Shown: positions 1 to 64,000 of the stretch, in pieces
How positions within the stretch are numbered: the stretch's first letter is position 1
How the letters are laid out: the number at the start of each line of letters is the position of its first letter
Assembly: GCA_021108415.1 (NCBI GenBank)
Contig: JAIOQX010000003.1
Span: 310,001-374,000 of the forward strand
Direction: 5' to 3'
DNA: 64,000 bases
Source of the DNA: Acholeplasmataceae bacterium
GTDB taxonomy: Bacteria > Bacillota_I > Bacilli_A > Acholeplasmatales > Acholeplasmataceae
The notes under the pieces: generated by a model
Told to the model about the DNA's origin: nothing
The model's input: the letters and a program-made list of their open reading frames with translations, nothing else
Databases searched by the model: none
Made by a program: the position numbers and the translations under genes

Positions 1-772
1 ACCAAATGTAATCCAAGTTGCTGTATTTGACACAACATTCCATCAAACCATGAAAGAAGATGCTTATTTATATGCAGCACCTTATGAATGGTATAAGAAA
101 TATGGTGTTAGAAAATATGGTTTTCATGGCACTTCACATCAATTTGTAAGTCAAAGAGCTATCGAGTTACTTGATAATCCAAAAGCAAAAATTATTGTTG
201 CACATTTAGGAAATGGTGCATCACTATGTGCTGTTGATTCAGGTAAGAGTATTGATACTTCAATGGGCTTGACGCCTTTAGAAGGTATTCCAATGGGTAC
301 GCGCAGTGGTAGTATTGATCCATCTGTTTTAATGCTTATTTCTGAAAAAGAAAATAGAACTTATGCAGATGTTTTAAATGATTTAAATAAAAATAGTGGA
401 TATCTTGGTGTATCTGGTATTTCTAATGACAGTAGAGATATTGTTGATAACATGAATGAAGGTCACGTAAGAGCAACTCTAGCTTATAAGATACAAATAA
501 AGAGAATTGCAGATTTTATTGGATCATATTATGTTTATATGGGTGGATTGGATGCAATTTGCTTTACTGCAGGAATTGGCGAAAATTCAAGTGATGTTAG
601 AAGAGATGTTGTTGAAGCGGTTAAAGTTTTAGGGGTTAAATTAGATTTAAAAGAAAATGCTAAACGTGGTGAACACTTAATTTCTACTCCAGATTCAAAA
701 GTTAAAGTATTTATCATTCCAACAAATGAAGAAGTCATGATTGCTAGAGAAGTCATGAGATTAGATAAATAA
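1..772 (+). CDS. ackA: Acetate kinase, C-terminal part (5' end outside the window)
   Basis: Acetate kinase interconverts acetyl phosphate + ADP and acetate + ATP, the substrate-level ATP step of acetate fermentation in the cytoplasm. The reading frame is open from base 2 and reads VAVFDTTFHQTM before the first ATG of the ORF track, so the true start lies upstream and the track start at 50 is internal. Visible family motifs are YGFHGTSH, HLGNGAS, MGLTPLEG, GTRSGSIDP and FTAGIGENS, all from the ASKHA acetokinase fold. The C-terminus looks complete and a hairpin terminator follows. Assignment is firm; only the N-terminal part is missing because of the window edge. Confidence 0.97.
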   Translation, partial: PNVIQVAVFDTTFHQTMKEDAYLYAAPYEWYKKYGVRKYGFHGTSHQFVSQRAIELLDNPKAKIIVAHLGNGASLCAVDSGKSIDTSMGLTPLEGIPMGTRSGSIDPSVLMLISEKENRTYADVLNDLNKNSGYLGVSGISNDSRDIVDNMNEGHVRATLAYKIQIKRIADFIGSYYVYMGGLDAICFTAGIGENSSDVRRDVVEAVKVLGVKLDLKENAKRGEHLISTPDSKVKVFIIPTNEEVMIAREVMRLDK

Positions 773-783
773 ACATTTATTTT

Positions 784-814
784 AAGCATAAGCAATTAGC
801 TTATGCTTTTTTTA
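784..814 (+). terminator. Terminator after ackA
   Basis: Perfect 10-bp inverted repeat AAGCATAAGC/GCTTATGCTT with an AATTA loop followed by a T run, 11 bases after the ackA stop. Confidence 0.9.
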
Positions 815-867
815 TATATTTGTTTGGAAACAGATAGAATATGATAAAATAAATAAGAGGTAAATAT

Positions 868-2232
868 ATGAACACTTTTATAAAAGAAAACGAAATAATT
901 CAAATTACAATTAGAAAAACTGGAATTAACGGAGAAGGCATTGGCTATTATAAAAAATTAGCTATTTTTGTTGATTATGCACTACCTAATGAAGTTGTTG
1001 ATGTCATGATCACAAGAGTCTATGACAATAGAGCAACTGCAAAACTAGTCAAAATCCATCAAAAGAGTGCCTTTAGGGCAACACCTTTTTGTCCTGTCTA
1101 TGAAAACTGTGGGGGATGTCAATTTCAACATATCACATATGAACAATCATTGATTGAGAAGAAACAAATGATTTTTGATAGTTTTGATCGCTACATCTCA
1201 TTTAAAGTTCCAAGAGAATTAGTTAAAGATACAATTGGAGCAGATGATCCAAAGTACTATAGAAATAAGGCAAGCTTACCTGTTCAAAATAAAAAGAGAA
1301 ATGAAATTGGGATGTATCAAGCAAACTCTCATAAGTTTATCGCTATAGATGCATGTCCAGTACAAGATAAAAATATCAATAGAATCCTAACAACTATTCT
1401 TGATTTAATGAACGTCTATAAAGTAGATGGATTTGATCCTAAATATAATAAAGGCTATATTAAAAGCCTAGTTGTTAGAGTTTCAGATGACAGTAAAGAA
1501 GCACAAGTAACTTTCATTTTATTTAATGACAGTAATTTCTTAGAAAGACTTGTTAAAAAGCTAATTGAAGTTGAACCGATGATTAAGTCTGTTTTTAAAG
1601 TCATTAGCAAGCCAAACAAGAAAAATCCATTCTTTTCAGACAAACCGATTAAACTATTTGGAAAAGATACGATTATCGCTAGATTAAATGGGTTTACTTT
1701 TGATTTAAAACCTGACGCATTCTTCCAATTAAACAGCCCACAAGCTCACAAGTTTTATACCAAGATGAAAGATTTAGCAAGACTCAAAAAACATGAAATC
1801 GCAATTGATGCATATGCAGGTGTCGCTCCTGTCAGTCATTATATCGCAAACGATTGCAAGCATGTTTATGCGATTGAACTTGATGAGAGTTCATGTTTAA
1901 GTGCAAAAAAATCATTAGCAGAAAATAGAATTGATAATGTAACTGTATTGCAAAGTGATTTTTTAAGAGCATTAAGTGGCCTAAAAGAAAAAGAGATTGA
2001 TGTGATGTTGTTTGATCCACCAAGAACTGGTTTAGGCCCAGATACAATTAAATTGATTCTTGAATTTAAACCAAAACGTATTGTTTATGGATCATGTAAT
2101 CCATCGACTTTGGCTAAAGATTTAAATGAGTTATTAAATCATTATTATCTAGAAGAAACGTCACCTATAGATATGTTTCCATATACATCATTAGTTGAAT
2201 CTGTTAGTTTATTGGTTTTAAAAACAAAATAA
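868..2232 (+). CDS. rlmD: 23S rRNA (uracil-5-)-methyltransferase, RlmD/TrmA family
   Basis: SAM-dependent RNA m5U methyltransferase, most likely acting on 23S rRNA. At 454 aa it has the usual family length. An N-terminal TRAM-like RNA-binding segment (about residues 8-60) is followed by the Fe-S cysteine cluster CPVYENCGGC near residue 75 and a later CPVQDK cysteine. The Rossmann methyltransferase core carries DAYAGVAP, the FDPPRTGLG motif and the catalytic cysteine in YGSCNPSTLAKDL. The ATG has a GAGG site upstream and the gene stands alone between two terminators. Gram-positive members often do the work of both RlmC and RlmD, so the exact target uridine(s) cannot be told from sequence. Confidence 0.9.
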   Translation: MNTFIKENEIIQITIRKTGINGEGIGYYKKLAIFVDYALPNEVVDVMITRVYDNRATAKLVKIHQKSAFRATPFCPVYENCGGCQFQHITYEQSLIEKKQMIFDSFDRYISFKVPRELVKDTIGADDPKYYRNKASLPVQNKKRNEIGMYQANSHKFIAIDACPVQDKNINRILTTILDLMNVYKVDGFDPKYNKGYIKSLVVRVSDDSKEAQVTFILFNDSNFLERLVKKLIEVEPMIKSVFKVISKPNKKNPFFSDKPIKLFGKDTIIARLNGFTFDLKPDAFFQLNSPQAHKFYTKMKDLARLKKHEIAIDAYAGVAPVSHYIANDCKHVYAIELDESSCLSAKKSLAENRIDNVTVLQSDFLRALSGLKEKEIDVMLFDPPRTGLGPDTIKLILEFKPKRIVYGSCNPSTLAKDLNELLNHYYLEETSPIDMFPYTSLVESVSLLVLKTK

Positions 2233-2233
2233 T

Positions 2234-2257
2234 AAAAGTGCAAATTTGCACTTTTTT
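2234..2257 (+). terminator. Terminator after rlmD
   Basis: Uninterrupted palindrome AAAAGTGCAAA/TTTGCACTTTT followed by extra T residues, directly after the stop codon. Confidence 0.85.
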
Positions 2258-2438
2258 ATATTGATTTGCAAGTTATTACGAATAAATTAAAAAAAGATTT
2301 AGAGTGAATTTAAAAATAAATAGTCCATCTGTTTTAAGATTCGAAGAAGCATCTATTTTTGTTATTAGAAAACAAAATAAATAGAACATATGTTTTGTAT
2401 TAATGATTTTCTTATGATATATTGAACAAGGTGATTAT

Positions 2439-3473
2439 ATGAAAAAAATGAGTTTTGGCATGATGACTTTCCTAGAAACTGGATTGAACAGTGAAGGGTT
2501 TGTAACAAATCATGAAACAAGAATTAAGCAATGTTTAGAAGAAGTTAAATTAGCAGATGATATTGGATTAGATTATTATGGTATAGGTGAGCATCATCGA
2601 GCAGATTATGCCGCTACAAGTCCAGAAATCATTCTAGCATCAGCAGCTGCAATGACTAAACAAATTCATCTTGGATCAGCTGTTACTGTTTTATCTTCTA
2701 GTGATCCTGTGAGAGTTTATGAATCGTATGCAACCCTTGATTTAATTTCTGATGGTAGAGCAGAGATCATTGCGGGTAGAGGGTCATTTACAGAATCATT
2801 TGAATTGTTTGGCTACGATTTAAAAGATTATGATCAATTGTATAGTGAAAAGTTAAATCTTTTACTAAAAATAAGAGATGAAAAAAATCTAACATGGAAT
2901 GGTAAATTAACTACATCATTAAACAATAAAACAATTTATCCAAGAGCAAAGTCAAATTTAAAAATTTCTGTTGCGGTTGGTGGATCCTATCAATCTGTCT
3001 TAAGAGCTGCAAATTTAGGACTACCGATAGTGTTTGCAATTATTGGAGGTAACCCACTCAATTTTAAACCATTAATTGATTTATATAAGAAGACTTATTT
3101 AGAAAAAGGGTTTAGTGAAGAGGATATGGAAATTGCTGTTGCTGTTCATGGATTGATAAGTGAAGATAAAGACATTTTAGAAAAATATTATCCATCTCAT
3201 CATGCGCAATTTTCACAAATTGCTAGTGAACGCGGATGGCCTGAATATACAAAAGAAAGCTATAAAGCTAACATGAAACGTGGACCTTTTTATGTAGGGC
3301 CAACAAAAGAGGTGACAAACCGACTTATAAATCTAATTGAAGGATTAGGATTTAACCGTTTACTATTTCATACACCAGGCTCTTATATGCCACATGAGAT
3401 GACAATGGAAAGTATTCGATTATACGGAGAAGCAGTAGTGCCAAAAATAAAATCAGTTCTACAAAAACAATAA
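2439..3473 (+). CDS. Luciferase-like (LLM class) flavin-dependent oxidoreductase
   Basis: A 344-aa protein of the bacterial luciferase-like monooxygenase superfamily, a TIM-barrel fold that uses reduced flavin. Family features include the N-terminal strand MSFGMMTFLETG, the helix segment EEVKLADDIGLDYYGIGEHHR, the LGSAVTVLSSSDPVRVYE strand-loop and DGRAEIIAGRGSF. Later segments SVAVGGSYQSVLRAANLGLP and GPFYVGPTKEV also fit the family. Start ATG with AAGGTGATT upstream. It is monocistronic, followed by its own terminator. The substrate cannot be read from sequence; many such genes in fermenters are of unknown physiological role. Confidence 0.85.
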   Translation: MKKMSFGMMTFLETGLNSEGFVTNHETRIKQCLEEVKLADDIGLDYYGIGEHHRADYAATSPEIILASAAAMTKQIHLGSAVTVLSSSDPVRVYESYATLDLISDGRAEIIAGRGSFTESFELFGYDLKDYDQLYSEKLNLLLKIRDEKNLTWNGKLTTSLNNKTIYPRAKSNLKISVAVGGSYQSVLRAANLGLPIVFAIIGGNPLNFKPLIDLYKKTYLEKGFSEEDMEIAVAVHGLISEDKDILEKYYPSHHAQFSQIASERGWPEYTKESYKANMKRGPFYVGPTKEVTNRLINLIEGLGFNRLLFHTPGSYMPHEMTMESIRLYGEAVVPKIKSVLQKQ

Positions 3474-3507
3474 AAATAAAACCTTATTATTGTAGTTGTT
3501 TTAAAAT

Positions 3508-3530
3508 GACCCTAAATTTAGGGTCTTTAT
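3508..3530 (+). terminator. Terminator after the LLM oxidoreductase gene
   Basis: Perfect 9-bp palindrome GACCCTAAA/TTTAGGGTC followed by TTTATTATTT. Confidence 0.85.
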
Positions 3531-3637
3531 TATTTAAGAATGAAATCAAGTTAAAAAAATGCAAAAGAAATAAGAGAATCAATTATTTAAGCATTTAAGT
3601 GTTATAATAAAAGAAAACAAAAAAAGGACTATTATAT

Positions 3638-4246
3638 ATGAGTGAATTAGAAAAAATGTTAAAAGGCATGCTTTATCAAGCAGGAGATAAGACTTTAACT
3701 TTAATGCGAGAAAAAGCAAGCAATTTATGTTATGATTATAATCATTTAAGACCAACTGAATATCAAAAAAAACAAGATATCTTAAAACAATTGTTAGGTT
3801 CTATGGGGACTGATGTACATATCAATCAACCATTTTTGGTAGATTACGGATGCCATATATTTATTGGAGATCATTTTTTTGCGAATTATAACTTTACAGT
3901 TCTTGATATTGGAACAGTAACAATTGGAAATCATGTCATGATTGGGCCTAATGTAGGTTTAATGACAGCAGGGCATCCTTTAGATAGTGAAATTAGAAAT
4001 GAGCTTCATGAGTTTGGATACGATATCACCATTAAAGATGATGTGTGGATAGGCGCTAATGTCATCATCAATCCAGGTGTTACGGTTGGTAAAGGTGTCG
4101 TTATTGGATCTGGATCTGTAGTGACTAAAGATCTAAGTGATCATATGCTATGCTACGGCAAACCTTGTAAAGAGATTAGAAAAATCACTGATCAAGATAA
4201 ACTTATATGGGAAAAAGAAAAACAAAAATCACTTAAGCACTCATAA
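3638..4246 (+). CDS. Sugar O-acetyltransferase (maltose/galactoside acetyltransferase type)
   Basis: A 202-aa hexapeptide-repeat acyltransferase that moves acetyl from acetyl-CoA to a sugar hydroxyl. The N-terminal helical Mac domain (about 1-55, ending LRPTEYQKKQDILKQLLG) precedes a left-handed beta helix with repeated isoleucine/valine hexapeptides such as IGNHVMIGPNVGLMTAGHP and IGANVIINPGVTVGKGVVIGSGSVV. The His in TAGHPLD is the family catalytic residue. The ATG is preceded by AAGGAC. It heads a closely spaced run of four plus-strand genes (gaps about 15-20 bases), the others encoding membrane proteins. The natural substrate of this family is often uncertain. Confidence 0.88.
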   Translation: MSELEKMLKGMLYQAGDKTLTLMREKASNLCYDYNHLRPTEYQKKQDILKQLLGSMGTDVHINQPFLVDYGCHIFIGDHFFANYNFTVLDIGTVTIGNHVMIGPNVGLMTAGHPLDSEIRNELHEFGYDITIKDDVWIGANVIINPGVTVGKGVVIGSGSVVTKDLSDHMLCYGKPCKEIRKITDQDKLIWEKEKQKSLKHS

Positions 4247-4261
4247 AAAGGAGATTCTTAG

Positions 4262-4609
4262 ATGACTAAAATCATTCATATACTTAAATACTATATGATA
4301 TTTATAGCGATGTTTTTTATCATCGCTGCATTTGATGTATTTGGCTCTACTGAAGTAAATACTATCAATCAAATTTTAGGGTTTTTATTAAGTGTACTAC
4401 CTGGAGTTCTTTTGGGAGTTGCTGTTATAGTTTTTTGGCAAAAACATCAAATTTTATCTTATTTAATAGCTGCTTTAGCAACTCTATTTTTTATTGTTTT
4501 TCAAATGTATCATGTAGTTGATTCAATAACTATCATCTTAATTATATGGGTACCAATGATGATTTTTAGTATATTATTGTTTATAAATTTTAAAAAAAAT
4601 AAGAATTAA
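4262..4609 (+). CDS. Small four-helix membrane protein of unknown function
   Basis: A 115-aa hydrophobic protein with about four predicted membrane helices: around residues 9-27, 36-58, 65-83 and 88-108. It ends with a basic tail NFKKNKN. AAAGGAG precedes the ATG at good spacing, and it sits 15 bases after the acetyltransferase gene and 15 before the next gene, so it is probably co-transcribed. I recognise no family motif and assign no function. Confidence 0.7.
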   Translation: MTKIIHILKYYMIFIAMFFIIAAFDVFGSTEVNTINQILGFLLSVLPGVLLGVAVIVFWQKHQILSYLIAALATLFFIVFQMYHVVDSITIILIIWVPMMIFSILLFINFKKNKN

Positions 4610-4624
4610 AAAGGGGATAGAGAA

Positions 4625-5341
4625 ATGATTTATACATTGATCGCTGCATTTTTATTGTTATGGGGGTTGTTTATTTTTAAAGTTGTTACAGATAAACGAC
4701 TAGAGGGATTTTTTTATAAGGGCTTTTCAAGTTTCTTATTTGTTTCAATTGCTGTATATGGGGCATATCACTTTTTGATTCAACCCAATGTTGCTTCATT
4801 TAATATGGTCATGCTAACCAAGTATTTCACCTTGATTTTATTTATTATTCTAGGTTTAGTTGCAGGATTAATTGGAGATTTATTTTTGGAAGTTCAGTAT
4901 TTTTATGATAAGAAAAAATATTACACGATTCATCAAGGTATGATTATCTTTTTAATCGGACATGTACTTTATATTATTGGACTCATTTCATTTGTTAAAT
5001 TTAATATAGCTGCCCTTGTTATTGGATTAGTGATGACAATTGTTGTATATGTTGGCGGAAAAATCATGAAACTTCAAATGGGAAAATTAGCTCCTATGAC
5101 ATACTTATATACATTTGTAATCTTTACAATGGTTGGATTTGCAATTATACAAGCTAGTGAACTATCATTTAACCTTTATTCTATATACTTTATGGTAGGT
5201 GCAATTTTATTTGGTCTATCAGATTTATTACTTGCACCAATCTATTTTAAGGATGAAAAATCAAAATTCTTTGTGGTTTCAAATCTTGCTACATATTATC
5301 TAGGACAATTATTAATCGCTCTATCTATATTTTTCTTATAA
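4625..5341 (+). CDS. YhhN/TMEM86-family membrane protein, putative lysoplasmalogenase
   Basis: A 238-aa polytopic membrane protein (about eight helices) resembling the YhhN family, whose characterised animal members hydrolyse the vinyl-ether bond of lysoplasmalogens. Features seen: the acidic GDLFLE motif around residue 81, a following helix beginning HQGMIIFLIGHVLYI, and a C-terminal GAILFGLSDLLLAPIYF segment with a second conserved Asp. Strong AAGGGG site before the ATG and 15-19 base gaps to its neighbours indicate an operon. The family call rests on pattern recognition; bacterial enzymatic activity is mostly inferred in this family. Confidence 0.65.
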   Translation: MIYTLIAAFLLLWGLFIFKVVTDKRLEGFFYKGFSSFLFVSIAVYGAYHFLIQPNVASFNMVMLTKYFTLILFIILGLVAGLIGDLFLEVQYFYDKKKYYTIHQGMIIFLIGHVLYIIGLISFVKFNIAALVIGLVMTIVVYVGGKIMKLQMGKLAPMTYLYTFVIFTMVGFAIIQASELSFNLYSIYFMVGAILFGLSDLLLAPIYFKDEKSKFFVVSNLATYYLGQLLIALSIFFL

Positions 5342-5360
5342 GAATAAAGGGGGACTTTAT

Positions 5361-6242
5361 ATGATTAAGAAAGCACTAAGTTTTATATTAGTTGTATGTG
5401 CATTAATAAGCATTATTTCAATTGATACAAAAGCGGATATAGGTCCAAAAGCAACCGCTGATATTACGATAGTAGGTGTTGATGAGCCTTACTATTTTGA
5501 TCTATTAATATATAAAAATTACGATGTAGAACCTATTCCAGATACTGAAGCACAAGACATTATAGAATGGGAGTACTATGATGATACATATCCGCTTGAT
5601 GCACTCAATGGCTATCAAGATAGCCAAGGATATGCATCAAGAACTCTATATAGTGGCCCTCCTGGTTCCACTTCAAGAGTTGAAGGTATGTCAGATACAT
5701 ATAGAGCTGGCTATTTTTCTGCTCCAAAAGTATTTAAGATCGTTATCGTTATTGATGATGATATCATCATCACCTCTAAAATCATCGATAGAAAGCTTTT
5801 TACGTCTACAATGACTTATGACTTAACTGGAGTTGATTTAAGCTTTAGCCAAGAGAATGTAGGTGTTGTGAGTGAAACTATACCTTACGGGCATTTCTCT
5901 TTAACACTTATAATCAGAGTAATCATCACTATAGCAGCTGAACTTTTAGTTTTATATATGTTTAGATATAGACAAAAATCAAGTTTCTATAGAACTGGAC
6001 TAACTAATCTAGTCACACAAACAACTCTAACTTTATTCATGACATTAGCATTTTATTTTTGGGGTTCATTTTTTGGATTACTTGGTGTATTAATATTTGG
6101 TGAAATGATTGTATTCATCGCAGAAATTGTTTTATATAGATATATACTTACTGAACAAAGTAAATCTAGGGCGATGCTTTATGGATTTGTTGCAAATCTT
6201 GTTACCCTTATATTAACAGTATTCACATTAGGATTCATCTAA
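5361..6242 (+). CDS. Secreted/membrane protein with C-terminal helices, unknown function
   Basis: A 293-aa protein with an N-terminal signal peptide (KKALSFILVVCALISIISI, predicted cut near DTKADIGPKA). An extracellular domain of about 150 residues is rich in Tyr, Asp and Ile. Three to four membrane helices follow from about residue 180 (LIIRVIITIAAELLVLYMF, LTLFMTLAFYFWGSFFGLLGVLIFG, LYGFVANLVTLILTVFTLGFI). The topology puts the N-terminal domain outside and the helical bundle at the C-terminus. The ADIGPKATADI start resembles uncharacterised Firmicute membrane proteins. It is the last gene of the 3638-6242 cluster. No function is assigned. Confidence 0.7.
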   Translation: MIKKALSFILVVCALISIISIDTKADIGPKATADITIVGVDEPYYFDLLIYKNYDVEPIPDTEAQDIIEWEYYDDTYPLDALNGYQDSQGYASRTLYSGPPGSTSRVEGMSDTYRAGYFSAPKVFKIVIVIDDDIIITSKIIDRKLFTSTMTYDLTGVDLSFSQENVGVVSETIPYGHFSLTLIIRVIITIAAELLVLYMFRYRQKSSFYRTGLTNLVTQTTLTLFMTLAFYFWGSFFGLLGVLIFGEMIVFIAEIVLYRYILTEQSKSRAMLYGFVANLVTLILTVFTLGFI

Positions 6243-6308
6243 ACATCCAAGCGTTTATCTCATATCATAGATTAAGATTTGATATGATGAAATAAAGGAA
6301 GTGATGAT

Positions 6309-6707
6309 ATGCAAAAAGAAGTTAAAGATTATATCCATCAACTAGATCCATCAAGAGTTGATGATATTAAAAAACTTATTGAGATAGGTACAGCAGTTAC
6401 AAAAAAAGAACCCATCATGTGGGGCTCTATGGTTGGTTTTGGAAAAATTCATTATAAATACGTGTCTAAAAGAGAAGGAGACACTTTTGAATTTGGACTT
6501 GCAAGCAGAAAAAAAGCAATCACCCTATATCTTGGTTGGGACGTTAATCAGTATGAGGGCTTAAAAAAGCTGGGTAAACATAAGACAGGTGTTGGCTGTT
6601 TATATATCGATAAACTTGCAGATGTTGATTTAAACATCTTAATCGATATGATTAAAGAATCCGTTAAGTCTTTAAAAACAAATCCAATCATCACAGATAT
6701 TCAATAA
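6309..6707 (+). CDS. DUF1801 (YdhG-like) domain protein
   Basis: A 132-aa soluble protein that fits the DUF1801 family: an N-terminal helix VKDYIHQLDPSRVDDIKKLIEIG, then EPIMWGSMVGFGKIHYKY, a strand region ITLYLGW and a C-terminal helix DLNILIDMIKESVKSL. Members bind small ligands in an SRPBCC-neighbour fold but have no settled biochemical role. The ATG is preceded by AAGGAAGTGATGAT. It converges with the nucleoside importer operon across a shared bidirectional terminator. Confidence 0.8.
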   Translation: MQKEVKDYIHQLDPSRVDDIKKLIEIGTAVTKKEPIMWGSMVGFGKIHYKYVSKREGDTFEFGLASRKKAITLYLGWDVNQYEGLKKLGKHKTGVGCLYIDKLADVDLNILIDMIKESVKSLKTNPIITDIQ

Positions 6708-6712
6708 AAAAT

Positions 6713-6740
6713 AAGGTGAATCCAACAGGATTCACCTTTT
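6713..6740. terminator. Bidirectional terminator between convergent genes
   Basis: Perfect 11-bp stem AAGGTGAATCC/GGATTCACCTT with AACA loop, A-rich on the left and T-rich on the right, so it can stop both the DUF1801 gene and the importer operon. Confidence 0.88.
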
Positions 6741-6749
6741 CATTATTTA

Positions 6750-7715
6750 TTATCTCAAGCCTTTATCATAAGGAATACCTTCAGCTTTTGGAGCTCTTGA
6801 TTTTTGAGATGTAAAGACCAAGACAACTAGTGTTGCAAAATAAGGTAGTATCTTATAATAAGTTGAATCAATACCAAGATCTTTTAAGAATGGAATTAAT
6901 GGAATTGAATAAGCAAGTGTTGATAAGAATGCAAAGAACAATGCGGCAAACATAATTTTAATTGGTTGCCATTGCCCAAAGATCATTACCGCGAGTGCCA
7001 AGAATCCAAATCCAGCAACACCAGTGTGACCACTAACGTTAGATGTTAAGACACCAACTGAATAGAAGTAACCACCAATACCACCTAATAGACCTGATAG
7101 ACCAACACCAAAGTATCTCATTTTAGACACATTGATCCCAACAGAATCAGCTGCATGTGGATGTTCACCACAAGCTCTTAGTCTTAATCCAAATTTTGTC
7201 TTATATAATAAAATAGTAGATATAATCAAAAATAAGAATCCGATATAGACGGTTAAATAAGTATTTTGGAAAAATAGGTCACCAATAACTGGAATTTTTG
7301 ATAATAAAGGAACTTCTCTAATATATAAATTGATATCTGTTGTGATACCATCTGAGTTAAAACTCATCTTAGAAAACAACAAGACTGCTGCAGGAACCAA
7401 CATATTCATCGCAGTCCCTGAAATTACTTGGTTTGCTTTCATATTAACAGCTGCATATGCTAATAACATTGAAAATATAATACCAGCAATACCAGCAATA
7501 ATCATACCTAAAAGTAGTAAGAACTGTGGATTTGTACTAGAGTCTTGAATATTTAGAATAAATAATGCGCCAAAGAATGCACCAAATAGCATAATCCCTT
7601 CTAAAGCGATATTGACAACACCACTGCGTTCACTAAACATCCCGCCTAATGCAACAAGGAGTAAAGGTATAGCAACTGGAAGCATGTTTTGAATTAAATA
7701 ATAGATAACATCCAT
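6750..7715 (-). CDS. nupQ: Nucleoside ABC transporter permease (NupQ-like)
   Basis: A 321-aa membrane permease of the BPD_transp_2 family, the second transmembrane subunit of a BMP-type nucleoside (guanosine-like) importer. Eight to nine helices are visible, and the family signature ALGGMFSERSGVVNIALEGIMLFGAF lies near residue 22, with FGLRLRACGEHPHAADSVGINVSKMRY as the cytoplasmic EAA-like coupling loop. The start ATG is one base after the stop of the upstream permease, so translation is coupled. The order lipoprotein, ATPase, permease, permease matches Bacillus nupNOPQ. Confidence 0.9.
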   Translation of the reverse strand: MDVIYYLIQNMLPVAIPLLLVALGGMFSERSGVVNIALEGIMLFGAFFGALFILNIQDSSTNPQFLLLLGMIIAGIAGIIFSMLLAYAAVNMKANQVISGTAMNMLVPAAVLLFSKMSFNSDGITTDINLYIREVPLLSKIPVIGDLFFQNTYLTVYIGFLFLIISTILLYKTKFGLRLRACGEHPHAADSVGINVSKMRYFGVGLSGLLGGIGGYFYSVGVLTSNVSGHTGVAGFGFLALAVMIFGQWQPIKIMFAALFFAFLSTLAYSIPLIPFLKDLGIDSTYYKILPYFATLVVLVFTSQKSRAPKAEGIPYDKGLR

Positions 7716-7716
7716 G

Positions 7717-8880
7717 TTAACTTACCTCCTTTGAATCAGTTTGTTCAATTAACTCTTCATCTTTTTTCTTTTTCTTCTTTCCTAAATTCTTAAAGAATTT
7801 AGCAATCACACCACTCATGATAAGAGAGAATGCAGAGAAATAGATAATTACAGATATTACAACATCAATAATTTCTGGCTTATAGCCAAATAGACTTGCT
7901 GACGTTCCACCTCTTTGAATATGAGAGATAAAGAATGCAGAAAATACAATTCCAACTGGATTTGAGTTTCCTAATAAGGCAACTGCAATCCCGTTAAATC
8001 CGTTAATCGCAATAATATTAACAGGTTCATAGGTCATCGAACTACCAGAAATTACAGAAGGTGCTAGAATTGCAAACGCACCACCAAGACCTGCTAAACC
8101 ACCAGCAATAATCATTGTTAATACAGTGTTTCTCTTATAGTTAATACCAGCATATTGAGAGGCATGCTTGTTATGTCCAGTTGCGATAAGTTCATATCCA
8201 AATGTTGTTTTATGAAGTACAACATATAAAACAACAGCAATTGTAACAGCAATTAAAATTGATATATTAGCGCTTGAGTTTTGAATATTTAGCGATGTTA
8301 ATTGAATAGATTCTGGTAAGTATTTAGTTCTAGATAATGAAGATACATACATCTTTGAGTTTCCAGTAATCCACATATCTACTAAAAACATACCAATATA
8401 GTTTAACATGATAGAGGTAATAACCTCATTTACGTTAAAGAAAGCTTTTAATAGACCAGGGATAAAGCCCATGATCATCCCACCAAGAAGACCAGCTAAT
8501 ATCGCAACGATCCAATGAATAGAACTAGGCATATCAATCATAAAACCTACATATAATGCAAAGAACATACCCATTGTGTATTGTCCAGATGCACCAATGT
8601 TGAATAATCCCATTTTAAATGCAAATCCAACTGCTAAACCTGTCATTAAGATTGGTGTTGCAAAATAGATAACATCTCCCATTTTGCCAAATCCACCAAA
8701 TAAGATTTTACTAAATCCACCAAAAGTGTTTTCAGGTGAAGCGATAAATAAAACAATAAGTCCAAAAATAAGTCCAAATGCGATAGCTAATAGAGTTGCA
8801 AAGAATGAAGAAGACCCTTTGGTTTTAGTCAATCCTTTAAGTTTTGCCCAGAGATTGGCAAATGAAAAGTTTTTAATCAT
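7717..8880 (-). CDS. nupP: Nucleoside ABC transporter permease (NupP-like)
   Basis: A 387-aa permease subunit of the same importer. It is longer than NupQ because of an N-terminal helix and a charged C-terminal tail (KNLGKKKKKKDEELIEQTD). The signature FKMGLFNIGASGQYTMGMFFALYVG and the coupling loop FGYELIATGHNKHASQYAGINYKRN place it in the BPD_transp_2 family. The GGAGG site lies inside the end of the ATPase gene, which overlaps this gene by 8 bases. Confidence 0.9.
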   Translation of the reverse strand: MIKNFSFANLWAKLKGLTKTKGSSSFFATLLAIAFGLIFGLIVLFIASPENTFGGFSKILFGGFGKMGDVIYFATPILMTGLAVGFAFKMGLFNIGASGQYTMGMFFALYVGFMIDMPSSIHWIVAILAGLLGGMIMGFIPGLLKAFFNVNEVITSIMLNYIGMFLVDMWITGNSKMYVSSLSRTKYLPESIQLTSLNIQNSSANISILIAVTIAVVLYVVLHKTTFGYELIATGHNKHASQYAGINYKRNTVLTMIIAGGLAGLGGAFAILAPSVISGSSMTYEPVNIIAINGFNGIAVALLGNSNPVGIVFSAFFISHIQRGGTSASLFGYKPEIIDVVISVIIYFSAFSLIMSGVIAKFFKNLGKKKKKKDEELIEQTDSKEVS

Positions 8881-10417
8881 GTGCTACCTCCTTTTTCTTA
8901 TCACGTTTAGAACCAGCCATATAAAGACCTAATTCTTCAACAGATACTTTCTTAGGATCAAGTTCACCAACAATCTCACCTTCATACATCACTAATATAC
9001 GATCAGCTAAGTTCATGACTTCATCTAATTCAAGTGACATTAAAAGAACTGCTCGACCATCATCTCTAGCGAGAACGATTTGTTTATGAATAAACTCGAT
9101 TGCACCAACATCTAAACCTCTAGTTGGTTGTACAGAGACTAATAAGTCACAAGTCTTTTCTAATTCACGTGCAATAATCGCTTTTTGTTGATTACCACCT
9201 GACATGGCTCTTGTTGGCGTAATTGCGCCTTGTCCAGAGCGTACATCATATTTTTCAATGAGTCTTTCAGCGTAAGATCTGATATTGGCAAATTTTAAAA
9301 ATCCCTTGTTAGAAAACTCTGGTTGCCAATATCTTTGAAGGACCATATTTTTTTCTAATGAGTAATCTAAAACCAAACCATATTTATGTCTATCTTCTGG
9401 AATGTGACTAATTCCTTTTTTAGAACGATCTCTAATTGTAGTTTTTGTAATATCTTCACCATTTAAGAAAATAGTACCTTCACTTGGTTTTTCTAAACCT
9501 GTAATGATATAGACAACTTCACTTTGACCATTGCCTTCAATACCAGCAAGACATACAACTTCACCAGCTCTTACATCAAAAGAAACATTTTTAACTGAAT
9601 GAAGATCTGAAGTTTTAGATTTTGCACTAATGTTTCTAACTGAAAGAACTACATCTTTTGGTTTAGCTTTTTCTTTATCAATGGTAAAGTTTACATCACG
9701 ACCCACCATCATCTTAGATAGTTTTTTCTTAGTCGTGTTTTTAATCTCTACAGTACCTTTATATTTACCTTTTTGAAGAACAGTACATCGATCAGCTACT
9801 GCCATAATCTCATTTAACTTATGTGTAATAAATAAAATAGATTTACCTTCTTTGGCAAACTCTCTCATAATATCCATTAACTCTTCAATCTCTTGAGGCG
9901 TAAGGACAGCAGTAGGTTCGTCAAAAATTAAGATTTCATTATTTCTATAAAGCATTTTTAAAATTTCAACTCTTTGTTGCATCCCAACTGATATTTTTTC
10001 AATTAACGCATCAGGATCAACTTGCAGCCCATATTGTTCAGATAAATCAATGACTCTTTGTCTAGCATCTTTTTCTTGTAAAAAACCATATTTATTAGGT
10101 TCAACACCCAATATAATATTTTCTAATACAGTAAAGATTTCCACTAATTTGAAATGTTGATGAACCATACCAATACCCAATGCATTAGCATCATTTGGAT
10201 TGTTGATTTCAACTTTTTCTCCATTCTTTCTGATTTCACCTTTTTCTGGTTGATATAAACCAAAAAGAACGCTCATCAGAGTTGATTTACCTGCACCGTT
10301 TTCTCCAAGTAGTGCATGTATCTCACCTTTTTTAAGCTGTAGTGTAATGTCATCATTTGCCACAATACCTGGGAATTCTTTTCTGATATTTAGCATTTCA
10401 ATGATGTAATTTTCCAT
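8873..10417 (-). CDS. nupO: Nucleoside ABC transporter ATP-binding protein, tandem ATPase (NupO-like)
   Basis: A protein of about 514 aa with two ABC ATPase domains, energising the nucleoside importer at the inner membrane face. Domain 1 has Walker A GENGAGKST, signature SVGMQQR and Walker B LIFDEPTAVLT. Domain 2 has a degenerate Walker A (GIEGNGQSE), signature MSGGNQQ and VSVQPTRGLD, the asymmetric pattern typical of sugar and nucleoside importers. The track begins at MHMEN, but the GGCGGTGAT site is well spaced only for the second ATG (10417), which I prefer. It overlaps nupP by 8 bases. Confidence 0.92.
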   Translation of the reverse strand: MENYIIEMLNIRKEFPGIVANDDITLQLKKGEIHALLGENGAGKSTLMSVLFGLYQPEKGEIRKNGEKVEINNPNDANALGIGMVHQHFKLVEIFTVLENIILGVEPNKYGFLQEKDARQRVIDLSEQYGLQVDPDALIEKISVGMQQRVEILKMLYRNNEILIFDEPTAVLTPQEIEELMDIMREFAKEGKSILFITHKLNEIMAVADRCTVLQKGKYKGTVEIKNTTKKKLSKMMVGRDVNFTIDKEKAKPKDVVLSVRNISAKSKTSDLHSVKNVSFDVRAGEVVCLAGIEGNGQSEVVYIITGLEKPSEGTIFLNGEDITKTTIRDRSKKGISHIPEDRHKYGLVLDYSLEKNMVLQRYWQPEFSNKGFLKFANIRSYAERLIEKYDVRSGQGAITPTRAMSGGNQQKAIIARELEKTCDLLVSVQPTRGLDVGAIEFIHKQIVLARDDGRAVLLMSLELDEVMNLADRILVMYEGEIVGELDPKKVSVEELGLYMAGSKRDKKKEVAHD

Positions 10418-10517
10418 ATGCATATCACCGCCATCTTCTATATATATAAATATTTTATCATAGATAAGCTAAATATTTATATATAAATATAAATAATTTT
10501 GATATAAGAAAATTTAT

Positions 10518-10551
10518 AAAAAAAGGAGGAAATGGTAAATACCATTTCCTC
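10518..10551 (-). terminator. Terminator between nupN and nupO
   Basis: On the minus strand GAGGAAATGGTA pairs with TACCATTTCCTC and is followed by CTTTTTTTA. It lies between the lipoprotein gene and the ATPase/permease genes, so it should make transcription of the binding protein exceed that of the membrane complex. Confidence 0.85.
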
Positions 10552-10587
10552 TTAAAACTTTAATATATTATTAAATGTTTTTTAAAC

Positions 10588-11721
10588 TCAGTCTAAAACA
10601 GTTACTGTAACTAAAGTTAACCCTAGTCCAGCAGTTAATTCTTGAGCAGTAGCATTACCATCAGCATCAGCAACAGTAATTGAACGAACTGGATCAACAG
10701 TACCATCAACTAGCATAGCAAATACTAAATCGTAAGCAGCTTTGTCAAATGAAGTAAATCTGTCAAATGCATCGCCATTTTCATCGCCAATAACCATAGT
10801 AGGTAGACCAACACCATCATTAGTAGCATTGAAATAAGTACTCTTACCAGCAAATGTAGTCCATGAATCTGTTTCATAGATTGCTTCTAAAACTTGAATA
10901 ACTGAAGCAGCTAAACCTTTAGTAGCAGAAGTGATAACTGTTGGGCTATCATATCTTTGGTCAACGTCTACACCGATTACTTTAGTTTCATCTTCTGAAG
11001 CAGCAGACATAACTGATTTACCAACTGAACCACCAGCAGCGAAAATTACTTCAGCGCCTTGTTGATACATAAGTTTTGCAGTTGCTTTATTAGCAGCTGA
11101 TTCATCAAAGTTACCAGTATAATGGTAGCTAACAGTTACAGCGCCAGCAGCTAAACTTAATTCAGCAGCAGCATCTTCAGCACCTTGTAGGTAACCATAA
11201 CCAAATGCTTGAACAGCAGGTATTGACATACCACCCATGAAACCAAGAGCTCTCATGCCATCTTTAACAGCAGCATAACCAGCTAGGTAACCTGATTCTT
11301 CTTCAGCATAGAAGATTGATGCAACATTAGATTTAGTTTCAAATGTTGAATAATCTGCAGTATGAGGTGCACCATCTAATAAGATGAATTTTACATCAGG
11401 ATATAATGTTTGAGCTTCATAAATAGGAACTTCAAATAAGAATCCAGGTGTAACGATAACTTTTGCGCCACCTTCAACAGCTAATGCAATTGATGCTAGG
11501 TAACCAGCATCAGATGCTTCTTCAGGTTTATAGTATTGATGTGAAATGTCATTTTCTTCTGCGTATGCCACAACACCTTCCCATGCACCTTGATTAAAGG
11601 ATTTATCGTCGATATTTCCTTTATCTGTAATAAGAGCAATTTCGTACTCTTTTCCACCACAACCTACTAATAAAACAGCAGATAGGGTAATTATAACTAA
11701 CAATGATAATAATTTCTTCAT
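10588..11721 (-). CDS. nupN: BMP-family nucleoside-binding lipoprotein (NupN-like)
   Basis: A 377-aa substrate-binding lipoprotein of the importer. The signal peptide MKKLLSLLVIITLSAVLLVGC carries a clear lipobox (LVGC, acylated Cys 21). The mature part has the BMP/PnrA fold with the hallmark ITDKGNIDDKSFNQGAWEGV, a helix region EEASDAGYLASIALAVEGGAKVIVTPG, and GAEVIFAAGGSVGKSVMSAA. PnrA-type proteins bind purine nucleosides. An AGGAGGAG site precedes the ATG, a good promoter lies upstream, and a terminator separates it from nupOPQ. This organisation fits the need for excess binding protein. Confidence 0.92.
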   Translation of the reverse strand: MKKLLSLLVIITLSAVLLVGCGGKEYEIALITDKGNIDDKSFNQGAWEGVVAYAEENDISHQYYKPEEASDAGYLASIALAVEGGAKVIVTPGFLFEVPIYEAQTLYPDVKFILLDGAPHTADYSTFETKSNVASIFYAEEESGYLAGYAAVKDGMRALGFMGGMSIPAVQAFGYGYLQGAEDAAAELSLAAGAVTVSYHYTGNFDESAANKATAKLMYQQGAEVIFAAGGSVGKSVMSAASEDETKVIGVDVDQRYDSPTVITSATKGLAASVIQVLEAIYETDSWTTFAGKSTYFNATNDGVGLPTMVIGDENGDAFDRFTSFDKAAYDLVFAMLVDGTVDPVRSITVADADGNATAQELTAGLGLTLVTVTVLD

Positions 11722-11763
11722 TCTTTCTCCTCCTATTATCTTTTATTGTTATTACTATATTTG

Positions 11764-11793
11764 ATTATACCACTACATTTGTTAATTTTTCAA
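11764..11793 (-). promoter_or_regulatory. Promoter of nupN
   Basis: Minus-strand -35 TTGAAA, 18-base spacer, -10 TATAAT, about 40 bases before the nupN start. Confidence 0.7.
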
Positions 11794-11911
11794 CACCTTT
11801 TTGATTATGTTTAACAAAAGAGTAGATATATATAATAATTATGCTTAAATGTTATAAACAATTTAAATAGTTTTGATAGTCTAGGTAATTAATATTGTAT
11901 ATATCATGTAA

Positions 11912-11941
11912 AAATAAAAACCTTTAGGTGTCTAAAGGTTT
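11912..11941 (-). terminator. Terminator after the BadF/BadG-type kinase gene
   Basis: AAACCTTTAG/CTAAAGGTTT stem with a 4-base loop and a T-rich minus-strand tail. The stop codon of the kinase gene overlaps the stem. Confidence 0.8.
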
Positions 11942-12851
11942 AAAGTGATTTTTTGGCCATCAATGCTGCTGCAAATGATGGATCTAGAATTGGTGTAATT
12001 ATATTGATATAAGGATCGATAGCTTTAATTTTTTGTTGAAGTTGTTCTTTAAAGTATCCTCTAGAGTTACCTAGAGATCCTACAATAACACATGTTTTAT
12101 TTTTCATTGAGATATAATTATAAACTGCTTTTACAGCTAATGCACATTCATCGGTTGCTAAATCAATAATTTTTTTGGCAAATGCATTATCTTGATTTGC
12201 AAACATTGTCACAATTGGAGCAAGACTTGCGACTCTAGTTCTATCATCATAAAAGTCTTCCATGACATCAAATATATCAGTAGCTTCATTTAATCCTATT
12301 GATCTTGCGATTTCATTTGCAAACGCATCTTTTTCATATCTGCCATCATAAGCTCTAATCGCATATCTAATTGCTTCAGTACCAAGATGAAAACCACTTC
12401 CAAGTGCACCTTCTTGATATCCCCAGCCTCCAGCTTTATGACTTCTATGAATATCTTTACCAAAAGCAACCATATTTGTACCAGATATTAAAGCCATTCC
12501 TTCTTCAAAACATGCTCCAGAATACAAAGCATTTTCCATATCATGTTTGACGATGATAGAAGCATCTTTTTTAAAATAAGGTAGATCTCTTAATCCACGT
12601 TCTACATCAAGAGAATCTGTAGGTAATTCAATACCACTTAGACCAGCAAAGCATGAAGCAATTTTTGTTGTTGGATGTAGATCAAAATATGGTTTTATTG
12701 CTTGATTAATCGCTTCAATAGTTTCTTCTAAAGACACTGTGTCCACAGAAGAAGGTCCACTGGTATTTTCATAGATTAGTTTTTCTCTAATATCTATGAG
12801 TGAGACTTTGGTTTTTGTTCCACCACCATCTATGCCTAAATATAGATCCAT
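11940..12851 (-). CDS. BadF/BadG/BcrA/BcrD-type kinase, N-acetylglucosamine kinase-like
   Basis: A 303-aa ASKHA-fold protein. The phosphate-binding loop is LGIDGGGTKTKVSLID at the N-terminus, followed by SSVDTVSLEETIEAINQA. Other family segments are FAGLSG, KHDMENALYSGACFEEGMALISGTNMVAFG, the glycine-rich AGGWGYQEGALGSGFHLGTEAIRYAIRAYDGR and VGSLGNSRGYFKEQL. This length and pattern match bacterial and eukaryotic N-acetylglucosamine kinases that phosphorylate recycled amino sugars. The gene has its own promoter and terminator, so it is not obviously part of the neighbouring importer operon. Sugar specificity is inferred from family resemblance. Confidence 0.8.
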   Translation of the reverse strand: MDLYLGIDGGGTKTKVSLIDIREKLIYENTSGPSSVDTVSLEETIEAINQAIKPYFDLHPTTKIASCFAGLSGIELPTDSLDVERGLRDLPYFKKDASIIVKHDMENALYSGACFEEGMALISGTNMVAFGKDIHRSHKAGGWGYQEGALGSGFHLGTEAIRYAIRAYDGRYEKDAFANEIARSIGLNEATDIFDVMEDFYDDRTRVASLAPIVTMFANQDNAFAKKIIDLATDECALAVKAVYNYISMKNKTCVIVGSLGNSRGYFKEQLQQKIKAIDPYINIITPILDPSFAAALMAKKSL

Positions 12852-12881
12852 TGTTTTCTCCTTGATATATCATATACTTTA

Positions 12882-12910
12882 ACATTATCTTAAAAATAGA
12901 GGTTTGTCAA
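12882..12910 (-). promoter_or_regulatory. Promoter of the BadF-type kinase gene
   Basis: Minus-strand consensus -35 TTGACA, 17-base spacer, weaker -10 TAATGT. An AAGGAG site lies between it and the ATG. Confidence 0.65.
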
Positions 12911-13355
12911 ATATAATTAAGATAATATTGTATATGGATTGCAAAAAATATAGGCTATAATATGTCGAAAAATAATTAGTATTGTCAAATATGTAGCTGA
13001 CTCTTTATTTATTGATACTAAACATAGTATGAAAAATAAGAAATATTATAGAATTTATGACATCAAAGCGAATTGCAATAGTGGCAAAAGTTATTTGTAA
13101 AAAAGATGAATATATTGAAAGATATTTGAAAACTATCGTAGACAAAGTGTAAAAACAATGATAAAAGATAGTTCCATTTCGTTGATAAACTAGGAAAAAC
13201 TTCATAAATTTGTTATAATTAGTATAATGTAACCGTTTTCTTATGCGAAAGTAATAAAAAAGTAAGAATTCTAAGAAAAGAAATGATTTATGAAATAAAT
13301 ATGAAGTAAATTAATTATATAATATATTAAAAGATGAGATTAGGGGAGATGTAAG
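12911..13355. other. Intergenic region with a probable gene remnant
   Basis: About 445 bases without an intact gene. It holds a short coding remnant (13057-13152) and several TATAAT-like elements near 13214-13228 and 13318-13323 that could serve the downstream regulator. The 66-aa minus-strand ORF here has no ribosome site and looks spurious. Confidence 0.5.
13057..13152 (+). pseudogene. Possible remnant of an ABM-type (antibiotic biosynthesis monooxygenase domain) gene
   Basis: The frame ATG..TAA gives 31 residues, MTSKRIAIVAKVICKKDEYIERYL followed by KTIVDKV. This resembles the first strand and helix of small ABM-fold monooxygenases (IVVVAK.VVKPG..E.F). There is no Shine-Dalgarno site and no continuation in any frame. 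I read it as a decayed leftover; it could also be chance. Confidence 0.3.
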
Positions 13356-14057
13356 TTGCATACAATAGCATTTATAACAAAAACTATTGAACCGTTTGAA
13401 GAGTTAGTTCAATTATTCAAAGATAACCAATACAAAGTTTTGCAAATAGATGTAAATCAAATAGATGAACATGTCTTAAAGTTTTCTGATGTAGATTTTG
13501 TTTGCCTAAATTTGGAATATAACGACATCATCAATCAGCACCTAATTACAACTATTAAAGAAACGACAAAAGCTCCTTTATATATCTTTGGATCTAAGCA
13601 TACTGATTTAGAAAAAGTTGCTTTGTTTAATGCAGGATCAGTTGGGTATATAGATATTCCTTTTTCCAGTATTGAAATTTATGGAAGAATTAACGCAGTA
13701 ATAGAATTCTTATATAAATTAACGAAAAAGAATATTAATAAAATTGTATACGGACCAGTAGAAATTGATTTGACAAATCATAAAATTAAAAATGATTATA
13801 GTATTTATCATTTGACAAAAGTCGAATATAAGATTTTAACCATTTTATTAGAGAAAAAAGATGAAACAGTTACAAAAGATAGAATTATTGATTTTGTATG
13901 GGATAATGATAGATCAGCAACTGATAATGCACTAGGTATTCATATCACTAGACTTCGAAAAAAAATAGAGCATGATCCAAATGTCCAACTCTTAGAAACC
14001 GTTTGGGGTATAGGGTATAGACTAAATTACAAACTATGTGAGCAAAACAGCAAATAG
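13356..14057 (+). CDS. OmpR-type orphan response regulator with a degenerate receiver
   Basis: A 233-aa protein with an N-terminal receiver-like domain (1-120) and a C-terminal winged-helix Trans_reg_C domain (about 130-228) ending RLRKKIEHDPNVQLLETVWGIGYRLNY. The phosphoacceptor position that is usually Asp in a VLLDL context reads FVCLNLEY, with Asn near residue 52. The DYxxKPF segment reads GYIDIPF, lacking the conserved Lys. The domain is therefore probably not phosphorylated by a kinase, and no histidine kinase gene is nearby. Start is TTG with GGGGAG seven bases upstream. It lies just before the UDP-sugar dehydratase gene, though a terminator separates them. Confidence 0.85.
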   Translation: MHTIAFITKTIEPFEELVQLFKDNQYKVLQIDVNQIDEHVLKFSDVDFVCLNLEYNDIINQHLITTIKETTKAPLYIFGSKHTDLEKVALFNAGSVGYIDIPFSSIEIYGRINAVIEFLYKLTKKNINKIVYGPVEIDLTNHKIKNDYSIYHLTKVEYKILTILLEKKDETVTKDRIIDFVWDNDRSATDNALGIHITRLRKKIEHDPNVQLLETVWGIGYRLNYKLCEQNSK

Positions 14058-14067
14058 CTGTTTTTTT
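14044..14067 (+). terminator. Terminator after the response regulator gene
   Basis: AAAACAGC/GCTGTTTT hairpin with loop AAATA and a T run; the stop codon lies inside the hairpin. Confidence 0.85.
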
Positions 14068-14180
14068 CATTTGTATTGTTGTATGATAATAACAATCTTA
14101 AAACCTTTCAAATTGCATAAGTTTATGATAAAATGATTTAGAATAGAAATGAAATTTAAAATATAATTAAGGAGAAATAC

Positions 14181-16061
14181 ATGAAGCAATCAAAGATGAA
14201 GCGAATCCGTCAAGTCCTAACATTTATGACTTTTGATATTATTGCAATATTAGTCACGTATTTGATTGCTATTTTTATGTTCAGTGTATTGGAAGTTCCA
14301 GTGAAAGTTGATGAACTATGGTATGCTATTCCAGGAATCATTATTTTTAAGATTTTAATCTACAGCTTTTTTGGATTATATTCAATGTTGGTCAATCATA
14401 TTGGTTTTGAAGATGTCATTAAAATTTCATTTGCAACTATATTTACTAATGTTGCTATTGTTGTCTTTATTTGGTTAACACACGCTTTATTTATGTATAA
14501 AATGGCGTATTTCTTTATTACAATAGCAGAAATCGCATTAATTACACTGCCTAGAGTCGCAAACCGTTTAATCTTATTCTTTAAGATTAATTGGGATTGG
14601 AATAAAGCTTTAGGAAGAAGAACTTTAATTATTGGTGCTGGATCTGCTGGGGAAGCAGTCTTAAAAGAAATTTATCGAAATAAGGATTTAAACAATATGC
14701 CTATGGGCTTCATCGATGACGATGATACAAAAATAGGTTCTAGGTTATCAGGTGTTAAGATTTTAGGGAAACTTGAAGATATAGAAAGTTTTATTGATGA
14801 GTATAAAATTGAAGAGATTGTTATTGCAATCAATGAATTTCCATCAAAGAAAATTAAAGAATTAAGTCAATTAACTACAGATAAACATATAAGAATTAAA
14901 AAAATGCTTTCTGTCTCAGAGTTAAATGAACAATCCAGACCAAGAATTATTGATGTAAAAATTGAAGATTTATTAAATAGAGAAGAAATACATCTTGAAG
15001 ATGAACAAATTGAAGCATTTATTAAAGATGAAGTTGTCCTAGTTACTGGTGGCGGTGGATCCATTGGTAGTGAATTATGTAGACAGATAGTTAAACTTGG
15101 ACCAAAACAACTTATTATTTTTGATATCTATGAAAACAATGCTTATGATATTCAACAAGAAATACTAAGAGATTTTAAAAAACATGATAAAGAAATTAAC
15201 TTAGTCGTATTAATTGGTAGTGTATACAATAAAAATCGATTAGAAACTGTATTTAATGAATTTAAACCTTCTCTAGTATTCCATGCAGCAGCATATAAAC
15301 ATGTGCCTTTAATGGAAGATAGTGCTATAGAAGCAGTTCGATCTAATGTCATTGGAACATATAATTGTTCAAGTCTAGCTAAAAAATATGAAGCTAAGAA
15401 GTTTGTTTTAGTCAGCAGTGATAAAGCTGTTCGATCAACTAACATCATGGGCGCAACCAAACGCTTTGCAGAATTAATCATACAAAACCAACAAAATGGA
15501 CAAACTAAAACTAAATTTAGTGCTGTAAGATTTGGTAATGTATTAGGCAGTAATGGTTCTGTTATTCCTTTATTTAAAAAACAAATTGAAGATGGTGGTC
15601 CTGTAACTGTAACCCATCCGGATATTACTAGATATTTTATGACCATTCCAGAAGCTGTTGGATTAATCTTACAATGTGGTGTATTTGCTCAAGGTGGAGA
15701 AGTATTTATTCTTGATATGGGTGAACCAACAAAGATTGTTAATTTAGCAGAAAAAATGATCAGCTTAAATGGTCTAAAACCTTATGAAGATATTCAAATA
15801 GAGTTTACAGGTCTAAGACCTGGTGAAAAACTATTTGAAGAATTATTAGTAGATCATGAATATGGTGGACAGTTAAAAACACCAAATGAAAAAATATTTA
15901 TTGAAAAACAGAGAGAAGTTAAAAAAGAAGAACTTGATTTTGAAACATTGTGTGGTAAATTAGAAAACTTAGACAATGAAGAAGTTAAAGTTTGTGTTGC
16001 AAAAATCATTACGACATATAATCGAAATGGTGATTGTGAAAAACCAAATCCAAAAAAATAA
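14181..16061 (+). CDS. Membrane UDP-N-acetylglucosamine 4,6-dehydratase-like protein (CapD/PglF family)
   Basis: A 626-aa polysaccharide-biosynthesis protein. Four membrane helices (about residues 10-125) lead into a CoA-binding-like Rossmann domain (RTLIIGAGSAGEAVLKEI, near 150). A second Rossmann domain begins VLVTGGGGSIGSELCRQI near 283. Long-form family members convert UDP-GlcNAc to UDP-4-keto-6-deoxy-GlcNAc. The PglF catalytic triad Thr-Asp-Lys appears here as Ser-Asp-Lys in VSSDKAVRSTNIMGATKR, a conservative change. FGNVLGSNGSVIPLFKKQI and FTGLRPGEKLFEELL are also conserved. It is monocistronic, far from the polysaccharide locus at 46-62 kb whose reductase and initiating transferase could use its product. 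Confidence 0.88.
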   Translation: MKQSKMKRIRQVLTFMTFDIIAILVTYLIAIFMFSVLEVPVKVDELWYAIPGIIIFKILIYSFFGLYSMLVNHIGFEDVIKISFATIFTNVAIVVFIWLTHALFMYKMAYFFITIAEIALITLPRVANRLILFFKINWDWNKALGRRTLIIGAGSAGEAVLKEIYRNKDLNNMPMGFIDDDDTKIGSRLSGVKILGKLEDIESFIDEYKIEEIVIAINEFPSKKIKELSQLTTDKHIRIKKMLSVSELNEQSRPRIIDVKIEDLLNREEIHLEDEQIEAFIKDEVVLVTGGGGSIGSELCRQIVKLGPKQLIIFDIYENNAYDIQQEILRDFKKHDKEINLVVLIGSVYNKNRLETVFNEFKPSLVFHAAAYKHVPLMEDSAIEAVRSNVIGTYNCSSLAKKYEAKKFVLVSSDKAVRSTNIMGATKRFAELIIQNQQNGQTKTKFSAVRFGNVLGSNGSVIPLFKKQIEDGGPVTVTHPDITRYFMTIPEAVGLILQCGVFAQGGEVFILDMGEPTKIVNLAEKMISLNGLKPYEDIQIEFTGLRPGEKLFEELLVDHEYGGQLKTPNEKIFIEKQREVKKEELDFETLCGKLENLDNEEVKVCVAKIITTYNRNGDCEKPNPKK

Positions 16062-16082
16062 TGCCTTAGGGCATTTTTTTTA
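16060..16082 (+). terminator. Terminator after the 4,6-dehydratase gene
   Basis: AATGCC/GGCATT hairpin with loop TTAG followed by eight T residues. Confidence 0.82.
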
Positions 16083-16155
16083 TAGATAATGATTGTAGAA
16101 TCTTGCAATTTATGATAATTTATTTATATAGATACATGAAAAGAGATGTGATAAC

Positions 16156-16590
16156 ATGAAAAAATGCATTGTTTATTATTCGAAAACAGGCCATACAAAA
16201 CAATTAGTCGATAGATTTGATGGGTTTGATGTTTTTGTAATTAAAGCGGAATCAGATGATCCAAATAATGATCACCCTGTATTAACTAGCATTCCAGATA
16301 TAAATACCTATGAACATGTTATTTTTGGTTGTCCAGTTCATGGATTTCAAATGGCAAAGATTATGAGAACTTATATGATTGGTTTAAAGGATTTAAATCA
16401 TAAAGTCATTGATATCTTTGTAACCCATTATTTTAGGTTTGCTACACTTGGTGGAAATCAAACATTAAAACAAATGAAGCGTATTATAAAAGCTAGAGGT
16501 GGGCATGTTAGATATCAAACATCAATTAATCGAAAATCTAAAAAAAGTAATGGTGCAATGATTGAATTGGTCAGAAAATATAGTAAATGA
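16156..16590 (+). CDS. Flavodoxin-like protein
   Basis: A 144-aa flavodoxin-fold protein. The N-terminal strand and FMN-phosphate loop read CIVYYSKTGHTKQLVDRF, a typical YYSxTGxTK site. HVIFGCPVHGFQMAKIMRTYM corresponds to the second FMN loop. The C-terminus is basic (INRKSKKSNGAMIELVRKYSK). It probably carries electrons or acts as a small NADPH-quinone-type reductase. The start is supported by GATGTGATAAC before the ATG. A shared terminator separates it from the convergent gene. Confidence 0.82.
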   Translation: MKKCIVYYSKTGHTKQLVDRFDGFDVFVIKAESDDPNNDHPVLTSIPDINTYEHVIFGCPVHGFQMAKIMRTYMIGLKDLNHKVIDIFVTHYFRFATLGGNQTLKQMKRIIKARGGHVRYQTSINRKSKKSNGAMIELVRKYSK

Positions 16591-16591
16591 T

Positions 16592-16617
16592 AAAAAAAAC
16601 ACCTTGGTGTTTTTTTA
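16592..16617. terminator. Bidirectional terminator
   Basis: AAAAAAACACC TT GGTGTTTTTTT palindrome between convergent genes; the right arm reaches the stop of the minus-strand gene. Confidence 0.8.
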
Positions 16618-17496
16618 TTTGTTAAAGGTAGATATAGGGATTTTATTGATCCATGAGATAGGTAATTCATAAACTTGAGCTAAGATTGCACCAATGAGTA
16701 ATCCGCGATCGGATGACGCACCACCAATCATTGCATTTAAAGATAGTGCTTCTTCAAAACTATTGGTGTGATATAAGATGTGAATGATGACAGGTATTGC
16801 ATCTTTTATTGAACATGCACGTCCTGCATACGTATCAATAAACGTATTCGTATGTTTGATTTCAATTGCTTTTTCTAATGTAGTGTGCATTTCTGATGGA
16901 GCATTGCTGATTGATTTATGGATTGCATCTTTTAAATTACTATCTTTCAAATGATTGATAATAGCATCAAACATTTTATAATAAGATAAATAAAACGGAT
17001 GATTGGTAAAGAGTTGAGCAAGTGACCAAGCATCATTGGTTGATAAATCTAATTCTTTAGAAACTAGGTATGGAATGAATCCAACAAGATGATCATCGTT
17101 TAAACTCAAATTAGGATTAGCTAAGTTGAGTTGTGTAGAAAGTTCAGATACAATTAGTTTTTTTGCATATGTTTCAACATATCCTCGATATGATCCACCA
17201 GGTATAAATTTGTTAACTAAAAGTTTTTTGTAATCCTCTTTTGAAAAATTGTTTTGATGTGATTGTGCATGATAAAGCCATTTCATGATACTTCCTTGAA
17301 CAGATAAGTCACCTACTTTTGAATTTGGATAAACATAAAAAGAAGGGTTGGCTTGGTCATAAAGAAGTTTTTCTTGAGAAAGAAAAAGAAGGGATTGTTT
17401 TTGTGATAATTCTTCTAAGAACTTGTAATCATATATCCAGTGAACACCAAGTGAAGCAGCATTTGAAAGTAGAGCGGGATAAATATATTTTTTCAT
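16615..17496 (-). CDS. ADP-ribosylglycohydrolase-like protein with altered metal-site motifs
   Basis: A 293-aa protein if it starts at MKKYIYPALLSNAASLG (17496), where AGAGGTGTTAAG is properly spaced; the 312-aa track version begins too early. It resembles an ADP-ribosylglycohydrolase subgroup with a DALSLGxHWIYD N-terminus. Here the usual first Asp is Asn (SNAASLGVHWIYD). The C-terminal metal motif, normally GGDTDTxA, reads GGASSDRGLLIGA. The two-Mg2+ chemistry is therefore doubtful, and the protein may bind rather than cleave ADP-ribosylated or related substrates. No partner gene is evident nearby. Confidence 0.65.
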   Translation of the reverse strand: MKKYIYPALLSNAASLGVHWIYDYKFLEELSQKQSLLFLSQEKLLYDQANPSFYVYPNSKVGDLSVQGSIMKWLYHAQSHQNNFSKEDYKKLLVNKFIPGGSYRGYVETYAKKLIVSELSTQLNLANPNLSLNDDHLVGFIPYLVSKELDLSTNDAWSLAQLFTNHPFYLSYYKMFDAIINHLKDSNLKDAIHKSISNAPSEMHTTLEKAIEIKHTNTFIDTYAGRACSIKDAIPVIIHILYHTNSFEEALSLNAMIGGASSDRGLLIGAILAQVYELPISWINKIPISTFNK

Positions 17497-17595
17497 CTTA
17501 ACACCTCTTAAAAATATCTTAGCATATGAAAAACGTAAAATAAAACAAAACACATTAAGATTTGTAATAGTTAATTAAAAATCAACACTATCTTT

Positions 17596-17623
17596 TTTAC
17601 ACATAAATTTGTTAAAATATAAC
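17596..17623 (+). promoter_or_regulatory. Possible promoter of the malic enzyme gene
   Basis: -35 TTTACA, 16-base spacer, -10 TATAAC, about 28 bases before the ATG. The match is moderate. Confidence 0.4.
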
Positions 17624-17651
17624 TGATAGATTAGAAAGGTCGTATAAATAT

Positions 17652-18806
17652 ATGGATGTTATGAAAGAATCTTTAAACTTGCATCGCAAACTTAAAGGAA
17701 AAATAGAAATAAAAAATACTTATGATATCAAAGATAAAAAAGACTTATCATTAGTTTATACACCTGGAGTCGCAAGTAGTTGTTTAGCTATTAAAGAAAA
17801 TCCAGAAGAATCTTATCAATTAACTGGTAGAAAAAATACTGTAGCCGTAATTACTGATGGAACTGCAGTTTTAGGTTTAGGTGATATTGGACCATTAGCA
17901 GCAATGCCTGTAATGGAAGGTAAATGTGCTATTTTTAAAGAGTTTGCTGGTATTAATGCAATACCTATTGTCCTAGATACTAAAGATGTTGATGAATTAG
18001 TTAAAACAATTACATATCTTGCACCATCTTTTGGTGGGATCAACTTAGAAGATATTAGTGCACCAAGATGCTTTGAAGTAGAGAAAAGATTAAGAGATAT
18101 CCTTGATATACCTGTTTTCCATGACGATCAACATGGTACAGCAATTGCTGTAGGTGCTGCTTTAATAAATGCTTTGAGATTGATAGATACACCTATTAGT
18201 AAAGCAAAAGTTATTATTAATGGTGCTGGTAGTGCTGGTGTAGCAATTTCAAGATTTTTGCTAGAACTAGGATTTAAAAATTTAGTTGTTTGTGATAAAT
18301 CTGGAATTCTAGATCAAAACGATAGAAATATAAATCATGCTCAATTAGAGTTAGCAATAGATACAAATCCTAATCATATAAAAGGTAGTTTAAGTGATGC
18401 ATTAAAAGAAGCGAATGTATTTATCGGTGTAAGTGCAGGAAATGTTTTAAATAAAGAAATGATTAAAAAGATGGATAAAGATCCAATTGTTTTTGCTCTT
18501 GCTAATCCAACTCCAGAAATTTCTAGAGATGATGCAGTGAGCGCTGGTGTAAAAATATATGGATCTGGGCTTTCCAATATGCCAAACCAAATTAACAATG
18601 CACTTGTTTTTCCTGGTCTTTTTAAAGGAGCTCTAGCTCATCCAGTTAAACAAATAGATTTTTCAATGGAAAAAGCAGCATGTCACGCACTTGCCAGATT
18701 GGTTTCTGATGATGAATTAACAAAAGACTATATTATTCCTGATGTATTTAATAAAGACGTCGTTAAAGTTATATTTGATGCGATTATGAATGTTAAATTA
18801 AAATAA
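17652..18806 (+). CDS. NAD(P)-dependent malic enzyme
   Basis: A 384-aa short-form malic enzyme that decarboxylates malate to pyruvate with reduction of NAD(P)+. Visible signatures are LVYTPGVASSCLAI (substrate Tyr region), KNTVAVITDGTAVLGLGDIG, the metal-site FHDDQHGTAIAVGAALINAL and the Rossmann loop VIINGAGSAGVAISRFL. The C-terminus has ALANPTPEISRDDA and SNMPNQINNALVFPG. The ATG follows AAAGGTCGT. It complements the oxaloacetate decarboxylase operon at 22-25 kb: both deliver pyruvate from C4 acids. The cofactor preference is not clear from sequence. Confidence 0.93.
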   Translation: MDVMKESLNLHRKLKGKIEIKNTYDIKDKKDLSLVYTPGVASSCLAIKENPEESYQLTGRKNTVAVITDGTAVLGLGDIGPLAAMPVMEGKCAIFKEFAGINAIPIVLDTKDVDELVKTITYLAPSFGGINLEDISAPRCFEVEKRLRDILDIPVFHDDQHGTAIAVGAALINALRLIDTPISKAKVIINGAGSAGVAISRFLLELGFKNLVVCDKSGILDQNDRNINHAQLELAIDTNPNHIKGSLSDALKEANVFIGVSAGNVLNKEMIKKMDKDPIVFALANPTPEISRDDAVSAGVKIYGSGLSNMPNQINNALVFPGLFKGALAHPVKQIDFSMEKAACHALARLVSDDELTKDYIIPDVFNKDVVKVIFDAIMNVKLK

Positions 18807-18843
18807 CATATAAAAAATAAAGACTTTATATAACTAAAATTAA

Positions 18844-18872
18844 AAAACTCAATCTTCGACAGATTGAGTTTT
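18844..18872. terminator. Bidirectional terminator
   Basis: AAAACTCAATCT/AGATTGAGTTTT 12-bp perfect stem with TCGAC loop between the convergent malic enzyme and nitroreductase genes. Confidence 0.88.
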
Positions 18873-18881
18873 AAATATTTA

Positions 18882-19475
18882 TCAATAGATTTTTATGATT
18901 TCATCATTTGTTTTTTTAGTTATATCTGGAAGTTTATACGATTTTGATCCTTTACCACAGACAATAATTAAATAAGGCTTTTCATTTGCTGGTCTTTTTA
19001 AGATATCACTTAAAAACTGATTAGGAGATGGCGTATAAGTTAAGATATCAATATTTAAATCAGTTAGAGCAGCTATTAACATACCAGTTGCAATCCCTAC
19101 TGATTTATCAGAAAAGTAAACTTTTGTTTTATCTCCATGTTTATCAAATTGATATAAATGTTGAAAGACAACGATTAGATAAGGGGCTTGTTCTAAAAAA
19201 GGTTTTTGAGTATCGACATTTAAATGATCTAGATCTTTTTGCCATTGGTCAGATATTTTTTCATAAAAGGCTTTTTCTATTTCTTCTGATTGAAGTCTAA
19301 TTTCACTTTTAATTTTTGGATCTTTAATGATACAAAAGGTCCATGGTTGCTTGTTTGCGCCATTTGGAGCATATTTAGCAGCTTCAATTGCATCGATTAA
19401 TAATTGTATATCAAAAGTTTCTTGATCAAACTTTCGATATGAGCGTCTATTTTTTAGTTTTTCAAGTAATGTCAT
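18882..19475 (-). CDS. Nitroreductase family protein
   Basis: A 197-aa FMN-dependent oxidoreductase of the nitroreductase fold. The N-terminal NRRSYRKFDQ is the FMN phosphate-binding motif. AAKYAPNGANKQPWTFCII is the APSGxNxQPW-type signature, and GIATGMLIAALTDLNIDILTYTPSP is the central helix region. Such enzymes reduce nitro groups, quinones or flavins with NAD(P)H; the physiological substrate is usually unknown. Its start lies after a weak site (AAAAGGAAAGTGAACACTC). Confidence 0.88.
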   Translation of the reverse strand: MTLLEKLKNRRSYRKFDQETFDIQLLIDAIEAAKYAPNGANKQPWTFCIIKDPKIKSEIRLQSEEIEKAFYEKISDQWQKDLDHLNVDTQKPFLEQAPYLIVVFQHLYQFDKHGDKTKVYFSDKSVGIATGMLIAALTDLNIDILTYTPSPNQFLSDILKRPANEKPYLIIVCGKGSKSYKLPDITKKTNDEIIKIY

Positions 19476-19510
19476 GAGTGTTCACTTTCCTTTTTTATTG
19501 ATTTTAAATG

Positions 19511-20161
19511 TTAAGGTATACTAATAAAAACATCATATGTATAGTTATCTAGATCAAGATCACCTTGATTCATATAATCTTCAATTTGTGTTTTATCTAG
19601 TCTAGAAAAAATAAAATCTAGAATCTGAATCGACAAACTTGTGTCAGATAATGAGTAATCAACTAATGTTAAAGTAAATCCAAGACTGGTAATTGATATA
19701 TTTGTATCTATATCAAATACTAAAATAAGTGCAGAATCTACTTTAAAAATCATATTTGATCCAAAAGCAGCAGTGACGACCAGTTGATTATCATCATTTA
19801 GATTCGCATAAAGATAATCAATATAAAAATTATCGTTATGAATGATGTAGTTAGCTTCAATCGTATCAAGATCAGCTAAAGGGTCATAATCAGCGTTTAT
19901 GTTTTCTCTAATTGAATCTAGGAGCATATAATTCATAAATTCTGCGATCATATTATAGCGCTCTGAATCAGATGCAAGCAAGAGACCTGTTAGATATGCT
20001 TGTGAGGCAATGTTTAAATCACTTGTATCAGTATAGACTGCTTGGGGTAGTTCATCATCTGTAACCTCTAGTTTTATTTTATTAATAAAGATCAGAGATA
20101 CAACAACCATAACAACGATTAAACCGATGATAGCGCTTAAAAATATCTTTAAAAACTTCAT
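19511..20161 (-). CDS. Membrane-anchored extracellular protein of unknown function
   Basis: A 216-aa protein with one N-terminal membrane anchor (FLKIFLSAIIGLIVVMVVVSLIFI) and no lipobox cysteine. The remainder is an acidic, Asp/Asn-rich extracellular domain with alternating hydrophobic strands such as FGSNMIFKVDSALILVFDID and ITSLGFTLTLVDY. GAGGTGA precedes the ATG. It lies 36 bases upstream of the nitroreductase gene on the same strand. No family recognised. Confidence 0.65.
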   Translation of the reverse strand: MKFLKIFLSAIIGLIVVMVVVSLIFINKIKLEVTDDELPQAVYTDTSDLNIASQAYLTGLLLASDSERYNMIAEFMNYMLLDSIRENINADYDPLADLDTIEANYIIHNDNFYIDYLYANLNDDNQLVVTAAFGSNMIFKVDSALILVFDIDTNISITSLGFTLTLVDYSLSDTSLSIQILDFIFSRLDKTQIEDYMNQGDLDLDNYTYDVFISIP

Positions 20162-20335
20162 CTAAATCACCTCATTATATTGTTTTGTGTGAATCATAAA
20201 TATATGTATATCATACCATATAATTAAAGAACTTTATGCGCTCAATAAAAAAAGCCTTTTGATAAGGCTTTTGTTATGGTTAAGCTTCTATGTACTTTGA
20301 TAAGTTTCATGAAAATGTTTGTTGTATAAGACGGG

Positions 20336-20887
20336 CTATGAAATAGGTTGTGGTCTTAAAGGTTTTAAAGCCTTAGCCCAATTTTCTGTTTGCGTAAATA
20401 GCATATCAAGATTTGCTGTATGAATATCTCTTGGAGCAAACGTTGAATATTCTTTAAAATCATCAAATAGTGATAATAAGATATGTGATCTAACACTTGG
20501 AACTTGTAATTCTGATAAAATACCTCTTAAGTGTTCTGCAGCTCTAGCTCCACCTGCAGAACCATAACTTACGATGCCTGCTGGTTTATTAACCCATACA
20601 TCTTTAGCAAGATCAAGTGCATTTTTTAATGCGCCACTGATGCTATGATTGTATTCAGAAACGATGAATACAAAACCATCTAATTCACCTAATTTTTGAT
20701 TCCATTTCATAATTTGTGTCATATCTTTAGTCGTTCCCAAAAATGGTAAGTCAAATGCTTTGATATCTACGATTTCATATGTGACATCATCTCTATTGAC
20801 TGCTTTGTTTAATACCCAATCACCAACAGATGAACTTACTCTGCCTTCTCTTGTACTACCTAATATAATTCCAATTTTTAAACTCAT
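20336..20887 (-). CDS. NADPH-dependent FMN reductase family protein
   Basis: A 183-aa flavodoxin-like NAD(P)H:FMN/quinone reductase. The FMN phosphate loop is GSTREGRVSSSVGDWV. DGFVFIVSEYNHSISGALKNALDLA is the second conserved region (PEYNxSxPGALKNAID in relatives), followed by KPAGIVSYGSAGGARAAEHLR. The divergent gene at 21079 encodes an HxlR regulator, and two copies of a palindrome lie between them. HxlR (YodB/HypR type) proteins control reductases of this kind in response to quinone or disulfide stress, so this gene is the probable target. Confidence 0.9.
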   Translation of the reverse strand: MSLKIGIILGSTREGRVSSSVGDWVLNKAVNRDDVTYEIVDIKAFDLPFLGTTKDMTQIMKWNQKLGELDGFVFIVSEYNHSISGALKNALDLAKDVWVNKPAGIVSYGSAGGARAAEHLRGILSELQVPSVRSHILLSLFDDFKEYSTFAPRDIHTANLDMLFTQTENWAKALKPLRPQPIS

Positions 20888-20946
20888 TTTTGTTTTCCTC
20901 CATATTTTTTTAAGTTTAAGTTATAAGTAAGCATCTTGTTATTAAT

Positions 20947-20961
20947 AGTAAGTTACTTACT
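20947..20961. promoter_or_regulatory. Operator-like palindrome 1 (HxlR target candidate)
   Basis: AGTAAGT T ACTTACT, a perfect 15-base odd palindrome in the intergenic region. Its 13-base core is repeated exactly at 21021. Confidence 0.7.
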
Positions 20962-21020
20962 TTATATAAGCATTATAACGTGAAGGCTAATAAGTTTCAA
21001 TTGATATGCACTTATTTATT

Positions 21021-21033
21021 GTAAGTTACTTAC
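21021..21033. promoter_or_regulatory. Operator-like palindrome 2 (HxlR target candidate)
   Basis: GTAAGTTACTTAC, identical to the core of the copy at 20947-20961. It overlaps a possible -35 (TTACTT at 21030) with TATGAT 17 bases downstream, suggesting autorepression of the regulator gene. Confidence 0.7.
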
Positions 21034-21078
21034 TTTTTGTTAAAAAGTGTGATATGATGTAGTAAAGGAGTTGATTCT

Positions 21079-21384
21079 ATGAATGACATGCTTTGTCCAA
21101 AGATGGAAGAAGCCTTAAAGTTATTAGGTAAGAAATGGACAGGATTAATCATTTTATCGTTACTTGATAGTCCAAGAAAGTTTTCTGATATGGAGCATTT
21201 TATTACAAATATATCATCTAGACTATTAACTGAAAGATTAAAAGATCTAATCAATGAAGATATTATCAAAAAAGAAGTATACGCACAAACACCAGTGCTT
21301 ATTGAATACAGATTAACTGATAAGGGATTAGATTTAAGCGAGACATATAAAAAAATAGCTCAATGGACAGAAAAGTGGAACTAA
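21079..21384 (+). CDS. HxlR-family transcriptional regulator
   Basis: A 101-aa winged-helix protein with the HxlR pattern. An early cysteine in MNDMLCPKMEEALKLLGKKW is followed by LIILSLLDSPRKFSDMEHFITNISSRLLTERLKDL and the wing VYAQTPVLIEYRLTDKG. In YodB-like members the N-terminal Cys senses quinones and diamide, and Cys 6 here is in the right place. AAAGGAG lies eight bases before the ATG. It is divergent from the FMN reductase gene with twin palindromic sites between. Confidence 0.9.
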   Translation: MNDMLCPKMEEALKLLGKKWTGLIILSLLDSPRKFSDMEHFITNISSRLLTERLKDLINEDIIKKEVYAQTPVLIEYRLTDKGLDLSETYKKIAQWTEKWN

Positions 21385-21411
21385 AAAAGGATATCAGAGA
21401 TATCCTTTTTT
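21383..21411. terminator. Bidirectional terminator
   Basis: AAAAAAGGATATC AGA GATATCCTTTTTT palindrome between the HxlR gene and the convergent end of birA. Confidence 0.88.
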
Positions 21412-22108
21412 TACTGTTTGATGAGTGTGATTTCACCACTATTTAAAGATTTAATGTGATTATTAATTTTAACGTTTAATTGACCATCTATATTGATATC
21501 TTGTGCAATACCACTTTGAATATCATTTGAGTCTAATTTAAGTAATGATAGTTATTACAATAGTCTATTGTATTTAAAGGGTTTTGTATATATGCATTTA
21601 AATCAATAGTTAATTGATTTTTTAAATTATTTAAGATAAGTTCTTTATCATATGTTTGATTTGTATATTGATAAAGAGAAGTTGCAATATCTTTTAATTC
21701 ATCGTTAAAAGATTTTTGATTTAGGTTAACACCAAATCCAATAATGAGTGCATGTACTTGATTAGCTTCAATGATAGACTCACATAAGATACCTGCTAGT
21801 TTTTTATCTTTCAAATAGATATCATTTGGCCATTTAATCATTAAGTGATTTATATATTTAGATAAAACTTTATGAAGTGAGACTGCAGCAAGCAGTGGAT
21901 ATAATGATAGATTAGAAGTAGTTATCTCATGATTGATAATTGTTGAACACATTAAAGCATCTTTTGAACCAATCCATGTTTTATTCATCCGACCTTTGCC
22001 ATGTGTTTGGATTTCACTAGTAACCCAAGTGAAATTAGAAAGTTCTTTATAATTTCTTTTTAAATAACTATTGGTTGAATCTATAGATTCTAAATGAATT
22101 GTTTTCAT
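21411..22108 (-). pseudogene. birA: Biotin--protein ligase (BirA) with an apparent frameshift near its C-terminus
   Basis: Biotin protein ligase attaches biotin to the carrier lysine of biotin enzymes. The 191-aa track ORF (to 21533) holds the catalytic domain: LESIDSTNSYLKRN, SEIQTHGKGRMNKTWIG (GRGRxGRxW-type loop), IKWPNDIYLKDKKLAGILCE and IGFGVNLNQ. It stops abruptly at NNYHYLN. The next frame then encodes LDSNDIQSGIAQDINIDGQL continuing to LNSGEITLIKQ and a stop at 21411. That is an ordinary BirA C-terminal SH3-like domain. One indel (or a sequencing error) near 21533-21545 therefore splits the gene. No N-terminal HTH is present. It abuts oadB, whose operon encodes the likely substrate. 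Confidence 0.85.
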
Positions 22109-23272
22109 TTAAGCAAAAAACATTAAGAATAATCCAGCGGCAATCGCAGATCCAATGACACCAGCTACATTTGGTCCCATTGCGTGCATTAATAAATAAT
22201 TGCTTTGATCAACTTTTTGTCCTTCAATATGTACGACTCTTGCAGCCATCGGAACAGCAGAGACTCCAGCTGCACCAATCATTGGATTGACTTTGCCGTG
22301 AGTTAAGATGCACATGAGTTTTCCAGCTAGGACACCTGATGCAGTTGCAATACCAAATGCAAATAAACCTAATGTAATAATTAAAATCGTTTGCACTTCT
22401 AGAAATTGTGTAGCCATCGTGGTTGCACCGATAGATAGGCCAAGAAGGATGGTAATGATATACAATAATGATTCACCAGCAGTTTTAGTTAAATTAGGTA
22501 CTACTTGAGATTCTTTAATTAAATTACCTAACATTAACATACCAATAATGGGTGCACTTGATGGAATGAATGTCATACAGACAACACTTACAATGACTGG
22601 AAAGAAGACTTTTTCTGTTTGTTTAACTTCTCGCAATTGTTCCATTTTAATGGCACGTTCTTTTTTAGTTGTTAATAATTTTATGATTGGAGGTTGAATC
22701 ATTGGGACTAATGCCATATAAGAATACGCTGCAAGAGAAATAGCACCAATTAAATGCGGTGCAAGACGACTTGCAAGCAAAATGGATGTAGGTCCATCTG
22801 CGCCTCCAATAATGCCTATAGAGGCTGCCTCAGTGCCTGAAAAGCCTAAAAGGATGGCACCTATAAAGGTTATAAAGATACCTACCTGTGCTGCTGCACC
22901 TAATAACATTGATTTTGGATTTGCTATTAATGGTCCAAAGTCAGTAGTGGCACCTATACCTAAAAAGATTAGTGGTGGATATATTCCTAGTTTAACTCCA
23001 TAATAAAGATAGCCTAAAAGACCACTATAAGATGTTGTCTCTACACCATCTACAATTTTGATTGTTTCTACAAACATACCAGTTCCTGGAATGTTTACAA
23101 GTAACATCGCAAATCCGATAGGTATTAATAAATAAGGTTCAAATTTTTTAAATACTGCAAGATATAATAGTGTTAATGATAATAAGATCATGATTAAAAA
23201 CTTCCAACCATCAGGTTCGAAGAAGAAGCTAAATCCTGTACTTTCAAAAAAATCAACGAGTGATTGCCACAT
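22109..23272 (-). CDS. oadB: Na+-translocating oxaloacetate decarboxylase, beta subunit
   Basis: A 387-aa integral membrane subunit that decarboxylates the carboxybiotin carrier and pumps Na+. The family hallmark GIIGGADGPTSILLASRLAPHLIGAISLAAYSYMALVPMIQPP contains the key Asp of the pump (in ADGP). The C-terminal LGLSIGATTMATQFL and GAAGVSAVPMAARVV segments match OadB/GcdB/MmdB. The N-terminal helix begins just after FFFEPDGWKFLIMILLSL. It lies 4 bases after the biotin carrier gene. The sequence alone does not fully separate oxaloacetate from methylmalonyl-CoA or glutaconyl-CoA pumps; the adjacent OadA-type alpha subunit decides. Confidence 0.93.
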   Translation of the reverse strand: MWQSLVDFFESTGFSFFFEPDGWKFLIMILLSLTLLYLAVFKKFEPYLLIPIGFAMLLVNIPGTGMFVETIKIVDGVETTSYSGLLGYLYYGVKLGIYPPLIFLGIGATTDFGPLIANPKSMLLGAAAQVGIFITFIGAILLGFSGTEAASIGIIGGADGPTSILLASRLAPHLIGAISLAAYSYMALVPMIQPPIIKLLTTKKERAIKMEQLREVKQTEKVFFPVIVSVVCMTFIPSSAPIIGMLMLGNLIKESQVVPNLTKTAGESLLYIITILLGLSIGATTMATQFLEVQTILIITLGLFAFGIATASGVLAGKLMCILTHGKVNPMIGAAGVSAVPMAARVVHIEGQKVDQSNYLLMHAMGPNVAGVIGSAIAAGLFLMFFA

Positions 23273-23276
23273 ATGC

Positions 23277-23603
23277 TTACCCTATAATCAACATGAGTTG
23301 ATTGATGTCAACATTTTGATTTTCTTTAATCAAAAGTTGACGAACATATCCATTAACAGGACATAAGATGTCATTTTCCAGTTTCATTGATTCTAAGATC
23401 ATTAAAACATCACCTTTTTTAACAATACTGCCTACTTTTATATTCAGTGTTGTAATCTTACCTTGCATAGGGGCTAAGACATTGGTTGCAGATTCATTTT
23501 TTTGGATTTCTATTTGAGGTTGATGAACAGATTTATGTTCTGTGATGCTTTCCACTTCAACTTCATATGATTTACCATTTACATTTATTTTATATAGTTT
23601 CAT
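23277..23603 (-). CDS. Biotin carboxyl carrier subunit of the decarboxylase
   Basis: About 108 aa if it starts at MKLYKINVNGKSYEVEVE (23603), which has AAAGGA at good spacing; the track start uses an upstream TTG. The C-terminal biotinyl domain has VLAPMQGKITTLNIKVGSIVKKGDVLMILESMKLENDILCP. The biotinylated lysine sits in ESMKLEN, a variant of the usual EAMKME with Ser for Ala. The carrier is separate from the carboxyltransferase rather than fused to OadA. It is the predicted substrate of the birA product encoded downstream. Confidence 0.92.
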   Translation of the reverse strand: MKLYKINVNGKSYEVEVESITEHKSVHQPQIEIQKNESATNVLAPMQGKITTLNIKVGSIVKKGDVLMILESMKLENDILCPVNGYVRQLLIKENQNVDINQLMLIIG

Positions 23604-23627
23604 AAGGTTTCCTTTCAAAGGTAAGAT

Positions 23628-23915
23628 TTATATTTCTTTTATAGAGATGACGTGAACATCTTCATTGATTTCTTCATGATAATCAATGGATGCGATAAGT
23701 GCCGCAACCATCATATCATCATCTTTGATATCTGATATGTCAAAAGGTTTTGTTGGTGACATATCTTTTTTACCTTGGATGACTTTTGGTTTTTGTTGAA
23801 TATATTTTAGTGATTGTACCGCAAGTGCAATAAAACTTAAGAGTGCAAAAACGATAACGATACTAAAGATTGAGACATATAATCCTTCAGAGAGTGTAGA
23901 TAATAAGATCATCAT
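23628..23915 (-). CDS. oadG: Oxaloacetate decarboxylase gamma-like subunit
   Basis: A 95-aa protein with a single N-terminal membrane helix (LYVSIFSIVIVFALLSFIALAVQSL) and a soluble tail, the usual OadG plan; gamma subunits anchor and assemble the pump. The tail contains DDDMMVAALIASIDYHEEI, similar to OAD gamma chains. Its ATG overlaps the oadA stop as ATGA. Confidence 0.85.
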   Translation of the reverse strand: MMILLSTLSEGLYVSIFSIVIVFALLSFIALAVQSLKYIQQKPKVIQGKKDMSPTKPFDISDIKDDDMMVAALIASIDYHEEINEDVHVISIKEI

Positions 23916-25312
23916 TTAGTCTCACCTCCGATGGTGACACTAAATGCATAGATTTCTTGTTTAGGTTTTGGTTTTTGATTGTATTTCTTTTCTAGAAACG
24001 CAATCGCAACTTTACCAAATAATGCAATCGATAATAAATCTTCATCAGATTGTGCAAAACCTTCATATTTTTTCTTTAAGTTTTCAAATTCTGGTTGAAG
24101 ATCATCTGCTGGTCTATAGTCAATAACTTTATCTTTTCCGATAATTTTTGATAGAAGAAGAGAATTAACTTTTGCTGGAGCTTTACCATAAAGACCATGA
24201 AGATATTCTTTAATCTCTTTTGAGACAATCTTATAAGGACTAGAACTAATGACATTCATTAATGCTTGAGTACCAACCATTTGTGAGATAGGTGTTACTA
24301 AAGGTGGATATCCAAGATCTTTTCTAACGATAGGTACTTCTTTTAAGACTTTCTCATAATCATCCATAAGATTTTGTTCTCTTAACTGACCCATCAGATT
24401 TGATAGCATACCTCCAGGCACTTGATAAAGTAGAATGGAAGGATTGGTTGTTAGAGCTTTTGGATTTAGGATACCATCTTTTAAAGCTTTATCTTTAATG
24501 ACAGTCAGTTTTGAAGCTGCTTCATTTAATATTTCTATATTTAGTTTTGGATCATGAATTGTATTTTTTAAGATGTAGTGAAATGATTCGGTCGCAACCT
24601 GTGAAGTCCCACCAGATAAGGGAGATAATGCTGTGTCGATGATATCGACACCAGCTTCGATTGCTTTAATGTAGGTTGCTTGCATGATGCCTGCTGTAGC
24701 ATGACCGTGAAGATTGATAGGTAGTTTAGTGTTTTTCTTTAATTGAGATATTAAATTATATGCATCATCAGGAAGTAATATACCAGCCATATCTTTAATG
24801 CATAGAGAATCAGCACCCATTGCTTCAACTTCTTTAGCTAGATTGACGTAATATTCTATGGTATGTACAGGAGAAGTGGTATATGAAAGTGCGATTTGAC
24901 AATGACCGCCATATTTTTTGGTCGCATCAACTGCTGATTTTAAATTTCTAATATCATTTAGGGCATCAAAGATACGAATGATATCTATCCCGTTTTCAAT
25001 AGACTTTTGAACAAACTTATCAACGATATCATCAGGATAATGACGATAGCCTAAGATGTTTTGTCCACGAAAGAGCATTTGCAGTTTCGTGTTAGGTGCA
25101 AGTTTCTTGATCTCTCTTAATCTTTCCCAAGGATCTTCATCTAAAAAACGAAGACAAGCATCAAAAGTTGCCCCACCCCATACTTCAAGAGCATGAAAAC
25201 CCGCTTTATCAAGATCTGGAATGATTGAAAGAATATCTTTAGTTGTCATACGGGTTGCCATCAATGATTGATGACCATCACGCATGGATGTTTCAACGAT
25301 TTTTACTGCCAT
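23912..25312 (-). CDS. oadA: Oxaloacetate decarboxylase alpha (carboxyltransferase) subunit
   Basis: A 466-aa soluble carboxyltransferase that moves CO2 from oxaloacetate to carrier biotin, yielding pyruvate. The HMG-CoA-lyase-like TIM barrel shows ETSMRDGHQSLMATRMTT (metal Asp), FHALEVWGGATFDACLRFL, SLCIKDMAGILLP and INLHGHATAGIMQATYIKAIEAG (metal His pair). The conserved C-terminal domain follows to LFGKVAIAFLEKKY. It lacks the fused biotinyl domain of the Klebsiella enzyme, matching the separate carrier gene. It is first in the oadA-oadG-carrier-oadB-birA operon and has a cre-like site at its promoter. Confidence 0.95.
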   Translation of the reverse strand: MAVKIVETSMRDGHQSLMATRMTTKDILSIIPDLDKAGFHALEVWGGATFDACLRFLDEDPWERLREIKKLAPNTKLQMLFRGQNILGYRHYPDDIVDKFVQKSIENGIDIIRIFDALNDIRNLKSAVDATKKYGGHCQIALSYTTSPVHTIEYYVNLAKEVEAMGADSLCIKDMAGILLPDDAYNLISQLKKNTKLPINLHGHATAGIMQATYIKAIEAGVDIIDTALSPLSGGTSQVATESFHYILKNTIHDPKLNIEILNEAASKLTVIKDKALKDGILNPKALTTNPSILLYQVPGGMLSNLMGQLREQNLMDDYEKVLKEVPIVRKDLGYPPLVTPISQMVGTQALMNVISSSPYKIVSKEIKEYLHGLYGKAPAKVNSLLLSKIIGKDKVIDYRPADDLQPEFENLKKKYEGFAQSDEDLLSIALFGKVAIAFLEKKYNQKPKPKQEIYAFSVTIGGETK

Positions 25313-25339
25313 GAGTTGTGTTCTCCTATAATATTTTAT

Positions 25340-25369
25340 ATTATAAATAGATTATGAAAGTGCTTCCAA
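25340..25369 (-). promoter_or_regulatory. Promoter of the oad operon
   Basis: Minus-strand -35 TTGGAA, 18-base spacer, -10 TATAAT, followed by AGGAGA before the oadA ATG. Confidence 0.65.
25354..25369. promoter_or_regulatory. cre-like catabolite-control site
   Basis: On the minus strand TTGGAAGCACTTTCAT fits the CcpA consensus WTGNAANCGNWWNCAW at every fixed position but one (A for the central G). It overlaps the -35 box and spacer of the oad promoter, the position expected for repression. Confidence 0.5.
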
Positions 25370-25627
25370 TATGATTTTAACATAGGATAGGTATTATTTC
25401 GAGGTAAAAATGAATTTTGATAATATAATTGTTAAATAACTAAATTGTTATACTTTGTTAAATATTTGAATCCATGATTATTCCCATTTATATATCTAAT
25501 AAAAACAAAACTTAAGATCTAGTAAACAGTCAATAATCTATCCATGAAGAAAAGCGAGCATAAATTTATGCTCGTTTTTTAAATTTATATTTCACTCAAA
25601 ATGCAGCAGATTGAAGTCCGAAGTCTA
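25370..25627. other. Intergenic region between oadA and drt3a
   Basis: Together with the promoter segment, the oadA-drt3a gap is 315 bases. I see no ORF with a ribosome site. It contains one strong hairpin near the drt3a end (25551-25580). Confidence 0.5.
25551..25580. terminator. Hairpin terminator next to drt3a
   Basis: Perfect CGAGCATAAA/TTTATGCTCG stem. The T run is better on the plus strand (GTTTTTT) than on the minus strand (CTTTTCTT), yet both flanking genes are on the minus strand. It may still end the drt3a transcript or belong to an unrecognised plus-strand RNA. Confidence 0.7.
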
Positions 25628-27061
25628 TTATATTTTAACGCTTTTCATGTACATTGCTGTCAATCTCTTTCTTAGATAATGATTTGATAGTGAAAGCGGA
25701 AAAACAACTACTGTAGGTGACATAGCACTAATCCAGCTTTTTAAAGTGCTAATACTCATTGTTGTAAAAGATATAAACTTTCTGTTTTGCATTATGATTA
25801 ACATAAGATTTTGCATTTGCAATTTAGTTATCATTGAATGTTTAAATAGATAGTAGATATTGTTTTTTAGATATCGATGTAATTCTAAAATTTGATTTTG
25901 ATTTTGTATATACTGATAATTACTATTTATTCCTATTATACTTTTAGTATAATCATTTTTCTTTGCTGGTAAAACATATGTGGAAGTTAAAAATCTTAAC
26001 CTCTCGCGTAACAAGTAATATGCAAAATCATTTCTCTTAGGATTTAAACTCCGATGCTTTTTAAACTCGCTAAATAATTTATAAGCTCTTGTTTTATATT
26101 TATAAATTTTTGTTTGTGGAATATCAATATGAAAAGAACAAATGTTTTTAGCTTTATTTAAATTCCAATTAAATCTATATCCTAAATATGAAAAATCAAT
26201 ATATGTTTTCTTAATTTTATGTATTGCACCCTTTTTTGATAGACTGTATAATTTTAGGTAGTCTATGTACTCTGTATAAGTTGCAATTGATGAAGTTTCA
26301 GTAATTTTCTTATAATGTTTATTCATATATATACTTACTATTTTTGTTTTTTGATCATTAAGTGATAATTGGTAACTTTCAATTGTATCCTTAACTCTTG
26401 CATAAAACTCTTTTACTTCATCATCATGAAAGTTTCGATTAAATACTAGCAAAATATCATCAACATATCGCTCAGAAAAAATAAGTGAGTTATCAATTGT
26501 TTTTAGAGTTTTGTCTAAACTACTAAAAAATACTTCTGATAATACATTACTTAGTTCAGTACCTTGATGAACACCAACTTTAGAACTTGGATTTGAGTCT
26601 AAATAATGAATGATGAGGTTAATATCATTAGTATTTAATATTCTATTCTTTCTAATTATCTCAACCAATTTATCGTGTGGTATGCTATCGAAAAATTTGC
26701 TAATATCGAGTTTCATTATGGTAATTCTATTATTACTTGTAAATATATTGCTCAACACTATTATATTGGAATTTCTACTTGAGTTTCTTATTGAGAAAAA
26801 CAAACTTAGTTTTTTAGAAATTGAGTGAATTAAAACTTTATTTTTTTGTGTAGTTTTATAAACTGTACGTTTAGAATTTAACTTCATTTTGCTTAGTGGT
26901 TCAAAAACTTGAATAGATTTGTTATATTTATAAAGAACATTAGAAAACCAAGTTTCAAGATCCACATTATTCGCAAACCCTAAAGATTTTAGATCTATGT
27001 TATCCATTGGAGATAGATCTGCAGCACTTTCTTTTAGACTATAATGTGAAAGTAGTGACAT
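25628..27061 (-). CDS. drt3a: Antiphage reverse transcriptase, DRT type 3 subunit A (Drt3a-like)
   Basis: A 477-aa reverse transcriptase of the unknown-group defence type. Palm motifs are in order: IMKLDISKFFDSIPHDKL (motif A, catalytic Asp), VGVHQGTELSNVLSEVFFSSLD (motif B), FSERYVDDILLVF (motif C, YVDD) and YQLSLNDQKTKI (motif D), then FSYLGYRF. No maturase, HNH or integrase domain follows; the C-terminal 180 residues are helical and basic. The partner RT is divergent, and a structured element lies 27 bases upstream on the same strand. GAGG lies eight bases before the ATG. The two-RT layout is that of DRT3 (UG3 plus UG8). Subtype is by motif and context recognition, not by search. Confidence 0.75.
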   Translation of the reverse strand: MSLLSHYSLKESAADLSPMDNIDLKSLGFANNVDLETWFSNVLYKYNKSIQVFEPLSKMKLNSKRTVYKTTQKNKVLIHSISKKLSLFFSIRNSSRNSNIIVLSNIFTSNNRITIMKLDISKFFDSIPHDKLVEIIRKNRILNTNDINLIIHYLDSNPSSKVGVHQGTELSNVLSEVFFSSLDKTLKTIDNSLIFSERYVDDILLVFNRNFHDDEVKEFYARVKDTIESYQLSLNDQKTKIVSIYMNKHYKKITETSSIATYTEYIDYLKLYSLSKKGAIHKIKKTYIDFSYLGYRFNWNLNKAKNICSFHIDIPQTKIYKYKTRAYKLFSEFKKHRSLNPKRNDFAYYLLRERLRFLTSTYVLPAKKNDYTKSIIGINSNYQYIQNQNQILELHRYLKNNIYYLFKHSMITKLQMQNLMLIIMQNRKFISFTTMSISTLKSWISAMSPTVVVFPLSLSNHYLRKRLTAMYMKSVKI

Positions 27062-27087
27062 AATTATAACCTCGTTTCTAAAGAATA

Positions 27088-27201
27088 AGGAGCTTAAGTG
27101 TGTGTATTTAGCAAATGAATTTGCAAAATATCTTTCCCAATTTACTTAAAGAATTAAGTGTTAAACTAAACTCGTAAAAATTGGGCGTTGTATAAGCTCC
27201 T
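27088..27201 (-). ncRNA. Probable DRT3 template ncRNA
   Basis: This 114-nt element lies between the divergent RT genes. Read on the minus strand, AGGAGCTTA at the 5' end pairs perfectly with TAAGCTCCT at the 3' end (P1, 9 bp). Inside, CCCAATTT pairs with AAATTGGG, enclosing ACTTAA/TTAAGT with a TTCT loop. GCAAAT/ATTTGC then forms a further small hairpin. One base before the P1 3' strand is ACACACAC, apparently unpaired. A -35 TTGTAA, 17-base spacer and -10 TATAAT place transcription start at about the first base of P1. I infer an RNA whose AC repeat is the template for one of the reverse transcriptases. It may be processed from a longer transcript running into drt3a. Confidence 0.72.
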
Positions 27202-27216
27202 CATTTCAATTATAAT
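27188..27216 (+). promoter_or_regulatory. Promoter of drt3b
   Basis: -35 TTGTAT, 17-base spacer, -10 TATAAT, with start expected near 27223. It overlaps the oppositely directed ncRNA promoter and the 5' end of the ncRNA. Confidence 0.6.
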
Positions 27217-27237
27217 ATAATGTGTATACTATTACAA
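27209..27237 (-). promoter_or_regulatory. Promoter of the DRT3 ncRNA and drt3a
   Basis: Minus-strand -35 TTGTAA, exactly 17 bases, -10 TATAAT, then seven bases to AGGAGC, the start of the closing stem. Confidence 0.7.
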
Positions 27238-27252
27238 TGGAAGGTGAAAAAA

Positions 27253-29253
27253 ATGCTAAATAATACTTCAAGATTCCTTTTAACAGATGTATTACCTTAT
27301 GAGATTCCGGTCATATTCACAAATAAAAACTTTGTCTACTATATTTCTAAAAATTACAGAAATACCAAATTTTATGATTTTGAAAAAGCATTAAAAAAAC
27401 ACTCAGTTCCATTCAAATTCAAAATCATTAAAGACTCAAATGTAAATCGAACAATAAGTTTGATGAACCCTATTGCTCAATTACAGTCTCTCTATTTTAT
27501 TGAAAAATATCAATATGATATATTGCAGTATGTAAATATTTATGGGTTGAATTCATTAAGGAAGCCTTCTGATGTTAGTCCTATTTATTTGAGTGATAAA
27601 TTAAAAAAAAAGATATTCAATAAAATAATAACTAATGCAGAATCACTAAATATAGATAACTTACTTGAGGATATTGAGATATCACCTTTTTTCGAAAGTT
27701 ATTTTTCTAATACACCGTATTCAAGAATCCATGAATTTCAAGATGATGGAGAAATAATAAAACTCGAGAGACGTTTTAAGTATTTATTGAAAACTGATTT
27801 ACAAGATTGCTTTAATTCAATCTATACACATTCAGTTTCATGGTCCTACACTGGTGATAAAGATATAGCAAAAGAAAAAACATCTCATAATTCATTTGAT
27901 AAGATGTTTGATACATTAATGCAAAAATCAAATTATAAAGAAACGAATGGTATTTTAATCGGATCAAATTTATCTCGTATTTTTGCGGAAATTATATTTT
28001 GTAAAATTGATTATTCTATTATCAAGGAGTTGAAGAATGAGAATTTAAAGGAAAACAAAGATTTTAAATATTACCGATACATTGATGATATTTTTGTTTT
28101 TTCTAATGATCGGACAGAATTAGAACTAATAAGAAAATGTATCGAGAGGAACTTCGAGTCATTCAATTTAAGGATCAATATGAGTAAAACATATATTGAT
28201 CAAAGACCATTCAGTTTTAACCGTAACTGGTACTTTGAGTCAAAAGAAATTATTAGTTCTCTGGAATCGTTTAATACGAATGAAAGACTAACCCTAGATT
28301 CTTTAATTGAAGGAAAAGATGAATTAAAAAACATTTTTGTAATAGACTATAAACTTATGTTTCTTATGATAAAAGGAATTATAAAAAAATATCCATCTAG
28401 TGAAATACGAATTGGGAATTATTTATCATCTTCATTGATTGGGGTGTCTTTCACAATGATGAATCACATTTCAAAATTAGATGAAAGTAAAAAGAGTAAT
28501 TACTTAAAGCAAAAACATATAGAATCATTCTTTAATAACTTGATGAATATGATTGTATATATAACAGCTATTAATTTGAGCTATTCTTCAGTTAATAATT
28601 TGTTTCAATTTATATCATTAATGAAGATAAATTATGTTGATATCTTCGATAATTCTAGAGTAAAAAATAATTACCATTTTATTATTAATGATATTGAAAA
28701 TATAATAGAATCAAACTTTGGAAAAACTGAAGTATCGAATTTAATAATACTATTAAGTTTAATTCAAGAAGAAATAAATATTAACTCATTAAAACATTTT
28801 TTTAAGTGTTTTAATGAAACAGAAGATTACGATATATTTATTTTTATTGCATTAGCATTTTATGTTAAGAATAACATTTCCAATCTAGAAACTAAAAACG
28901 AATTCATTGATTTAATAAATAAGATTGTGAACAAAAGAATAGATAGTTTTATAAATTCTTCATATTTCTCTAATACTTCAAAAACAAATGTGAATGATTT
29001 TAGTGATAAAGCTATTAGATCAAACCAATATTATTTTCTTAATGCATTTTACCATTATCCATTAACGAGTTTAGAAAATAAAAAAAATATTGAGAAACTA
29101 ATATATAATCCTAAGTATAAATCATCTGATAAAATTATGATCTTAATGAGTGGATTTAAAGGTTCATTTATTGATTGGGATCAAAAATTAGAAGATTCAT
29201 TAAAAATACTATTATTAAATAAAAAAATTTCAACTCAAAACTCTGATATTTAA
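27253..29253 (+). CDS. drt3b: Antiphage reverse transcriptase, DRT type 3 subunit B (Drt3b-like)
   Basis: A 666-aa protein if it starts at MLNNTSRFLLTDVLPYEIP (27253), preceded by GGAAGGTG; the track's 11 extra residues lack a ribosome site. The N-terminal LTDVLPYEIPVIFTNKNFVYYISKN is typical of large abortive-type RTs. Palm motifs: LLKTDLQDCFNSIYTHSVSW (motif A, catalytic Asp), GILIGSNLSRIFAEIIFCKID (motif B) and FKYYRYIDDIFVFSNDRTEL (motif C, YIDD). About 330 residues of alpha-helical sequence without recognisable domains follow, reminiscent of the helical C-termini of AbiA/AbiK-like RTs. It is divergent from drt3a. Assignment to the UG8/Drt3b class is by recognition and architecture. Confidence 0.75.
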   Translation: MLNNTSRFLLTDVLPYEIPVIFTNKNFVYYISKNYRNTKFYDFEKALKKHSVPFKFKIIKDSNVNRTISLMNPIAQLQSLYFIEKYQYDILQYVNIYGLNSLRKPSDVSPIYLSDKLKKKIFNKIITNAESLNIDNLLEDIEISPFFESYFSNTPYSRIHEFQDDGEIIKLERRFKYLLKTDLQDCFNSIYTHSVSWSYTGDKDIAKEKTSHNSFDKMFDTLMQKSNYKETNGILIGSNLSRIFAEIIFCKIDYSIIKELKNENLKENKDFKYYRYIDDIFVFSNDRTELELIRKCIERNFESFNLRINMSKTYIDQRPFSFNRNWYFESKEIISSLESFNTNERLTLDSLIEGKDELKNIFVIDYKLMFLMIKGIIKKYPSSEIRIGNYLSSSLIGVSFTMMNHISKLDESKKSNYLKQKHIESFFNNLMNMIVYITAINLSYSSVNNLFQFISLMKINYVDIFDNSRVKNNYHFIINDIENIIESNFGKTEVSNLIILLSLIQEEININSLKHFFKCFNETEDYDIFIFIALAFYVKNNISNLETKNEFIDLINKIVNKRIDSFINSSYFSNTSKTNVNDFSDKAIRSNQYYFLNAFYHYPLTSLENKKNIEKLIYNPKYKSSDKIMILMSGFKGSFIDWDQKLEDSLKILLLNKKISTQNSDI

Positions 29254-29344
29254 AAACAATAGAGAAATTTAGTCTCAGCTAAAAATTTCATTAAATACAT
29301 AATTATTAATTAATATATTCCTATCTTATAATTACACACTATTT

Positions 29345-30904
29345 TTAATGGTTTTCATGACAATGTGGACATATAATATCCCCATTATGATCAATCTTAG
29401 TTATATTTCTATAATACATCAATGATTCCACTTGTTTTTCGTAATACCAATATTCATCATGTTTGAAATCAGATTTCTTAATTACATATTTCTTTAAATG
29501 TGCATTATCGGTATAGAAGAAGTGTTTACCAGTGGTTTTGCAAACATCTCCTTTAATCTGAGTCATACAATCACTACATTGATAAAAATCCTTATAAGGA
29601 TCTTTAACTAACTTACCACCACAAAAGGGACATACGTCTCTTTTTTTGTCTGAATAGATCATACCTCTTAAGACGATTTGTTGAATTCGTCTAAACGAGT
29701 CAATATCTCTCATAGAGATATAGACATCATCTCTTTTTAAATAATCATCATCAAATTGATTAACAACTATAATTTCACTGACACCATAGAGTTTTTTATA
29801 TCCTGATAATACTTTGTTATCATAGGTACTATTGACTAACATGATTTTATAAGTCTTATCTTTTGTAAAGTATAATAAAATCTCTTTTTTATTGTTATTA
29901 AAGATATCTAAAGTCCAATCTTTAAACGTAAAAGTCACTCCAAGAGAGTTTAAATCTATTTTGTATTGTGGATCAATTTCAAAATTAAAATGGCCTACCG
30001 CAAATATAACAAGCATCTGCACATACATTAAGTAGTTTTGTTTCATCAATTCAATATCGATTAAAGGTTTATCCTCATCAACAGTAATCTGATGTGTTTG
30101 AATATACTTATAAGTCTTATAAATCTTGCGATAATCTTTTTGCATCAAAAAGATATTCGTCTTTTTAAGTTTTAGCTTTCTATTTCTATTTAAGTTTTTT
30201 TGATAGATCGGTTTGTTTAATCTTGGATTGATGGTTCTACTGATAAAAGTTAATTCTTTTAAAAGCTCTTTTGACAAATTAAAATATTGGCTTAAATCTC
30301 TGATATAGCCTGTATGAAGCTTTCCAAGCGCTAGAAAGTAATTAACATGGTTTACTTTTTCAAGCAAATTAAATCTCATGATATTACTTGCATATAACAA
30401 AGAATTAAGGGTGCGTCTATTTTGTTTAATCATAGATAAGACATCATCAATAAAATTACAAAAGATGATGTTTTCATAAATAGAAGAATCATCTTCATAA
30501 GTTCTTGTTAGAAGCTTTCTTGGTTTTACACCTTTTCTTGTGATGTTTGTTACATTTTGGCTATGATTTGCAAGATGAAGTAATGTATTATGGTTGATAA
30601 TGCGTGCATTTTCAACCGGTAAGACATCATCAGTATCTTTTAAGACAATAATTGGTTTGTTAAATATTCTTTTGATTGCTGGTGTTGATTTTTTGATCTC
30701 TTTGATCAAAAGATCTAGTGTTGTAAAATCAAAGTCTGGTTCAATAGAAAACAACGTCATATCGTGTACGACGTAGTAATCAAATTCTATATATGAAATC
30801 ACTTGATGTTTTTTAACAAAGTTTTGTATACTTTCAAATAGAGATGCAAATCTGTTATATTCAGCAATCGTTAATTCATCAAAATCTTTTCTAATCTTAT
30901 TCAT
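29345..30904 (-). CDS. McrC-like DUF2357-type protein with C-terminal zinc ribbons
   Basis: A 519-aa protein encoded directly after a McrB-like ATPase (8-base overlap), the position of McrC. The RKLLTRTYEDDSSIYENIIFCNFIDDVL segment (about 130-157) matches the YxTxENRFVK region of DUF2357/McrC-like proteins. A basic helical region follows (LNRNRKLKLKKTNIFLMQKDYRKIYKTYKYI). The part corresponding to the nuclease (DWTLDIFNNNKKEILLYFTKDKTYKIMLV) shows no clear PD-(D/E)xK triad. The C-terminus has CPFCGGKL with CSDC spaced for a zinc ribbon, and a final CPHCHENH. Possible roles are nucleic-acid binding or an unusual effector; the function is not established. Confidence 0.6.
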   Translation of the reverse strand: MNKIRKDFDELTIAEYNRFASLFESIQNFVKKHQVISYIEFDYYVVHDMTLFSIEPDFDFTTLDLLIKEIKKSTPAIKRIFNKPIIVLKDTDDVLPVENARIINHNTLLHLANHSQNVTNITRKGVKPRKLLTRTYEDDSSIYENIIFCNFIDDVLSMIKQNRRTLNSLLYASNIMRFNLLEKVNHVNYFLALGKLHTGYIRDLSQYFNLSKELLKELTFISRTINPRLNKPIYQKNLNRNRKLKLKKTNIFLMQKDYRKIYKTYKYIQTHQITVDEDKPLIDIELMKQNYLMYVQMLVIFAVGHFNFEIDPQYKIDLNSLGVTFTFKDWTLDIFNNNKKEILLYFTKDKTYKIMLVNSTYDNKVLSGYKKLYGVSEIIVVNQFDDDYLKRDDVYISMRDIDSFRRIQQIVLRGMIYSDKKRDVCPFCGGKLVKDPYKDFYQCSDCMTQIKGDVCKTTGKHFFYTDNAHLKKYVIKKSDFKHDEYWYYEKQVESLMYYRNITKIDHNGDIICPHCHENH

Positions 30905-33566
30905 TATCTAATTGTTTAATAAATGAAGCACATAGATCTAAATGAAGCGCTTCAAAATCAAATATAAGTTTTTCAATGTCATCGATGGTCTTTAATTCTA
31001 GTTTTGCGACGACTTTAGATAATAAGATTTTTTCGATTGCTTCATTTTCTACATCTTCTTCAGGAAAACATGCTTTATATAAATTAACGAAATCTTCGAT
31101 TTGTTTTAAGATACGATTCCCAAATGAAATATTATAAGGCGCAAGTAAAACTTCAACTTGTTTGATGATCTCATTGTTTTCAGCATCGAAATCTCCAGTT
31201 TTCTTTGCGTCTTCAAATAATTTATTTATGGTTTGATAATCATAGTATTTAGGCATTAAAGGTGAAGAGAAGTTTCGAACCTTAGGTGCTCTTTTGGTAA
31301 AGTTAATGGTATGTGCTCTATCATAGACCTTATCAGAGATCACAAATGTTGATTCATCACGATTAGCTGTACCAATAAACCAAATGTTAGGTGCAACTTT
31401 TAATGTATGTCCATGTTCTAGTGCTAGATAGTCTTGGTTATCTTCATCCTTTTTATGTAGATTAATATTAATCAATTTAATTTCTCTTTGATTCTCTTCA
31501 TTTTCCATCAAGGATAGAAAATCAGAGAAGTAGTATTCTATTCTTGATAGATTCATTTCATCTAACAAAATAAAAGTAAATATATCAGGGTTTAATGCCG
31601 CTTTATATAATGCAAGCGTAAACTTTTTTGGTGTATATTTCATTGAAAACTCATTGTAATAACCTAAAAGTTCATTCTTATCTTTCCATGATGACTCAAC
31701 TTCTATGATTTCACAATTTCCTAAAATAGCTTCAGAGAAGATTTTAGGAAGACTAGTTTTACCTGTCCCACTCATACCTTGTAAGATTGAAAGCTTACTT
31801 GCACCAAGACCTGCAACAAACGTTGCGATATCTTGTGGTGTATAAGATAAGTGAAGTCTTGAGTTTTTAGCATATGAAACAATAAAGTGAATGAGTTCAT
31901 TTAACGAGGTTTCTTTGACTTTTGATACTTTTCTTAATTTTAAATCTTGCGCATACTGATCAATTTTAGAATCAATTTCACTAAATGATGGACATGGATC
32001 AAATACTATTTCATCTTCTGTGATTTGATTTGAGTTTGTCTGTGTATCACCTACTGCAAGACCAGATGCATCAGATGCTAACAAATTCTCGTTTTCAAAG
32101 GATTTTCTAATAAACATGACAATCAGAATCCCTAAAGATACTAAAAGTGCATAAATGGCATCAGTACCAATGATATAATCAAAGATTAAAGTATCTGGTA
32201 TATCAACTTGATAATAGTTAAAGATATCAACGATTGCGATTTGATTGATTTCATTTGCGATTTGGAAGTAGTATCCTGACACACCAATGATAAACACAAA
32301 AAATATATTGACAATCGTTGTTAGTTTAACAATTGATTTAAAATGGCTATCCTTAGAAAGATATGATGCAAGTGTAATGACAAAACATAGTCCAATAGAG
32401 ATTAACATTGCGACCAATAAAAATGCTCCCAATGAATAACTTGGATCAAGACTTGCATAATCTCTTAAGATATTAAATCCTGTTAGATTGACAAAATCTT
32501 CATATGTACCAGCAGTAACAGTTATTTTAATGATTGGAAGAAATAGCATTAAGACGGTTACTGCAGTTAATAAAACAATATATAATAAAGGCTCAACTCG
32601 AGGATATTTAAGTGTAGATTCTTTATATGTTTCTTGATTATAAGCACTATATTTACCTTTAATGATGGAATAGATGATATAAATTACTGCCATTAGGATT
32701 AATGGAATAAAAGCTATAGTCGATGAGACATCCCCTAATGTATAGTTATAATATATATCTATCGTTAATCCAGTTAAGAAAAACAGGATCGTTGTGATAA
32801 ACACAAAGGTAATGAGTGATTTTGATTTTTGGATAAACTTTTCTTTATCATAAAAGTAAATGGATAAAGCATTTGCCATATATAAAAAGATAGATAAGAA
32901 GATTGAAAAGTTTACGATAAAATAAATAATGGTAATTAAATTTGTATCACCAGAGAATAAGACACGAACTAAAGATGCATGATATGTATCACCTGATTCT
33001 AATAGAGAATAAAGTGGAATTAAAAACGTTGTTAGAAAAACCAATATAGCTGCAGCATCAATAAACAAGATATTTAAAGGAAATTTAGTATTTGATAAGC
33101 TTTTTTCATTTGGATTTGTTTTTAGATTTTTGGATTTATCAAGTACTTTGTTTCTAAAGATAAGAAACACAAATGTAGAAATTGTTAATAAGATATTAAA
33201 TATAATTAAAATCATTGTAAAAATTGTAAAAACAGATTCATAGGATTGAAAAACAATTAAGCCGACACTAAAACCTAAGAATGAAACAAAGGAAGCCATA
33301 TATCCCCATGTATGTTTCTTAAAGAAACTATAGACTGATAAGAGTAGTGGAAGAATTGATATAAAAAATAAAATCATAAAGATTAGGGCAAAGTTATTTG
33401 CACTATCACCTGATGATACATTAAAAGATAGGGACCATAAATTATCTACTTCATATGGCACTTTTAGTTTGAGTGACATAATCCATAGATTAATTAAAAA
33501 GATAATCAGATTAACTCCAAGAATTAATGTTCCAAGAAACCAGGCCTTATTAAATAAATTTTTCAT
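30897..33566 (-). CDS. Membrane-embedded McrB-like AAA+ ATPase
   Basis: An 889-aa protein. The first roughly 500 residues contain about 12 predicted membrane helices (for example FLGTLILGVNLIIFLINLWI and YALLVSLGILIVMFI). After a linker comes a cytoplasmic AAA+ domain with Walker A LQGMSGTGKTSL (about 595), the McrB-like ESSWKDKNELLGYYN, Walker B FILLDEMNLSR and sensor-1 IWFIGTANRDEST. Classical McrB is soluble with an N-terminal DNA-reader domain; here membrane helices take that place. AAAGGGG precedes the ATG and a TATAAT promoter lies upstream. It forms a two-gene operon with the DUF2357-type gene. Defence is a plausible role but is inferred from family and neighbourhood. Confidence 0.7.
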   Translation of the reverse strand: MKNLFNKAWFLGTLILGVNLIIFLINLWIMSLKLKVPYEVDNLWSLSFNVSSGDSANNFALIFMILFFISILPLLLSVYSFFKKHTWGYMASFVSFLGFSVGLIVFQSYESVFTIFTMILIIFNILLTISTFVFLIFRNKVLDKSKNLKTNPNEKSLSNTKFPLNILFIDAAAILVFLTTFLIPLYSLLESGDTYHASLVRVLFSGDTNLITIIYFIVNFSIFLSIFLYMANALSIYFYDKEKFIQKSKSLITFVFITTILFFLTGLTIDIYYNYTLGDVSSTIAFIPLILMAVIYIIYSIIKGKYSAYNQETYKESTLKYPRVEPLLYIVLLTAVTVLMLFLPIIKITVTAGTYEDFVNLTGFNILRDYASLDPSYSLGAFLLVAMLISIGLCFVITLASYLSKDSHFKSIVKLTTIVNIFFVFIIGVSGYYFQIANEINQIAIVDIFNYYQVDIPDTLIFDYIIGTDAIYALLVSLGILIVMFIRKSFENENLLASDASGLAVGDTQTNSNQITEDEIVFDPCPSFSEIDSKIDQYAQDLKLRKVSKVKETSLNELIHFIVSYAKNSRLHLSYTPQDIATFVAGLGASKLSILQGMSGTGKTSLPKIFSEAILGNCEIIEVESSWKDKNELLGYYNEFSMKYTPKKFTLALYKAALNPDIFTFILLDEMNLSRIEYYFSDFLSLMENEENQREIKLININLHKKDEDNQDYLALEHGHTLKVAPNIWFIGTANRDESTFVISDKVYDRAHTINFTKRAPKVRNFSSPLMPKYYDYQTINKLFEDAKKTGDFDAENNEIIKQVEVLLAPYNISFGNRILKQIEDFVNLYKACFPEEDVENEAIEKILLSKVVAKLELKTIDDIEKLIFDFEALHLDLCASFIKQLDNE

Positions 33567-33639
33567 AAACTAAAATCCCCTTTATAATGGTTTGAACTAG
33601 ATGTTTAATCTTATCTTTGATATATAAATACTTATTCAT

Positions 33640-33668
33640 ATTATATCATATGTTATCTTGATAATTAA
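33640..33668 (-). promoter_or_regulatory. Promoter of the membrane McrB-like operon
   Basis: Minus-strand -35 TTAATT, 17-base spacer, -10 TATAAT, about 75 bases before the ATG. Confidence 0.45.
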
Positions 33669-33811
33669 ATTACAAAAGTATTAAGAACATATAAGAAATG
33701 ATAACTAGTTTTATTGTCTTTACTGCATTGTTTATTATAAGATTTGTGATAAAATAAATGTATAAAATAATGATGCATATCTTAAAGATATGACATCGAG
33801 GGGAGTTTAAG

Positions 33812-35077
33812 ATGAAAAAAATAAGTTTAGTTTTAATCATGCTTTTATTGATTGTCTTAGTTTCGTGTACACCTAAAGAAGATATTGTCGTAGAAACACA
33901 ATTACCTAAAACATTAAAAGAAGCTGTCAATCTTTATCAAGATAAATTGACAGCTATTATTGATGAAGATGAAAATAGCGATCAAAATCTTTTAACAAGA
34001 TTTTATAATGATACACCATATGATCCAAATGATATGATACATAGAGATGTTTATTTGAGTATTTATAATGAGCAGATCGATAACGCTAATCATGTTCAAC
34101 TCACACCTTATTTATCTAGCTATAAAGATTTATTGATTGAAATCAATGAAATTTTAGTTGAATATGAGATTGATGAGTTAAATGTAGATATTCAAATTGA
34201 TTTTAATAACGAAGTATCTCTAGAGGCCAATGTTTTTTTATCTCTTGATAAAGGTGTCGTGATTAAGTTTACAGGTAAAAGTGTATTTTTGGAAAGACCT
34301 GTTTTATATAGTATAAAAATGGGATATGAAGAAGACATCTTTTTTGTCAAAGAGTTAAAACAATACAATGACGAAAAAGATCAAGATAAGTTCTTTTATT
34401 TTGAATTTCTAGAAGATACCTCTTTAATCGAAATCGATTATAGAGATGATGATAATTATCGTTATCAATATAAAAATCAAGTCAATAACGAGTTATTTGA
34501 TATTTATTTTATGGCAAATGACTATGGATTAGATGATTATGTCTTAATGTGGTTTAATCCAGAGACTAATATTAGAACCATTTATTCTGATGGCTATGAG
34601 CCAATCAGACATTTTGAAGTCTTTAATGAAAAAACAAATATATTTAGCTACACTGATTACCTAGATGGTATGATCAATATTAGATTCCAACTCTTAGAAG
34701 CGACTGGCTGGGATTATGCGTATCTTGACAGTAATGCACATAGAAATCAAGGAGTCTATAAAAATAATGTGATGTTATTTGAAGAAGATGACTATAGACA
34801 ATTTAATGTGGATTTAAATGAAGAATATAGGTTTGCAAATGTCGGTGTGATGATTGATTTAAGTAAAGATGATTTAAATGATGAAATTTTGAATCTTCAT
34901 GCATATGATATGGAGTTTAATCATCCTGAGATCACAATGGCATATATCAGTCAAACCATTGATAACTCATATGAAGAAAGTAAGCATCTAGCAGTATATA
35001 GAGGTATAGATTTTTATGGTGAGAATGTTAGAGATGATCTATATCAACAATTAGACAGTGATTTAACAGATTCATAA
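33812..35077 (+). CDS. Lipoprotein of unknown function
   Basis: A 421-aa secreted lipoprotein. The signal peptide MKKISLVLIMLLLIVLVSC has lipobox LVSC (acylated Cys 19), then TPKEDIVVETQLPKTLKEAV. The mature protein is acidic and rich in Asp, Tyr and Asn, with alternating strand-like segments; no domain is recognised. GAGGGGAG precedes the ATG. The RDD gene follows after 19 bases with GGAGGG, so both are probably co-transcribed. Confidence 0.75.
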   Translation: MKKISLVLIMLLLIVLVSCTPKEDIVVETQLPKTLKEAVNLYQDKLTAIIDEDENSDQNLLTRFYNDTPYDPNDMIHRDVYLSIYNEQIDNANHVQLTPYLSSYKDLLIEINEILVEYEIDELNVDIQIDFNNEVSLEANVFLSLDKGVVIKFTGKSVFLERPVLYSIKMGYEEDIFFVKELKQYNDEKDQDKFFYFEFLEDTSLIEIDYRDDDNYRYQYKNQVNNELFDIYFMANDYGLDDYVLMWFNPETNIRTIYSDGYEPIRHFEVFNEKTNIFSYTDYLDGMINIRFQLLEATGWDYAYLDSNAHRNQGVYKNNVMLFEEDDYRQFNVDLNEEYRFANVGVMIDLSKDDLNDEILNLHAYDMEFNHPEITMAYISQTIDNSYEESKHLAVYRGIDFYGENVRDDLYQQLDSDLTDS

Positions 35078-35096
35078 GATCTTAATTGGAGGGAAA

Positions 35097-35543
35097 ATGA
35101 TGTATATAAAAACAGTAGGATATAGATGGATAGCTTTTATGATTGATATTTTAATTGGAGGAGTAATTGGTGTCATCCTAAACTTCTTGTTTGGGTTTGG
35201 TACGCTTGACACGTCACCAGGTAATCTTTCATTTTCTATGAACTTAATAGAAGCCACATCTCTTTATACAGTATATTTTACATGTATAGAATATCTAATG
35301 TATGGACAGACACCAGGAAAGAAAGCTTTAAATATAGAAGTTAAAACAATAGATATGAAATCTTTTGAAAAAAGAGAGTATTATTTATATAGAGGTTTTA
35401 TTAAAGGTATTCTTATCATAGCCTCAGTTATCTCGTTTTTGATAGTTGTCTTTAATAAAGATAAGCAATCATTTCATGACTTAATCATGAAGACGATTGT
35501 AGTTAGAAAAGTAGAAGCTAATCAAGTGGTTAGCAAAGATTAA
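35097..35543 (+). CDS. RDD family membrane protein
   Basis: A 148-aa protein with the RDD-family layout. YRWIAFMIDILIGGVIGVILNFLFGFG gives the Arg-x(n)-Asp first-helix motif, a second helix covers SLYTVYFTCIEYLMYG, and the conserved GQTPGKKALNIEVKTID follows. A third helix is GILIIASVISFLIVVF, then DKQSFHDLIMKTIVV. RDD proteins are implicated in ion or small-solute exchange in some bacteria, but most are uncharacterised. Two ATGs in tandem fit the GGAGGG site. Confidence 0.85.
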   Translation: MMYIKTVGYRWIAFMIDILIGGVIGVILNFLFGFGTLDTSPGNLSFSMNLIEATSLYTVYFTCIEYLMYGQTPGKKALNIEVKTIDMKSFEKREYYLYRGFIKGILIIASVISFLIVVFNKDKQSFHDLIMKTIVVRKVEANQVVSKD

Positions 35544-35574
35544 GTTATAAAAACAATTCAATTAATAAAGATAT

Positions 35575-35645
35575 AAAACGCAATAAATTACTACTTATAT
35601 GATATATAGATATGATATAAGTAATTTATTGCGCTTTATTTTTAT
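35575..35645 (+). terminator. Long imperfect hairpin terminator after the RDD gene
   Basis: GCAATAAATTA(CTA)CTTATAT pairs with ATATAAGTAATTTATTGC across an AT-rich loop, followed by GCTTTATTTTT. One 3-base bulge interrupts the stem. Confidence 0.7.
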
Positions 35646-35673
35646 GTAATTAAATAAAAGAAAAGTATATTCT

Positions 35674-35702
35674 TTGACAAACTTACACTGTAAGTATATA
35701 AT
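35674..35702 (+). promoter_or_regulatory. Consensus promoter of the TetR-DUF4386 operon
   Basis: Perfect -35 TTGACA and -10 TATAAT with a 17-base spacer, about 24 bases upstream of the ATG. Confidence 0.88.
35681..35695. promoter_or_regulatory. TetR operator
   Basis: ACTTACA C TGTAAGT, a perfect 15-base palindrome filling the spacer between -35 and -10, the expected place for TetR autorepression. Confidence 0.8.
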
Positions 35703-35726
35703 GATTGAGAAATGAGGTAAGTATCC

Positions 35727-36371
35727 ATGAAACATAAACTTAACAAGTCTTTAATCATAGAAGAAGCATTTAAATATGCTGATCAAAATGGACTAGATAA
35801 ATTGTCAATGAGAACACTTGCTAGTCAACTAGGTGTGAAAGCTATGTCTTTGTATAATCACATAGAAAATAAAGAAGATTTAATTGAAAGTATCGTAGAT
35901 CATTTAATGGGTCTGTTGACTTATGATGATAACAATAATTGGCAAACCGCAATCAAGCATAGATCAGATGCATTAAAAGATCTTTTACTTAAACATAAGT
36001 GGGGTTTAATGCCTTTAATGTATGGATTTCATAATGGACCTTATATTACAAAAGACTATGATCGCTTTATAGGTATTTTAAGACATAGTGGTTTTTCATT
36101 TATAGCTTGTGATCAAATCATATCGTCAGTTAATGCATATATATATGGATTTGTTTTATCTAGGATTAATTTTCCAATAGAAGTAGAAAATTATCAAAAG
36201 GTTGCTGACGATTATAAAGATTTCTTTCCTAAAGATCAACTACCTTATTTATGGGAGATGTCTAATGAGATTAGATTAGGTCGTTATAGTGGTATTACAG
36301 ATTTTGAATTGGGTTTAGATTTTATTATTAAAGGGATTGAAACAATCCTAAAAGAAAAAGGAGAATTATAA
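35727..36371 (+). CDS. TetR-family regulator (TetR_C-like ligand domain)
   Basis: A 214-aa TetR-family repressor. The N-terminal HTH reads IIEEAFKYADQNGLDKLSMRTLASQLGVKAMSLYNHIENKEDLIESIVDHL. The C-terminal domain (SDALKDLLLKHKWGLMPLMYGFHNGPYITKDYDRFIGILRHSGFS) resembles the all-alpha ligand domain of TetR-C proteins. A perfect promoter with a palindrome inside the spacer lies just upstream, so autorepression is likely. The membrane protein gene 2 bases downstream is the probable co-regulated target. Confidence 0.9.
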   Translation: MKHKLNKSLIIEEAFKYADQNGLDKLSMRTLASQLGVKAMSLYNHIENKEDLIESIVDHLMGLLTYDDNNNWQTAIKHRSDALKDLLLKHKWGLMPLMYGFHNGPYITKDYDRFIGILRHSGFSFIACDQIISSVNAYIYGFVLSRINFPIEVENYQKVADDYKDFFPKDQLPYLWEMSNEIRLGRYSGITDFELGLDFIIKGIETILKEKGEL

Positions 36372-36373
36372 AA

Positions 36374-37012
36374 ATGAATCAAAGAAAAAGAAGTTTAATC
36401 GCAGGTATATTATATTTATCATTGGCATTAATTGGACCATTTGCATTATTGATTATTCCAAGCCAATTTGATGTTGATCAAGTTGAAGTTTTTACAAGTA
36501 ATCATTTATGGCTTGTGATGATCTGGTTGTTTTTAGATTTAGTCATCATTGGTATAGAGGTTTCATTGACCATTCATTTATGTAAATTATTTAGTGTGTA
36601 TCATAAGACATTATCGATGATTACCAGTTTTTTTAGATTGGTTGTCGTATTGGTGATGGTAGTCAATGTTATATTCTTAAGTTTAATTTTAATAAATCAA
36701 GGAAATAACGCATTATTATATATTGATTATCATCAAATAGGTGTCTATGTATGGCAATTATGGTTTAGCGTTCATGTGTTCTTATTGGGATTAATGGTTC
36801 TCATCTATAATAAATCCTTATGGAAATACTTAGGCGCAGCATTAATTCTTGGAGCATTTGGGTATATGATAGATGCAATAAGAGCTTTGTTTGAATTAGA
36901 TTACGCTATTTTAGCAAGTATATCTAGTATTTTATTAGTCTTTATTACAATCAGTGAGATTGGAATGGCAATTGGTTTAATAATGAATAAAATCATAGAT
37001 AGAAAAGATTAA
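36374..37012 (+). CDS. DUF4386 family membrane protein
   Basis: A 212-aa protein with about six membrane helices starting RSLIAGILYLSLALIGPFALLIIPSQF, the typical DUF4386 opening. VHVFLLGLMVLIYNKSLWKYLGAALILGAFGYMIDAI is a later conserved region. Family function is unknown. It is translationally adjacent to the TetR gene (2-base gap, AAAGGAG in the regulator's last codons) and so is likely induced by its ligand. Confidence 0.8.
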   Translation: MNQRKRSLIAGILYLSLALIGPFALLIIPSQFDVDQVEVFTSNHLWLVMIWLFLDLVIIGIEVSLTIHLCKLFSVYHKTLSMITSFFRLVVVLVMVVNVIFLSLILINQGNNALLYIDYHQIGVYVWQLWFSVHVFLLGLMVLIYNKSLWKYLGAALILGAFGYMIDAIRALFELDYAILASISSILLVFITISEIGMAIGLIMNKIIDRKD

Positions 37013-37331
37013 AATGTATTGTATAAGCTAGACTTATTTTATAAAGTGAAAAACAACTACCTTTGATAAACCAAGTATTTATGGTTTACACATTAGCCCA
37101 TTACTTACAACTGCGCGTTCTATAGTCACTGTTATGAAATGTTATGAAATACTAAATAGAATACGTGTGAGAACTTGTATCTAAGCAGAGAAATTCCTGC
37201 TTTTTTAAGTTGTTTATAGGTGTAATTAGATACTATGGATTTAGATAGGAAGTAATGTAAATCCAATCGAAAGAATCAGTATCGATTAGAGTTCTATTTA
37301 CAAAGAAATCAATAACATTTCAATCAAGCAC
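37013..37331. other. Gene-free stretch before the first AbiE-type locus
   Basis: About 320 bases with no credible ORF. A weak hairpin AAGCAG/CTGCTT followed by six T residues lies at 37183-37206, possibly a terminator for the DUF4386 gene. ATGAAATGTT is repeated in tandem with slight change near 37133-37150. Nothing else recognised. Confidence 0.4.
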
Positions 37332-37360
37332 TTTACAGAATTAACTTATAGTGCTATAAT
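37332..37360 (+). promoter_or_regulatory. Promoter of the first AbiE-type operon
   Basis: -35 TTTACA, 17-base spacer, -10 TATAAT, 40 bases before the antitoxin ATG. Confidence 0.65.
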
Positions 37361-37400
37361 TATTATATAAAATATATTGCATATAAAAGAAGGTGTTAAC

Positions 37401-38027
37401 ATGTATGCACAAGAACTCAATAATTTGTTTGAAGAACGAGAACCAATCTTAAGAGATGAACTAAAAAATATATTGCAAATAGAAAATGAAAATTCTTTTA
37501 ATCAAGCCTTATCAAATATGGTTCTTTTTGGACTTATCAAAAGGGTGGAGAATGGGATCTACTATATTCAAAGTTCTAATAAGAAATTTAAAAACCTTAA
37601 ACCTTCACTAAATGATATTATCTATAAGAAATATCTTAAAGATAACGCGGGATTCCGCTCAGGGGCTTATTTGTTGTACAAGTATAAATTGACTTCTCAA
37701 GTATCAGAATATTATGAGGTGTTGAGTAATAATGTTTCTTCAAGCACTAGATCAAAAAAAGAATATAATGGAAAAGCAATTATTTCAGCCCCAAAGTTTC
37801 ATATCAATAAGGAAAATATACGATATATGGAATTCTTAGAAATAATGAAACAAATTGATTCAAGTGATTATAATTTTAATGAAAGTATTGAAAAGTTATC
37901 CAATTTATTCCTTGAAATGAAATTAGATAAAGACCTATTAATTATGTATAGTAATTATTATAAGGGAAATCGTTTTATAAATCTTCGCAATAACATTAAA
38001 GGAGTCATTGACTATGAAACTGCATGA
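37401..38027 (+). CDS. AbiEi-like antitoxin/transcriptional regulator (locus 1)
   Basis: A 208-aa protein if it starts at MYAQELNNLFEEREPILRDELKN (37401, with GAAGGTG upstream); the track start is an unsupported TTG. An N-terminal winged helix (about 1-60, ALSNMVLFGLIKRVENGIYYI) is followed by the AbiEi/DUF6088-type domain with IIYKKYLKDNAGFRSGAYLLYKYKLTSQVSEYYEVLSN. Such proteins repress their operon and neutralise the partner nucleotidyltransferase in type IV toxin-antitoxin systems. The toxin gene overlaps its end by 14 bases. Confidence 0.8.
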   Translation: MYAQELNNLFEEREPILRDELKNILQIENENSFNQALSNMVLFGLIKRVENGIYYIQSSNKKFKNLKPSLNDIIYKKYLKDNAGFRSGAYLLYKYKLTSQVSEYYEVLSNNVSSSTRSKKEYNGKAIISAPKFHINKENIRYMEFLEIMKQIDSSDYNFNESIEKLSNLFLEMKLDKDLLIMYSNYYKGNRFINLRNNIKGVIDYETA

Positions 38028-38928
38028 AAACACTGATTTATTTCAAAATTATATTTCATTGGCAAGTCAAGAAGAGGATATTGATGAGGCAATTGTTATC
38101 AAAGACTACTATGTTACACTTGCACTTAAAAAATTATACAGTGTAAATGAACACTTGATTTTTATTGGTGGAACATCATTATCAAAGTGCTTTCAGATCA
38201 TTAATCGGTTTTCAGAAGATATTGATTTGGTAGCAACAGCGAACTCGAGAAAAGCAAAACAAAAACAAACATATGAAGCTATTCAAGAATTAAAAGAAAT
38301 CTGGACTGGAGCAATAGAAGAACAAAATAAACCTTTGTCTGATTTTAAAGAAGTGTATCTTCATTATCCTTCCAAACATGAAACTGAACTGGACCAAAGA
38401 GTGAAGATTGAGCTAATTACTTTTATGGAGCCTTTTCCAATTATTGAAAAAGAAATTGTACCAATAATATATAAATACTTAGATGAATCAGAAATAGAAG
38501 AATTTGAAGTTCATCCAATTACTGTAAAAACACAAGAACCTTACCGGACAATGATGGAGAAAATATTACTAGAAAAGGAATTGTATAAAGAATTTTTTCT
38601 GGAACTACATTCAGATGAATCACAAGAAAAAAGAGCTAGGGATTTTTATGACATTCATAAAATATGGCAGTACTATAAAAAAAGATTACCTATTGATAAT
38701 TTAGAACTTAACAGAATCATTGAATCAAGGATATCGAATAGAAGATCAAGAACAACTATCTCATTGGATGAAATCAATAAATATAGTCTGCTTGAGATGT
38801 TTGAAATGAGAAACATTGAGAAGCAATTAACAGGTGTTGACAAACGGAAACTATCAATCCGTGATTTAAATATTACTCAAATTAAAACATCACTTAAAGA
38901 GATTGATATGTATTTTATTAATTTTTAA
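38014..38928 (+). CDS. AbiEii-like nucleotidyltransferase toxin (locus 1)
   Basis: About 304 aa starting at MKLHENTDLFQNY (38014), nine bases after AAAGGAG. The DNA polymerase-beta-type nucleotidyltransferase motif reads LIFIGGTSLSKCFQIINRFSEDIDLVA, combining the GGTSLSK loop with the catalytic Asp pair in EDIDL. Downstream RARDFYDIHKIWQYYKKR matches the conserved KxRDxYDL region of AbiEii. Known AbiEii-like toxins (MenT) transfer nucleotides to tRNA or other RNA. It overlaps the antitoxin gene, as usual. Confidence 0.85.
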   Translation: MKLHENTDLFQNYISLASQEEDIDEAIVIKDYYVTLALKKLYSVNEHLIFIGGTSLSKCFQIINRFSEDIDLVATANSRKAKQKQTYEAIQELKEIWTGAIEEQNKPLSDFKEVYLHYPSKHETELDQRVKIELITFMEPFPIIEKEIVPIIYKYLDESEIEEFEVHPITVKTQEPYRTMMEKILLEKELYKEFFLELHSDESQEKRARDFYDIHKIWQYYKKRLPIDNLELNRIIESRISNRRSRTTISLDEINKYSLLEMFEMRNIEKQLTGVDKRKLSIRDLNITQIKTSLKEIDMYFINF

Positions 38929-38947
38929 TAAGAAATGAGGGATTGGA

Positions 38948-39454
38948 ATGCATATTCAATGTACAAAGAATTTGTTAGATTTTTTGAAACCTGAAGTGAT
39001 TGAGAAAGATACTGATCATGATCTATTTGCATGGCACGCAAATTACATAACTATCAATCGAAGAAAACTATTGATTTTGATGAATGATTTAACTCGATTT
39101 TGTATTGTATTATACGGAGTGAAGAAAAGTGATTTTAAAGATCCAGTCATGATGTTGCAAAAATCAATAATCATTTCGATGGAAGTTGAAGAATTTGATC
39201 AAGAGCTTGTCCTACACTATGTTAATCAAATCAAAAAAGTGACTTATAGTAAAACAAAAGATAGAACCTTAGTAGCTCAATTAAATAGAGCTGTTGAGGA
39301 TTCTTGGTGGATTTGTGAGAGTCGTTTATACGAACAACTTTTTCAGCCTGATATTGCGAGTAGTTTAAACAATGCTTTTGTTGGTACGAATCATTGGAAA
39401 CAAGTCCATCAACCAGTTGTAAAAATGAAAGAATATCTAGAGATTCTTAAGTGA
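38948..39454 (+). CDS. DUF6933-like protein, third gene of the first AbiE-type operon
   Basis: A 168-aa protein beginning MHIQCTKNLLDFLKPEVIEKDTDHDLFAWHANYITINRRKLLILMND. This N-terminus resembles the DUF6933 family (rCTKKLL...LFxWHANxxxxxRRK..V..ND). No catalytic motif is obvious. GAGGGATTGGA precedes the ATG and the gap to the toxin gene is 19 bases, so it is probably in the same operon. Whether it contributes to the toxin-antitoxin activity is unknown. Confidence 0.65.
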   Translation: MHIQCTKNLLDFLKPEVIEKDTDHDLFAWHANYITINRRKLLILMNDLTRFCIVLYGVKKSDFKDPVMMLQKSIIISMEVEEFDQELVLHYVNQIKKVTYSKTKDRTLVAQLNRAVEDSWWICESRLYEQLFQPDIASSLNNAFVGTNHWKQVHQPVVKMKEYLEILK

Positions 39455-40017
39455 TTTTCGCTTAGAGCAAAATCGCCTCTAGATAATCTTTATAGAGGTG
39501 AATAATTTAAATAACTTTGAGATAATAGCAGTAGATAAAATTTTCTCTGGAGAATGTATTTTCAACATACAGTCAACGTCTAAATTAAGAGCACAAAAGG
39601 TTAAAAATGTTTGACTTTTTGTTGCTTTTATATTACTCGCGCTTAGGCATGTAGGTAGACTATTAGTGATTATGTAGTTATTCTGAACTTGTATGAAGTA
39701 ATACCTTCAATAACTCTAAATATACAAAAGATAGAAGAAATTCTATCTTTTTGATTTAAATTGACGAAATTAAAGTTTTAATGTCTATGATACTACTTAA
39801 CGTTTATATAGAATTATTTTACAAATAAGGTAGAACTGGAGAATACTTAATTATTCGAAGCTGTCTTTTAATGGAATCACTAAGTTCGGATTGTGGTTGT
39901 AATGTTTTCTATTAGAAACTTTAGCGTGTAGAATTCAGTCAGACCATAAAGTATGAGAAATATAATTTGTCTATAAGTGATAAAAATTTTATAATTTAAA
40001 ATTAATAAGTTTTTTTC
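39455..40017. other. Gene-free stretch with a lone strong terminator
   Basis: About 560 bases without a credible ORF. Short hairpins occur at 39453-39474 and 39475-39498, and a perfect terminator-like hairpin at 39726-39752. The rest looks like decayed intergenic DNA. Confidence 0.45.
39726..39752 (+). terminator. Terminator-like hairpin far from any gene end
   Basis: AAAAGATAGAA GAAA TTCTATCTTTT, 11 perfect pairs with a GNRA tetraloop and trailing T residues, 270 bases after the nearest upstream stop codon. Confidence 0.65.
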
Positions 40018-40046
40018 TTGACAAATAAAAACAATGTGTATATACT
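40018..40046 (+). promoter_or_regulatory. Promoter of the ABC/GntR operon
   Basis: -35 TTGACA, 17-base spacer, -10 TATACT, just upstream of AGGAGG and the ATG at 40078. Confidence 0.8.
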
Positions 40047-40066
40047 GTGTATGTACGATATATACA
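40037..40066. promoter_or_regulatory. YtrA-type operator candidate
   Basis: TGTATATA and TATATACA arms (perfect inverted repeat) separated by 14 bases. It covers the -10 box and start region; the GntR/YtrA gene in the operon is the natural binder. Confidence 0.65.
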
Positions 40067-40077
40067 GGAGGTACAAA

Positions 40078-40929
40078 ATGAATAGCATAGAAATTAAAAA
40101 TTTAACAAAAAGCTATAAAACATTTACACTAAATAACATTAACCTATCCGTTCCCAAAGGATACATTATGGGTTTTATCGGTGAAAATGGAGCTGGAAAA
40201 ACAACAACGATTAAGACATTATTAAACATTGCCAAAAGAGATCAAGGCGAAGTTACGATATTAGGTAGAGACTTAGATTCAAATGAACTTGACATTAAAT
40301 CTAAGATTGGTTATGTATCAGGTGACATGTTTTATCCTAAAAAATCTATTAAAGAGATTACTAAGGTGTATAAGAGGTTCTATACTCAATGGGATGAATC
40401 ACTATATCAATCATATTTAGTAAAATTTAAATTAGATCCTAACAAAAAGATACATGAATTATCTAAAGGGATGCAACTTAAATATCTAATTACCTTATCA
40501 TTATCTCATCATGCTGAATTACTCATCTTAGATGAACCCACTAGTGGGTTAGATCCAGTAGCTAGAGATAATCTATTAGAATTATTTCAAACGATTATAG
40601 AAGATGAAGAAACAACTATTTTCTTTTCAACACATATTACCAGTGATTTAGAAAAATGTGCTGATTATATTACATTTATCAAAGACGGAAACATCATTGA
40701 ATCATGTTCAAAAGATGATTTGATCGATGCATATCGATATGTGAGTGGTTCAGAAAAAGAATTAGAAATAATGAAAGATCGATTGATATCATTTAAAACA
40801 AATGCATTTGGATTTAATGGATTGATAAAAACAAATAATGTTGTAAAATCAGATACAGCAAAAATTGGTCAACCAACACTTGATGAGATTATGATATTTC
40901 ATACAGCACAAGAAGGAGTTATTTTATGA
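40078..40929 (+). CDS. ABC transporter ATP-binding protein (YtrB-like)
   Basis: A 283-aa ATPase starting MNSIEIKNLTKSYKTF after a strong AGGAGGT site; the 20 extra track residues run through the promoter. Walker A is GENGAGKTT, the signature HELSKGMQLKY, and Walker B LLILDEPTSGLDP followed by the FFSTHI switch His. The signature (LSKGM) and the downstream C-terminal region match drug- or envelope-stress-type ABC-2 exporters controlled by YtrA-like GntR regulators. It overlaps the permease gene by 4 bases. Confidence 0.92.
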   Translation: MNSIEIKNLTKSYKTFTLNNINLSVPKGYIMGFIGENGAGKTTTIKTLLNIAKRDQGEVTILGRDLDSNELDIKSKIGYVSGDMFYPKKSIKEITKVYKRFYTQWDESLYQSYLVKFKLDPNKKIHELSKGMQLKYLITLSLSHHAELLILDEPTSGLDPVARDNLLELFQTIIEDEETTIFFSTHITSDLEKCADYITFIKDGNIIESCSKDDLIDAYRYVSGSEKELEIMKDRLISFKTNAFGFNGLIKTNNVVKSDTAKIGQPTLDEIMIFHTAQEGVIL

Positions 40930-41564
40930 AGAATTTAATTTATAAAGAGTTAGGATTATCAATTAATAAGTTCTTTTATCTTTTACCAATTATTTTAGGT
41001 GGATTACTATTTATTCCTAATTGGATATTTATACTAGTGTTTTTCTATTTCTTTTGGCTAAGTGTTCCAAATATATTTGGTTCATATCTACAACAAGGTG
41101 ACTATAAATTATTATCTGTATTGCCTATTAAAAGAAAAGATATTGCAACTTCTAAGATTTATACCATGTTTATGATTGAAGGACTACATTTAGGAATTGC
41201 AGTTATATTTGGATTCATTCATAATTGGATTTATGGGTCATGGAATTTCTTTTTTGATATAAACTTGGCATTCTTTGGTATTGGTATATTATTGTTTGGG
41301 GTATTTAACATTAGTTTTTTTCCGGGATATTTTAAAACGGCACACTTTTATGGTAAACCACTAATTTTTGCTTCAATTACTACACTAATATATGGGTTCA
41401 TCATTGAGTTTAGTGTTACAAAATATCAATTTGTAAAAGATATATTTGAAGGAACTATAGAGATGCAAGCTATAACGTTTAGTATAACTGCCTTACTTGG
41501 TGTCTTATTAAGCTATTTAGCTTTACGAATCTCTCAAAAAAGAATGATGGAAATTGACTTATGA
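40926..41564 (+). CDS. ABC-2 transporter permease
   Basis: A 212-aa permease with six likely helices (FYLLPIILGGLLFIPNWIFILVFFYFFW, GLHLGIAVIFGFIHNWIYG, FGIGILLFGVFNISFF, and others) and the cytoplasmic motif GDYKLLSVLPIKRKDIATSKI, typical of ABC-2 permeases next to YtrB-like ATPases. Start ATG overlaps the ATPase stop, and its stop overlaps the regulator start, so the three genes are translationally coupled. Confidence 0.85.
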   Translation: MKNLIYKELGLSINKFFYLLPIILGGLLFIPNWIFILVFFYFFWLSVPNIFGSYLQQGDYKLLSVLPIKRKDIATSKIYTMFMIEGLHLGIAVIFGFIHNWIYGSWNFFFDINLAFFGIGILLFGVFNISFFPGYFKTAHFYGKPLIFASITTLIYGFIIEFSVTKYQFVKDIFEGTIEMQAITFSITALLGVLLSYLALRISQKRMMEIDL

Positions 41565-41941
41565 GAAATATTGTCGTGAGAAATACGACTCAAACGCCAA
41601 TATACCAACAAATCTTTGATCAATTGTCTTCTCAAATTATGAATGGTGATTTGAAAGCGGATCAACCCCTACCTTCTATGAGAACAGCAGCAAAAGAATT
41701 AAGGGTAAGTATCATCACAATTAAAAAAACTTGGGAATTACTTGAATCACAAGGTTTGATTTATACGATACAGGGCAAAGGGGCTTATGTAAGAGGTCAC
41801 TCTAAAGTTGATTTAGACGTAAAAAAACTAGAAATCATAAAAGAGGTTATGACAGACGCGATTGATTCTATAAAATCTTATCAATTACCAAAAGAAAAAA
41901 TTATTGAAATTATTAATGACATATATGAAGAAAAAGATTAA
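41561..41941 (+). CDS. GntR-family regulator, YtrA subfamily
   Basis: A 126-aa protein with the N-terminal GntR winged helix (QTPIYQQIFDQLSSQIMNGDLKADQPLPSMRTAAKELRVSIITIKKTWELLESQGLIYTIQGKGAYV) and the short C-terminal helical tail of the YtrA subfamily. It is the last gene of its operon, whereas YtrA is often first. An inverted repeat at the operon promoter is the likely autoregulatory site. Confidence 0.92.
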   Translation: MRNIVVRNTTQTPIYQQIFDQLSSQIMNGDLKADQPLPSMRTAAKELRVSIITIKKTWELLESQGLIYTIQGKGAYVRGHSKVDLDVKKLEIIKEVMTDAIDSIKSYQLPKEKIIEIINDIYEEKD

Positions 41942-42046
41942 GAATGTATTGAAATTTTAGTAAGATGATTGGGCATAAAAAAAACAATTAAAGTGTTTTC
42001 TTATGAGGGTTACAACTCAATATATATATATATATAAATTCATAAC

Positions 42047-42087
42047 ACCAACAGATAAAATCGATTTTATTCTGTTGGTATTTTTTT
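42047..42087 (+). terminator. Terminator after the ABC/GntR operon
   Basis: ACCAACAGA(T)AAAA/TTTTA(T)TCTGTTGGT hairpin with TCGA-type loop and seven T residues. A run of about eight TA units precedes it at 42021-42036. Confidence 0.85.
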
Positions 42088-42118
42088 CATGTAATTAGAT
42101 AAAATATGATTTTCAAAC

Positions 42119-42159
42119 TTGTGACAAATATTCTCTTATTACAAGAAATAATGTCACAA
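42119..42159. promoter_or_regulatory. Inverted repeat upstream of the second AbiE-type operon
   Basis: TTGTGACA and TGTCACAA form perfect 8-base arms 25 bases apart. A -10 TATAAT (42176-42181) follows, so the right arm covers the -35 region. Probable antitoxin operator. Confidence 0.6.
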
Positions 42160-42204
42160 AGTTAAATGTTTATGTTATAATGATACTGTAAAATAGGAGG
42201 TGTT

Positions 42205-42867
42205 GTGAAAGTGAAGAAAATAATAAATCAATTATATGAATACATTGAAAAGAAATATAAATATAGTGAACCGTTTCTTTTGAAAGAATTATATGAAGGT
42301 TTTCCGGATGTTAATCAAGGTACAATTAGAGAATCGGTGAGGAGATTACTTGATCAAGAAAAATTGATTAAATCAAAAAATGGTGTCTATGGATTACCAG
42401 ATCCTAATCGAATATTAAAGACAGCTGTATTGAATTCTGAAGATGCCCTTAATAAAAAGTATATCAAGTCTGAAGATGGTAGTGTCATTGGATATAGAAG
42501 CGGATTCTATATTGCAAACGCATTAAGATTAACGACACAAACATCTAGCGATTTAGTGATATACTCTAATGAGGTATCAAAGAAAAAGAGAACCATAAAA
42601 GTTAAAAACATGAGAGTGATCATTAATCAATCTAGAGTTAGAGTGACCAACAAGAATTACAAGTTGCTTCAAGTTTTAGATTTATTCGTTGATTTTAACA
42701 AATTTAGTGAATACTCATTAAATGATTCAAAAGAGAAGATCAGTCATTATCTATATGAGCTAGACTTATCAAATGAAGAGATTGAACATATTGTAGAGGC
42801 ATATCCAAAAGATGCGCAAATACAGTTTTACAAATTGGGAGGGACTCATGCATTTACACACAAATAA
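42205..42867 (+). CDS. AbiEi-like antitoxin/transcriptional regulator (locus 2)
   Basis: A 220-aa protein with an N-terminal winged helix (EPFLLKELYEGFPDVNQGTIRESVRRLLDQEKLIKSKNGVYGLPD) and an AbiEi-type second domain (YRSGFYIANALRLTTQTSSDLVIYSNEVSKKKRTIKVKNMRVII). GTG start near AGGAGG; a second GTG six bases on is also possible. It differs in sequence from the locus 1 antitoxin, so the two loci are not a recent duplication. Its 3' end overlaps the toxin gene. Confidence 0.82.
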   Translation: MKVKKIINQLYEYIEKKYKYSEPFLLKELYEGFPDVNQGTIRESVRRLLDQEKLIKSKNGVYGLPDPNRILKTAVLNSEDALNKKYIKSEDGSVIGYRSGFYIANALRLTTQTSSDLVIYSNEVSKKKRTIKVKNMRVIINQSRVRVTNKNYKLLQVLDLFVDFNKFSEYSLNDSKEKISHYLYELDLSNEEIEHIVEAYPKDAQIQFYKLGGTHAFTHK

Positions 42868-43801
42868 GAAAGATTTTAAAGAACTTATCATTGCGACTGC
42901 ATCACATACACCAGGACTTCAAAATCATCAAGTAGAAAAAGATTATTATGTTTCATTGTTCCTTAAAGAATTATCTAAGATTGATAATAATGTAGAAATT
43001 GTATTTAAAGGAGGAACATCTCTATCGAAATGCTATGATGTGATAGATCGGTTTTCAGAAGATATAGATTTAACGATTAAGTTTCCTAATGTGAAAGCTG
43101 GTCGAGGCTTACGAAAAAGATTGAAAGAAAATATAATCGCTACGATTGATAAACTTGGAATGAAATTTCTTAATCCTGATGAGGTTCAATCGGATAGAGA
43201 TTTTAATCATTATGACATCGAATTTGAAAGATTGTTTGAATCTACCCCTGAGATGATTCCGCATATTAAGATTGAGACAATTGTGGTTTATAAGCCTTAT
43301 CCTTGTTTGAAGAAGGATGTGAGTAACTATATAACAAAATATCTATCTAAACTAGAAGAAGGACCAGATTTAATCGATAGATATGATTTAGAGACATTTG
43401 AAATGAGCATTCAATCCATCAACCGTACGTTTATAGATAAACTGTTTGCTTTATGTGATTATCATTTAGAAAAAACTTATGATCGTTATTCAAGACATAT
43501 TTATGATATTCACATGATTTGTAATAGTGAGTTTTTAGATAAGAAAGTGGTTACTGATATCACTGATGATGTCATATCTGACAGACAACGACTATCGGTT
43601 CGTAATCCATCAGCAAAACCCGGATCTAAACCTAAAGAGATATTAAAAGAAATCATTGATAAAAAAGTATTTGAATCAGATTATAATGAAATTACTTCAG
43701 GATTCATATATAAAAAAGTGAGTTATGAGACATGTATTGATTCCCTGAAGGCTGTCTTGGAATACAAACTAGTTCCTGAAGTGATAAAAGAATATGAATG
43801 A
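42848..43801 (+). CDS. AbiEii-like nucleotidyltransferase toxin (locus 2)
   Basis: About 317 aa starting at MHLHTNKKDFKELI (42848), preceded by GGGAGGGACTC; the longer track start is less well supported. The nucleotidyltransferase motif is VEIVFKGGTSLSKCYDVIDRFSEDIDLTI, and DRYSRHIYDIHMI matches the later conserved region. It probably modifies RNA in the manner of AbiEii/MenT toxins. The gene overlaps the antitoxin by 20 bases. A hairpin terminator follows about 160 bases later. Confidence 0.85.
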   Translation: MHLHTNKKDFKELIIATASHTPGLQNHQVEKDYYVSLFLKELSKIDNNVEIVFKGGTSLSKCYDVIDRFSEDIDLTIKFPNVKAGRGLRKRLKENIIATIDKLGMKFLNPDEVQSDRDFNHYDIEFERLFESTPEMIPHIKIETIVVYKPYPCLKKDVSNYITKYLSKLEEGPDLIDRYDLETFEMSIQSINRTFIDKLFALCDYHLEKTYDRYSRHIYDIHMICNSEFLDKKVVTDITDDVISDRQRLSVRNPSAKPGSKPKEILKEIIDKKVFESDYNEITSGFIYKKVSYETCIDSLKAVLEYKLVPEVIKEYE

Positions 43802-43963
43802 TTCGCCTTAAAAACTTGCTTATATAGTGAAACATCAGCAAATTATTCATGCGAAATTTAGATAAATATGTCTATGATGAATATGATCAATCATTTTTTA
43901 AAATCAGTATAGTTTATTCTATATGCAATATAATGCTTATTAAAGTTATTCAATAATCAAGAG

Positions 43964-43993
43964 ATGCAGCTGAAATAAAGCTGCATTTTTTAT
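43964..43993 (+). terminator. Terminator downstream of the second AbiE-type operon
   Basis: ATGCAGCT/AGCTGCAT stem with a 7-base loop followed by TTTTTTATTT. Confidence 0.82.
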
Positions 43994-44072
43994 TTAAAAA
44001 ATATTAATAAAGTAAAAAATATATTCTAACCCTACTATATGATGAAGAATGAATTGAGATGGGAGACATATA

Positions 44073-45014
44073 ATGACAGATCATCCATTAGAAGATTTAG
44101 TCGATCTATATCTAGCAGAAAAAGATATTAAAAGAGAAACATGGGAACTCTATCATACAATATTGATTCAGTATATAGCCTATTTAAAAACTCAAAAAAT
44201 CATATATGCTAAAAAAAGTGATGTATTAAGTTTCATAGATTATAAAAAACGCCAAAATTATTCTACTCAATGGATCTATCATCTTATTAGCACAATCAAA
44301 GGCCTATATCAATATCTAGCGTTTAATCAAAAGCGATTAGATCTTGATGATATATATGCCTATGACATCACAGAGTCTATTAAAAATGTAAGTATCAAAA
44401 AAAAATTTGATAAACAAACATTAGAAATACATGAAGCCAAACATTTAATTTTATGTACTAAACAAATGAGAAAATATATTTGGCATTATAGAGATCATGC
44501 AATCATTTATTTAATGATTGTGACAGGTATCAGATCAGTTGAGGTTAGACGTGCAAGAATCAAAGATTTAAAAAAGATAAATAGTCAGCATGTTTTATAC
44601 ATTCAAGGTAAAGGTATGTCATCAAAAGATGATTATGTTAAAATCTCAAAAGGTCTAAAAGATGCGATTGATGATTATCTAAATCTCAGAAGTGATAAAA
44701 ATCCATATCTATTTATTTCTCATTCAAAAAGATCTGATGTGCCTTATTTATCTAGGACTTTTTTTAACAGGATGCTTAAAAGGGTTTTAGGTGATTCAGG
44801 CTTTGATCCAAACTATATCACAGCTCATTGTCTAAGACATACCGCAGCTAGCCTAAATCTAAAAAGAGGTGGGAGCTTAGAAGAGACTAAAAGATTTATG
44901 AGGCACAGTAATCTATCAACTACTTTAATTTATTCACATATGGTAAAAACAATAGAAGATGATACAGAAAATCAAGTAGAGCATTATATTTTAAATGATG
45001 ATTCTGATCTGTAA
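44073..45014 (+). CDS. Tyrosine recombinase 1
   Basis: A 313-aa phage-integrase-family recombinase. The N-terminal SAM-like core-binding domain (1-105, LVDLYLAEKDIKRETWELYHTI) is followed by the catalytic domain with TGIRSVEVRRARI (catalytic Arg), QGKGMSSKDDYVKI (Lys), AHCLRHTAASL (HxxR), FMRHSNLSTTLIYSHM (His and nucleophilic Tyr). All catalytic residues are present. GGGAG precedes the ATG. A paralogue follows in tandem and a polysaccharide locus lies immediately beyond, so site-specific inversion or integration are both possible roles. Confidence 0.9.
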   Translation: MTDHPLEDLVDLYLAEKDIKRETWELYHTILIQYIAYLKTQKIIYAKKSDVLSFIDYKKRQNYSTQWIYHLISTIKGLYQYLAFNQKRLDLDDIYAYDITESIKNVSIKKKFDKQTLEIHEAKHLILCTKQMRKYIWHYRDHAIIYLMIVTGIRSVEVRRARIKDLKKINSQHVLYIQGKGMSSKDDYVKISKGLKDAIDDYLNLRSDKNPYLFISHSKRSDVPYLSRTFFNRMLKRVLGDSGFDPNYITAHCLRHTAASLNLKRGGSLEETKRFMRHSNLSTTLIYSHMVKTIEDDTENQVEHYILNDDSDL

Positions 45015-45052
45015 TACAAGCGCTTATGATTAAAAATAAAGGAGAGATCACT

Positions 45053-46018
45053 CTGTCTAAACATGAACTAGAAAAATTAAGTATCGATTATCTCAATCAA
45101 AAAGAAATCTCTAAAGCTACCCTTAAAGCTTATCGATTAGCGTTTAAGTTTTATATAGATTATTTAAAAGAAAATGATATCCTTTATGCGAAAACATCTG
45201 ATGTGATTAAATATAGAGCATATAGAAAAAGTTTAGGACATTCATCAGAATACATCTATATTCATATCACTGCTTTAAAGGGATTATATAAATATTTAAA
45301 AATCAATCAAAGATCTTTAAATCTATCGGTTTTATATCGATATGACATCATGGCTAGTATTAAAAATGAGCGGATCAACTACCATATCAAAAAGCCTATT
45401 TTAACCAAAGAAGATGCTAAGTATTTAATCAATTATACTAAAAATAGACGCATTCATATGTTCGATTATAGAAATCATGCGATCATCTATTTGATGATCA
45501 CAAGTGGTATTAGATCAGTTGAAGCTATATTTGCTATGAGATCAGATTACAAAATCGCAGATGATAGACATATTTTATATATCGAAAAAAATCATAGTTT
45601 TGTTAATTTATCCAAAGGTGCGATCATTGCTTTAAATGAATATCTAGATTTAAGAAAAGATAAGAATCCTTATTTATTTGTATCACACCATAAATTAGAT
45701 GATAACTCTCATCTTTCTGTTCACTATATCAGTCATATGTTTAGAAAACTCATAAAGACTTCTAAACTAAGTCATCTTGGACTTACGCCTCACAGCTTAA
45801 GACATGCTGTTGGAGCATTTAATCTCTTAAGAGGCGCTTCACTTATAGACACTAAAAATTTGTTAAGACATAAAAATATTAAGTCAACTTTGATCTATCA
45901 AGAGCACATTAAAAAGATGAGTGAAAGCGTAGAAGAAAAACTTGAAGCGTTCATCTTAAAAGAAGAACACCTAACTTACTATAATGATTTTATTTCCTAT
46001 CTCGAATCAGAGATTTAA
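45053..46018 (+). CDS. Tyrosine recombinase 2, probable CTG start
   Basis: A second phage-integrase-family recombinase (about 321 aa). Catalytic motifs: SGIRSVEAIFAM (Arg), PHSLRHAVGAF (HxxR), LLRHKNIKSTLIYQEHI (His/Tyr). The track ATG (45026) has no ribosome site. AAAGGAGAG lies inside that stretch, eight bases before CTG TCT AAA (45053). Starting there gives a protein (xSKHELEKLSIDYL) that aligns end to end with MTDHPLEDLVDLYL of recombinase 1. I therefore propose a CTG start. It is paralogous to the upstream gene; the pair may act together. Confidence 0.82.
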   Translation: MSKHELEKLSIDYLNQKEISKATLKAYRLAFKFYIDYLKENDILYAKTSDVIKYRAYRKSLGHSSEYIYIHITALKGLYKYLKINQRSLNLSVLYRYDIMASIKNERINYHIKKPILTKEDAKYLINYTKNRRIHMFDYRNHAIIYLMITSGIRSVEAIFAMRSDYKIADDRHILYIEKNHSFVNLSKGAIIALNEYLDLRKDKNPYLFVSHHKLDDNSHLSVHYISHMFRKLIKTSKLSHLGLTPHSLRHAVGAFNLLRGASLIDTKNLLRHKNIKSTLIYQEHIKKMSESVEEKLEAFILKEEHLTYYNDFISYLESEI

Positions 46019-46058
46019 TATATATGAATGATCAACTCAATGGATATGATTTTAAACT

Positions 46059-46088
46059 AGCACTTAAGCCTTTTAAGTGCTCTTTTTA
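46059..46088 (+). terminator. Terminator after the recombinase genes
   Basis: AGCACTTAA/TTAAGTGCT perfect 9-bp stem with GCCTT loop and CTTTTT tail. Confidence 0.85.
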
Positions 46089-46096
46089 TATGTTTT

Positions 46097-46118
46097 ATAA
46101 CTCATTAGAAAGAGTTAT
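46097..46118. repeat. Short inverted repeat upstream of the polysaccharide locus
   Basis: ATAACTC and GAGTTAT arms 8 bases apart, immediately before the presumed promoter of the locus; could be an operator or a recombinase site. Confidence 0.4.
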
Positions 46119-46123
46119 GAAAG

Positions 46124-46146
46124 TTTTGTTCTATAATTTAACAAAA
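46124..46146 (+). promoter_or_regulatory. Probable -10 region of the polysaccharide-locus promoter within a palindrome
   Basis: TTTTGTT and AACAAAA flank CTATAATTT, so a TATAAT -10 sits in the centre of a perfect 7-base inverted repeat. No good -35 is seen, suggesting activator dependence. Confidence 0.4.
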
Positions 46147-46187
46147 ATCACCATTTACCCTTGTAATTTTTACCTTTTTCGTATAAA

Positions 46188-46847
46188 ATGAAATTATTCA
46201 AATTTAGAACAATGGATGTGATGATATTGAGTGATAATTCATTTTTTAAACCAACGGCCCTTTATAAAGAATTTATGATCCTAGATCTAATTGAAAAAGA
46301 TGCACACATCACACAACGAGAGATTGCTCAATCAATTGGAATTGCTGTATCTTTGGTCAACAATTATTTAGATGTTTATGAGAAAAAGGGATTCATAAAA
46401 AGAAAATATAAATCAACTAAATCAGTTGAGTATTTTATGACGAAAAGTGGTTTAGAAAGAAGAAAATTACTTAATATATGGTATTTAAATGCTTCATATA
46501 ACGTTTATCTATCAGCAAAAGATAATATCATCATGTTTTTAGATCAAATCATAGAAAAAGGATTCAAAAGAATTTTATTATATGGTGCAGGAGAAGTCGC
46601 AGAGATATTACTTCAAGTCTTAAATGATTATGATAAACTGCCATTAAAGATTTTAGCAGTCATTGATGATGACACTAGTAAACAGGATAAAAAGATTGTA
46701 AGTAAGTTAATTATTAATCTTAATCAAATAAGTGATTATAATCACGATGGTATCCTTATCGCAAGTTATAAACATCATATCTCAATTAGAAATCATCTAG
46801 AGAGTATTAAGTATCCAAAAGATAAAATTATAGAGTTTTTTCAATAA
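46188..46847 (+). CDS. Winged-helix regulator with Rossmann-like nucleotide/sugar-sensing domain
   Basis: A protein of up to 219 aa; the precise start is uncertain (several ATG/TTG codons, no clear ribosome site). The N-terminal half is a MarR/IclR-like wHTH ([49 protein letters not shown]). The C-terminal half ([48 protein letters not shown]) resembles the CoA-binding Rossmann domain found in CapD-type dehydratases and sugar acetyltransferases. It stands at the head of the polysaccharide operon, 11 bases before ugd. The domain pair suggests a regulator that senses a nucleotide-sugar or related metabolite. Confidence 0.75.
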
Positions 46848-46858
46848 GGGAGGAACAT

Positions 46859-48025
46859 ATGAAAATCGCAGTTGTTGGTACAGGTTATGTAGGACTATCT
46901 AATGCAGTCTTATTTAGTCAACATCATGAAGTTATAACACTAGATGTAGTTAAAGAGAGAGTTGATTTAGTCAATAATAAAAAATCACCTATTGTAGATG
47001 TTGAATTAGAAGAATATCTAAAAAACAAAGATTTAAATCTTAAGGCAACTCTTGATAAAAGTGAAGCATATCAAGATGCATCATTTGTTGTGATAGCAAC
47101 ACCTACAAATTATGATCCAAATAAAAACTATTTTGATACATCAACTGTTGATGGTGTTATTACTGATATAGCAAAATATAATCCAAAAGCTACTATTATT
47201 GTAAAGTCAACAATACCTGTAGGCTATACAAAAGAACAAAGAGAAAAACATCCAAATTTAAAAATTATATTCTCACCAGAGTTCTTAAGAGAAGGAAAAG
47301 CATTATATGATAATCTATATCCTTCTAGAATTGTTGTAGGTGAACATTCTAAAGAAGCTGAAATGTTTGCAGATCTATTAAAAGAAGCAGCAATAAAAAA
47401 AGATATACCAGTTTTATTTACGAGTTCTACAGAAGCTGAAGCCATTAAACTTTTCTCAAATACTTATCTTGCGATGAGAGTTGCATTCTTTAATGAATTA
47501 GATACTTATGCAGAAGTTAGAGGTCTAGATTCAAAAGAAATCATTGAAGGTGTTGGACTAGATCCAAGAATTGGATCTCATTATAACAATCCTTCATTTG
47601 GATATGGTGGATATTGTCTACCTAAAGATACAAAGCAATTGCTTGCTAATTATCAAGATGTTCCACAGAATATCATGGCAGCAATAGTGGATGCAAATAG
47701 AACCAGAAAAGATCATATCTCAGATAGTATCTTAGCTAAAAAACCAAATATAGTCGGTATATATAGACTTGTTATGAAAAGTGATTCAGATAATTTTAGA
47801 CAATCAGCCATCCAAGGCATTATGAAACGTTTAAAAGCAAAAGGTATTGAGGTTGTAGTCTATGAACCTGTATTAAAAGAAAATGAATTCTATGGTTCAA
47901 AAGTTATTAGAGATATTAATCAATTTAATGATATGTGTGATGTTATTGTGTCAAATAGATTTTATAAAGAGTTAGAAAATGTTAAAGAAAAAGTTTATAC
48001 GAGAGACTTATTTAATAGAGATTAG
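46859..48025 (+). CDS. ugd: UDP-glucose 6-dehydrogenase
   Basis: A 388-aa nucleotide-sugar dehydrogenase oxidising UDP-glucose to UDP-glucuronate with 2 NAD+. The N-terminal loop [42 protein letters not shown] and [15 protein letters not shown] are family signatures. The catalytic cysteine is in [14 protein letters not shown]. The length equals the short E. coli Ugd form. AGGGAGGAAC precedes the ATG. The epimerase gene next door uses its product. Confidence 0.93.
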
Positions 48026-48036
48026 GGGATTTGTCA

Positions 48037-49044
48037 ATGAATGATACATATTTAGTAACTGGTGCAGCAGGATTTATAGGCTATTATTTATCTAAAAGAT
48101 TATTAATTGAAGGTTATAATGTTGTTGGTGTAGATAATCTCAATGATTATTATGATGTGAATTTAAAATATACTAGACTAGAGTTATTAAATGAAAGTAG
48201 TAATTTTAAATTTCATAAAATAGATATATCTGATAAATTAGCTTTGGAAAATATATTTAAAACTTATAAAATTGATTATGTTATTAATTTAGCTGCACAA
48301 GCTGGTGTAAGATATTCTATTGAAAATCCTGATGTCTATATACAAAGCAATATCATCGGAACTTATAATATTCTTGAGATGTGTAGACATTATCATATTA
48401 AGCATTTAGTATACGCTTCAAGTAGTTCTGTATACGGAGCAAATAAAAAAGTTCCTTACGAAGAAACAGATTTTGTTGACCATCCTGTTTCACTTTATGC
48501 AGCAACTAAGAAGAGTAATGAACTTATGGCTCATACATACAGTCATCTATATGACATACCATCAACCGGACTAAGATTCTTTACGGTTTATGGTCCCTTA
48601 GGAAGACCGGATATGGCATATTTTGGATTTACTGATAAATATTTTAATAATGAAACGATTAAAATATTTAATAATGGTGATTTTGAAAATGATATGTATA
48701 GAGATTTCACTTATGTAGATGATATCGTTGAAGGCATTATGAGGGTCCTTAAAACTCCACCTAAAGATGAGAATCCGATGCATAGAGTTTTAAATATTGG
48801 TAATAATAAACCAGAAAAATTAATGTATTTCATCAATACATTGGAAGAGTGTTTATCAAATTCTTTAAATAAAAAGATAGAATTTAGTAAAGAATTTGAA
48901 CCCATAAAACCTGGTGATGTTCATAAAACATATGCATCTACAAAGATACTAGAAAATTTAGTTGGTTTTAAACCAGACACATCTATTAAAGATGGGTTGC
49001 AAAAATTTACAGATTGGTATGTTTCATACTATAAAAAAGGATAA
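48037..49044 (+). CDS. UDP-glucuronate 4-epimerase-like protein
   Basis: About 335 aa starting at MNDTYLVTGAAGFIGYYL (48037), six bases after GGGGAT; the track start is a TTG inside the spacer. An extended SDR with NAD loop TGAAGFIG, AAQAGVRYSIENP, active-site Ser/Tyr/Lys in ASSSSVYG and YAATKKSNE. FFTVYGPLGRPDMAYFGFT and YRDFTYVDDIVEG mark the UDP-glucuronate/UDP-galacturonate epimerase group. With ugd it should supply UDP-GalA for polymer assembly. UDP-glucose 4-epimerase activity cannot be fully excluded. Confidence 0.88.
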   Translation: MNDTYLVTGAAGFIGYYLSKRLLIEGYNVVGVDNLNDYYDVNLKYTRLELLNESSNFKFHKIDISDKLALENIFKTYKIDYVINLAAQAGVRYSIENPDVYIQSNIIGTYNILEMCRHYHIKHLVYASSSSVYGANKKVPYEETDFVDHPVSLYAATKKSNELMAHTYSHLYDIPSTGLRFFTVYGPLGRPDMAYFGFTDKYFNNETIKIFNNGDFENDMYRDFTYVDDIVEGIMRVLKTPPKDENPMHRVLNIGNNKPEKLMYFINTLEECLSNSLNKKIEFSKEFEPIKPGDVHKTYASTKILENLVGFKPDTSIKDGLQKFTDWYVSYYKKG

Positions 49045-49049
49045 ATAAT

Positions 49050-49679
49050 ATGTTTTATATAAAATTTAAAAGATTTTATGATACTGTAATAGCATTTATA
49101 GGATTGGTAATACTATCTCCATTATTCTTTTTGTTAGTTGTCTTAATTAAAATAGATTCAAAAGGTCCAATCCTTTTTAGACAAAAAAGAATTGGACGTC
49201 ATAAAAAACATTTTTATATTCTAAAATTTAGAACAATGAAAATAGATACACCAAAAGATACACCAACTCATATGCTAGAAAATCCAAAACAATGGATTAC
49301 TAAAATGGGTAAGTTCTTAAGAAAAACTAGTTTAGATGAACTACCACAAATTATTAATATTCTTAAAGGTGATATGTCTATCATAGGTCCTAGACCTGCA
49401 TTATGGAATCAATTTGACTTGGTTGAAGAAAGAGATAAATATGATGTGCATGATTTATATCCAGGTTTAACTGGATATGCACAAATACATGGTAGAGATG
49501 AACTCCCTATCATTGAAAAAGCAAAGTTAGATGGATATTATGTAGATAATATAAATCTTTGGTTAGATATAAGAGTTTTCTTTGGAACTATCATTAGTAT
49601 ATTTAAATCTGATGGGGTTGTTGAAGGTGGAACTGGAGAATTAGAAAAGAAACAAATAGACTTAAAAGAAAATAAGTAG
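49050..49679 (+). CDS. Initiating sugar (phospho)transferase, polyprenyl-phosphate type
   Basis: A 209-aa monotopic transferase of the bacterial sugar transferase family, which loads a sugar-1-phosphate onto undecaprenyl phosphate to begin the repeat unit. One re-entrant membrane helix (DTVIAFIGLVILSPLFFLLVVLI) precedes GPILFRQKRIGRHKKHFYILKFRTM, the LRKTSLDELPQIINILKGDMSIIGPRP core with the Asp-Glu pair, and YPGLTGYAQIHGRDEL. The small size and lack of other helices are PglC/WecP-like. It likely takes a diNAc-bacillosamine/QuiNAc-type or galactose donor. Confidence 0.92.
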   Translation: MFYIKFKRFYDTVIAFIGLVILSPLFFLLVVLIKIDSKGPILFRQKRIGRHKKHFYILKFRTMKIDTPKDTPTHMLENPKQWITKMGKFLRKTSLDELPQIINILKGDMSIIGPRPALWNQFDLVEERDKYDVHDLYPGLTGYAQIHGRDELPIIEKAKLDGYYVDNINLWLDIRVFFGTIISIFKSDGVVEGGTGELEKKQIDLKENK

Positions 49680-49687
49680 GTATACCT

Positions 49688-50548
49688 ATGAAACGAGTAT
49701 TAATAACAGGTGCGAATAGCTACGTTGGAACTAATGTTGAAAAGTGGTTATTAAGAGAACCTGATAAATATCATGTAGAAACTCTAGATATGAAAGACCC
49801 AAATTGGAGAGATTTTGATTTTTCTAAGTTTGATGTTGTATTTCATGTTGCAGGAATTGCGCATGTTTCTACTCGAAAAATACATAATGATCTTTACTTC
49901 AAAATAAATCGAGACTTAGCGATTGAAACAGCCCAAAAAGCAAAATTAGATGGAGTTAAACAATTTATTTTTATGAGTTCTATTATTATTTATGGAAAAG
50001 ACAATAAAATTGGTGATTATCGTTCTATAAAAATAAACGATTATTCACCTGAAAATTCATATGGTCAAAGTAAATTAGAGGCTGATTTGGCAATACAGTT
50101 AATTGGTGAAGAAAATTTTAAGACAGTTATACTTCGATCACCAGTAATTTATGGTCCGAATAGTAAAGGGAATTTTGCAAAATTACAAAAAATTGCAGCA
50201 AGAGTACCAGTTTTTCCAAATATTGATAACCAGAGAAGCATGATATATATTGATAATTTGTGTATGTTCATCAAAGTAGCAATAGAGAAACTTTATACTG
50301 GGATATTTTATCCGCAAAATTTAGAATATATGAAAACTAAAGATATCATAAAATATTTCAGATTAGCAATGGGAAAACCATACAGAGAAACAAAAATTTT
50401 TAATCCGCTTTTAAAAGTAGCAGGAATTTTTTTCCCAATTATCAATAGAATATTCGGAAATAAAACTTATAAGCACAGCGATAGTATAAATAACTTTTCA
50501 TATATCTCATGTGAAGAAAGTCTGAAAAGGATGGCGAGTAATAATTGA
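49688..50548 (+). CDS. NAD-dependent epimerase/dehydratase-type reductase of nucleotide sugars
   Basis: A 286-aa extended SDR: NAD loop RVLITGANSYVGTNVEKWLL, FHVAGIAHVS, MSSIIIYGKDN and the catalytic YGQSKLEADL. It resembles WbpV-like enzymes that reduce UDP-4-keto-6-deoxy-GlcNAc to UDP-QuiNAc/FucNAc, commonly next to an initiating transferase and paired with a CapD-type 4,6-dehydratase. The only such dehydratase in the window is at 14.2 kb. Substrate is inferred. The next gene starts within its stop codon. Confidence 0.75.
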   Translation: MKRVLITGANSYVGTNVEKWLLREPDKYHVETLDMKDPNWRDFDFSKFDVVFHVAGIAHVSTRKIHNDLYFKINRDLAIETAQKAKLDGVKQFIFMSSIIIYGKDNKIGDYRSIKINDYSPENSYGQSKLEADLAIQLIGEENFKTVILRSPVIYGPNSKGNFAKLQKIAARVPVFPNIDNQRSMIYIDNLCMFIKVAIEKLYTGIFYPQNLEYMKTKDIIKYFRLAMGKPYRETKIFNPLLKVAGIFFPIINRIFGNKTYKHSDSINNFSYISCEESLKRMASNN

Positions 50549-51651
50549 AAAAAAAGATTTTGTTTCTAGTTAATCATGACATTGTGATATATAACTTTAG
50601 AAAAGAACTAGTAAAAGAACTTATTGACAGTAATTATGCTGTATATATATCGTCTCCGAATGGACCAACGATTAAACTCCTGGAAAATATCGGCGCAACA
50701 TTTATTGAGACAAAAATAGATAGGCACGGTATTAATCCATTTGCTGATATACTTTTGATTAAAAAGTATCTAAAATTTATTAACGAAATTAAACCAGATG
50801 TCATTTTATCTTTTACAATAAAACCTAATATATATGGTGGAATTGCTGCAAGAATAACTAAGACACCATATATATCTAATATTACGGGCTTAGGTACTGC
50901 TGTTGAAAAAAAAGGCATACTTAGTTTCGTTACTACAACACTTTATAGATTTGCACTGAAAAATGCTAATTGTATCTTCTTTCAAAATAGTGAAAATATG
51001 AATTATATGGCAAGCAAAAACATAAATGGTAAATCAAAAGTGTTATTACCAGGGTCAGGAGTCAATATAGATGATTATCCTTTATTAGAATACCCTAATG
51101 AAAAAGGCATACACTTTTTATTCGTTGCAAGAGTTATGAAAGCAAAAGGGATAGATTATTATTTAGAAGCAGCAAAAATAATAAAAAGCAGGCATCCAAA
51201 TATAGTGTTCCATGTTCTTGGTGACTGTGAAGAAAATTATCGTAAAAAATTAGAGAACTATGAAAAAATGGGATATATTTTGTATCATGGAAGGCAAAAT
51301 GATATGATTAAATATTATAAGTTATCACACTGTACAATTCATCCAAGTTATTATCCTGAAGGAATTTCGAATGTATTACTAGAAAGTGCGTCTTGTGGTA
51401 GACCAATTATTACAACTAAAAGATCAGGGTGCCAAGAAGCAGTAGATCAAGGTATTACAGGGTATTTGATTGATTGTAAGAATCTTGATCAATTAGTCGA
51501 TGCGATTGAACATTTCTTATCTCTTTCATTAGCAGAAAAAAAGAGAATGGGTTATTTGGGAAGGTTGAAAATGGAAAGGTCATTTAATCGTAGAATTGTC
51601 ACTGAAGAATATATGAGGTTTATATTAAATATTACAAGAAATATTAATTAA
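50545..51651 (+). CDS. Glycosyltransferase family 4 (PglA-like)
   Basis: A 368-aa GT-B retaining glycosyltransferase. The N-terminal segment ILFLVNHDIVIYNFRKELVKEL and LSFTIKPNIYGGIAARITKTPYISNITGLGTAVE match the PglA-like group that adds the second sugar to polyprenyl-linked acceptors. The C-terminal domain has FLFVARVMKAKGIDYYLEAA and the EGISNVLLESASCGRPIITT donor-site Glu motif. Start is TTG overlapping the preceding stop (TTGA). It probably works directly after the initiating transferase. Confidence 0.88.
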   Translation: MKKKILFLVNHDIVIYNFRKELVKELIDSNYAVYISSPNGPTIKLLENIGATFIETKIDRHGINPFADILLIKKYLKFINEIKPDVILSFTIKPNIYGGIAARITKTPYISNITGLGTAVEKKGILSFVTTTLYRFALKNANCIFFQNSENMNYMASKNINGKSKVLLPGSGVNIDDYPLLEYPNEKGIHFLFVARVMKAKGIDYYLEAAKIIKSRHPNIVFHVLGDCEENYRKKLENYEKMGYILYHGRQNDMIKYYKLSHCTIHPSYYPEGISNVLLESASCGRPIITTKRSGCQEAVDQGITGYLIDCKNLDQLVDAIEHFLSLSLAEKKRMGYLGRLKMERSFNRRIVTEEYMRFILNITRNIN

Positions 51652-51678
51652 GTTTAGATAGTGTGATGAGGTGAAATA

Positions 51679-52575
51679 ATGGATGGTTACAAAAAAATAT
51701 TCAAATCTAAAAAAACACGTGACAGAATACTAAAAATTTTATTTTTTATTCCAAATAAATTAATGCTTAAGATTCAATATAAAATTAAACTCAAAAGGTT
51801 TCCAAATTTTTCTCATCCAAAAAGGTTTACTGAAAAGATACAGTTATATAAAATCAACTATAAAAATGATATACTGAAAAAATGTATCGATAAATATGCG
51901 GTTCGAGAATACGTAAAAAGCAAAAATCTGGATTACATTTTAAATAAAAATTATGGTGTTTACGACAACTTTAAAAATATTGATTTTTCTAGACTTCCAA
52001 AAAAATTTGTTATAAAAACAACAAATGGTGGAGGGGGATTGAATATTTTGATTTGTAAAGACAAAGAGGCTATTGATTATGTTGCTTACGAGAAAGCAAT
52101 ATCAGATTGGAGCAAAGTGCTTAAGTCTAGAGATGGGGGCAGAGAATGGGCATACAGCAATTTAAAGCCAAGGATCATAATTGAAGAATATCTAGAAAAT
52201 TCTATTAATCCGGATTCAGGAATTAGTGACTATAAATTTTTTTGCTTTAATGGAATTCCGAAATATGTGGTTGTTGATTCAAACAGATATATAAAACACG
52301 TAAGAAATTTTTATGATTCAGAGTGGAATTACTTGAATATTTCAAGTGATCACGAGAATATGGGAGATATACTTGATAAACCAAAAAATTATGAACAAAT
52401 GATCAATATAGCAAAAAAACTATCATCGGATTTTCCTTTTGTTAGAGTAGATTTATATAATTTAAACGGTGTAATAAGATTTGGAGAATTAACATTTTAT
52501 CCATGGAGTGGGTACGTTCAATTTTTTCCAGATGATTTTGATATACTTTTGGGAAATGAATTCACTTTTTATTGA
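51679..52575 (+). CDS. TupA-like ATP-grasp protein (1)
   Basis: A 298-aa protein of the TupA-like ATP-grasp family found in polysaccharide loci. It has the typical opening RFPNFSHPKRFTEKIQLYKINYKNDILKKCIDKYAVREYVKSK, then YGVYDNF, RLPKKFVIKTTNGGGGLNIL (nucleotide loop) and KPRIIIEEYLEN. The C-terminal ATP-grasp metal region is FVRVDLYNLNGVIRFGELTFYPWSG. Family members are thought to form amide links, as in teichuronopeptide synthesis, so it may attach an amino acid or amine to a uronic acid of the polymer. A paralogue lies at 57161. Confidence 0.85.
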   Translation: MDGYKKIFKSKKTRDRILKILFFIPNKLMLKIQYKIKLKRFPNFSHPKRFTEKIQLYKINYKNDILKKCIDKYAVREYVKSKNLDYILNKNYGVYDNFKNIDFSRLPKKFVIKTTNGGGGLNILICKDKEAIDYVAYEKAISDWSKVLKSRDGGREWAYSNLKPRIIIEEYLENSINPDSGISDYKFFCFNGIPKYVVVDSNRYIKHVRNFYDSEWNYLNISSDHENMGDILDKPKNYEQMINIAKKLSSDFPFVRVDLYNLNGVIRFGELTFYPWSGYVQFFPDDFDILLGNEFTFY

Positions 52576-52631
52576 TTCAAAAGAATCATGTGTGCAGTTA
52601 AATCATATAATTAGTATATAGGAGGTTGAAA

Positions 52632-53771
52632 ATGGAAAAAGATTTTAGAATTGTTCATGTATTTGCTGGATTAGATAGAGGTGGAGCAGAAACAATGATA
52701 ATGAATTTATATCGAAACATAGATAGAAATATTATTCAATTTGATTTCATTGTGAACGATTCAAATAAAACATATGACTATGAGAATGAAATCCTTGCTC
52801 TTGGAGGAAAGATTTTTAGAGTGCCTAGATTGAATCTTACAAACTATAAAAAGTATAAAAATGAATTTGATAAAATCCTTGAGAATAATCCAGAAATTAA
52901 AATTGCACACTGTCATTATTTAGCTACTAGCGCATTCTATTTTCCTATTTTAAGAAATAGTGATATTATCACTATTGCCCATAGTCATATTGCAGGAACT
53001 CATCTAAGTCCAAAAAATATAATAAAATTCTTTTCGAGAAAGTTGATAAAATTTCAAGCTGATTATTTGTTTGCATGTTCACTAAAAGCATCTAGATATA
53101 TGTTTGGATTTAAATATCAACAAGCCAAAATATTATATAATTCAATTGATTTGGGTATGTTTAAATTTAACCAAGCCAATAGGGTGGATTATCGTAAAGA
53201 GTTTGATGTTGAAGACAGGTTCGTCATAGGTCATATAGGTCGATTTGATAAGCAAAAGAATCATCGTTTCATTTTAAAATTATTTAAGGTTTTATATGAA
53301 AAAGATAATAGTTTTATACTTTTTCTAATTGGTGAGGGAAAATTAAAAAATAGAATGCTAAAATTAGCACACACATTAAATGTTGAAAAAGGAGTACGTT
53401 TTCTAAATAATAGGAACGATATTTCTCAAATCATGAATATGTTTGATGTGTTTATTTTACCTTCTCTTTATGAAGGGTTACCAGTTACTGCAATTGAGGC
53501 ACAATCAAATTCTCTTTTAACTTTAGTTTCTAATAAAGTTACATCTGAAACGTCAATTACAAATAACATTAAATATTTACCTATTAATAAAGGAATTAGT
53601 TTGTGGGTAGATGAGTTGCTAGATGTAAAATCAAATTTACGACATAGAATTGCAACCGTGATTCAGGGAAATAATTATGATGTTATACATAATTCCAATG
53701 ATTTGAAAAATACATATTTGAAAATTTTGTTTGAAAACAAACCTCAAAAAGAAACTGAGGTGATTGTATGA
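52632..53771 (+). CDS. Glycosyltransferase family 4/1 (EpsF-like) (1)
   Basis: About 379 aa starting at MEKDFRIVHVFAGLDRGGAETMIMNLYRNIDR (52632), six bases after GGAGG; the track begins at an upstream TTG. GT-B fold: the acceptor domain opens with the GGAETMIMNLYR motif of EpsF-type transferases. The donor domain has IGHIGRFDKQKNHRFILKLF, LIGEGKLK and FILPSLYEGLPVTAIEAQ. The donor and linkage are unknown. Its 3' end overlaps the next glycosyltransferase by 4 bases. Confidence 0.88.
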   Translation: MEKDFRIVHVFAGLDRGGAETMIMNLYRNIDRNIIQFDFIVNDSNKTYDYENEILALGGKIFRVPRLNLTNYKKYKNEFDKILENNPEIKIAHCHYLATSAFYFPILRNSDIITIAHSHIAGTHLSPKNIIKFFSRKLIKFQADYLFACSLKASRYMFGFKYQQAKILYNSIDLGMFKFNQANRVDYRKEFDVEDRFVIGHIGRFDKQKNHRFILKLFKVLYEKDNSFILFLIGEGKLKNRMLKLAHTLNVEKGVRFLNNRNDISQIMNMFDVFILPSLYEGLPVTAIEAQSNSLLTLVSNKVTSETSITNNIKYLPINKGISLWVDELLDVKSNLRHRIATVIQGNNYDVIHNSNDLKNTYLKILFENKPQKETEVIV

Positions 53772-54862
53772 TAAGAGTATTACATATTGTTGGTGCAATG
53801 CATAGAGGCGGGCAAGAAACTCTAATTATGAATTTGTTTAGACAAATTGATAGAAAAAAAGTGCAATTTGATTTTATAGTTCACACAACTAAAAAAATGG
53901 ATTACGATGATGAAATATTGAACTTGGGTGGAATAATACATAGGGTATGTAGAAAAAAAATATCATTTATAAAAAATTTGCTACAAATTCGAAATATAGT
54001 AAAGAAAAATAGATATATTATAGTACACCGACATGGCGATAATAGTTTCTTTATATCAGTGGATTTGTTTGCAGCAAAAATTGGCGGTGCAAAAGAACTA
54101 ATATCTCATTCTCATAATACATCAACAAAAGCAAAGTTTTTACATAAATTATTTCGTAAGTTTAATAACAAAATATCGAATCATAAGTTCGCATGCGGCA
54201 ATGATGCTGGCCAATGGATGTATAGAAATAATAATTTCACTATAATAAAAAATGGAATCGACTTAAAATTTTTCGAATATAAATTGAAATATAGAGAAGA
54301 GATTAGAAGTGAACTCGATATTGAATCAAATCGATTTGTAATTTGTCATGTCGGTAGATTTAATGAACAGAAAAACCATATATTTATTATTGATATATTT
54401 GCTGAATTATTAAAAACACTTCCCAAAGCAATCTTATTACTTATAGGTGATGGAGAGCTAAGAAATCAAATTGAGAGAAAGATAAAACATTTAGGTATTG
54501 AAAAGAATATTTATTTGTTGGGAAAGAGAAATGATATAAATAAAATATTAATGGGATCTGATTTGTTCTTATTCCCTTCTCTATTTGAAGGATTGCCAGT
54601 TTCACTAATTGAAGCCCAAGCAAGTGGTATAACAATTGTTATGTCGAGTGTAATAACTGATGAAGTAATTATTTCTAGGAATGTTGAAAAAATTTCTTTA
54701 TCACAGGATAACCTGTTTTGGGTAAAACAAATAGTGAATTATTCAACACTCAAACGAAAGGGAATTGAGTTTAATAATCATCTAAAAGAATACGATTCTG
54801 AAGCTATTTCTATCAATCTGCAAAATTTCTATTTGAATTTAAATGGAAATGATTTATGTTAA
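53768..54862 (+). CDS. Glycosyltransferase family 4/1 (EpsF-like) (2)
   Basis: A 364-aa GT-B enzyme closely similar in plan to the preceding gene product: VLHIVGAMHRGGQETLIMNLFRQIDRKKVQFDFIVH, HSHNTSTKAKFLHKLF, ICHVGRFNEQKNHIFIIDIF and LFPSLFEGLPVSLIEAQASG. The pair probably arose by duplication and may add successive sugars. ATG overlaps the upstream stop by 4 bases, and its own end overlaps the next start by 7 bases. Confidence 0.88.
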   Translation: MIRVLHIVGAMHRGGQETLIMNLFRQIDRKKVQFDFIVHTTKKMDYDDEILNLGGIIHRVCRKKISFIKNLLQIRNIVKKNRYIIVHRHGDNSFFISVDLFAAKIGGAKELISHSHNTSTKAKFLHKLFRKFNNKISNHKFACGNDAGQWMYRNNNFTIIKNGIDLKFFEYKLKYREEIRSELDIESNRFVICHVGRFNEQKNHIFIIDIFAELLKTLPKAILLLIGDGELRNQIERKIKHLGIEKNIYLLGKRNDINKILMGSDLFLFPSLFEGLPVSLIEAQASGITIVMSSVITDEVIISRNVEKISLSQDNLFWVKQIVNYSTLKRKGIEFNNHLKEYDSEAISINLQNFYLNLNGNDLC

Positions 54863-55938
54863 AAATACTGTTTGTTATACCCTCATTAACTTTTGGAGGA
54901 GCTGAAAGAGTTATATCGTTACTTGCAAACAATTTACAAAGTAAAAAATATAAGATTTCAATATTATTAATTTCTAATTGCAGACAAGAATATAAAATAA
55001 ACAGAAATGTGCAAGTTATAAATATAGAAGATAAAATCCACAAAAAATTATTTTTGCCATCTTGGATACAGAGAATTGGTAAAATTCGAACCGTATTCAA
55101 AACTACAAAACCTGATATTATTGTTTCTTTTCTTGTCACAAGTAACATATATTCATGCGTTGCTAATCTCTTTTTAAATTCAAAGCTAATTATAAGTGAA
55201 AGAAATGATCCACATAAAGAGCCAAAATCTATTATTAAAAGGATGGTAAGAAAGCTCGTCTATCCAATGGCACAAGGTTTTGTGTTTCAAACATCTGATG
55301 CCATGCATTTTTTCAATCGAAAAATTCAGAACAAAGGTGTTGTTATACCTAATCCAGTTATAGATAATCTTCCTATTTATGATATTAGGCTATCTAAAAA
55401 TAAAATTGTTACAATCGGAAGACTTGAAAAACAAAAAAACCAGATTCTTTTATTGGAAGCGTTCCATAAATTTCTTCAAATATTTCCTGACTATTCTTTA
55501 CATGTTTTTGGAAATGGGAGTTTGAGTAGCAGTTTAAAGGAAAAATGCAACGAGCTTCGGATAAATGAAAATGTCATTTTTGAAGGTGTGGTAGACGATG
55601 TACATTCTAAAATTTTGGATGCGAAAATGTTTATTCTCACTTCTGATTATGAAGGAATGCCAAATTCATTGATTGAATCTATGGCAATTGGTATTCCTTC
55701 AATTTCCACCGACTCTCCCATAGGCGGCCCTAAAATGCTAATTACAAATGAGTTTAATGGAATTTTAATACCAGTAAAAGATAAAAATAAATTGATTTCA
55801 TCAATGACTAAACTAGCCAATGATTTTGACTATTGTAAATTTTTATCCGAAAACGCAAAAAATATTCGAAAGATTCATTCTTTAGAAAATATTATTTTAT
55901 TATATGATAAATATTTTAAAGTTGTGATTGAGAGGTAA
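54856..55938 (+). CDS. Glycosyltransferase family 4 (3)
   Basis: A 360-aa GT-B transferase opening ILFVIPSLTFGGAERVISLLANNLQSKKYKIS. FLVTSNIYSCVANLFLNSKLIISERNDPHKEPKS is typical of amylovoran/PglJ-type group 1 enzymes. The donor domain has IVTIGRLEKQKNQILLLEAFHKF, FEGVVDDV and LTSDYEGMPNSLIESMAIGIPSISTDSPIGGPKMLI. Sugar specificity is unknown. Translationally coupled to both neighbours. Confidence 0.88.
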   Translation: MLKILFVIPSLTFGGAERVISLLANNLQSKKYKISILLISNCRQEYKINRNVQVINIEDKIHKKLFLPSWIQRIGKIRTVFKTTKPDIIVSFLVTSNIYSCVANLFLNSKLIISERNDPHKEPKSIIKRMVRKLVYPMAQGFVFQTSDAMHFFNRKIQNKGVVIPNPVIDNLPIYDIRLSKNKIVTIGRLEKQKNQILLLEAFHKFLQIFPDYSLHVFGNGSLSSSLKEKCNELRINENVIFEGVVDDVHSKILDAKMFILTSDYEGMPNSLIESMAIGIPSISTDSPIGGPKMLITNEFNGILIPVKDKNKLISSMTKLANDFDYCKFLSENAKNIRKIHSLENIILLYDKYFKVVIER

Positions 55939-55942
55939 AAAA

Positions 55943-57157
55943 ATGGAAAATATAAATAACAATTTGTTTATTAAATTATGGAGATATTCTATGTATCTCT
56001 ATTTAACAATGATGATTGCTTTTTCCGGAAATCCCAATACTTCACTGTTAAGCTCAATCTCTTTATATATATTTATCATAGTAACTCTATACAATCTATT
56101 CATACGTAAAAAATTTTTTATAGATTATTTTGTTTTTTTTCTTGTAGTCTACATGGCTTTTCTGGCTTTTAGTTTCTTTTATACACCATCAACTGAAATA
56201 TTTCTTTCTACTTTCTATCAGTTTTTTACATCCACTGTCATTATTGCTTTGATATCAAACTACGTTTATATAACTAAAGGATTTAAAGACATTGTCAATG
56301 CATATATATTAGGTGGAATTATATTATTGTCTTACGCATTATATCTATATGGCTTTGATATAGGTCAAACTGTTGAAAATAGTAATTATTTACTTCGAAT
56401 CGGAGCTGAACTAGGTAACACTAATACAGTTGGATTAAAACTAGCATTTTTATTTGTTCTTATTTTCTATAAACTGTTATATTTTAAAACCAAGATTACA
56501 GGTAAAATTATATTTTTTATTACTATGATTTTTTCATTTGGATTTTCTATGCTTACTGGTTCAAAAAAAGCTATAATATTTATTTTCTTAGGAATATTTA
56601 TTTTATCATTTCCCAAAATTAATTTCAGGAGAAATGGATTAAAGTCAGTAATTAATTTTGTATTCATAGCTCTATTAATATATATTCTGTATTATTCAAT
56701 ATTCAATTTTGAATTATTCAGAACTATTTCTTATAGAATAACTCAATTACTCAACTTTTTCTCAAATTCTGGTGGATCTGAGTCTGAACTTCTAAGAGCA
56801 GAATACATAAAACAAGGTATAATAGAAACTTTAAAAAGTCCTTTTTTAGGAAGGGGAGCATTTTCATCTTATTCCTTTTTTGGGACATATTCTCATAATA
56901 ACTATATTGAAATTTTGCTCAATACAGGTGTTATTGGCTTTTTTATTTTCTATATATCTTATTTTTTCTTGACTTTTGAGTTGAAAAAACAGGATTCTTC
57001 AAATAAATTTAGATTATTGGGAATATTCTACTTACTAAGTATAGTGATTCTTGGATTTAGTATGGTGTATTATTACGACAGGTATTTTATGATTTTTCTC
57101 GCAGGTGTTGTTGCGATGTCATCAAATAATATTGTGATTAGAATTAAAGGTAGGTAG
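55943..57157 (+). CDS. O-antigen/capsule polymerase (Wzy-like)
   Basis: About 404 aa starting at MENINNNLFIKLWRYSMYLY (55943) after GAGAGG; the track uses a weaker upstream TTG. Ten to twelve membrane helices are predicted, with a large loop in the C-terminal half and the Wzy/ligase motif TYSHNNYIEILLNTGVIGFFIFYISYFF (His in HNxxIExLxxxG). It should polymerise flipped repeat units at the outer face of the membrane. Such polymerases vary greatly in sequence, so the call depends on topology, this motif and the locus. Confidence 0.85.
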   Translation: MENINNNLFIKLWRYSMYLYLTMMIAFSGNPNTSLLSSISLYIFIIVTLYNLFIRKKFFIDYFVFFLVVYMAFLAFSFFYTPSTEIFLSTFYQFFTSTVIIALISNYVYITKGFKDIVNAYILGGIILLSYALYLYGFDIGQTVENSNYLLRIGAELGNTNTVGLKLAFLFVLIFYKLLYFKTKITGKIIFFITMIFSFGFSMLTGSKKAIIFIFLGIFILSFPKINFRRNGLKSVINFVFIALLIYILYYSIFNFELFRTISYRITQLLNFFSNSGGSESELLRAEYIKQGIIETLKSPFLGRGAFSSYSFFGTYSHNNYIEILLNTGVIGFFIFYISYFFLTFELKKQDSSNKFRLLGIFYLLSIVILGFSMVYYYDRYFMIFLAGVVAMSSNNIVIRIKGR

Positions 57158-57160
57158 AAT

Positions 57161-58072
57161 ATGAAAAAATTTTTTAGAGCTAAATTTATAAAAAAATTGT
57201 TATTAAAATTTCTTGATTTTAAGTTTTCGCATGTCATTGGGGATAAATTATATCTTAAAATTAAGTATTTATGTATAATGGATAGAAAATTAAACCTCAA
57301 AACTCCTCGAACATTTAATGAAAAAATACAATGGCTAAAAATCTACGATAGAAAAAAAAATGATACAGACCAAGTCGATAAAGTTTTGGTTCGAGAATTT
57401 GTTGCTAGAACTATAGGATCTGAATTTCTAATACCAATTTATGGTGTATATAGTTCTTATGATGAAATCAATTTTAATGATCTACCAAATCAATTTGTTT
57501 TAAAACCTAATCACACATCTGGTGATGTTTATATATGCAAAAATAAAAATTTGATAAATCATTCAGTTCTGAAAAAAACTATTAGAAAATGGATGAGAAT
57601 TAATTATTATTGGAAACATAGAGAATTCGCATATAAAAATATCAAACCTAAAATACTATGTGAAAAACTATTGATAGGTGACAATAGTAGTGATTTAATG
57701 GATTATAAACTAATGGTTTTCAATTCTAAGGTTAAATGCACCTTTGTCACACAAGATAGGCACAAAGAAGATGGATTAAAAATGGACTTTTTTGATCGGA
57801 ATTGGAATTTCATGCCTTTTACTCGAAAATATCCAAATACTAACAAAAAGATTCAAAAGCCGATATTGTATGAAAAGATGGTTGAACTAGCAGAAAAGTT
57901 ATCTTGCAATAGGATATTTGTGAGGGTAGATTTCTATTTTATTGAAAATAAAATTTTTTTTGGTGAACTAACGCTACATCCTGGGTCTGGTTTTGAGAAA
58001 TTTGAACCTACTCTGTATGATAATATGTTAGGTGAGTGGATTGATTTGAGATTGTTAAAGGAGGTTAATTAA
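57161..58072 (+). CDS. TupA-like ATP-grasp protein (2)
   Basis: A 303-aa paralogue of the 51679 gene product: LNLKTPRTFNEKIQWLKIYDRKKNDTDQVDKVLVREFVARTIG, YGVYSSYDEINFNDLPNQFVLKPNHTSGDVYIC, IKPKILCEKLLIGDNSSDLMDYKLMVFN and RIFVRVDFYFIENKIFFGELTLHPGSGFEKF. Two such genes in one locus suggest two different amide modifications, or modification of two sites on the repeat unit. It starts three bases after the polymerase stop. Confidence 0.85.
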   Translation: MKKFFRAKFIKKLLLKFLDFKFSHVIGDKLYLKIKYLCIMDRKLNLKTPRTFNEKIQWLKIYDRKKNDTDQVDKVLVREFVARTIGSEFLIPIYGVYSSYDEINFNDLPNQFVLKPNHTSGDVYICKNKNLINHSVLKKTIRKWMRINYYWKHREFAYKNIKPKILCEKLLIGDNSSDLMDYKLMVFNSKVKCTFVTQDRHKEDGLKMDFFDRNWNFMPFTRKYPNTNKKIQKPILYEKMVELAEKLSCNRIFVRVDFYFIENKIFFGELTLHPGSGFEKFEPTLYDNMLGEWIDLRLLKEVN

Positions 58073-58073
58073 A

Positions 58074-59198
58074 TTGAATATAATTATTGCAGGGGATTTA
58101 TACATTAGCAATGTAAATGAAAAAGATTTTGTGAATGGGAATTTAACAGATGTAATTGATAATGAATTACTAGATCAATGGTTAAATTGTGATTATAGAA
58201 TTTTTAATTTAGAAGCTCCGTTGACAAAAATCGAAAAACCTATAGATAAATTAGGTCCATCTCTTAAAATGGATCCTAATGTTATCAACGGGATAAGAAA
58301 ATTGTCTCCCAATCTAGTATTACTAGCTAATAATCATATTAAAGATTTTGGTCCCGATGGAATTAGTGATACTGTTAAAACATTGACAAAACACAATATA
58401 AAATATACAGGAATTGGAAATAATTCACAAAGTGCAAATCAACCAGTTATAGTTAATGGCGATAAAATTATTGGTATATATAATTTTTCCGAAAATGAAT
58501 TCGCAAAATTCGAAAACGAAAAATTGGGGTCTGCGTCTTTAAATTTGCCCTTGAATCTTTCGATAATATCTGAACTAAAGTCAAAGGTCGATTATGTTAT
58601 AGTGATTTTTCATGGTGGAAAAGAGGAGTATAAATATCCAAGTCCTAAACTACAAGAACTATGTAGGAGTTTTGTTGATTATGGTGCAAATATTGTTATT
58701 TGTCAGCATACTCATACTATTGGTTCGTATGAAAAGTATAAAGATTCAAATATTATATATGGACAAGGTAATTTTATATTTAACTATAAAAGCAAAGAAT
58801 GTTGGAAGACTGGGTTACTAATTAATCTTCACTTCAGTGATGAACAAAAAATAGATTTTATTCCTTTCAAGCAAACGTCTAAAGGGATTTCTTCAATGTC
58901 AACAGCAGAATCCAAAGAAATATTGGAGCACTTTTATCTAAGAAGCAAAACGATTTTGGATGAATTAAAACTAAAAGAAATGTATCAAATATACGCAAAT
59001 CAAAACATAGATTACTACATTTACGAAATTATCGCTTTTCCTAAGATACTTAAAAAATTAGATGTAAAGATTTTTAAGGGAAGAATTCTTAAGTATTATC
59101 TTAAAAAAAATAAAATCTTGAGTCTGATTAATTATTTTGAATGTGAATCTCATAATGAGCTTATAATTGAAGGTCTTAAATCATATTTAAAAAAATAA
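58074..59198 (+). CDS. CapA/PgsA-like metallophosphatase-fold capsule protein
   Basis: A 374-aa protein of the PGA_cap (CapA) family. Motifs: IIIAGDLYISNVNEKDF, YRIFNLEAPLTKIEKP, VLLANNHIKDFGPDGISDTVKTL (metal-site Asn-His), VIVIFHGGKEEYKYPSPKLQELC and VICQHTHTIGSYEKYKDSNIIYGQGNFIF. There is no signal peptide or membrane helix, unlike many CapA proteins, so it may act in the cytoplasm on the TupA-type products. TTG start nine bases after AAGGAGG. Role in polymer modification is inferred from family and position. Confidence 0.85.
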   Translation: MNIIIAGDLYISNVNEKDFVNGNLTDVIDNELLDQWLNCDYRIFNLEAPLTKIEKPIDKLGPSLKMDPNVINGIRKLSPNLVLLANNHIKDFGPDGISDTVKTLTKHNIKYTGIGNNSQSANQPVIVNGDKIIGIYNFSENEFAKFENEKLGSASLNLPLNLSIISELKSKVDYVIVIFHGGKEEYKYPSPKLQELCRSFVDYGANIVICQHTHTIGSYEKYKDSNIIYGQGNFIFNYKSKECWKTGLLINLHFSDEQKIDFIPFKQTSKGISSMSTAESKEILEHFYLRSKTILDELKLKEMYQIYANQNIDYYIYEIIAFPKILKKLDVKIFKGRILKYYLKKNKILSLINYFECESHNELIIEGLKSYLKK

Positions 59199-59269
59199 GC
59201 AAATATATTGAAAAAAACCCAAAATTGTATTGTTAAAATGAATTTATTTAAATAGAGAGGTGTTCTAAC

Positions 59270-60364
59270 ATGACTAAGAAAAAAATCTTATTTATTTCCC
59301 CAGAGGGTTTAGGTAAGGGTGGTGTCCAGACCATAATTATGAATCTATATAGAAATCTATATGAATACTATGACTTTGATATATTGCTATTCACAAATGA
59401 AATTAGGTATTATGATGAAGAATTTAGTAAAAATGGCCTCATATATCGATACAATCTAAAAAGAAATAGATTTTTTAGGCAAATTTTTCCTTTCATATAC
59501 GGATTGAAAATATACAAAAAAACAAGAAATATTCTTACACAGAAAAAATATGATATCGTTCATTGCTTTGCCAATTACGATAATGTTTGGGCTCTAAAAG
59601 CAGCACAAAAACTCAAAATAAACAAACGGATAATTCATATAAATTCGACAAAACAAATTTATAACACGAAGAATCCTATTAAAAAAATTTACACATTATA
59701 TCTGATTAAAATGGGAAGGTTGACTGCATCAATACATCTTGCAGATAGTAAAAAGGCTGCAGAATCATATTTCCAAGTGAAATGTAAATATGAAATCGTT
59801 GAACCTGGATTTGATTATCATAAGTATCAGGTTAGCAAATGGGAAAAGAATGATCAAAAAATACGAATTCTTCAAGTAGGAAGGTTTGATGAAAATAAAA
59901 ACCAATTGTTTTCTATCAAGGTTTTTGAATTGCTTCAAAATAGCAATTCAAATTTTTTGCTAACTTTAGTGGGTTCGGGTCCTTACGAAAAAAAATTAAA
60001 GAGTTATATCAAAGAGAACAATATTCGCCAAATTGAATTTGAAAGATTTGACATAGATCTATTTAGTGAATATTCCAAAGCAGACATATTAATTTTTCCT
60101 TCAATTGAAGAAGCATTTGGAATAGTTCTTTTAGAAGCACAAAGCATGGGACTCACATGTTTTGTTTCAAGTTCAGTATCTAGAAGTGTAAACTTTGGTA
60201 ATTGTATCTATATTGATCTTCATCTAGGTGTAGAATATTGGGCTAAGTATATTAAAGAGTATGTCGAAAATAATAATTTGACAAAAAAGCCAGCTGATTT
60301 GGAAAAATTGTCATATGAAAATGCAAGTTTATCCTTTTTAGATATATATGAGAAAAGTAGTTAG
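59270..60364 (+). CDS. Glycosyltransferase family 4 (4)
   Basis: A 364-aa GT-B transferase: ILFISPEGLGKGGVQTIIMNLYRNLYEYYDFDILLFTNE is the EpsF-like opening with GGVQTIIMNLYR. IRILQVGRFDENKNQLFSIKVFELL and ILIFPSIEEAFGIVLLEAQSMG form the donor domain. GAGAGGTGTTCTAAC precedes the ATG. A 71-base gap before it is the longest within the operon. Donor and acceptor unknown. Confidence 0.88.
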   Translation: MTKKKILFISPEGLGKGGVQTIIMNLYRNLYEYYDFDILLFTNEIRYYDEEFSKNGLIYRYNLKRNRFFRQIFPFIYGLKIYKKTRNILTQKKYDIVHCFANYDNVWALKAAQKLKINKRIIHINSTKQIYNTKNPIKKIYTLYLIKMGRLTASIHLADSKKAAESYFQVKCKYEIVEPGFDYHKYQVSKWEKNDQKIRILQVGRFDENKNQLFSIKVFELLQNSNSNFLLTLVGSGPYEKKLKSYIKENNIRQIEFERFDIDLFSEYSKADILIFPSIEEAFGIVLLEAQSMGLTCFVSSSVSRSVNFGNCIYIDLHLGVEYWAKYIKEYVENNNLTKKPADLEKLSYENASLSFLDIYEKSS

Positions 60365-60372
60365 GTGATATA

Positions 60373-61893
60373 GTGAGTTCACAAGCAAGGAAGGGTAAGA
60401 AAAATTTAATCTATGGCTTTTTAGGACAATTTATAATTATGGCAGTAAGTTTAATTTTACCTAAATTCATGATTGATACTTTTGGTTCTGAAATTAATGG
60501 ACTTGTATCTTCAATCATGCAGTTATATTTGTATTTAAGTTTGTTAGAGGCGGGAATAGGGACTACTAGTATACAAGCATTGTATAAACCGATTTCTGAA
60601 AACGACACATTATCAATTAATTCTATTCTTTCTGCAACAAAATATTATTACAAAAAAACAGGAATCTATTATTTAATTGGAATCTTATTAATGGCGATAA
60701 TATATCCAATGATAATTAGTGTTCAGTTAAATTATTTGTATGTAGTATTTTTAATATTGTTTACTGGTTTCTCAAATGTCATAAGTTTTTTCTTTTATGC
60801 AAAGATTAAAGTTTTTCTCATAGCAAATGGAAATAATTATATTATTACGAATATCATGACTTTGGTTAAGTTAATTTCGAGTATTACAAAAATAGTTCTT
60901 ATTTTAGCTGGATTTAGTATTCTTATGGTTCAATTTTCTTTTATGATTATAAATATAATTCCACTATTTTTATTTCTTGTTTATATGAAGAAAAAATATC
61001 CTTCGATCAAATTTGATGAAAAACCAAATTTTGATGCGCTGAAGGAAAAAAATTCAGTACTAATACATCAAATATCAGGATTGATTTTTAGTAATTCTGA
61101 CATACTTATTTTATCAATATTTTTAAATTTAAAGATTGTTAGTGTTTATAGTGTCTACCTTCTATTCTATACTACTGTGTACACCCTAATTAACATAATT
61201 CCTGTGAGTTTGAATCATATTTTGGGGCAACAATACAACAATAATATAGAAGAATTTAAAAAAACTCATAATGTTTTTGAATTTTACTTTATGATAATTA
61301 ATTTTGCAGCATTTACAGTGGTAATGTTATATATACTACCATTCTTAAGTTTATATACATCAAACGTTAATGATGTTTCTTATATTAGTTACTTAGTTGC
61401 CTTATTATTTACAATTAATAATTTGCTACAAGCTGGTCGAGCTCCATCTTTGCAAATTATTAATTTTTCTCAAAGTTTTACTGGCACAAGAAATAGAGCA
61501 ATATTAGAAATGTTGATTAATCTCATTTCTTCATTAATACTTGTGCGGTTTTTTGGAATTTATGGCGTCTTGATTGGAACAACTTTAGCTCTTCTATATA
61601 GGGCTAATGACATTATTATATATGCAAACAAAAGAGTATTAAAAAGGAGTTCTTTTCAAACATATAAAAGATGGATTTTAAATTTCTCATTATTTATTGC
61701 AATTATTAATTTAAGTAATCTGTTTATTAGAGAGTATAAAGACTACTTTAAGATATTACAAGAAGTTATTTTTATAGCACCTATAATTTTGCTAATCTAT
61801 TTACTTGCTAACTTATTATTTGAAAGAAAAATGTTTGCTAGTTTGATAACTATCATTAAAAAATGGAAGAGCACAAAAAAAGTCAATAACTAA
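60373..61893 (+). CDS. Polysaccharide flippase (Wzx-like, MATE/MOP superfamily)
   Basis: A 506-aa protein with about 12-14 membrane helices, starting GKKNLIYGFLGQFIIMAVSLILPKFMIDTFGSEINGLVSSIMQLYLYLSLLEAGIGTTSIQALYKP, the classic Wzx opening. It exports lipid-linked repeat units across the membrane for the Wzy polymerase. GTG start with AGGTGAT upstream. Last gene of the polysaccharide operon. No Wzz/CpsC chain-length protein or CpsD-type kinase is encoded within the locus. Confidence 0.92.
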   Translation: MSSQARKGKKNLIYGFLGQFIIMAVSLILPKFMIDTFGSEINGLVSSIMQLYLYLSLLEAGIGTTSIQALYKPISENDTLSINSILSATKYYYKKTGIYYLIGILLMAIIYPMIISVQLNYLYVVFLILFTGFSNVISFFFYAKIKVFLIANGNNYIITNIMTLVKLISSITKIVLILAGFSILMVQFSFMIINIIPLFLFLVYMKKKYPSIKFDEKPNFDALKEKNSVLIHQISGLIFSNSDILILSIFLNLKIVSVYSVYLLFYTTVYTLINIIPVSLNHILGQQYNNNIEEFKKTHNVFEFYFMIINFAAFTVVMLYILPFLSLYTSNVNDVSYISYLVALLFTINNLLQAGRAPSLQIINFSQSFTGTRNRAILEMLINLISSLILVRFFGIYGVLIGTTLALLYRANDIIIYANKRVLKRSSFQTYKRWILNFSLFIAIINLSNLFIREYKDYFKILQEVIFIAPIILLIYLLANLLFERKMFASLITIIKKWKSTKKVNN

Positions 61894-62184
61894 TAAATTC
61901 TAAAATTAGTTTTTACTTTAATTACTTACAACAGTATATTTTCGTAAATGGATTAGGATATCAACTTTAATGTATCTTGACTAATATTTATTTTTATTTG
62001 AATGTTTATGTCGAATAAATACCATTATCTTCCTAAGAAAAGACAGTTTTAACTAGTGACTTTCATAAGAACATACAGTTCTATATGGACAGCCAGGACA
62101 TATTAAAACATATAGATAAATAATTGTTATTAAAAGTATTAAAAACATCACAACAAAGAACTAATCTCAACATCTTAAAAAATT
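61894..62184. other. Gene-free stretch after the polysaccharide locus
   Basis: About 290 bases up to a strong hairpin. I see no ORF with a ribosome site and no recognisable element other than a small AGAAC/GTTCT hairpin near 62067. Confidence 0.45.
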
Positions 62185-62230
62185 ATAAAAGACTTCATTT
62201 CAATAATTTAATTGAAATGAAGTCTTTTAT
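62185..62230. terminator. Strong bidirectional terminator
   Basis: About 20 perfect pairs, ATAAAAGACTTCATTTCAAT with ATTGAAATGAAGTCTTTTAT, loop AATTTA, between the flippase and the convergent transporter gene. Confidence 0.9.
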
Positions 62231-62285
62231 ATATTTAATATTAAATGAATATAAACTATAATGATTAATTACAATTTCTATAATG

Positions 62286-63554
62286 TTATTTATTCAAGTC
62301 TCTTTTTGGTTTATAAATGAAGAAAGATAAGACCAACGCAACTCCTGCAAACACAATATTTCCAAATATTGCTACATTATAATTATCAGTTAAATCATAT
62401 GAAAGTCCAAAAGGAAGAGGTCCTAAAGCACTACCTATAACCATAAAGACAGTAGCAACACTTCTAATACTACCAAGATGTTTTCTACCAAAGTAATTAG
62501 CCCACAAGACATTCATTGTAACACTTTGAATAGCTATAGCAAGACCATAAAATAGAATAAATACAATAGCAGTTACACTTCCTGAAACACCAAACATTAG
62601 AAATACTAAACTTAAGATAACCATTAAAGATGTAGAACTTAAAACATATTTAATGGGTAATCCATCAATGACTGTTTTTGCAATGAATGGTATAAAAAAT
62701 GCAGGAAATGCTAATAGTCCAATAATCATTGCAGATTGTGTTTCACTTACCATTCTTAAATCCATTATATTAAAGAAATGAAAGGTTAATCCCGTTGAGA
62801 CCATTGCAGGTAGCATTGAGATAAATCCAGCAAACCAAAAAGGTCTTGTCTTTAATGCCTCTTTTAAAGTAAAGCTTTCTCTAATTATTTTTTCTTGAGA
62901 AAGTTTTAACGCTTTTTCATCTTCATGCTTTTCATTTTCAACGGATAATCCATAATCTTCTGGTTGATTACCGACAAACAAAAATATTAAAGGTATGAAT
63001 CCAACTAGTAAGATGATACTCCAAATACGCCAAGCAGTAGGCCATCCATATTGATTGATCATCCAAAGATTAAATGAAGGTACAATGAGCATTGCGATCA
63101 GATTACCAATACCACTTAAACTGATCGCTAATGCCCTTTTCTTTTCAAACCATTGAGGTACTAATGAATTTGGAAGAAGCGTCATGGAACCTTGTCCAAA
63201 GTATCTAAGCATAAAAAATCCAAAAGATATCATTAATATACTTGAAACAAAACTATTATAAAATGTTGTGACTGCTAAAAGCAGTCCAACAATAATCATC
63301 ATCTTTCGTTGACCATATTTATCAATCGCTCTACCCATGAAGATTAATAACAGTCCACTAATCACAGTTGCAACACTATATGCAGTAGACATAAGCGTTG
63401 ATGAATAGACAAAATCTTTTTGATAAGCGTTGATAAATACACTGATAGAATAAGTTTGTCCTGGTGCACTCATGAAATGTGCAAGACTGCTGATTAAAAC
63501 AATCACCCAACCATAATAAAAGTATTTATTTATTTTTAATATTAATTTTTTCAT
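62286..63554 (-). CDS. MFS transporter (oxalate/formate antiporter-like)
   Basis: A 422-aa major facilitator with 12 helices. The first segment YFYYGWVIVLISSLAHFMSAPGQTYSISVFINAY and the loop GRAIDKYGQRKMMIIVGLLLAV between helices 2 and 3 fit the OFA/monocarboxylate-type branch. A charged central loop (ENEKHEDEKALKLSQEKI) divides the halves. The substrate, probably a carboxylate, cannot be fixed from sequence. AAAGGGG precedes the ATG and a good promoter lies upstream. Confidence 0.85.
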   Translation of the reverse strand: MKKLILKINKYFYYGWVIVLISSLAHFMSAPGQTYSISVFINAYQKDFVYSSTLMSTAYSVATVISGLLLIFMGRAIDKYGQRKMMIIVGLLLAVTTFYNSFVSSILMISFGFFMLRYFGQGSMTLLPNSLVPQWFEKKRALAISLSGIGNLIAMLIVPSFNLWMINQYGWPTAWRIWSIILLVGFIPLIFLFVGNQPEDYGLSVENEKHEDEKALKLSQEKIIRESFTLKEALKTRPFWFAGFISMLPAMVSTGLTFHFFNIMDLRMVSETQSAMIIGLLAFPAFFIPFIAKTVIDGLPIKYVLSSTSLMVILSLVFLMFGVSGSVTAIVFILFYGLAIAIQSVTMNVLWANYFGRKHLGSIRSVATVFMVIGSALGPLPFGLSYDLTDNYNVAIFGNIVFAGVALVLSFFIYKPKRDLNK

Positions 63555-63578
63555 AAAATCCCCTTTATAACCTTTTTG

Positions 63579-63607
63579 ATTATAGCATATACAAAGATGA
63601 TTAACAA
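63579..63607 (-). promoter_or_regulatory. Promoter of the MFS transporter gene
   Basis: Minus-strand -35 TTGTTA, 17-base spacer, -10 TATAAT, about 25 bases before the ATG. Confidence 0.7.
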
Positions 63608-63843
63608 TTTATATAGAAGAAATATTTGATTTATGTGTCGGAGAATATAAGCTATAAATGATTTCAATAAGGTTAACGTTTTATGCATGAGCAATTATTT
63701 GTTAATAAAGATAGGGATATTATATAAAATATCAAAATAATGTTTTTTAAAATAGATTCAAATAATAGGTAATTGTTTAATATTAAGCAAATATATAGTA
63801 TAATAGAAATAACTTATTAAATGTATATTCAGGAGGGGTTATC

Positions 63844-64000
63844 ATGTGTGGAATCGTAGGATTTATTGGACATAAAAAAGATGCTAAAGAAGTAGTCCTA
63901 TCAGGACTAACTAAACTCGAATACCGCGGATATGATTCTGCGGGTATTTCTTTATTTAATTCCAAATTTAGAACCTTTGATATCTATAAAGATTTTGGAC
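63844..64000 (+). CDS. glmS: Glutamine--fructose-6-phosphate aminotransferase, N-terminal part (3' end outside the window)
   Basis: The first 52 residues, [21 protein letters not shown] followed by [17 protein letters not shown], are the class II glutamine amidotransferase start of GlmS, with Cys 2 as the nucleophile after Met removal. GlmS makes glucosamine-6-phosphate, the precursor of UDP-GlcNAc for the polysaccharide genes. AGGAGGGG precedes the ATG. A TATAAT lies at 63799-63804, leaving a leader of only about 30-40 bases, too short for a glmS ribozyme. Confidence 0.96.

Follow-up and report, generated by a model that had tools for sequence, protein, structure and literature searches.

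Two adjacent genes in a genome related to the Acholeplasmatales most likely encode a chromosomal, horizontally exchanged member of the NxD McrBC branch, a GTPase machine that is tethered to the membrane, works by remodelling, and does not cut nucleic acid; we give this interpretation about an even chance. McrBC-type GTPases are known as restriction motors. If our interpretation is true, such a motor has come to act at the membrane, with a GTPase that carries 12 membrane helices and a partner that keeps the fold for stimulating the GTPase and a zinc module and has lost the nuclease residues. The pair is also a two-gene, experimentally tractable case for the function of NxD McrB GTPases, none of which had been characterised according to Bell et al. 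(2024; PMC11090510).

The window, i.e., the whole stretch of 64,000 nucleotides that we analysed (G000:C2:310001-374000), belongs to a 1.78-Mb genome whose nearest named relatives are Acholeplasmatales MAGs. Both open reading frames of the original prediction were confirmed in position and strand. The AAA gene comes first and the gene of the DUF2357 partner second, with an overlap of 8 bp. Among the neighbour genes surveyed, no third gene is kept across the loci; the system has two genes only. The features are as follows, in coordinates of the window.

33576..33582, minus strand: Shine-Dalgarno-like AGGGGA upstream of the first gene (read from the sequence)
30897..33566, minus strand: first gene, membrane McrB-like AAA+ protein of 889 aa (ORF; 40 orthologues aligned; AF2 model)
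32097..33566, minus strand: membrane domain, residues 1-490, with 12 helices in what look like three tandem 4-helix units (hydropathy, loop charge, AF2 helices, hhalign)
30900..32009, minus strand: McrB-like AAA+ domain (NxD clade), residues 520-889 (PADLOC PDC-M26A; Foldseek MoxR/McrB class; tree)
31752..31778, minus strand: Walker A GMSGTGKTS, residues 597-605 (invariant in 40 orthologues)
31551..31574, minus strand: Walker B FILLDEMN, residues 665-672 (DEMN invariant in 40 orthologues)
31356..31364, minus strand: NxD signature N735-R736-D737 within GTANRDES (N735 and D737 invariant in 40 orthologues)
29345..30904, minus strand: second gene, DUF2357/McrC-like partner of 519 aa (ORF; 46 orthologues; AF2 model)
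30089..30859, minus strand: DUF2357 (McrC N-terminal) region, about residues 16-272 (Pfam, BLAST, Foldseek)
29759..30055, minus strand: degenerate PD-(D/E)xK-like region without a catalytic triad, residues 284-382 (element order in the model; conservation)
29567..29632, minus strand: zinc ribbon C425-C428 / C443-C446 (four Cys invariant in 46 orthologues)
29348..29542, minus strand: probable second zinc site C455, C512, C515, H519 (Cys invariant, His 93%; presumably a single site)

Architecture of the two proteins

The original prediction described an McrBC-like pair whose McrB member carries about 500 residues of membrane helices in place of a DNA-reading domain, and both points are borne out. 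Foldseek assigned the C-terminal 370 residues of the 889-aa protein to the MoxR/McrB class of AAA+, and the Walker A, Walker B, and NxD motifs vary little or not at all among 40 orthologues. In the profile search proposed for the pair, the Pfam matches fell below the cut-offs for both AAA_5 (18.1 vs 22 bits) and DUF2357 (residues 16-145 of the partner, 22.7 vs 23.3 bits, i.e., 0.6 below), and the PADLOC candidate model PDC-M26A matched the AAA+ domain at 1.7e-49.

In front of the motor, 12 hydropathy peaks lie within residues 14-486. The same hydropathy rule finds exactly 12 helices in 29 of the 40 orthologues, 10-11 in nine, and 8 in two shorter proteins. Both ends of the domain are predicted to be cytosolic because of the loop charges, as the loops on the side of the N-terminus carry 2, 2, 7, 4, 5, and 2 Lys and Arg residues and those on the other side 2, 0, 1, 0, 2, and 0. 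The membrane helices of the AF2 model (pLDDT 80.3, pTM 0.52, 40 sequences) fall into three groups of four, the first helix of groups two and three being followed by a β-hairpin and a short helix. These 4-helix units align with one another in register by hhalign, with raw scores of 25.8-30.5 compared with 14.7-22.1 for column-reversed decoys. Since the hhalign probabilities are only 21.9-42% (58% for units 2 and 3 in a run with longer profiles), we grade the triplication of a 4-helix unit as probable, not proven. The domain is covered by no Pfam family, with just chance matches in single members. It also drifts between orthologues (18-57% identity), whereas the motor with its nearly invariant motifs retains 60-80%. 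Sequence matches of the domain in the PDB (Shaker channels and a designed protein) were judged to reflect hydrophobic composition and rejected. One LetA match occurred among the AAA matches when the 889-aa protein was compared by Foldseek.

For the 519-aa partner, the relationship to DUF2357 proteins rests on BLAST and structure in addition to the marginal Pfam match. In BLAST, residues 17-334 match (3e-15) the DUF2357-zinc protein of L095, a soluble NxD pair with a coiled coil, and the zinc part matches the same protein at 9e-10. With the AF2 model (pLDDT 83.4, pTM 0.76), Foldseek returned YdjA-YdiS (9a5m, 2e-3) as the first match and E. coli McrC (6ut6, 0.04) as the second, both with weak E-values and low TM-scores. 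The partner matches no PADLOC model. A hidden PD-(D/E)xK fold had been proposed as a target of structure prediction, and residues 284-382 of the model indeed follow the α-β-β-β-β-α-β order of such a fold; its catalytic triad is missing, with no conserved D...D/ExK columns among 46 partner orthologues, in agreement with the original remark on the sequence that no such triad was obvious. The two zinc-ribbon-like cysteine pairs originally noticed are real and can be refined to seven invariant cysteines and a C-terminal histidine conserved at 93% (46 orthologues), which would together form two zinc sites.

Distribution, neighbours, and probable exchange

A scan of 85,462 species genomes with the partner profile identified at least 50 loci, a lower bound limited by the search pattern. 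Among the matches listed, the pair is scattered over Acholeplasma-like bacteria and some Firmicutes of the gut, its hosts being Acholeplasmatales, Izimaplasma, Anaeroplasma, Clostridia, and one Erysipelotrichaceae MAG. The pairing of the two genes is obligate: the AAA gene lies directly upstream of the partner gene in 48 of the 50 loci listed, and the other two end at a contig edge. Of 395 genomes sampled from the class, 21 carry the partner (17 of the 346 good ones), each in one copy. The viral contigs and plasmids searched contained no close relative of the pair, and the phage collection gave just one match, a distant soluble homologue.

A defence role had been suggested by the DRT3 genes next door. 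PADLOC confirms DRT3a and DRT3b flanking the pair in this genome, though both stay below the NCBIfam cut-offs, and the pair shares an island with AbiE both here and in a sister species. The neighbourhood survey does not carry the suggestion further, the association with defence genes being absent in most relatives. Among the matches listed, DRT3 adjoins the pair in this genome and at none of the other loci, and AbiE only here and in the sister species (G004). The immediate neighbours elsewhere are mostly ordinary chromosomal genes, e.g., for PrfA, LD-carboxypeptidase, aldo-keto reductase, acetate kinase, and lipoproteins; a Fic protein (L047) and a GmrSD protein (L061) are isolated exceptions. 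PADLOC matches (1e-15) are about as rare directly beside the pair (143 genes) as they are five or more genes away (143 genes), the distal set being taken from the same loci as the pair and not an independent genomic control. No nuclease or HEPN gene was recognised next door, and no nuclease neighbour is conserved across the loci.

The surroundings are kept within groups of related genomes. In Clostridia (L076, L078, L082, L086), prfA lies upstream of the pair and genes for very long exported proteins downstream; in Anaeroplasma-type genomes (L071, L073, L074, L077), the pair lies between an LD-carboxypeptidase gene and two short genes; and a serine hydrolase and an aldo-keto reductase stand beside the pair in L027 and L052. 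In L068, the pair is followed by two SipW-type/TasA-like exported proteins and a second NxD AAA. Lipoprotein or secreted neighbours account for 21-26% at the first position vs 11-20% further out, which we rejected as a signal of enrichment owing to the small numbers and related genomes. A tie to envelope cargo is therefore only indirect. The picture opposed to defence, namely a conserved housekeeping position free of defence links, is found by half: the defence link is mostly absent, but the position is kept only inside groups and the pair is patchy. For these two reasons, we regard the pair as a patchy accessory unit and not as universal housekeeping.

The pair also appears to have been exchanged between species, as suggested by two comparisons. 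The rpoB gene groups four genomes of the same genus (G000, G001, G003, and G004), whereas the partner tree conflicts with this grouping: G001 and G003 join G052, which is from another genus (0.99), and G004 joins G057 (0.82). When G000 is compared with G004, AbiE and most of the flanking genes share 71-95% identity, one flanking gene 61%, whereas the pair reaches only 59-77%. The AAA gene of G004 is interrupted in the assembly.

Possible function at the membrane

In the remodelling machine that we favour, the 12-helix domain would anchor the AAA+ GTPase at the inner side of the cytoplasmic membrane. The AAA+ domains would form a ring or hexamer as in McrB, and the DUF2357 finger of the partner, by analogy with McrC, would enter this ring and stimulate the hydrolysis of GTP, the nucleotide expected from McrBC rather than ATP. 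The degenerate nuclease fold and the double zinc site of the partner may serve as a non-catalytic binding platform. Nucleotide-driven motion could then pass to the three 4-helix units or to a membrane or envelope client, with remodelling at the membrane, and not DNA restriction, as the presumable output. This model is supported by the nearly universal pairing (48/50), the nearly invariant motor motifs beside a drifting membrane domain, and the missing nuclease triad, as well as by the lack of a nuclease or HEPN gene next door, of PADLOC enrichment, and of viral or plasmid relatives in the searches above. The places beside prfA in Clostridia and beside LD-carboxypeptidase in Anaeroplasma, which are unrelated to defence and conserved within each group, argue for it, too, and so do the CoCoPALMs of the same genomes, which sit with SipW-type signal peptidases and TasA-like proteins in a non-restriction setting, and the L068 pair adjoining two exported proteins and a second NxD AAA. 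Against it stand the patchy presence and the conflict between the partner tree and rpoB, both common for defence genes, the island shared with AbiE here and in a sister species, and the only indirect tie to envelope cargo.

The same observations feed the main rival, a membrane-acting anti-phage defence, in which a CoCoNuT-like sensor, the zinc partner, would trigger the AAA ring and the 12-helix domain would open or distort, so that growth halts (abortive infection). We consider it possible but doubtful. Its attractions are the homology to the NxD McrBC branch, which has been predicted to be defensive (PMC11090510), the PDC-M26A match, and the DRT3 and AbiE genes adjoining the pair in the window, along with the patchy presence, the discordant gene tree, and the lower identity of the pairs than of most of their flanks between G000 and G004. 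However, other loci show no defence enrichment, plasmid, prophage, or viral relatives were not found in the collections searched, genus-level groups conserve non-defence positions, and PDC-M26A does not discriminate because it matches CoCoPALM ATPases as well; we therefore rejected this match as evidence for defence. A broader proposal, which we hold only tentatively, is that of a membrane-embedded McrBC class, where the triplicated 4-helix domain and the zinc platform would replace the reading and cutting of nucleic acid, and the membrane would be the effector of an immune or stress switch.

A divergent CoCoPALM component directly serving the assembly of TasA-like filaments or exported proteins would share with the pair the NxD branch, a membrane-anchored ATPase, and a DUF2357 partner. 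CoCoPALM clusters co-occur in most pair-bearing relatives, and the L068 pair adjoins SipW-type exported proteins. We nevertheless find this reading unlikely, given the separate clade in the AAA tree, the zinc sites and missing long coiled coil of the partner, the absence of a signal peptidase among the neighbours listed at the other loci, and the Anaeroplasma-type genomes, in which the pair occurs and no DUF2357 paralogue was detected. Membrane-located type IV restriction, by which the pair would still cleave incoming modified DNA at its entry point, could draw on the McrBC homology and the retained PD-(D/E)xK-like element order; it is very improbable, being disfavoured by the lack of a conserved D...D/ExK in the 46 orthologues, of a separate nuclease gene in the pair, and of a DNA-reading domain.

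Comparison with known McrBC systems

The NxD branch of McrB GTPases, which contains the CoCoNuTs and CoCoPALMs, is defined by an McrB AAA+ domain in which NxD replaces NxxD and E or D usually comes next (Bell et al., 2024; PMC11090510). The window ATPase agrees with this definition in GTANRDES with its invariant N735 and D737 and in its adjacent DUF2357 McrC homologue, recognised by sub-cut-off Pfam, BLAST, and weak Foldseek matches. The open-access literature subset searched yielded no description of a membrane McrB or of this pair, consistent with the original view of a system not well described, and the literature searched did not mention PDC-M26. Prior notice of the variant is possible, as a further publication on CoCoPALMs and other NxD GTPases was announced by Bell et al. 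(2024; PMC11090510).

E. coli McrBC and B. subtilis YdiS-YdjA likewise combine an AAA+ GTPase with a DUF2357 partner. Unlike the pair, they have a DNA-reading domain and an active nuclease, and E. coli McrB carries NxxD. The pair does not classify as McrBC type IV restriction, as its PD-(D/E)xK region lacks the catalytic residues, nor as a defence-island system, with islands in only the window genome and one sister species and no PADLOC enrichment.

Among the closest known systems are the CoCoNuTs, whose CnuB/CnuC also comprise an NxD McrB GTPase and a DUF2357 partner, the latter with a PD-(D/E)xK-like region, often inactivated, and with CPxC motifs in a zinc ribbon at its C-terminus (PMC11090510). 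The zinc tail of our partner resembles those of CoCoNuT-type partners. The same C-terminal CPxC pattern as in CoCoNuTs is seen in the soluble pair L095 and the plasmid pairs L144 and L145; a scan of 245 phylum genomes, run without a positive control, gave none of the L095 type. In contrast to CoCoNuTs, the pair has 12 membrane helices in place of a coiled coil, and comprises two genes only, with neither an active McrC nuclease nor a HEPN or other nuclease gene next door.

CoCoPALMs, one of which is present in the same genome (L044) and others in many relatives, share with the pair a membrane-anchored NxD McrB and a DUF2357 partner (Bell et al., 2024). The further DUF2357 loci inspected in these genomes belong to the CoCoPALMs and combine a single-helix NxD ATPase and a coiled-coil partner with TasA-like exported proteins and S26 signal peptidases. 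The pair differs in its 12 helices, where the CoCoPALM GTPase is joined to a single FtsB-like membrane helix with a coiled coil, and in its zinc-bearing partner, compared with a coiled-coil partner without CxxC. S26 peptidases flank the CoCoPALM paralogue, whereas no signal peptidase gene occurs among the listed neighbours of the pair, of which not every one was scanned. In an AAA tree that is small, midpoint-rooted, and built without an E. coli McrB outgroup, and in which the soluble L095 and L142 are weakly placed (0.68-0.86), the window ATPase falls into its own clade (support 0.98), apart from the CoCoPALMs (0.996). We therefore set the pair apart as a variant of the NxD McrBC kind, since it matches neither CoCoNuTs nor CoCoPALMs, and its sequences place it in a separate clade of the branch, where a membrane domain of apparently three 4-helix units takes the place of the coiled coil.

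DRT3 genes and the AbiE island

Besides the pair, comprising a 12-helix membrane NxD McrB-like AAA+ gene and its DUF2357 partner gene, the window contains:

25628-29253, DRT3a and DRT3b, divergently transcribed
37377-38928, AbiE toxin-antitoxin pair
42205-43801, AbiE toxin-antitoxin pair
44073-46018, two tandem tyrosine-recombinase-like genes

The DRT3 genes represent a divergent DRT3 because both DRT3a and DRT3b score below the NCBIfam cut-offs. The two AbiE pairs differ from each other, with a mutual identity of about 25-30%, and form an island together with the tyrosine-recombinase-like genes that follow them.

The pair in other genomes

In the sister species (G004), the AAA gene (L031 10723-13385) is interrupted in the assembly. 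This pair adjoins the same oxaloacetate-decarboxylase genes as the pair of the window, in the opposite orientation. In four Clostridia loci (L076, L078, L082, and L086), prfA lies upstream of the pair, and very long exported proteins, of about 3200 residues in the complete cases, adjoin it downstream; the one protein scanned from this set, that of L082, contained no Pfam domain.

Other NxD McrB relatives

G000:C2:262774-267634 (L044 14774-19634), CoCoPALM cluster of the window's genome
G000:C2:248720-259314 (L044 720-11314), second one-helix NxD McrB locus of this genome
L095 683-5228 (MT835511.1), soluble coiled-coil NxD McrB with a DUF2357-zinc partner

The CoCoPALM cluster consists of a one-helix NxD McrB, a DUF2357-coiled-coil partner, and an S26-like peptidase, with TasA-like exported proteins on its upstream side. 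The second NxD McrB has no adjoining DUF2357 partner; after it come genes for three small exported proteins and one protein of 2323 residues. MT835511.1 is a human-gut contig, the phage label of which is unverified. The Rhodoferax plasmid NZ_CP019242.1 (L142) also carries NxD McrB and DUF2357, preceded by genes for an AAA-domain protein and a hypothetical protein, a gene order similar to that of type II CoCoNuT (Bell et al., 2024, PMC11090510).

Follow-up and report, generated by a model that had tools for sequence, protein, structure and literature searches.

Organization of the locus

The window analysed here, a 64-kb stretch of DNA from an Acholeplasma-like bacterium with a genome of 1.78 Mb, carries a 15-gene operon (46188-61893) in which two genes for TupA-like ATP-grasp proteins and one gene for a CapA-like protein are accompanied by those for a UDP-glucose dehydrogenase, a UDP-glucuronate-epimerase-like SDR, a polyprenol-phosphate sugar transferase, glycosyltransferases, and Wzy. 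A preliminary description had drawn the unit at 51679-59198. The genes in question do lie there, but the functional unit is larger and takes in the whole operon:

46059..46081, + strand: terminator-like hairpin shortly before the first gene
46188..46847, + strand: regulator with HTH and NAD-binding-like parts, operon head (Pfam HTH_24)
46859..48025, + strand: UDP-glucose 6-dehydrogenase Ugd, makes UDP-GlcA (relatives 3phl, 1dli)
48031..49044, + strand: SDR, probable UDP-glucuronate 4-epimerase (relatives 5u4q and the 6zl6 group)
49050..49679, + strand: polyprenyl-phosphate hexose-1-phosphate transferase, the initiating enzyme (PF02397, 207.9 bits)
49688..50548, + strand: SDR epimerase/dehydratase (PF01370)
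50545..51651, + strand: glycosyltransferase, GT4-like fold
51679..52575, + strand: TupA-1, predicted ATP-grasp amidoligase (PF14305, 182.5 bits; ATP-grasp core residues intact)
52626..53771, + strand: glycosyltransferase, GT4-like fold
53768..54862, + strand: glycosyltransferase, GT4-like fold
54856..55938, + strand: glycosyltransferase, GT4-like fold
55928..57157, + strand: membrane protein of the Wzy-type polymerase / O-antigen ligase family (PF04932, 37.8 bits)
57161..58072, + strand: TupA-2, predicted ATP-grasp amidoligase (PF14305, 194.7 bits; AlphaFold2 model)
58074..59198, + strand: predicted cytosolic CapA-like metallo-enzyme, partner of a TupA-type ligase (PF09587, 156.5 bits)
59270..60364, + strand: glycosyltransferase, GT4-like fold
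60373..61893, + strand: multi-pass membrane protein, probable Wzx-like flippase
62184..62231, no strand assigned: bidirectional terminator-like hairpin closing the operon (20-bp stem)

Three of the glycosyltransferase genes and the Wzy gene lie between the two TupA genes, all inside 51679-59198.

Uronic acid supply and the host envelope

The first genes had been proposed to supply UDP-glucuronate and its 4-epimer, and structural relatives agree with this. Ugd, the sole full-length UDP-sugar dehydrogenase found in the genome, matches the solved UDP-glucose 6-dehydrogenase 3phl at E=4e-182 and the UDP-glucose dehydrogenase 1dli at E=2e-134. The following SDR (48031-49044) is of the UDP-glucuronate-4-epimerase type, with 5u4q and the 6zl6 group as its nearest solved relatives, and is probably a UDP-glucuronate 4-epimerase, the exact substrate being a prediction. 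Further parts of a Wzx/Wzy-type pathway comprise the PF02397 initiating transferase, a Wzy_C protein, and the undecaprenyl-diphosphate synthase UppS encoded in the genome; the flippase-like product of 60373-61893 gave zero matches in a Pfam search, and its putative role is suggested by its position and by homologues in polysaccharide loci. Such an operon would build a polyprenol-linked surface polysaccharide with glucuronic and/or galacturonic acid.

The host cell is probably wall-less, as had been supposed, because FtsW/RodA and the penicillin-binding transpeptidase, each present in 10 of 14 control genomes, are absent from this genome while UppS is kept (genome-wide statements here rest on family searches). 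If peptidoglycan is absent and this is the sole surface polymer, neutralising or altering its charge could affect how stable the envelope is.

Two predicted ATP-grasp ligases from different TupA clades

Both TupA-like ATP-grasp proteins of the preliminary description are intact members of their family. TupA-1 (298 aa) and TupA-2 (303 aa) score 182.5 and 194.7 bits against PF14305, for which the Pfam cut-off is 25 bits, with matches covering profile positions 1-240 of 241, and they are the only PF14305 matches in the whole genome. Residues K115, E168, K183, R255, D257, and E269, which are invariant across 23 TupAs and presumably have catalytic roles, are present in both copies; since every invariant residue is retained, we can rule out a degenerate or dead ligase. 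A sequence search for solved TupA relatives found none, and the AlphaFold2 model of TupA-2 (pLDDT 92.7) gave Foldseek matches to D-Ala-D-Ala ligase (Ddl) and to the ArgX/LysX, RimK, and PsnB amide ligases.

The two proteins share 36% identity and fall into separate clades of the tree, which rules out a recent duplication within the locus; TupA-2 groups with CapA-adjacent TupAs with a support of 99/99. As they come from different clades, TupA-1 and TupA-2 probably differ in the substituent that they attach or in the sugar position that they modify. We know of no enzyme of the CapA-associated TupA clade that has been assayed. The TupA of teichuronopeptide synthesis in alkaliphilic Bacillus, the founder of PF14305, here compared by description, belongs to the same Pfam family. 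Teichuronopeptide is a cell-wall polymer with polyglucuronate, whereas the organism studied here lacks peptidoglycan enzymes.

Probable amidation of uronic acid carboxyls

A biochemical precedent exists in Campylobacter jejuni, where the TupA-like ATP-grasp domain at the C-terminus of Cj1438 amidates GlcA at its C6 carboxylate in vitro, amidation of capsule glucuronic acid being the role of Cj1438C, and where HS19.11C provides a parallel precedent for GlcA amidation (PMC11800379, PMC13276843). Among the literature cited here, Campylobacter is the only source of a biochemically defined uronate amidoligase (PMC11800379, PMC13276843). As in our operon, the Cj1438C/HS19.11C ligases are encoded in a capsule locus with a UDP-Glc dehydrogenase (PMC11800379, PMC13276843, PMC10919079); through Ugd, our operon shares with the Cj1438-type uronate amidation pathway the synthesis of UDP-GlcA within the locus. 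The Campylobacter ligase is fused to a GT2 transferase, whereas both TupAs of the window are stand-alone proteins and the glycosyltransferases around them are GT4-like. A GT2-TupA fusion is also present in one sampled locus (L135).

The association between TupA and uronate synthesis extends to other bacteria: Ugd occurs in 7 of 10 TupA polysaccharide loci that have an initiating sugar transferase vs 2 of 40 TupA-less loci (p=4e-5, Fisher test; the controls, picked because they lack TupA, are not matched by phylogeny). We conclude that uronic acid carboxyls are likely capped with amino acids or amines by the two TupAs, the ligase substrates being predicted. The preliminary description had gone further and suggested an unusual, peptide-modified polymer. 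The coupling to uronic carboxyls is likely, given the Cj1438C precedent and the co-occurrence of TupA with Ugd, but "peptide-modified" is not supported, as the relatives with known activity couple just one amine or amino acid, and "unusual" is too strong, because many bacterial surface glycans are known to contain uronic acid amides with Ala, Ser, Thr, Lys, Glu, ornithine, 2-aminopropane-1,3-diol, and D-allothreonine (PMC10609480).

Alternatively, the TupAs could use a carboxyl other than that of a uronate (pyruvyl, N-acyl lactate) or join peptides to an acceptor that is not a uronate, with the uronate genes being incidental. Consistent with this, no Ugd lies on the sampled stretch in 29 of the 39 TupA loci, many of them from one large family (f9) whose TupA forms a clade of its own outside uronate loci. 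Still, the strong tie of TupA to Ugd in loci with an initiating sugar transferase and the use of GlcA by the Campylobacter enzyme (PMC11800379) make this explanation improbable for the operon described here. Acceptors need not always be GlcA or GalA, though, since a UDP-Glc dehydrogenase or UDP-GlcA epimerase is clear in only 15 of 36 long CapA+TupA loci.

A cytosolic CapA-like protein as conserved partner of amide ligases

The CapA-like phosphatase-fold protein (374 aa) scores 156.5 bits against the Pfam family PGA_cap PF09587 (cut-off 27 bits). It had been described as lacking an export signal, which is correct, as its metallophosphoesterase domain begins at residue 2-3 and no N-terminal hydrophobic export segment precedes it; signal peptides and transmembrane anchors were likewise absent across the sequences of this CapA subfamily. 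The protein proved to be the more interesting part of the locus. Among 80 relatives of the cytosolic CapA, TupA lies within 3 kb in 46 and within 100 bp in 33, and a RimK-like ATP-grasp gene is found on the same sampled stretch in 21 further relatives (within 100 bp in 15). TupA-2 and CapA are thus a conserved pair, and amide ligases have in this CapA subfamily a partner that is conserved across genomes. Culturable carriers of the TupA-CapA pair include Anaerobutyricum hallii, Sedimentibacter acidaminivorans, and Paenibacillus gallinarum. Wzy belongs to the same arrangement: its gene ends 3 bp ahead of the TupA-2 start, and Wzy_C-TupA fusion proteins occur in three lineages. The module of Wzy, ATP-grasp ligase, and cytosolic CapA recurs in Firmicutes, Bacteroidetes, Saccharibacteria, Elusimicrobia, Planctomycetes, Verrucomicrobia, and others.

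The best PDB fold match of the CapA model (pLDDT 94.0) is the lasso-peptide epimerase MslH (8gq9; E=3e-19), with 5'-nucleotidases next, and in a sequence-profile search MslH was the only convincing PDB relative (E=3.5e-27). Residues D8, E47, N87, H88, D91, H180, H212, and H214 are conserved in 79-81 of 81 sequences. With a conserved active site and MslH as the nearest solved fold, CapA is probably catalytic, with the product of the ligase as its substrate and either epimerase or phosphatase activity.

We suggest, as the likely reading of the locus as a whole, that the operon makes a uronic-acid polysaccharide in which TupA-type ligases amidate the carboxyls and CapA finishes the product. The ligases would activate the uronic-acid carboxyl with ATP as an acyl-phosphate and then join an amino acid or small amine to it. 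TupA-2 would act together with the Wzy encoded just before it and the CapA-like protein encoded just after it, the latter serving as a cytoplasmic metallo-enzyme that would finish the ligated product ahead of export and polymerisation. It could do so in one of two ways: the alpha-carbon of the amino acid just added would be inverted, a reaction that MslH carries out at the C-terminus of a peptide, or, where an amino-alcohol phosphate had been added, its phosphate would be cleaved off, the task of Cj1435 in Campylobacter.

Possible reactions of CapA

Epimerization of an amide-linked amino acid at the alpha-carbon, which would give a polysaccharide decorated with D-amino acids, is a possibility that we put forward tentatively. 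Both His/Asp dyads of MslH (H88/D91 and H295/D11) have counterparts in CapA (H88/D91 and H214/D8), as do three of its four Ca ligands (E44, N87, and H259, corresponding to E47, N87, and H180). The MslH substrate is held by the free carboxylate of an N-acylated amino acid, the same chemical form as in a uronate-linked amino acid, the pairing of CapA with different amide ligases fits the same chemistry, and GalA amides are known that carry D-allothreonine, which is L-threonine epimerized at the alpha-carbon (PMC10609480). However, MslH is nearest by default, being the only solved family member found, its fourth ligand His261 is replaced by Gly182 in CapA, and the alpha-epimer chemistry is itself extrapolated. 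The missing His261, together with a score of 48.4 bits against a cut-off of 700 for the NCBIfam MslH equivalog, rules out filing CapA as MslH; the mechanistic analogy is kept, although lasso-peptide genes are absent here and CapA is instead partnered with an amide ligase encoded among polysaccharide genes.

A phosphatase is a somewhat more doubtful proposition. TupA-2 would ligate an amino-alcohol phosphate (serinol-P or ethanolamine-P) to the uronate, and CapA would dephosphorylate it in place of Cj1435/HS19.09. Ligation followed by dephosphorylation has an exact biochemical precedent in Campylobacter (PMC11800379, PMC13276843), where the GlcA amide is formed and then handled by a dedicated second enzyme (PMC11800379, PMC13276843, PMC10919079); there it is the phosphatase Cj1435/HS19.09, here it would be the CapA-like protein. 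The calcineurin-like fold, with 5'-nucleotidases second to MslH, agrees with this, and the YmdB phosphodiesterase set (D8, E39, N67, H68, D71, H150, H175, and H177) is retained, its equivalents being, in order, the conserved CapA residues listed above. Against it, the YmdB metal-site ligand Asn40 has no equivalent in CapA, as in the single-metal MslH, and some CapA relatives are paired with RimK-like ligases, whose usual substrates are amino acids. Moreover, none of the 15 operon proteins is a PLP enzyme of the serinol-P or phosphoserine-decarboxylase type, such as the Cj1438-type pathway uses to make serinol-P or ethanolamine-P, nor does one appear in the most frequent families of the 109 neighbours sampled from TupA-CapA loci.

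It is unlikely that CapA serves the ligase/Wzy complex in a regulatory or otherwise non-catalytic way, or helps in export or assembly, the role proposed for CapA/PgsA of poly-glutamate capsules: the tight coupling of CapA to ligase and Wzy genes, the family name, and the poly-glutamate association speak for it, but the subfamily is unanchored, and metal-site residues that hardly vary among 81 sequences point to catalysis. CapA shares the Pfam family PGA_cap and an amide-forming ligase partner with the poly-gamma-glutamate synthase CapA/PgsA; membership of such a synthase is ruled out by the missing anchor and by an operon with neither a Mur-ligase-like CapB nor CapC.

Returning to epimerization, we may speculate, with considerable doubt, that the cytosolic CapAs beside TupA or RimK-like ligases in polysaccharide loci across many phyla epimerize the newly ligated amino acid at its alpha-carbon, forming with the ligase a general two-gene "ligate then invert" module. 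If true, such a module would lead to capsules decorated with D-amino acids, here in a wall-less bacterium. Because the arrangement of Wzy, ATP-grasp ligase, and cytosolic CapA recurs, a simple assay with two enzymes could probe what the poorly understood CapA family does, and its distribution predicts in which organisms capsules should be amidated and possibly bear D-amino acids.

Regulation of the operon

Recombinase-driven phase switching of the operon by inverted repeats was considered; no clean inverted-repeat pair was found. Homologues of the regulator at the operon head adjoin the sugar transferase in almost every locus of the same family that was sampled.

Organisation of the operon and its host

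The window carries a well-formed polysaccharide operon with two predicted amidoligases. All three proteins singled out in the preliminary description, namely two TupA-like ATP-grasp proteins (TupA-1 and TupA-2) and one CapA-like protein (CapA), are confirmed as intact open reading frames within a head-to-tail gene series flanked by hairpins:

46059-46081, terminator-like hairpin preceding the operon
46188-61893, operon of 15 head-to-tail genes, with gaps of -11 to +71 bp between genes
51679-52575, TupA-1, intact ORF
57161-58072, TupA-2, intact ORF
58074-59198, CapA-like protein, intact ORF
62184-62231, bidirectional hairpin with a 20-bp stem, closing the operon

The products comprise a regulator, a UDP-glucose 6-dehydrogenase (Ugd), a UDP-glucuronate-epimerase-like SDR, an initiating sugar transferase, a second SDR, five GT4-like glycosyltransferases, a Wzy_C membrane protein (Wzy), the two TupAs, CapA and a probable flippase. 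Only 3 bp separate Wzy from TupA-2, and 1 bp TupA-2 from CapA. Two tandem XerC-like tyrosine recombinases (44073-46018) lie directly 5' of the operon, and no clean inverted repeats for a recombinase switch were found. A few kb 5' of the operon are two separate AbiEi/AbiEii-type toxin-antitoxin (phage defence) pairs (37377-38928 and 42205-43801; PADLOC, E down to 1e-77).

The host, a presumed Acholeplasma-like bacterium of the Acholeplasmataceae, is probably wall-less: family searches of its whole genome (six contigs totalling 1.78 Mb, with a completeness of 99.9%) found neither an FtsW/RodA protein nor a penicillin-binding transpeptidase, while UppS is present. Ugd is the only full-length UDP-sugar dehydrogenase in this genome, which is also the only one of 37 searched in the host family to encode a TupA.

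Predicted amide ligases in a uronate context

TupA-1 and TupA-2 are, as predicted from sequence and modelling, intact ATP-grasp proteins of the amide-ligase type. The AlphaFold2 model of TupA-2 (pLDDT 92.7) matched D-Ala-D-Ala ligases, ArgX/LysX, RimK and PsnB in Foldseek, all ATP-grasp ligases making amide or ester bonds, and every residue invariant in 23 TupA family members is kept in both proteins. Many relatives are publicly annotated as "ATP-grasp fold amidoligase family protein". TupA-like proteins of <60% identity also occur in 88 Klebsiella plasmid records.

Among loci with an initiating sugar transferase sampled across the phylum, a Ugd close to that of the window was present in 7/10 TupA loci vs 2/40 loci picked as TupA-less and not taxon-matched (Fisher p=4e-5), and an epimerase in 5/10 vs 2/40; in an eighth TupA locus (G043) a UDP-sugar dehydrogenase lies just beyond the examined stretch. 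About twenty TupAs from f9, a family of small-genome Bacilli relatives, form a separate clade (support 100/99) in a different, non-uronate context, near neither Ugd nor an initiating transferase (L050, L052, L055-L060, L062, L063, L065-L071, L073-L075 and L077).

The Campylobacter capsule offers a direct functional precedent. There GlcA is amidated with serinol-P or ethanolamine-P by the C-terminal, TupA-like domain of Cj1438, after which Cj1435 takes off the phosphate (PMC11800379); HS:19 follows the same ligation-then-dephosphorylation logic (PMC13276843). By analogy, the operon would work like this uronate-amidation system, from which it differs in its architecture and its CapA partner. This type of system is already known. 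The new points are that TupA (or RimK) and CapA form a conserved module, and that this module is present in a probably wall-less bacterium.

TupA is also found fused to other domains: to Wzy_C (L120, L151 and the single contig sampled as both L044 and L123), to GT2 as in Campylobacter (L135), and to a membrane N-terminal half (L043). The Wzy_C fusions suggest a link between amidation and the polymerisation or ligation step.

CapA as a partner of amide ligases

We conclude that CapA is a partner dedicated to amide ligases. The 80 best relatives of CapA (29-45% identical) were collected by scanning 84,980 species genomes; as these are the best-scoring loci, a few of them near-duplicates (e.g. 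L178/L179), the counts are descriptive. TupA lies within 3 kb of CapA in 46/80 loci (within 100 bp in 33), a RimK-like ATP-grasp gene is on the same examined stretch in 21 others (within 100 bp in 15), and 13 have neither. An asparagine-synthase gene lies upstream in two loci of the tested set that lack TupA. On the CapA tree, relatives with the same kind of partner cluster strongly, yet the partner has been exchanged several times; at the Paenibacillus contaminans locus (L144) a RimK-like gene stands between Wzy and CapA, in the place of TupA. TupA-2 groups with CapA-adjacent TupAs (99/99), and TupA-1 falls outside them. As with Wzy in the window, the gene just before TupA encodes a polytopic protein in 13 of the 28 TupA-CapA pairs without a fusion (no upstream gene was called in four of the 28). 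No published description of the pairing was found in a literature search that did not take in the most relevant work, the amidoligase survey of Iyer et al. 2009.

The CapA subfamily is cytosolic, mostly with 7-13 residues ahead of the first catalytic Asp. Its nearest solved fold is the lasso-peptide epimerase MslH (E=3e-19), followed by 5'-nucleotidases. Of 81 sequences, 79-81 retain each of D8, E47, N87, H88, D91, H180, H212 and H214. This set corresponds to the residues listed for the metal site and catalysis in the phosphodiesterase YmdB (PMC10406935), Asn40 excepted, and covers both His/Asp dyads and three of the four Ca ligands of MslH, the fourth, His261, being Gly182 in CapA.

CapA may perform a finishing step, for which two reactions fit: epimerisation of the amino acid that has been attached, or removal of the phosphate from an attached amine-phosphate. 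We lean slightly, short of proof, towards the epimerase because CapA also pairs with RimK-like ligases, no serinol-P/ethanolamine-P gene lies alongside it, and MslH works on the residue that bears the free carboxylate in an N-acyl amino acid; D-allothreonine amides of GalA also occur in nature (PMC10609480). A phosphatase acting on an attached amine-phosphate fits too and is the less favoured of the two.

Some clostridial CapA relatives with no ligase nearby (L134, L153 and neighbours L138, L155, L157 and L160) adjoin amidohydrolase, creatininase, esterase or beta-lactamase-family genes, and a catabolic use of the same CapA is possible there.
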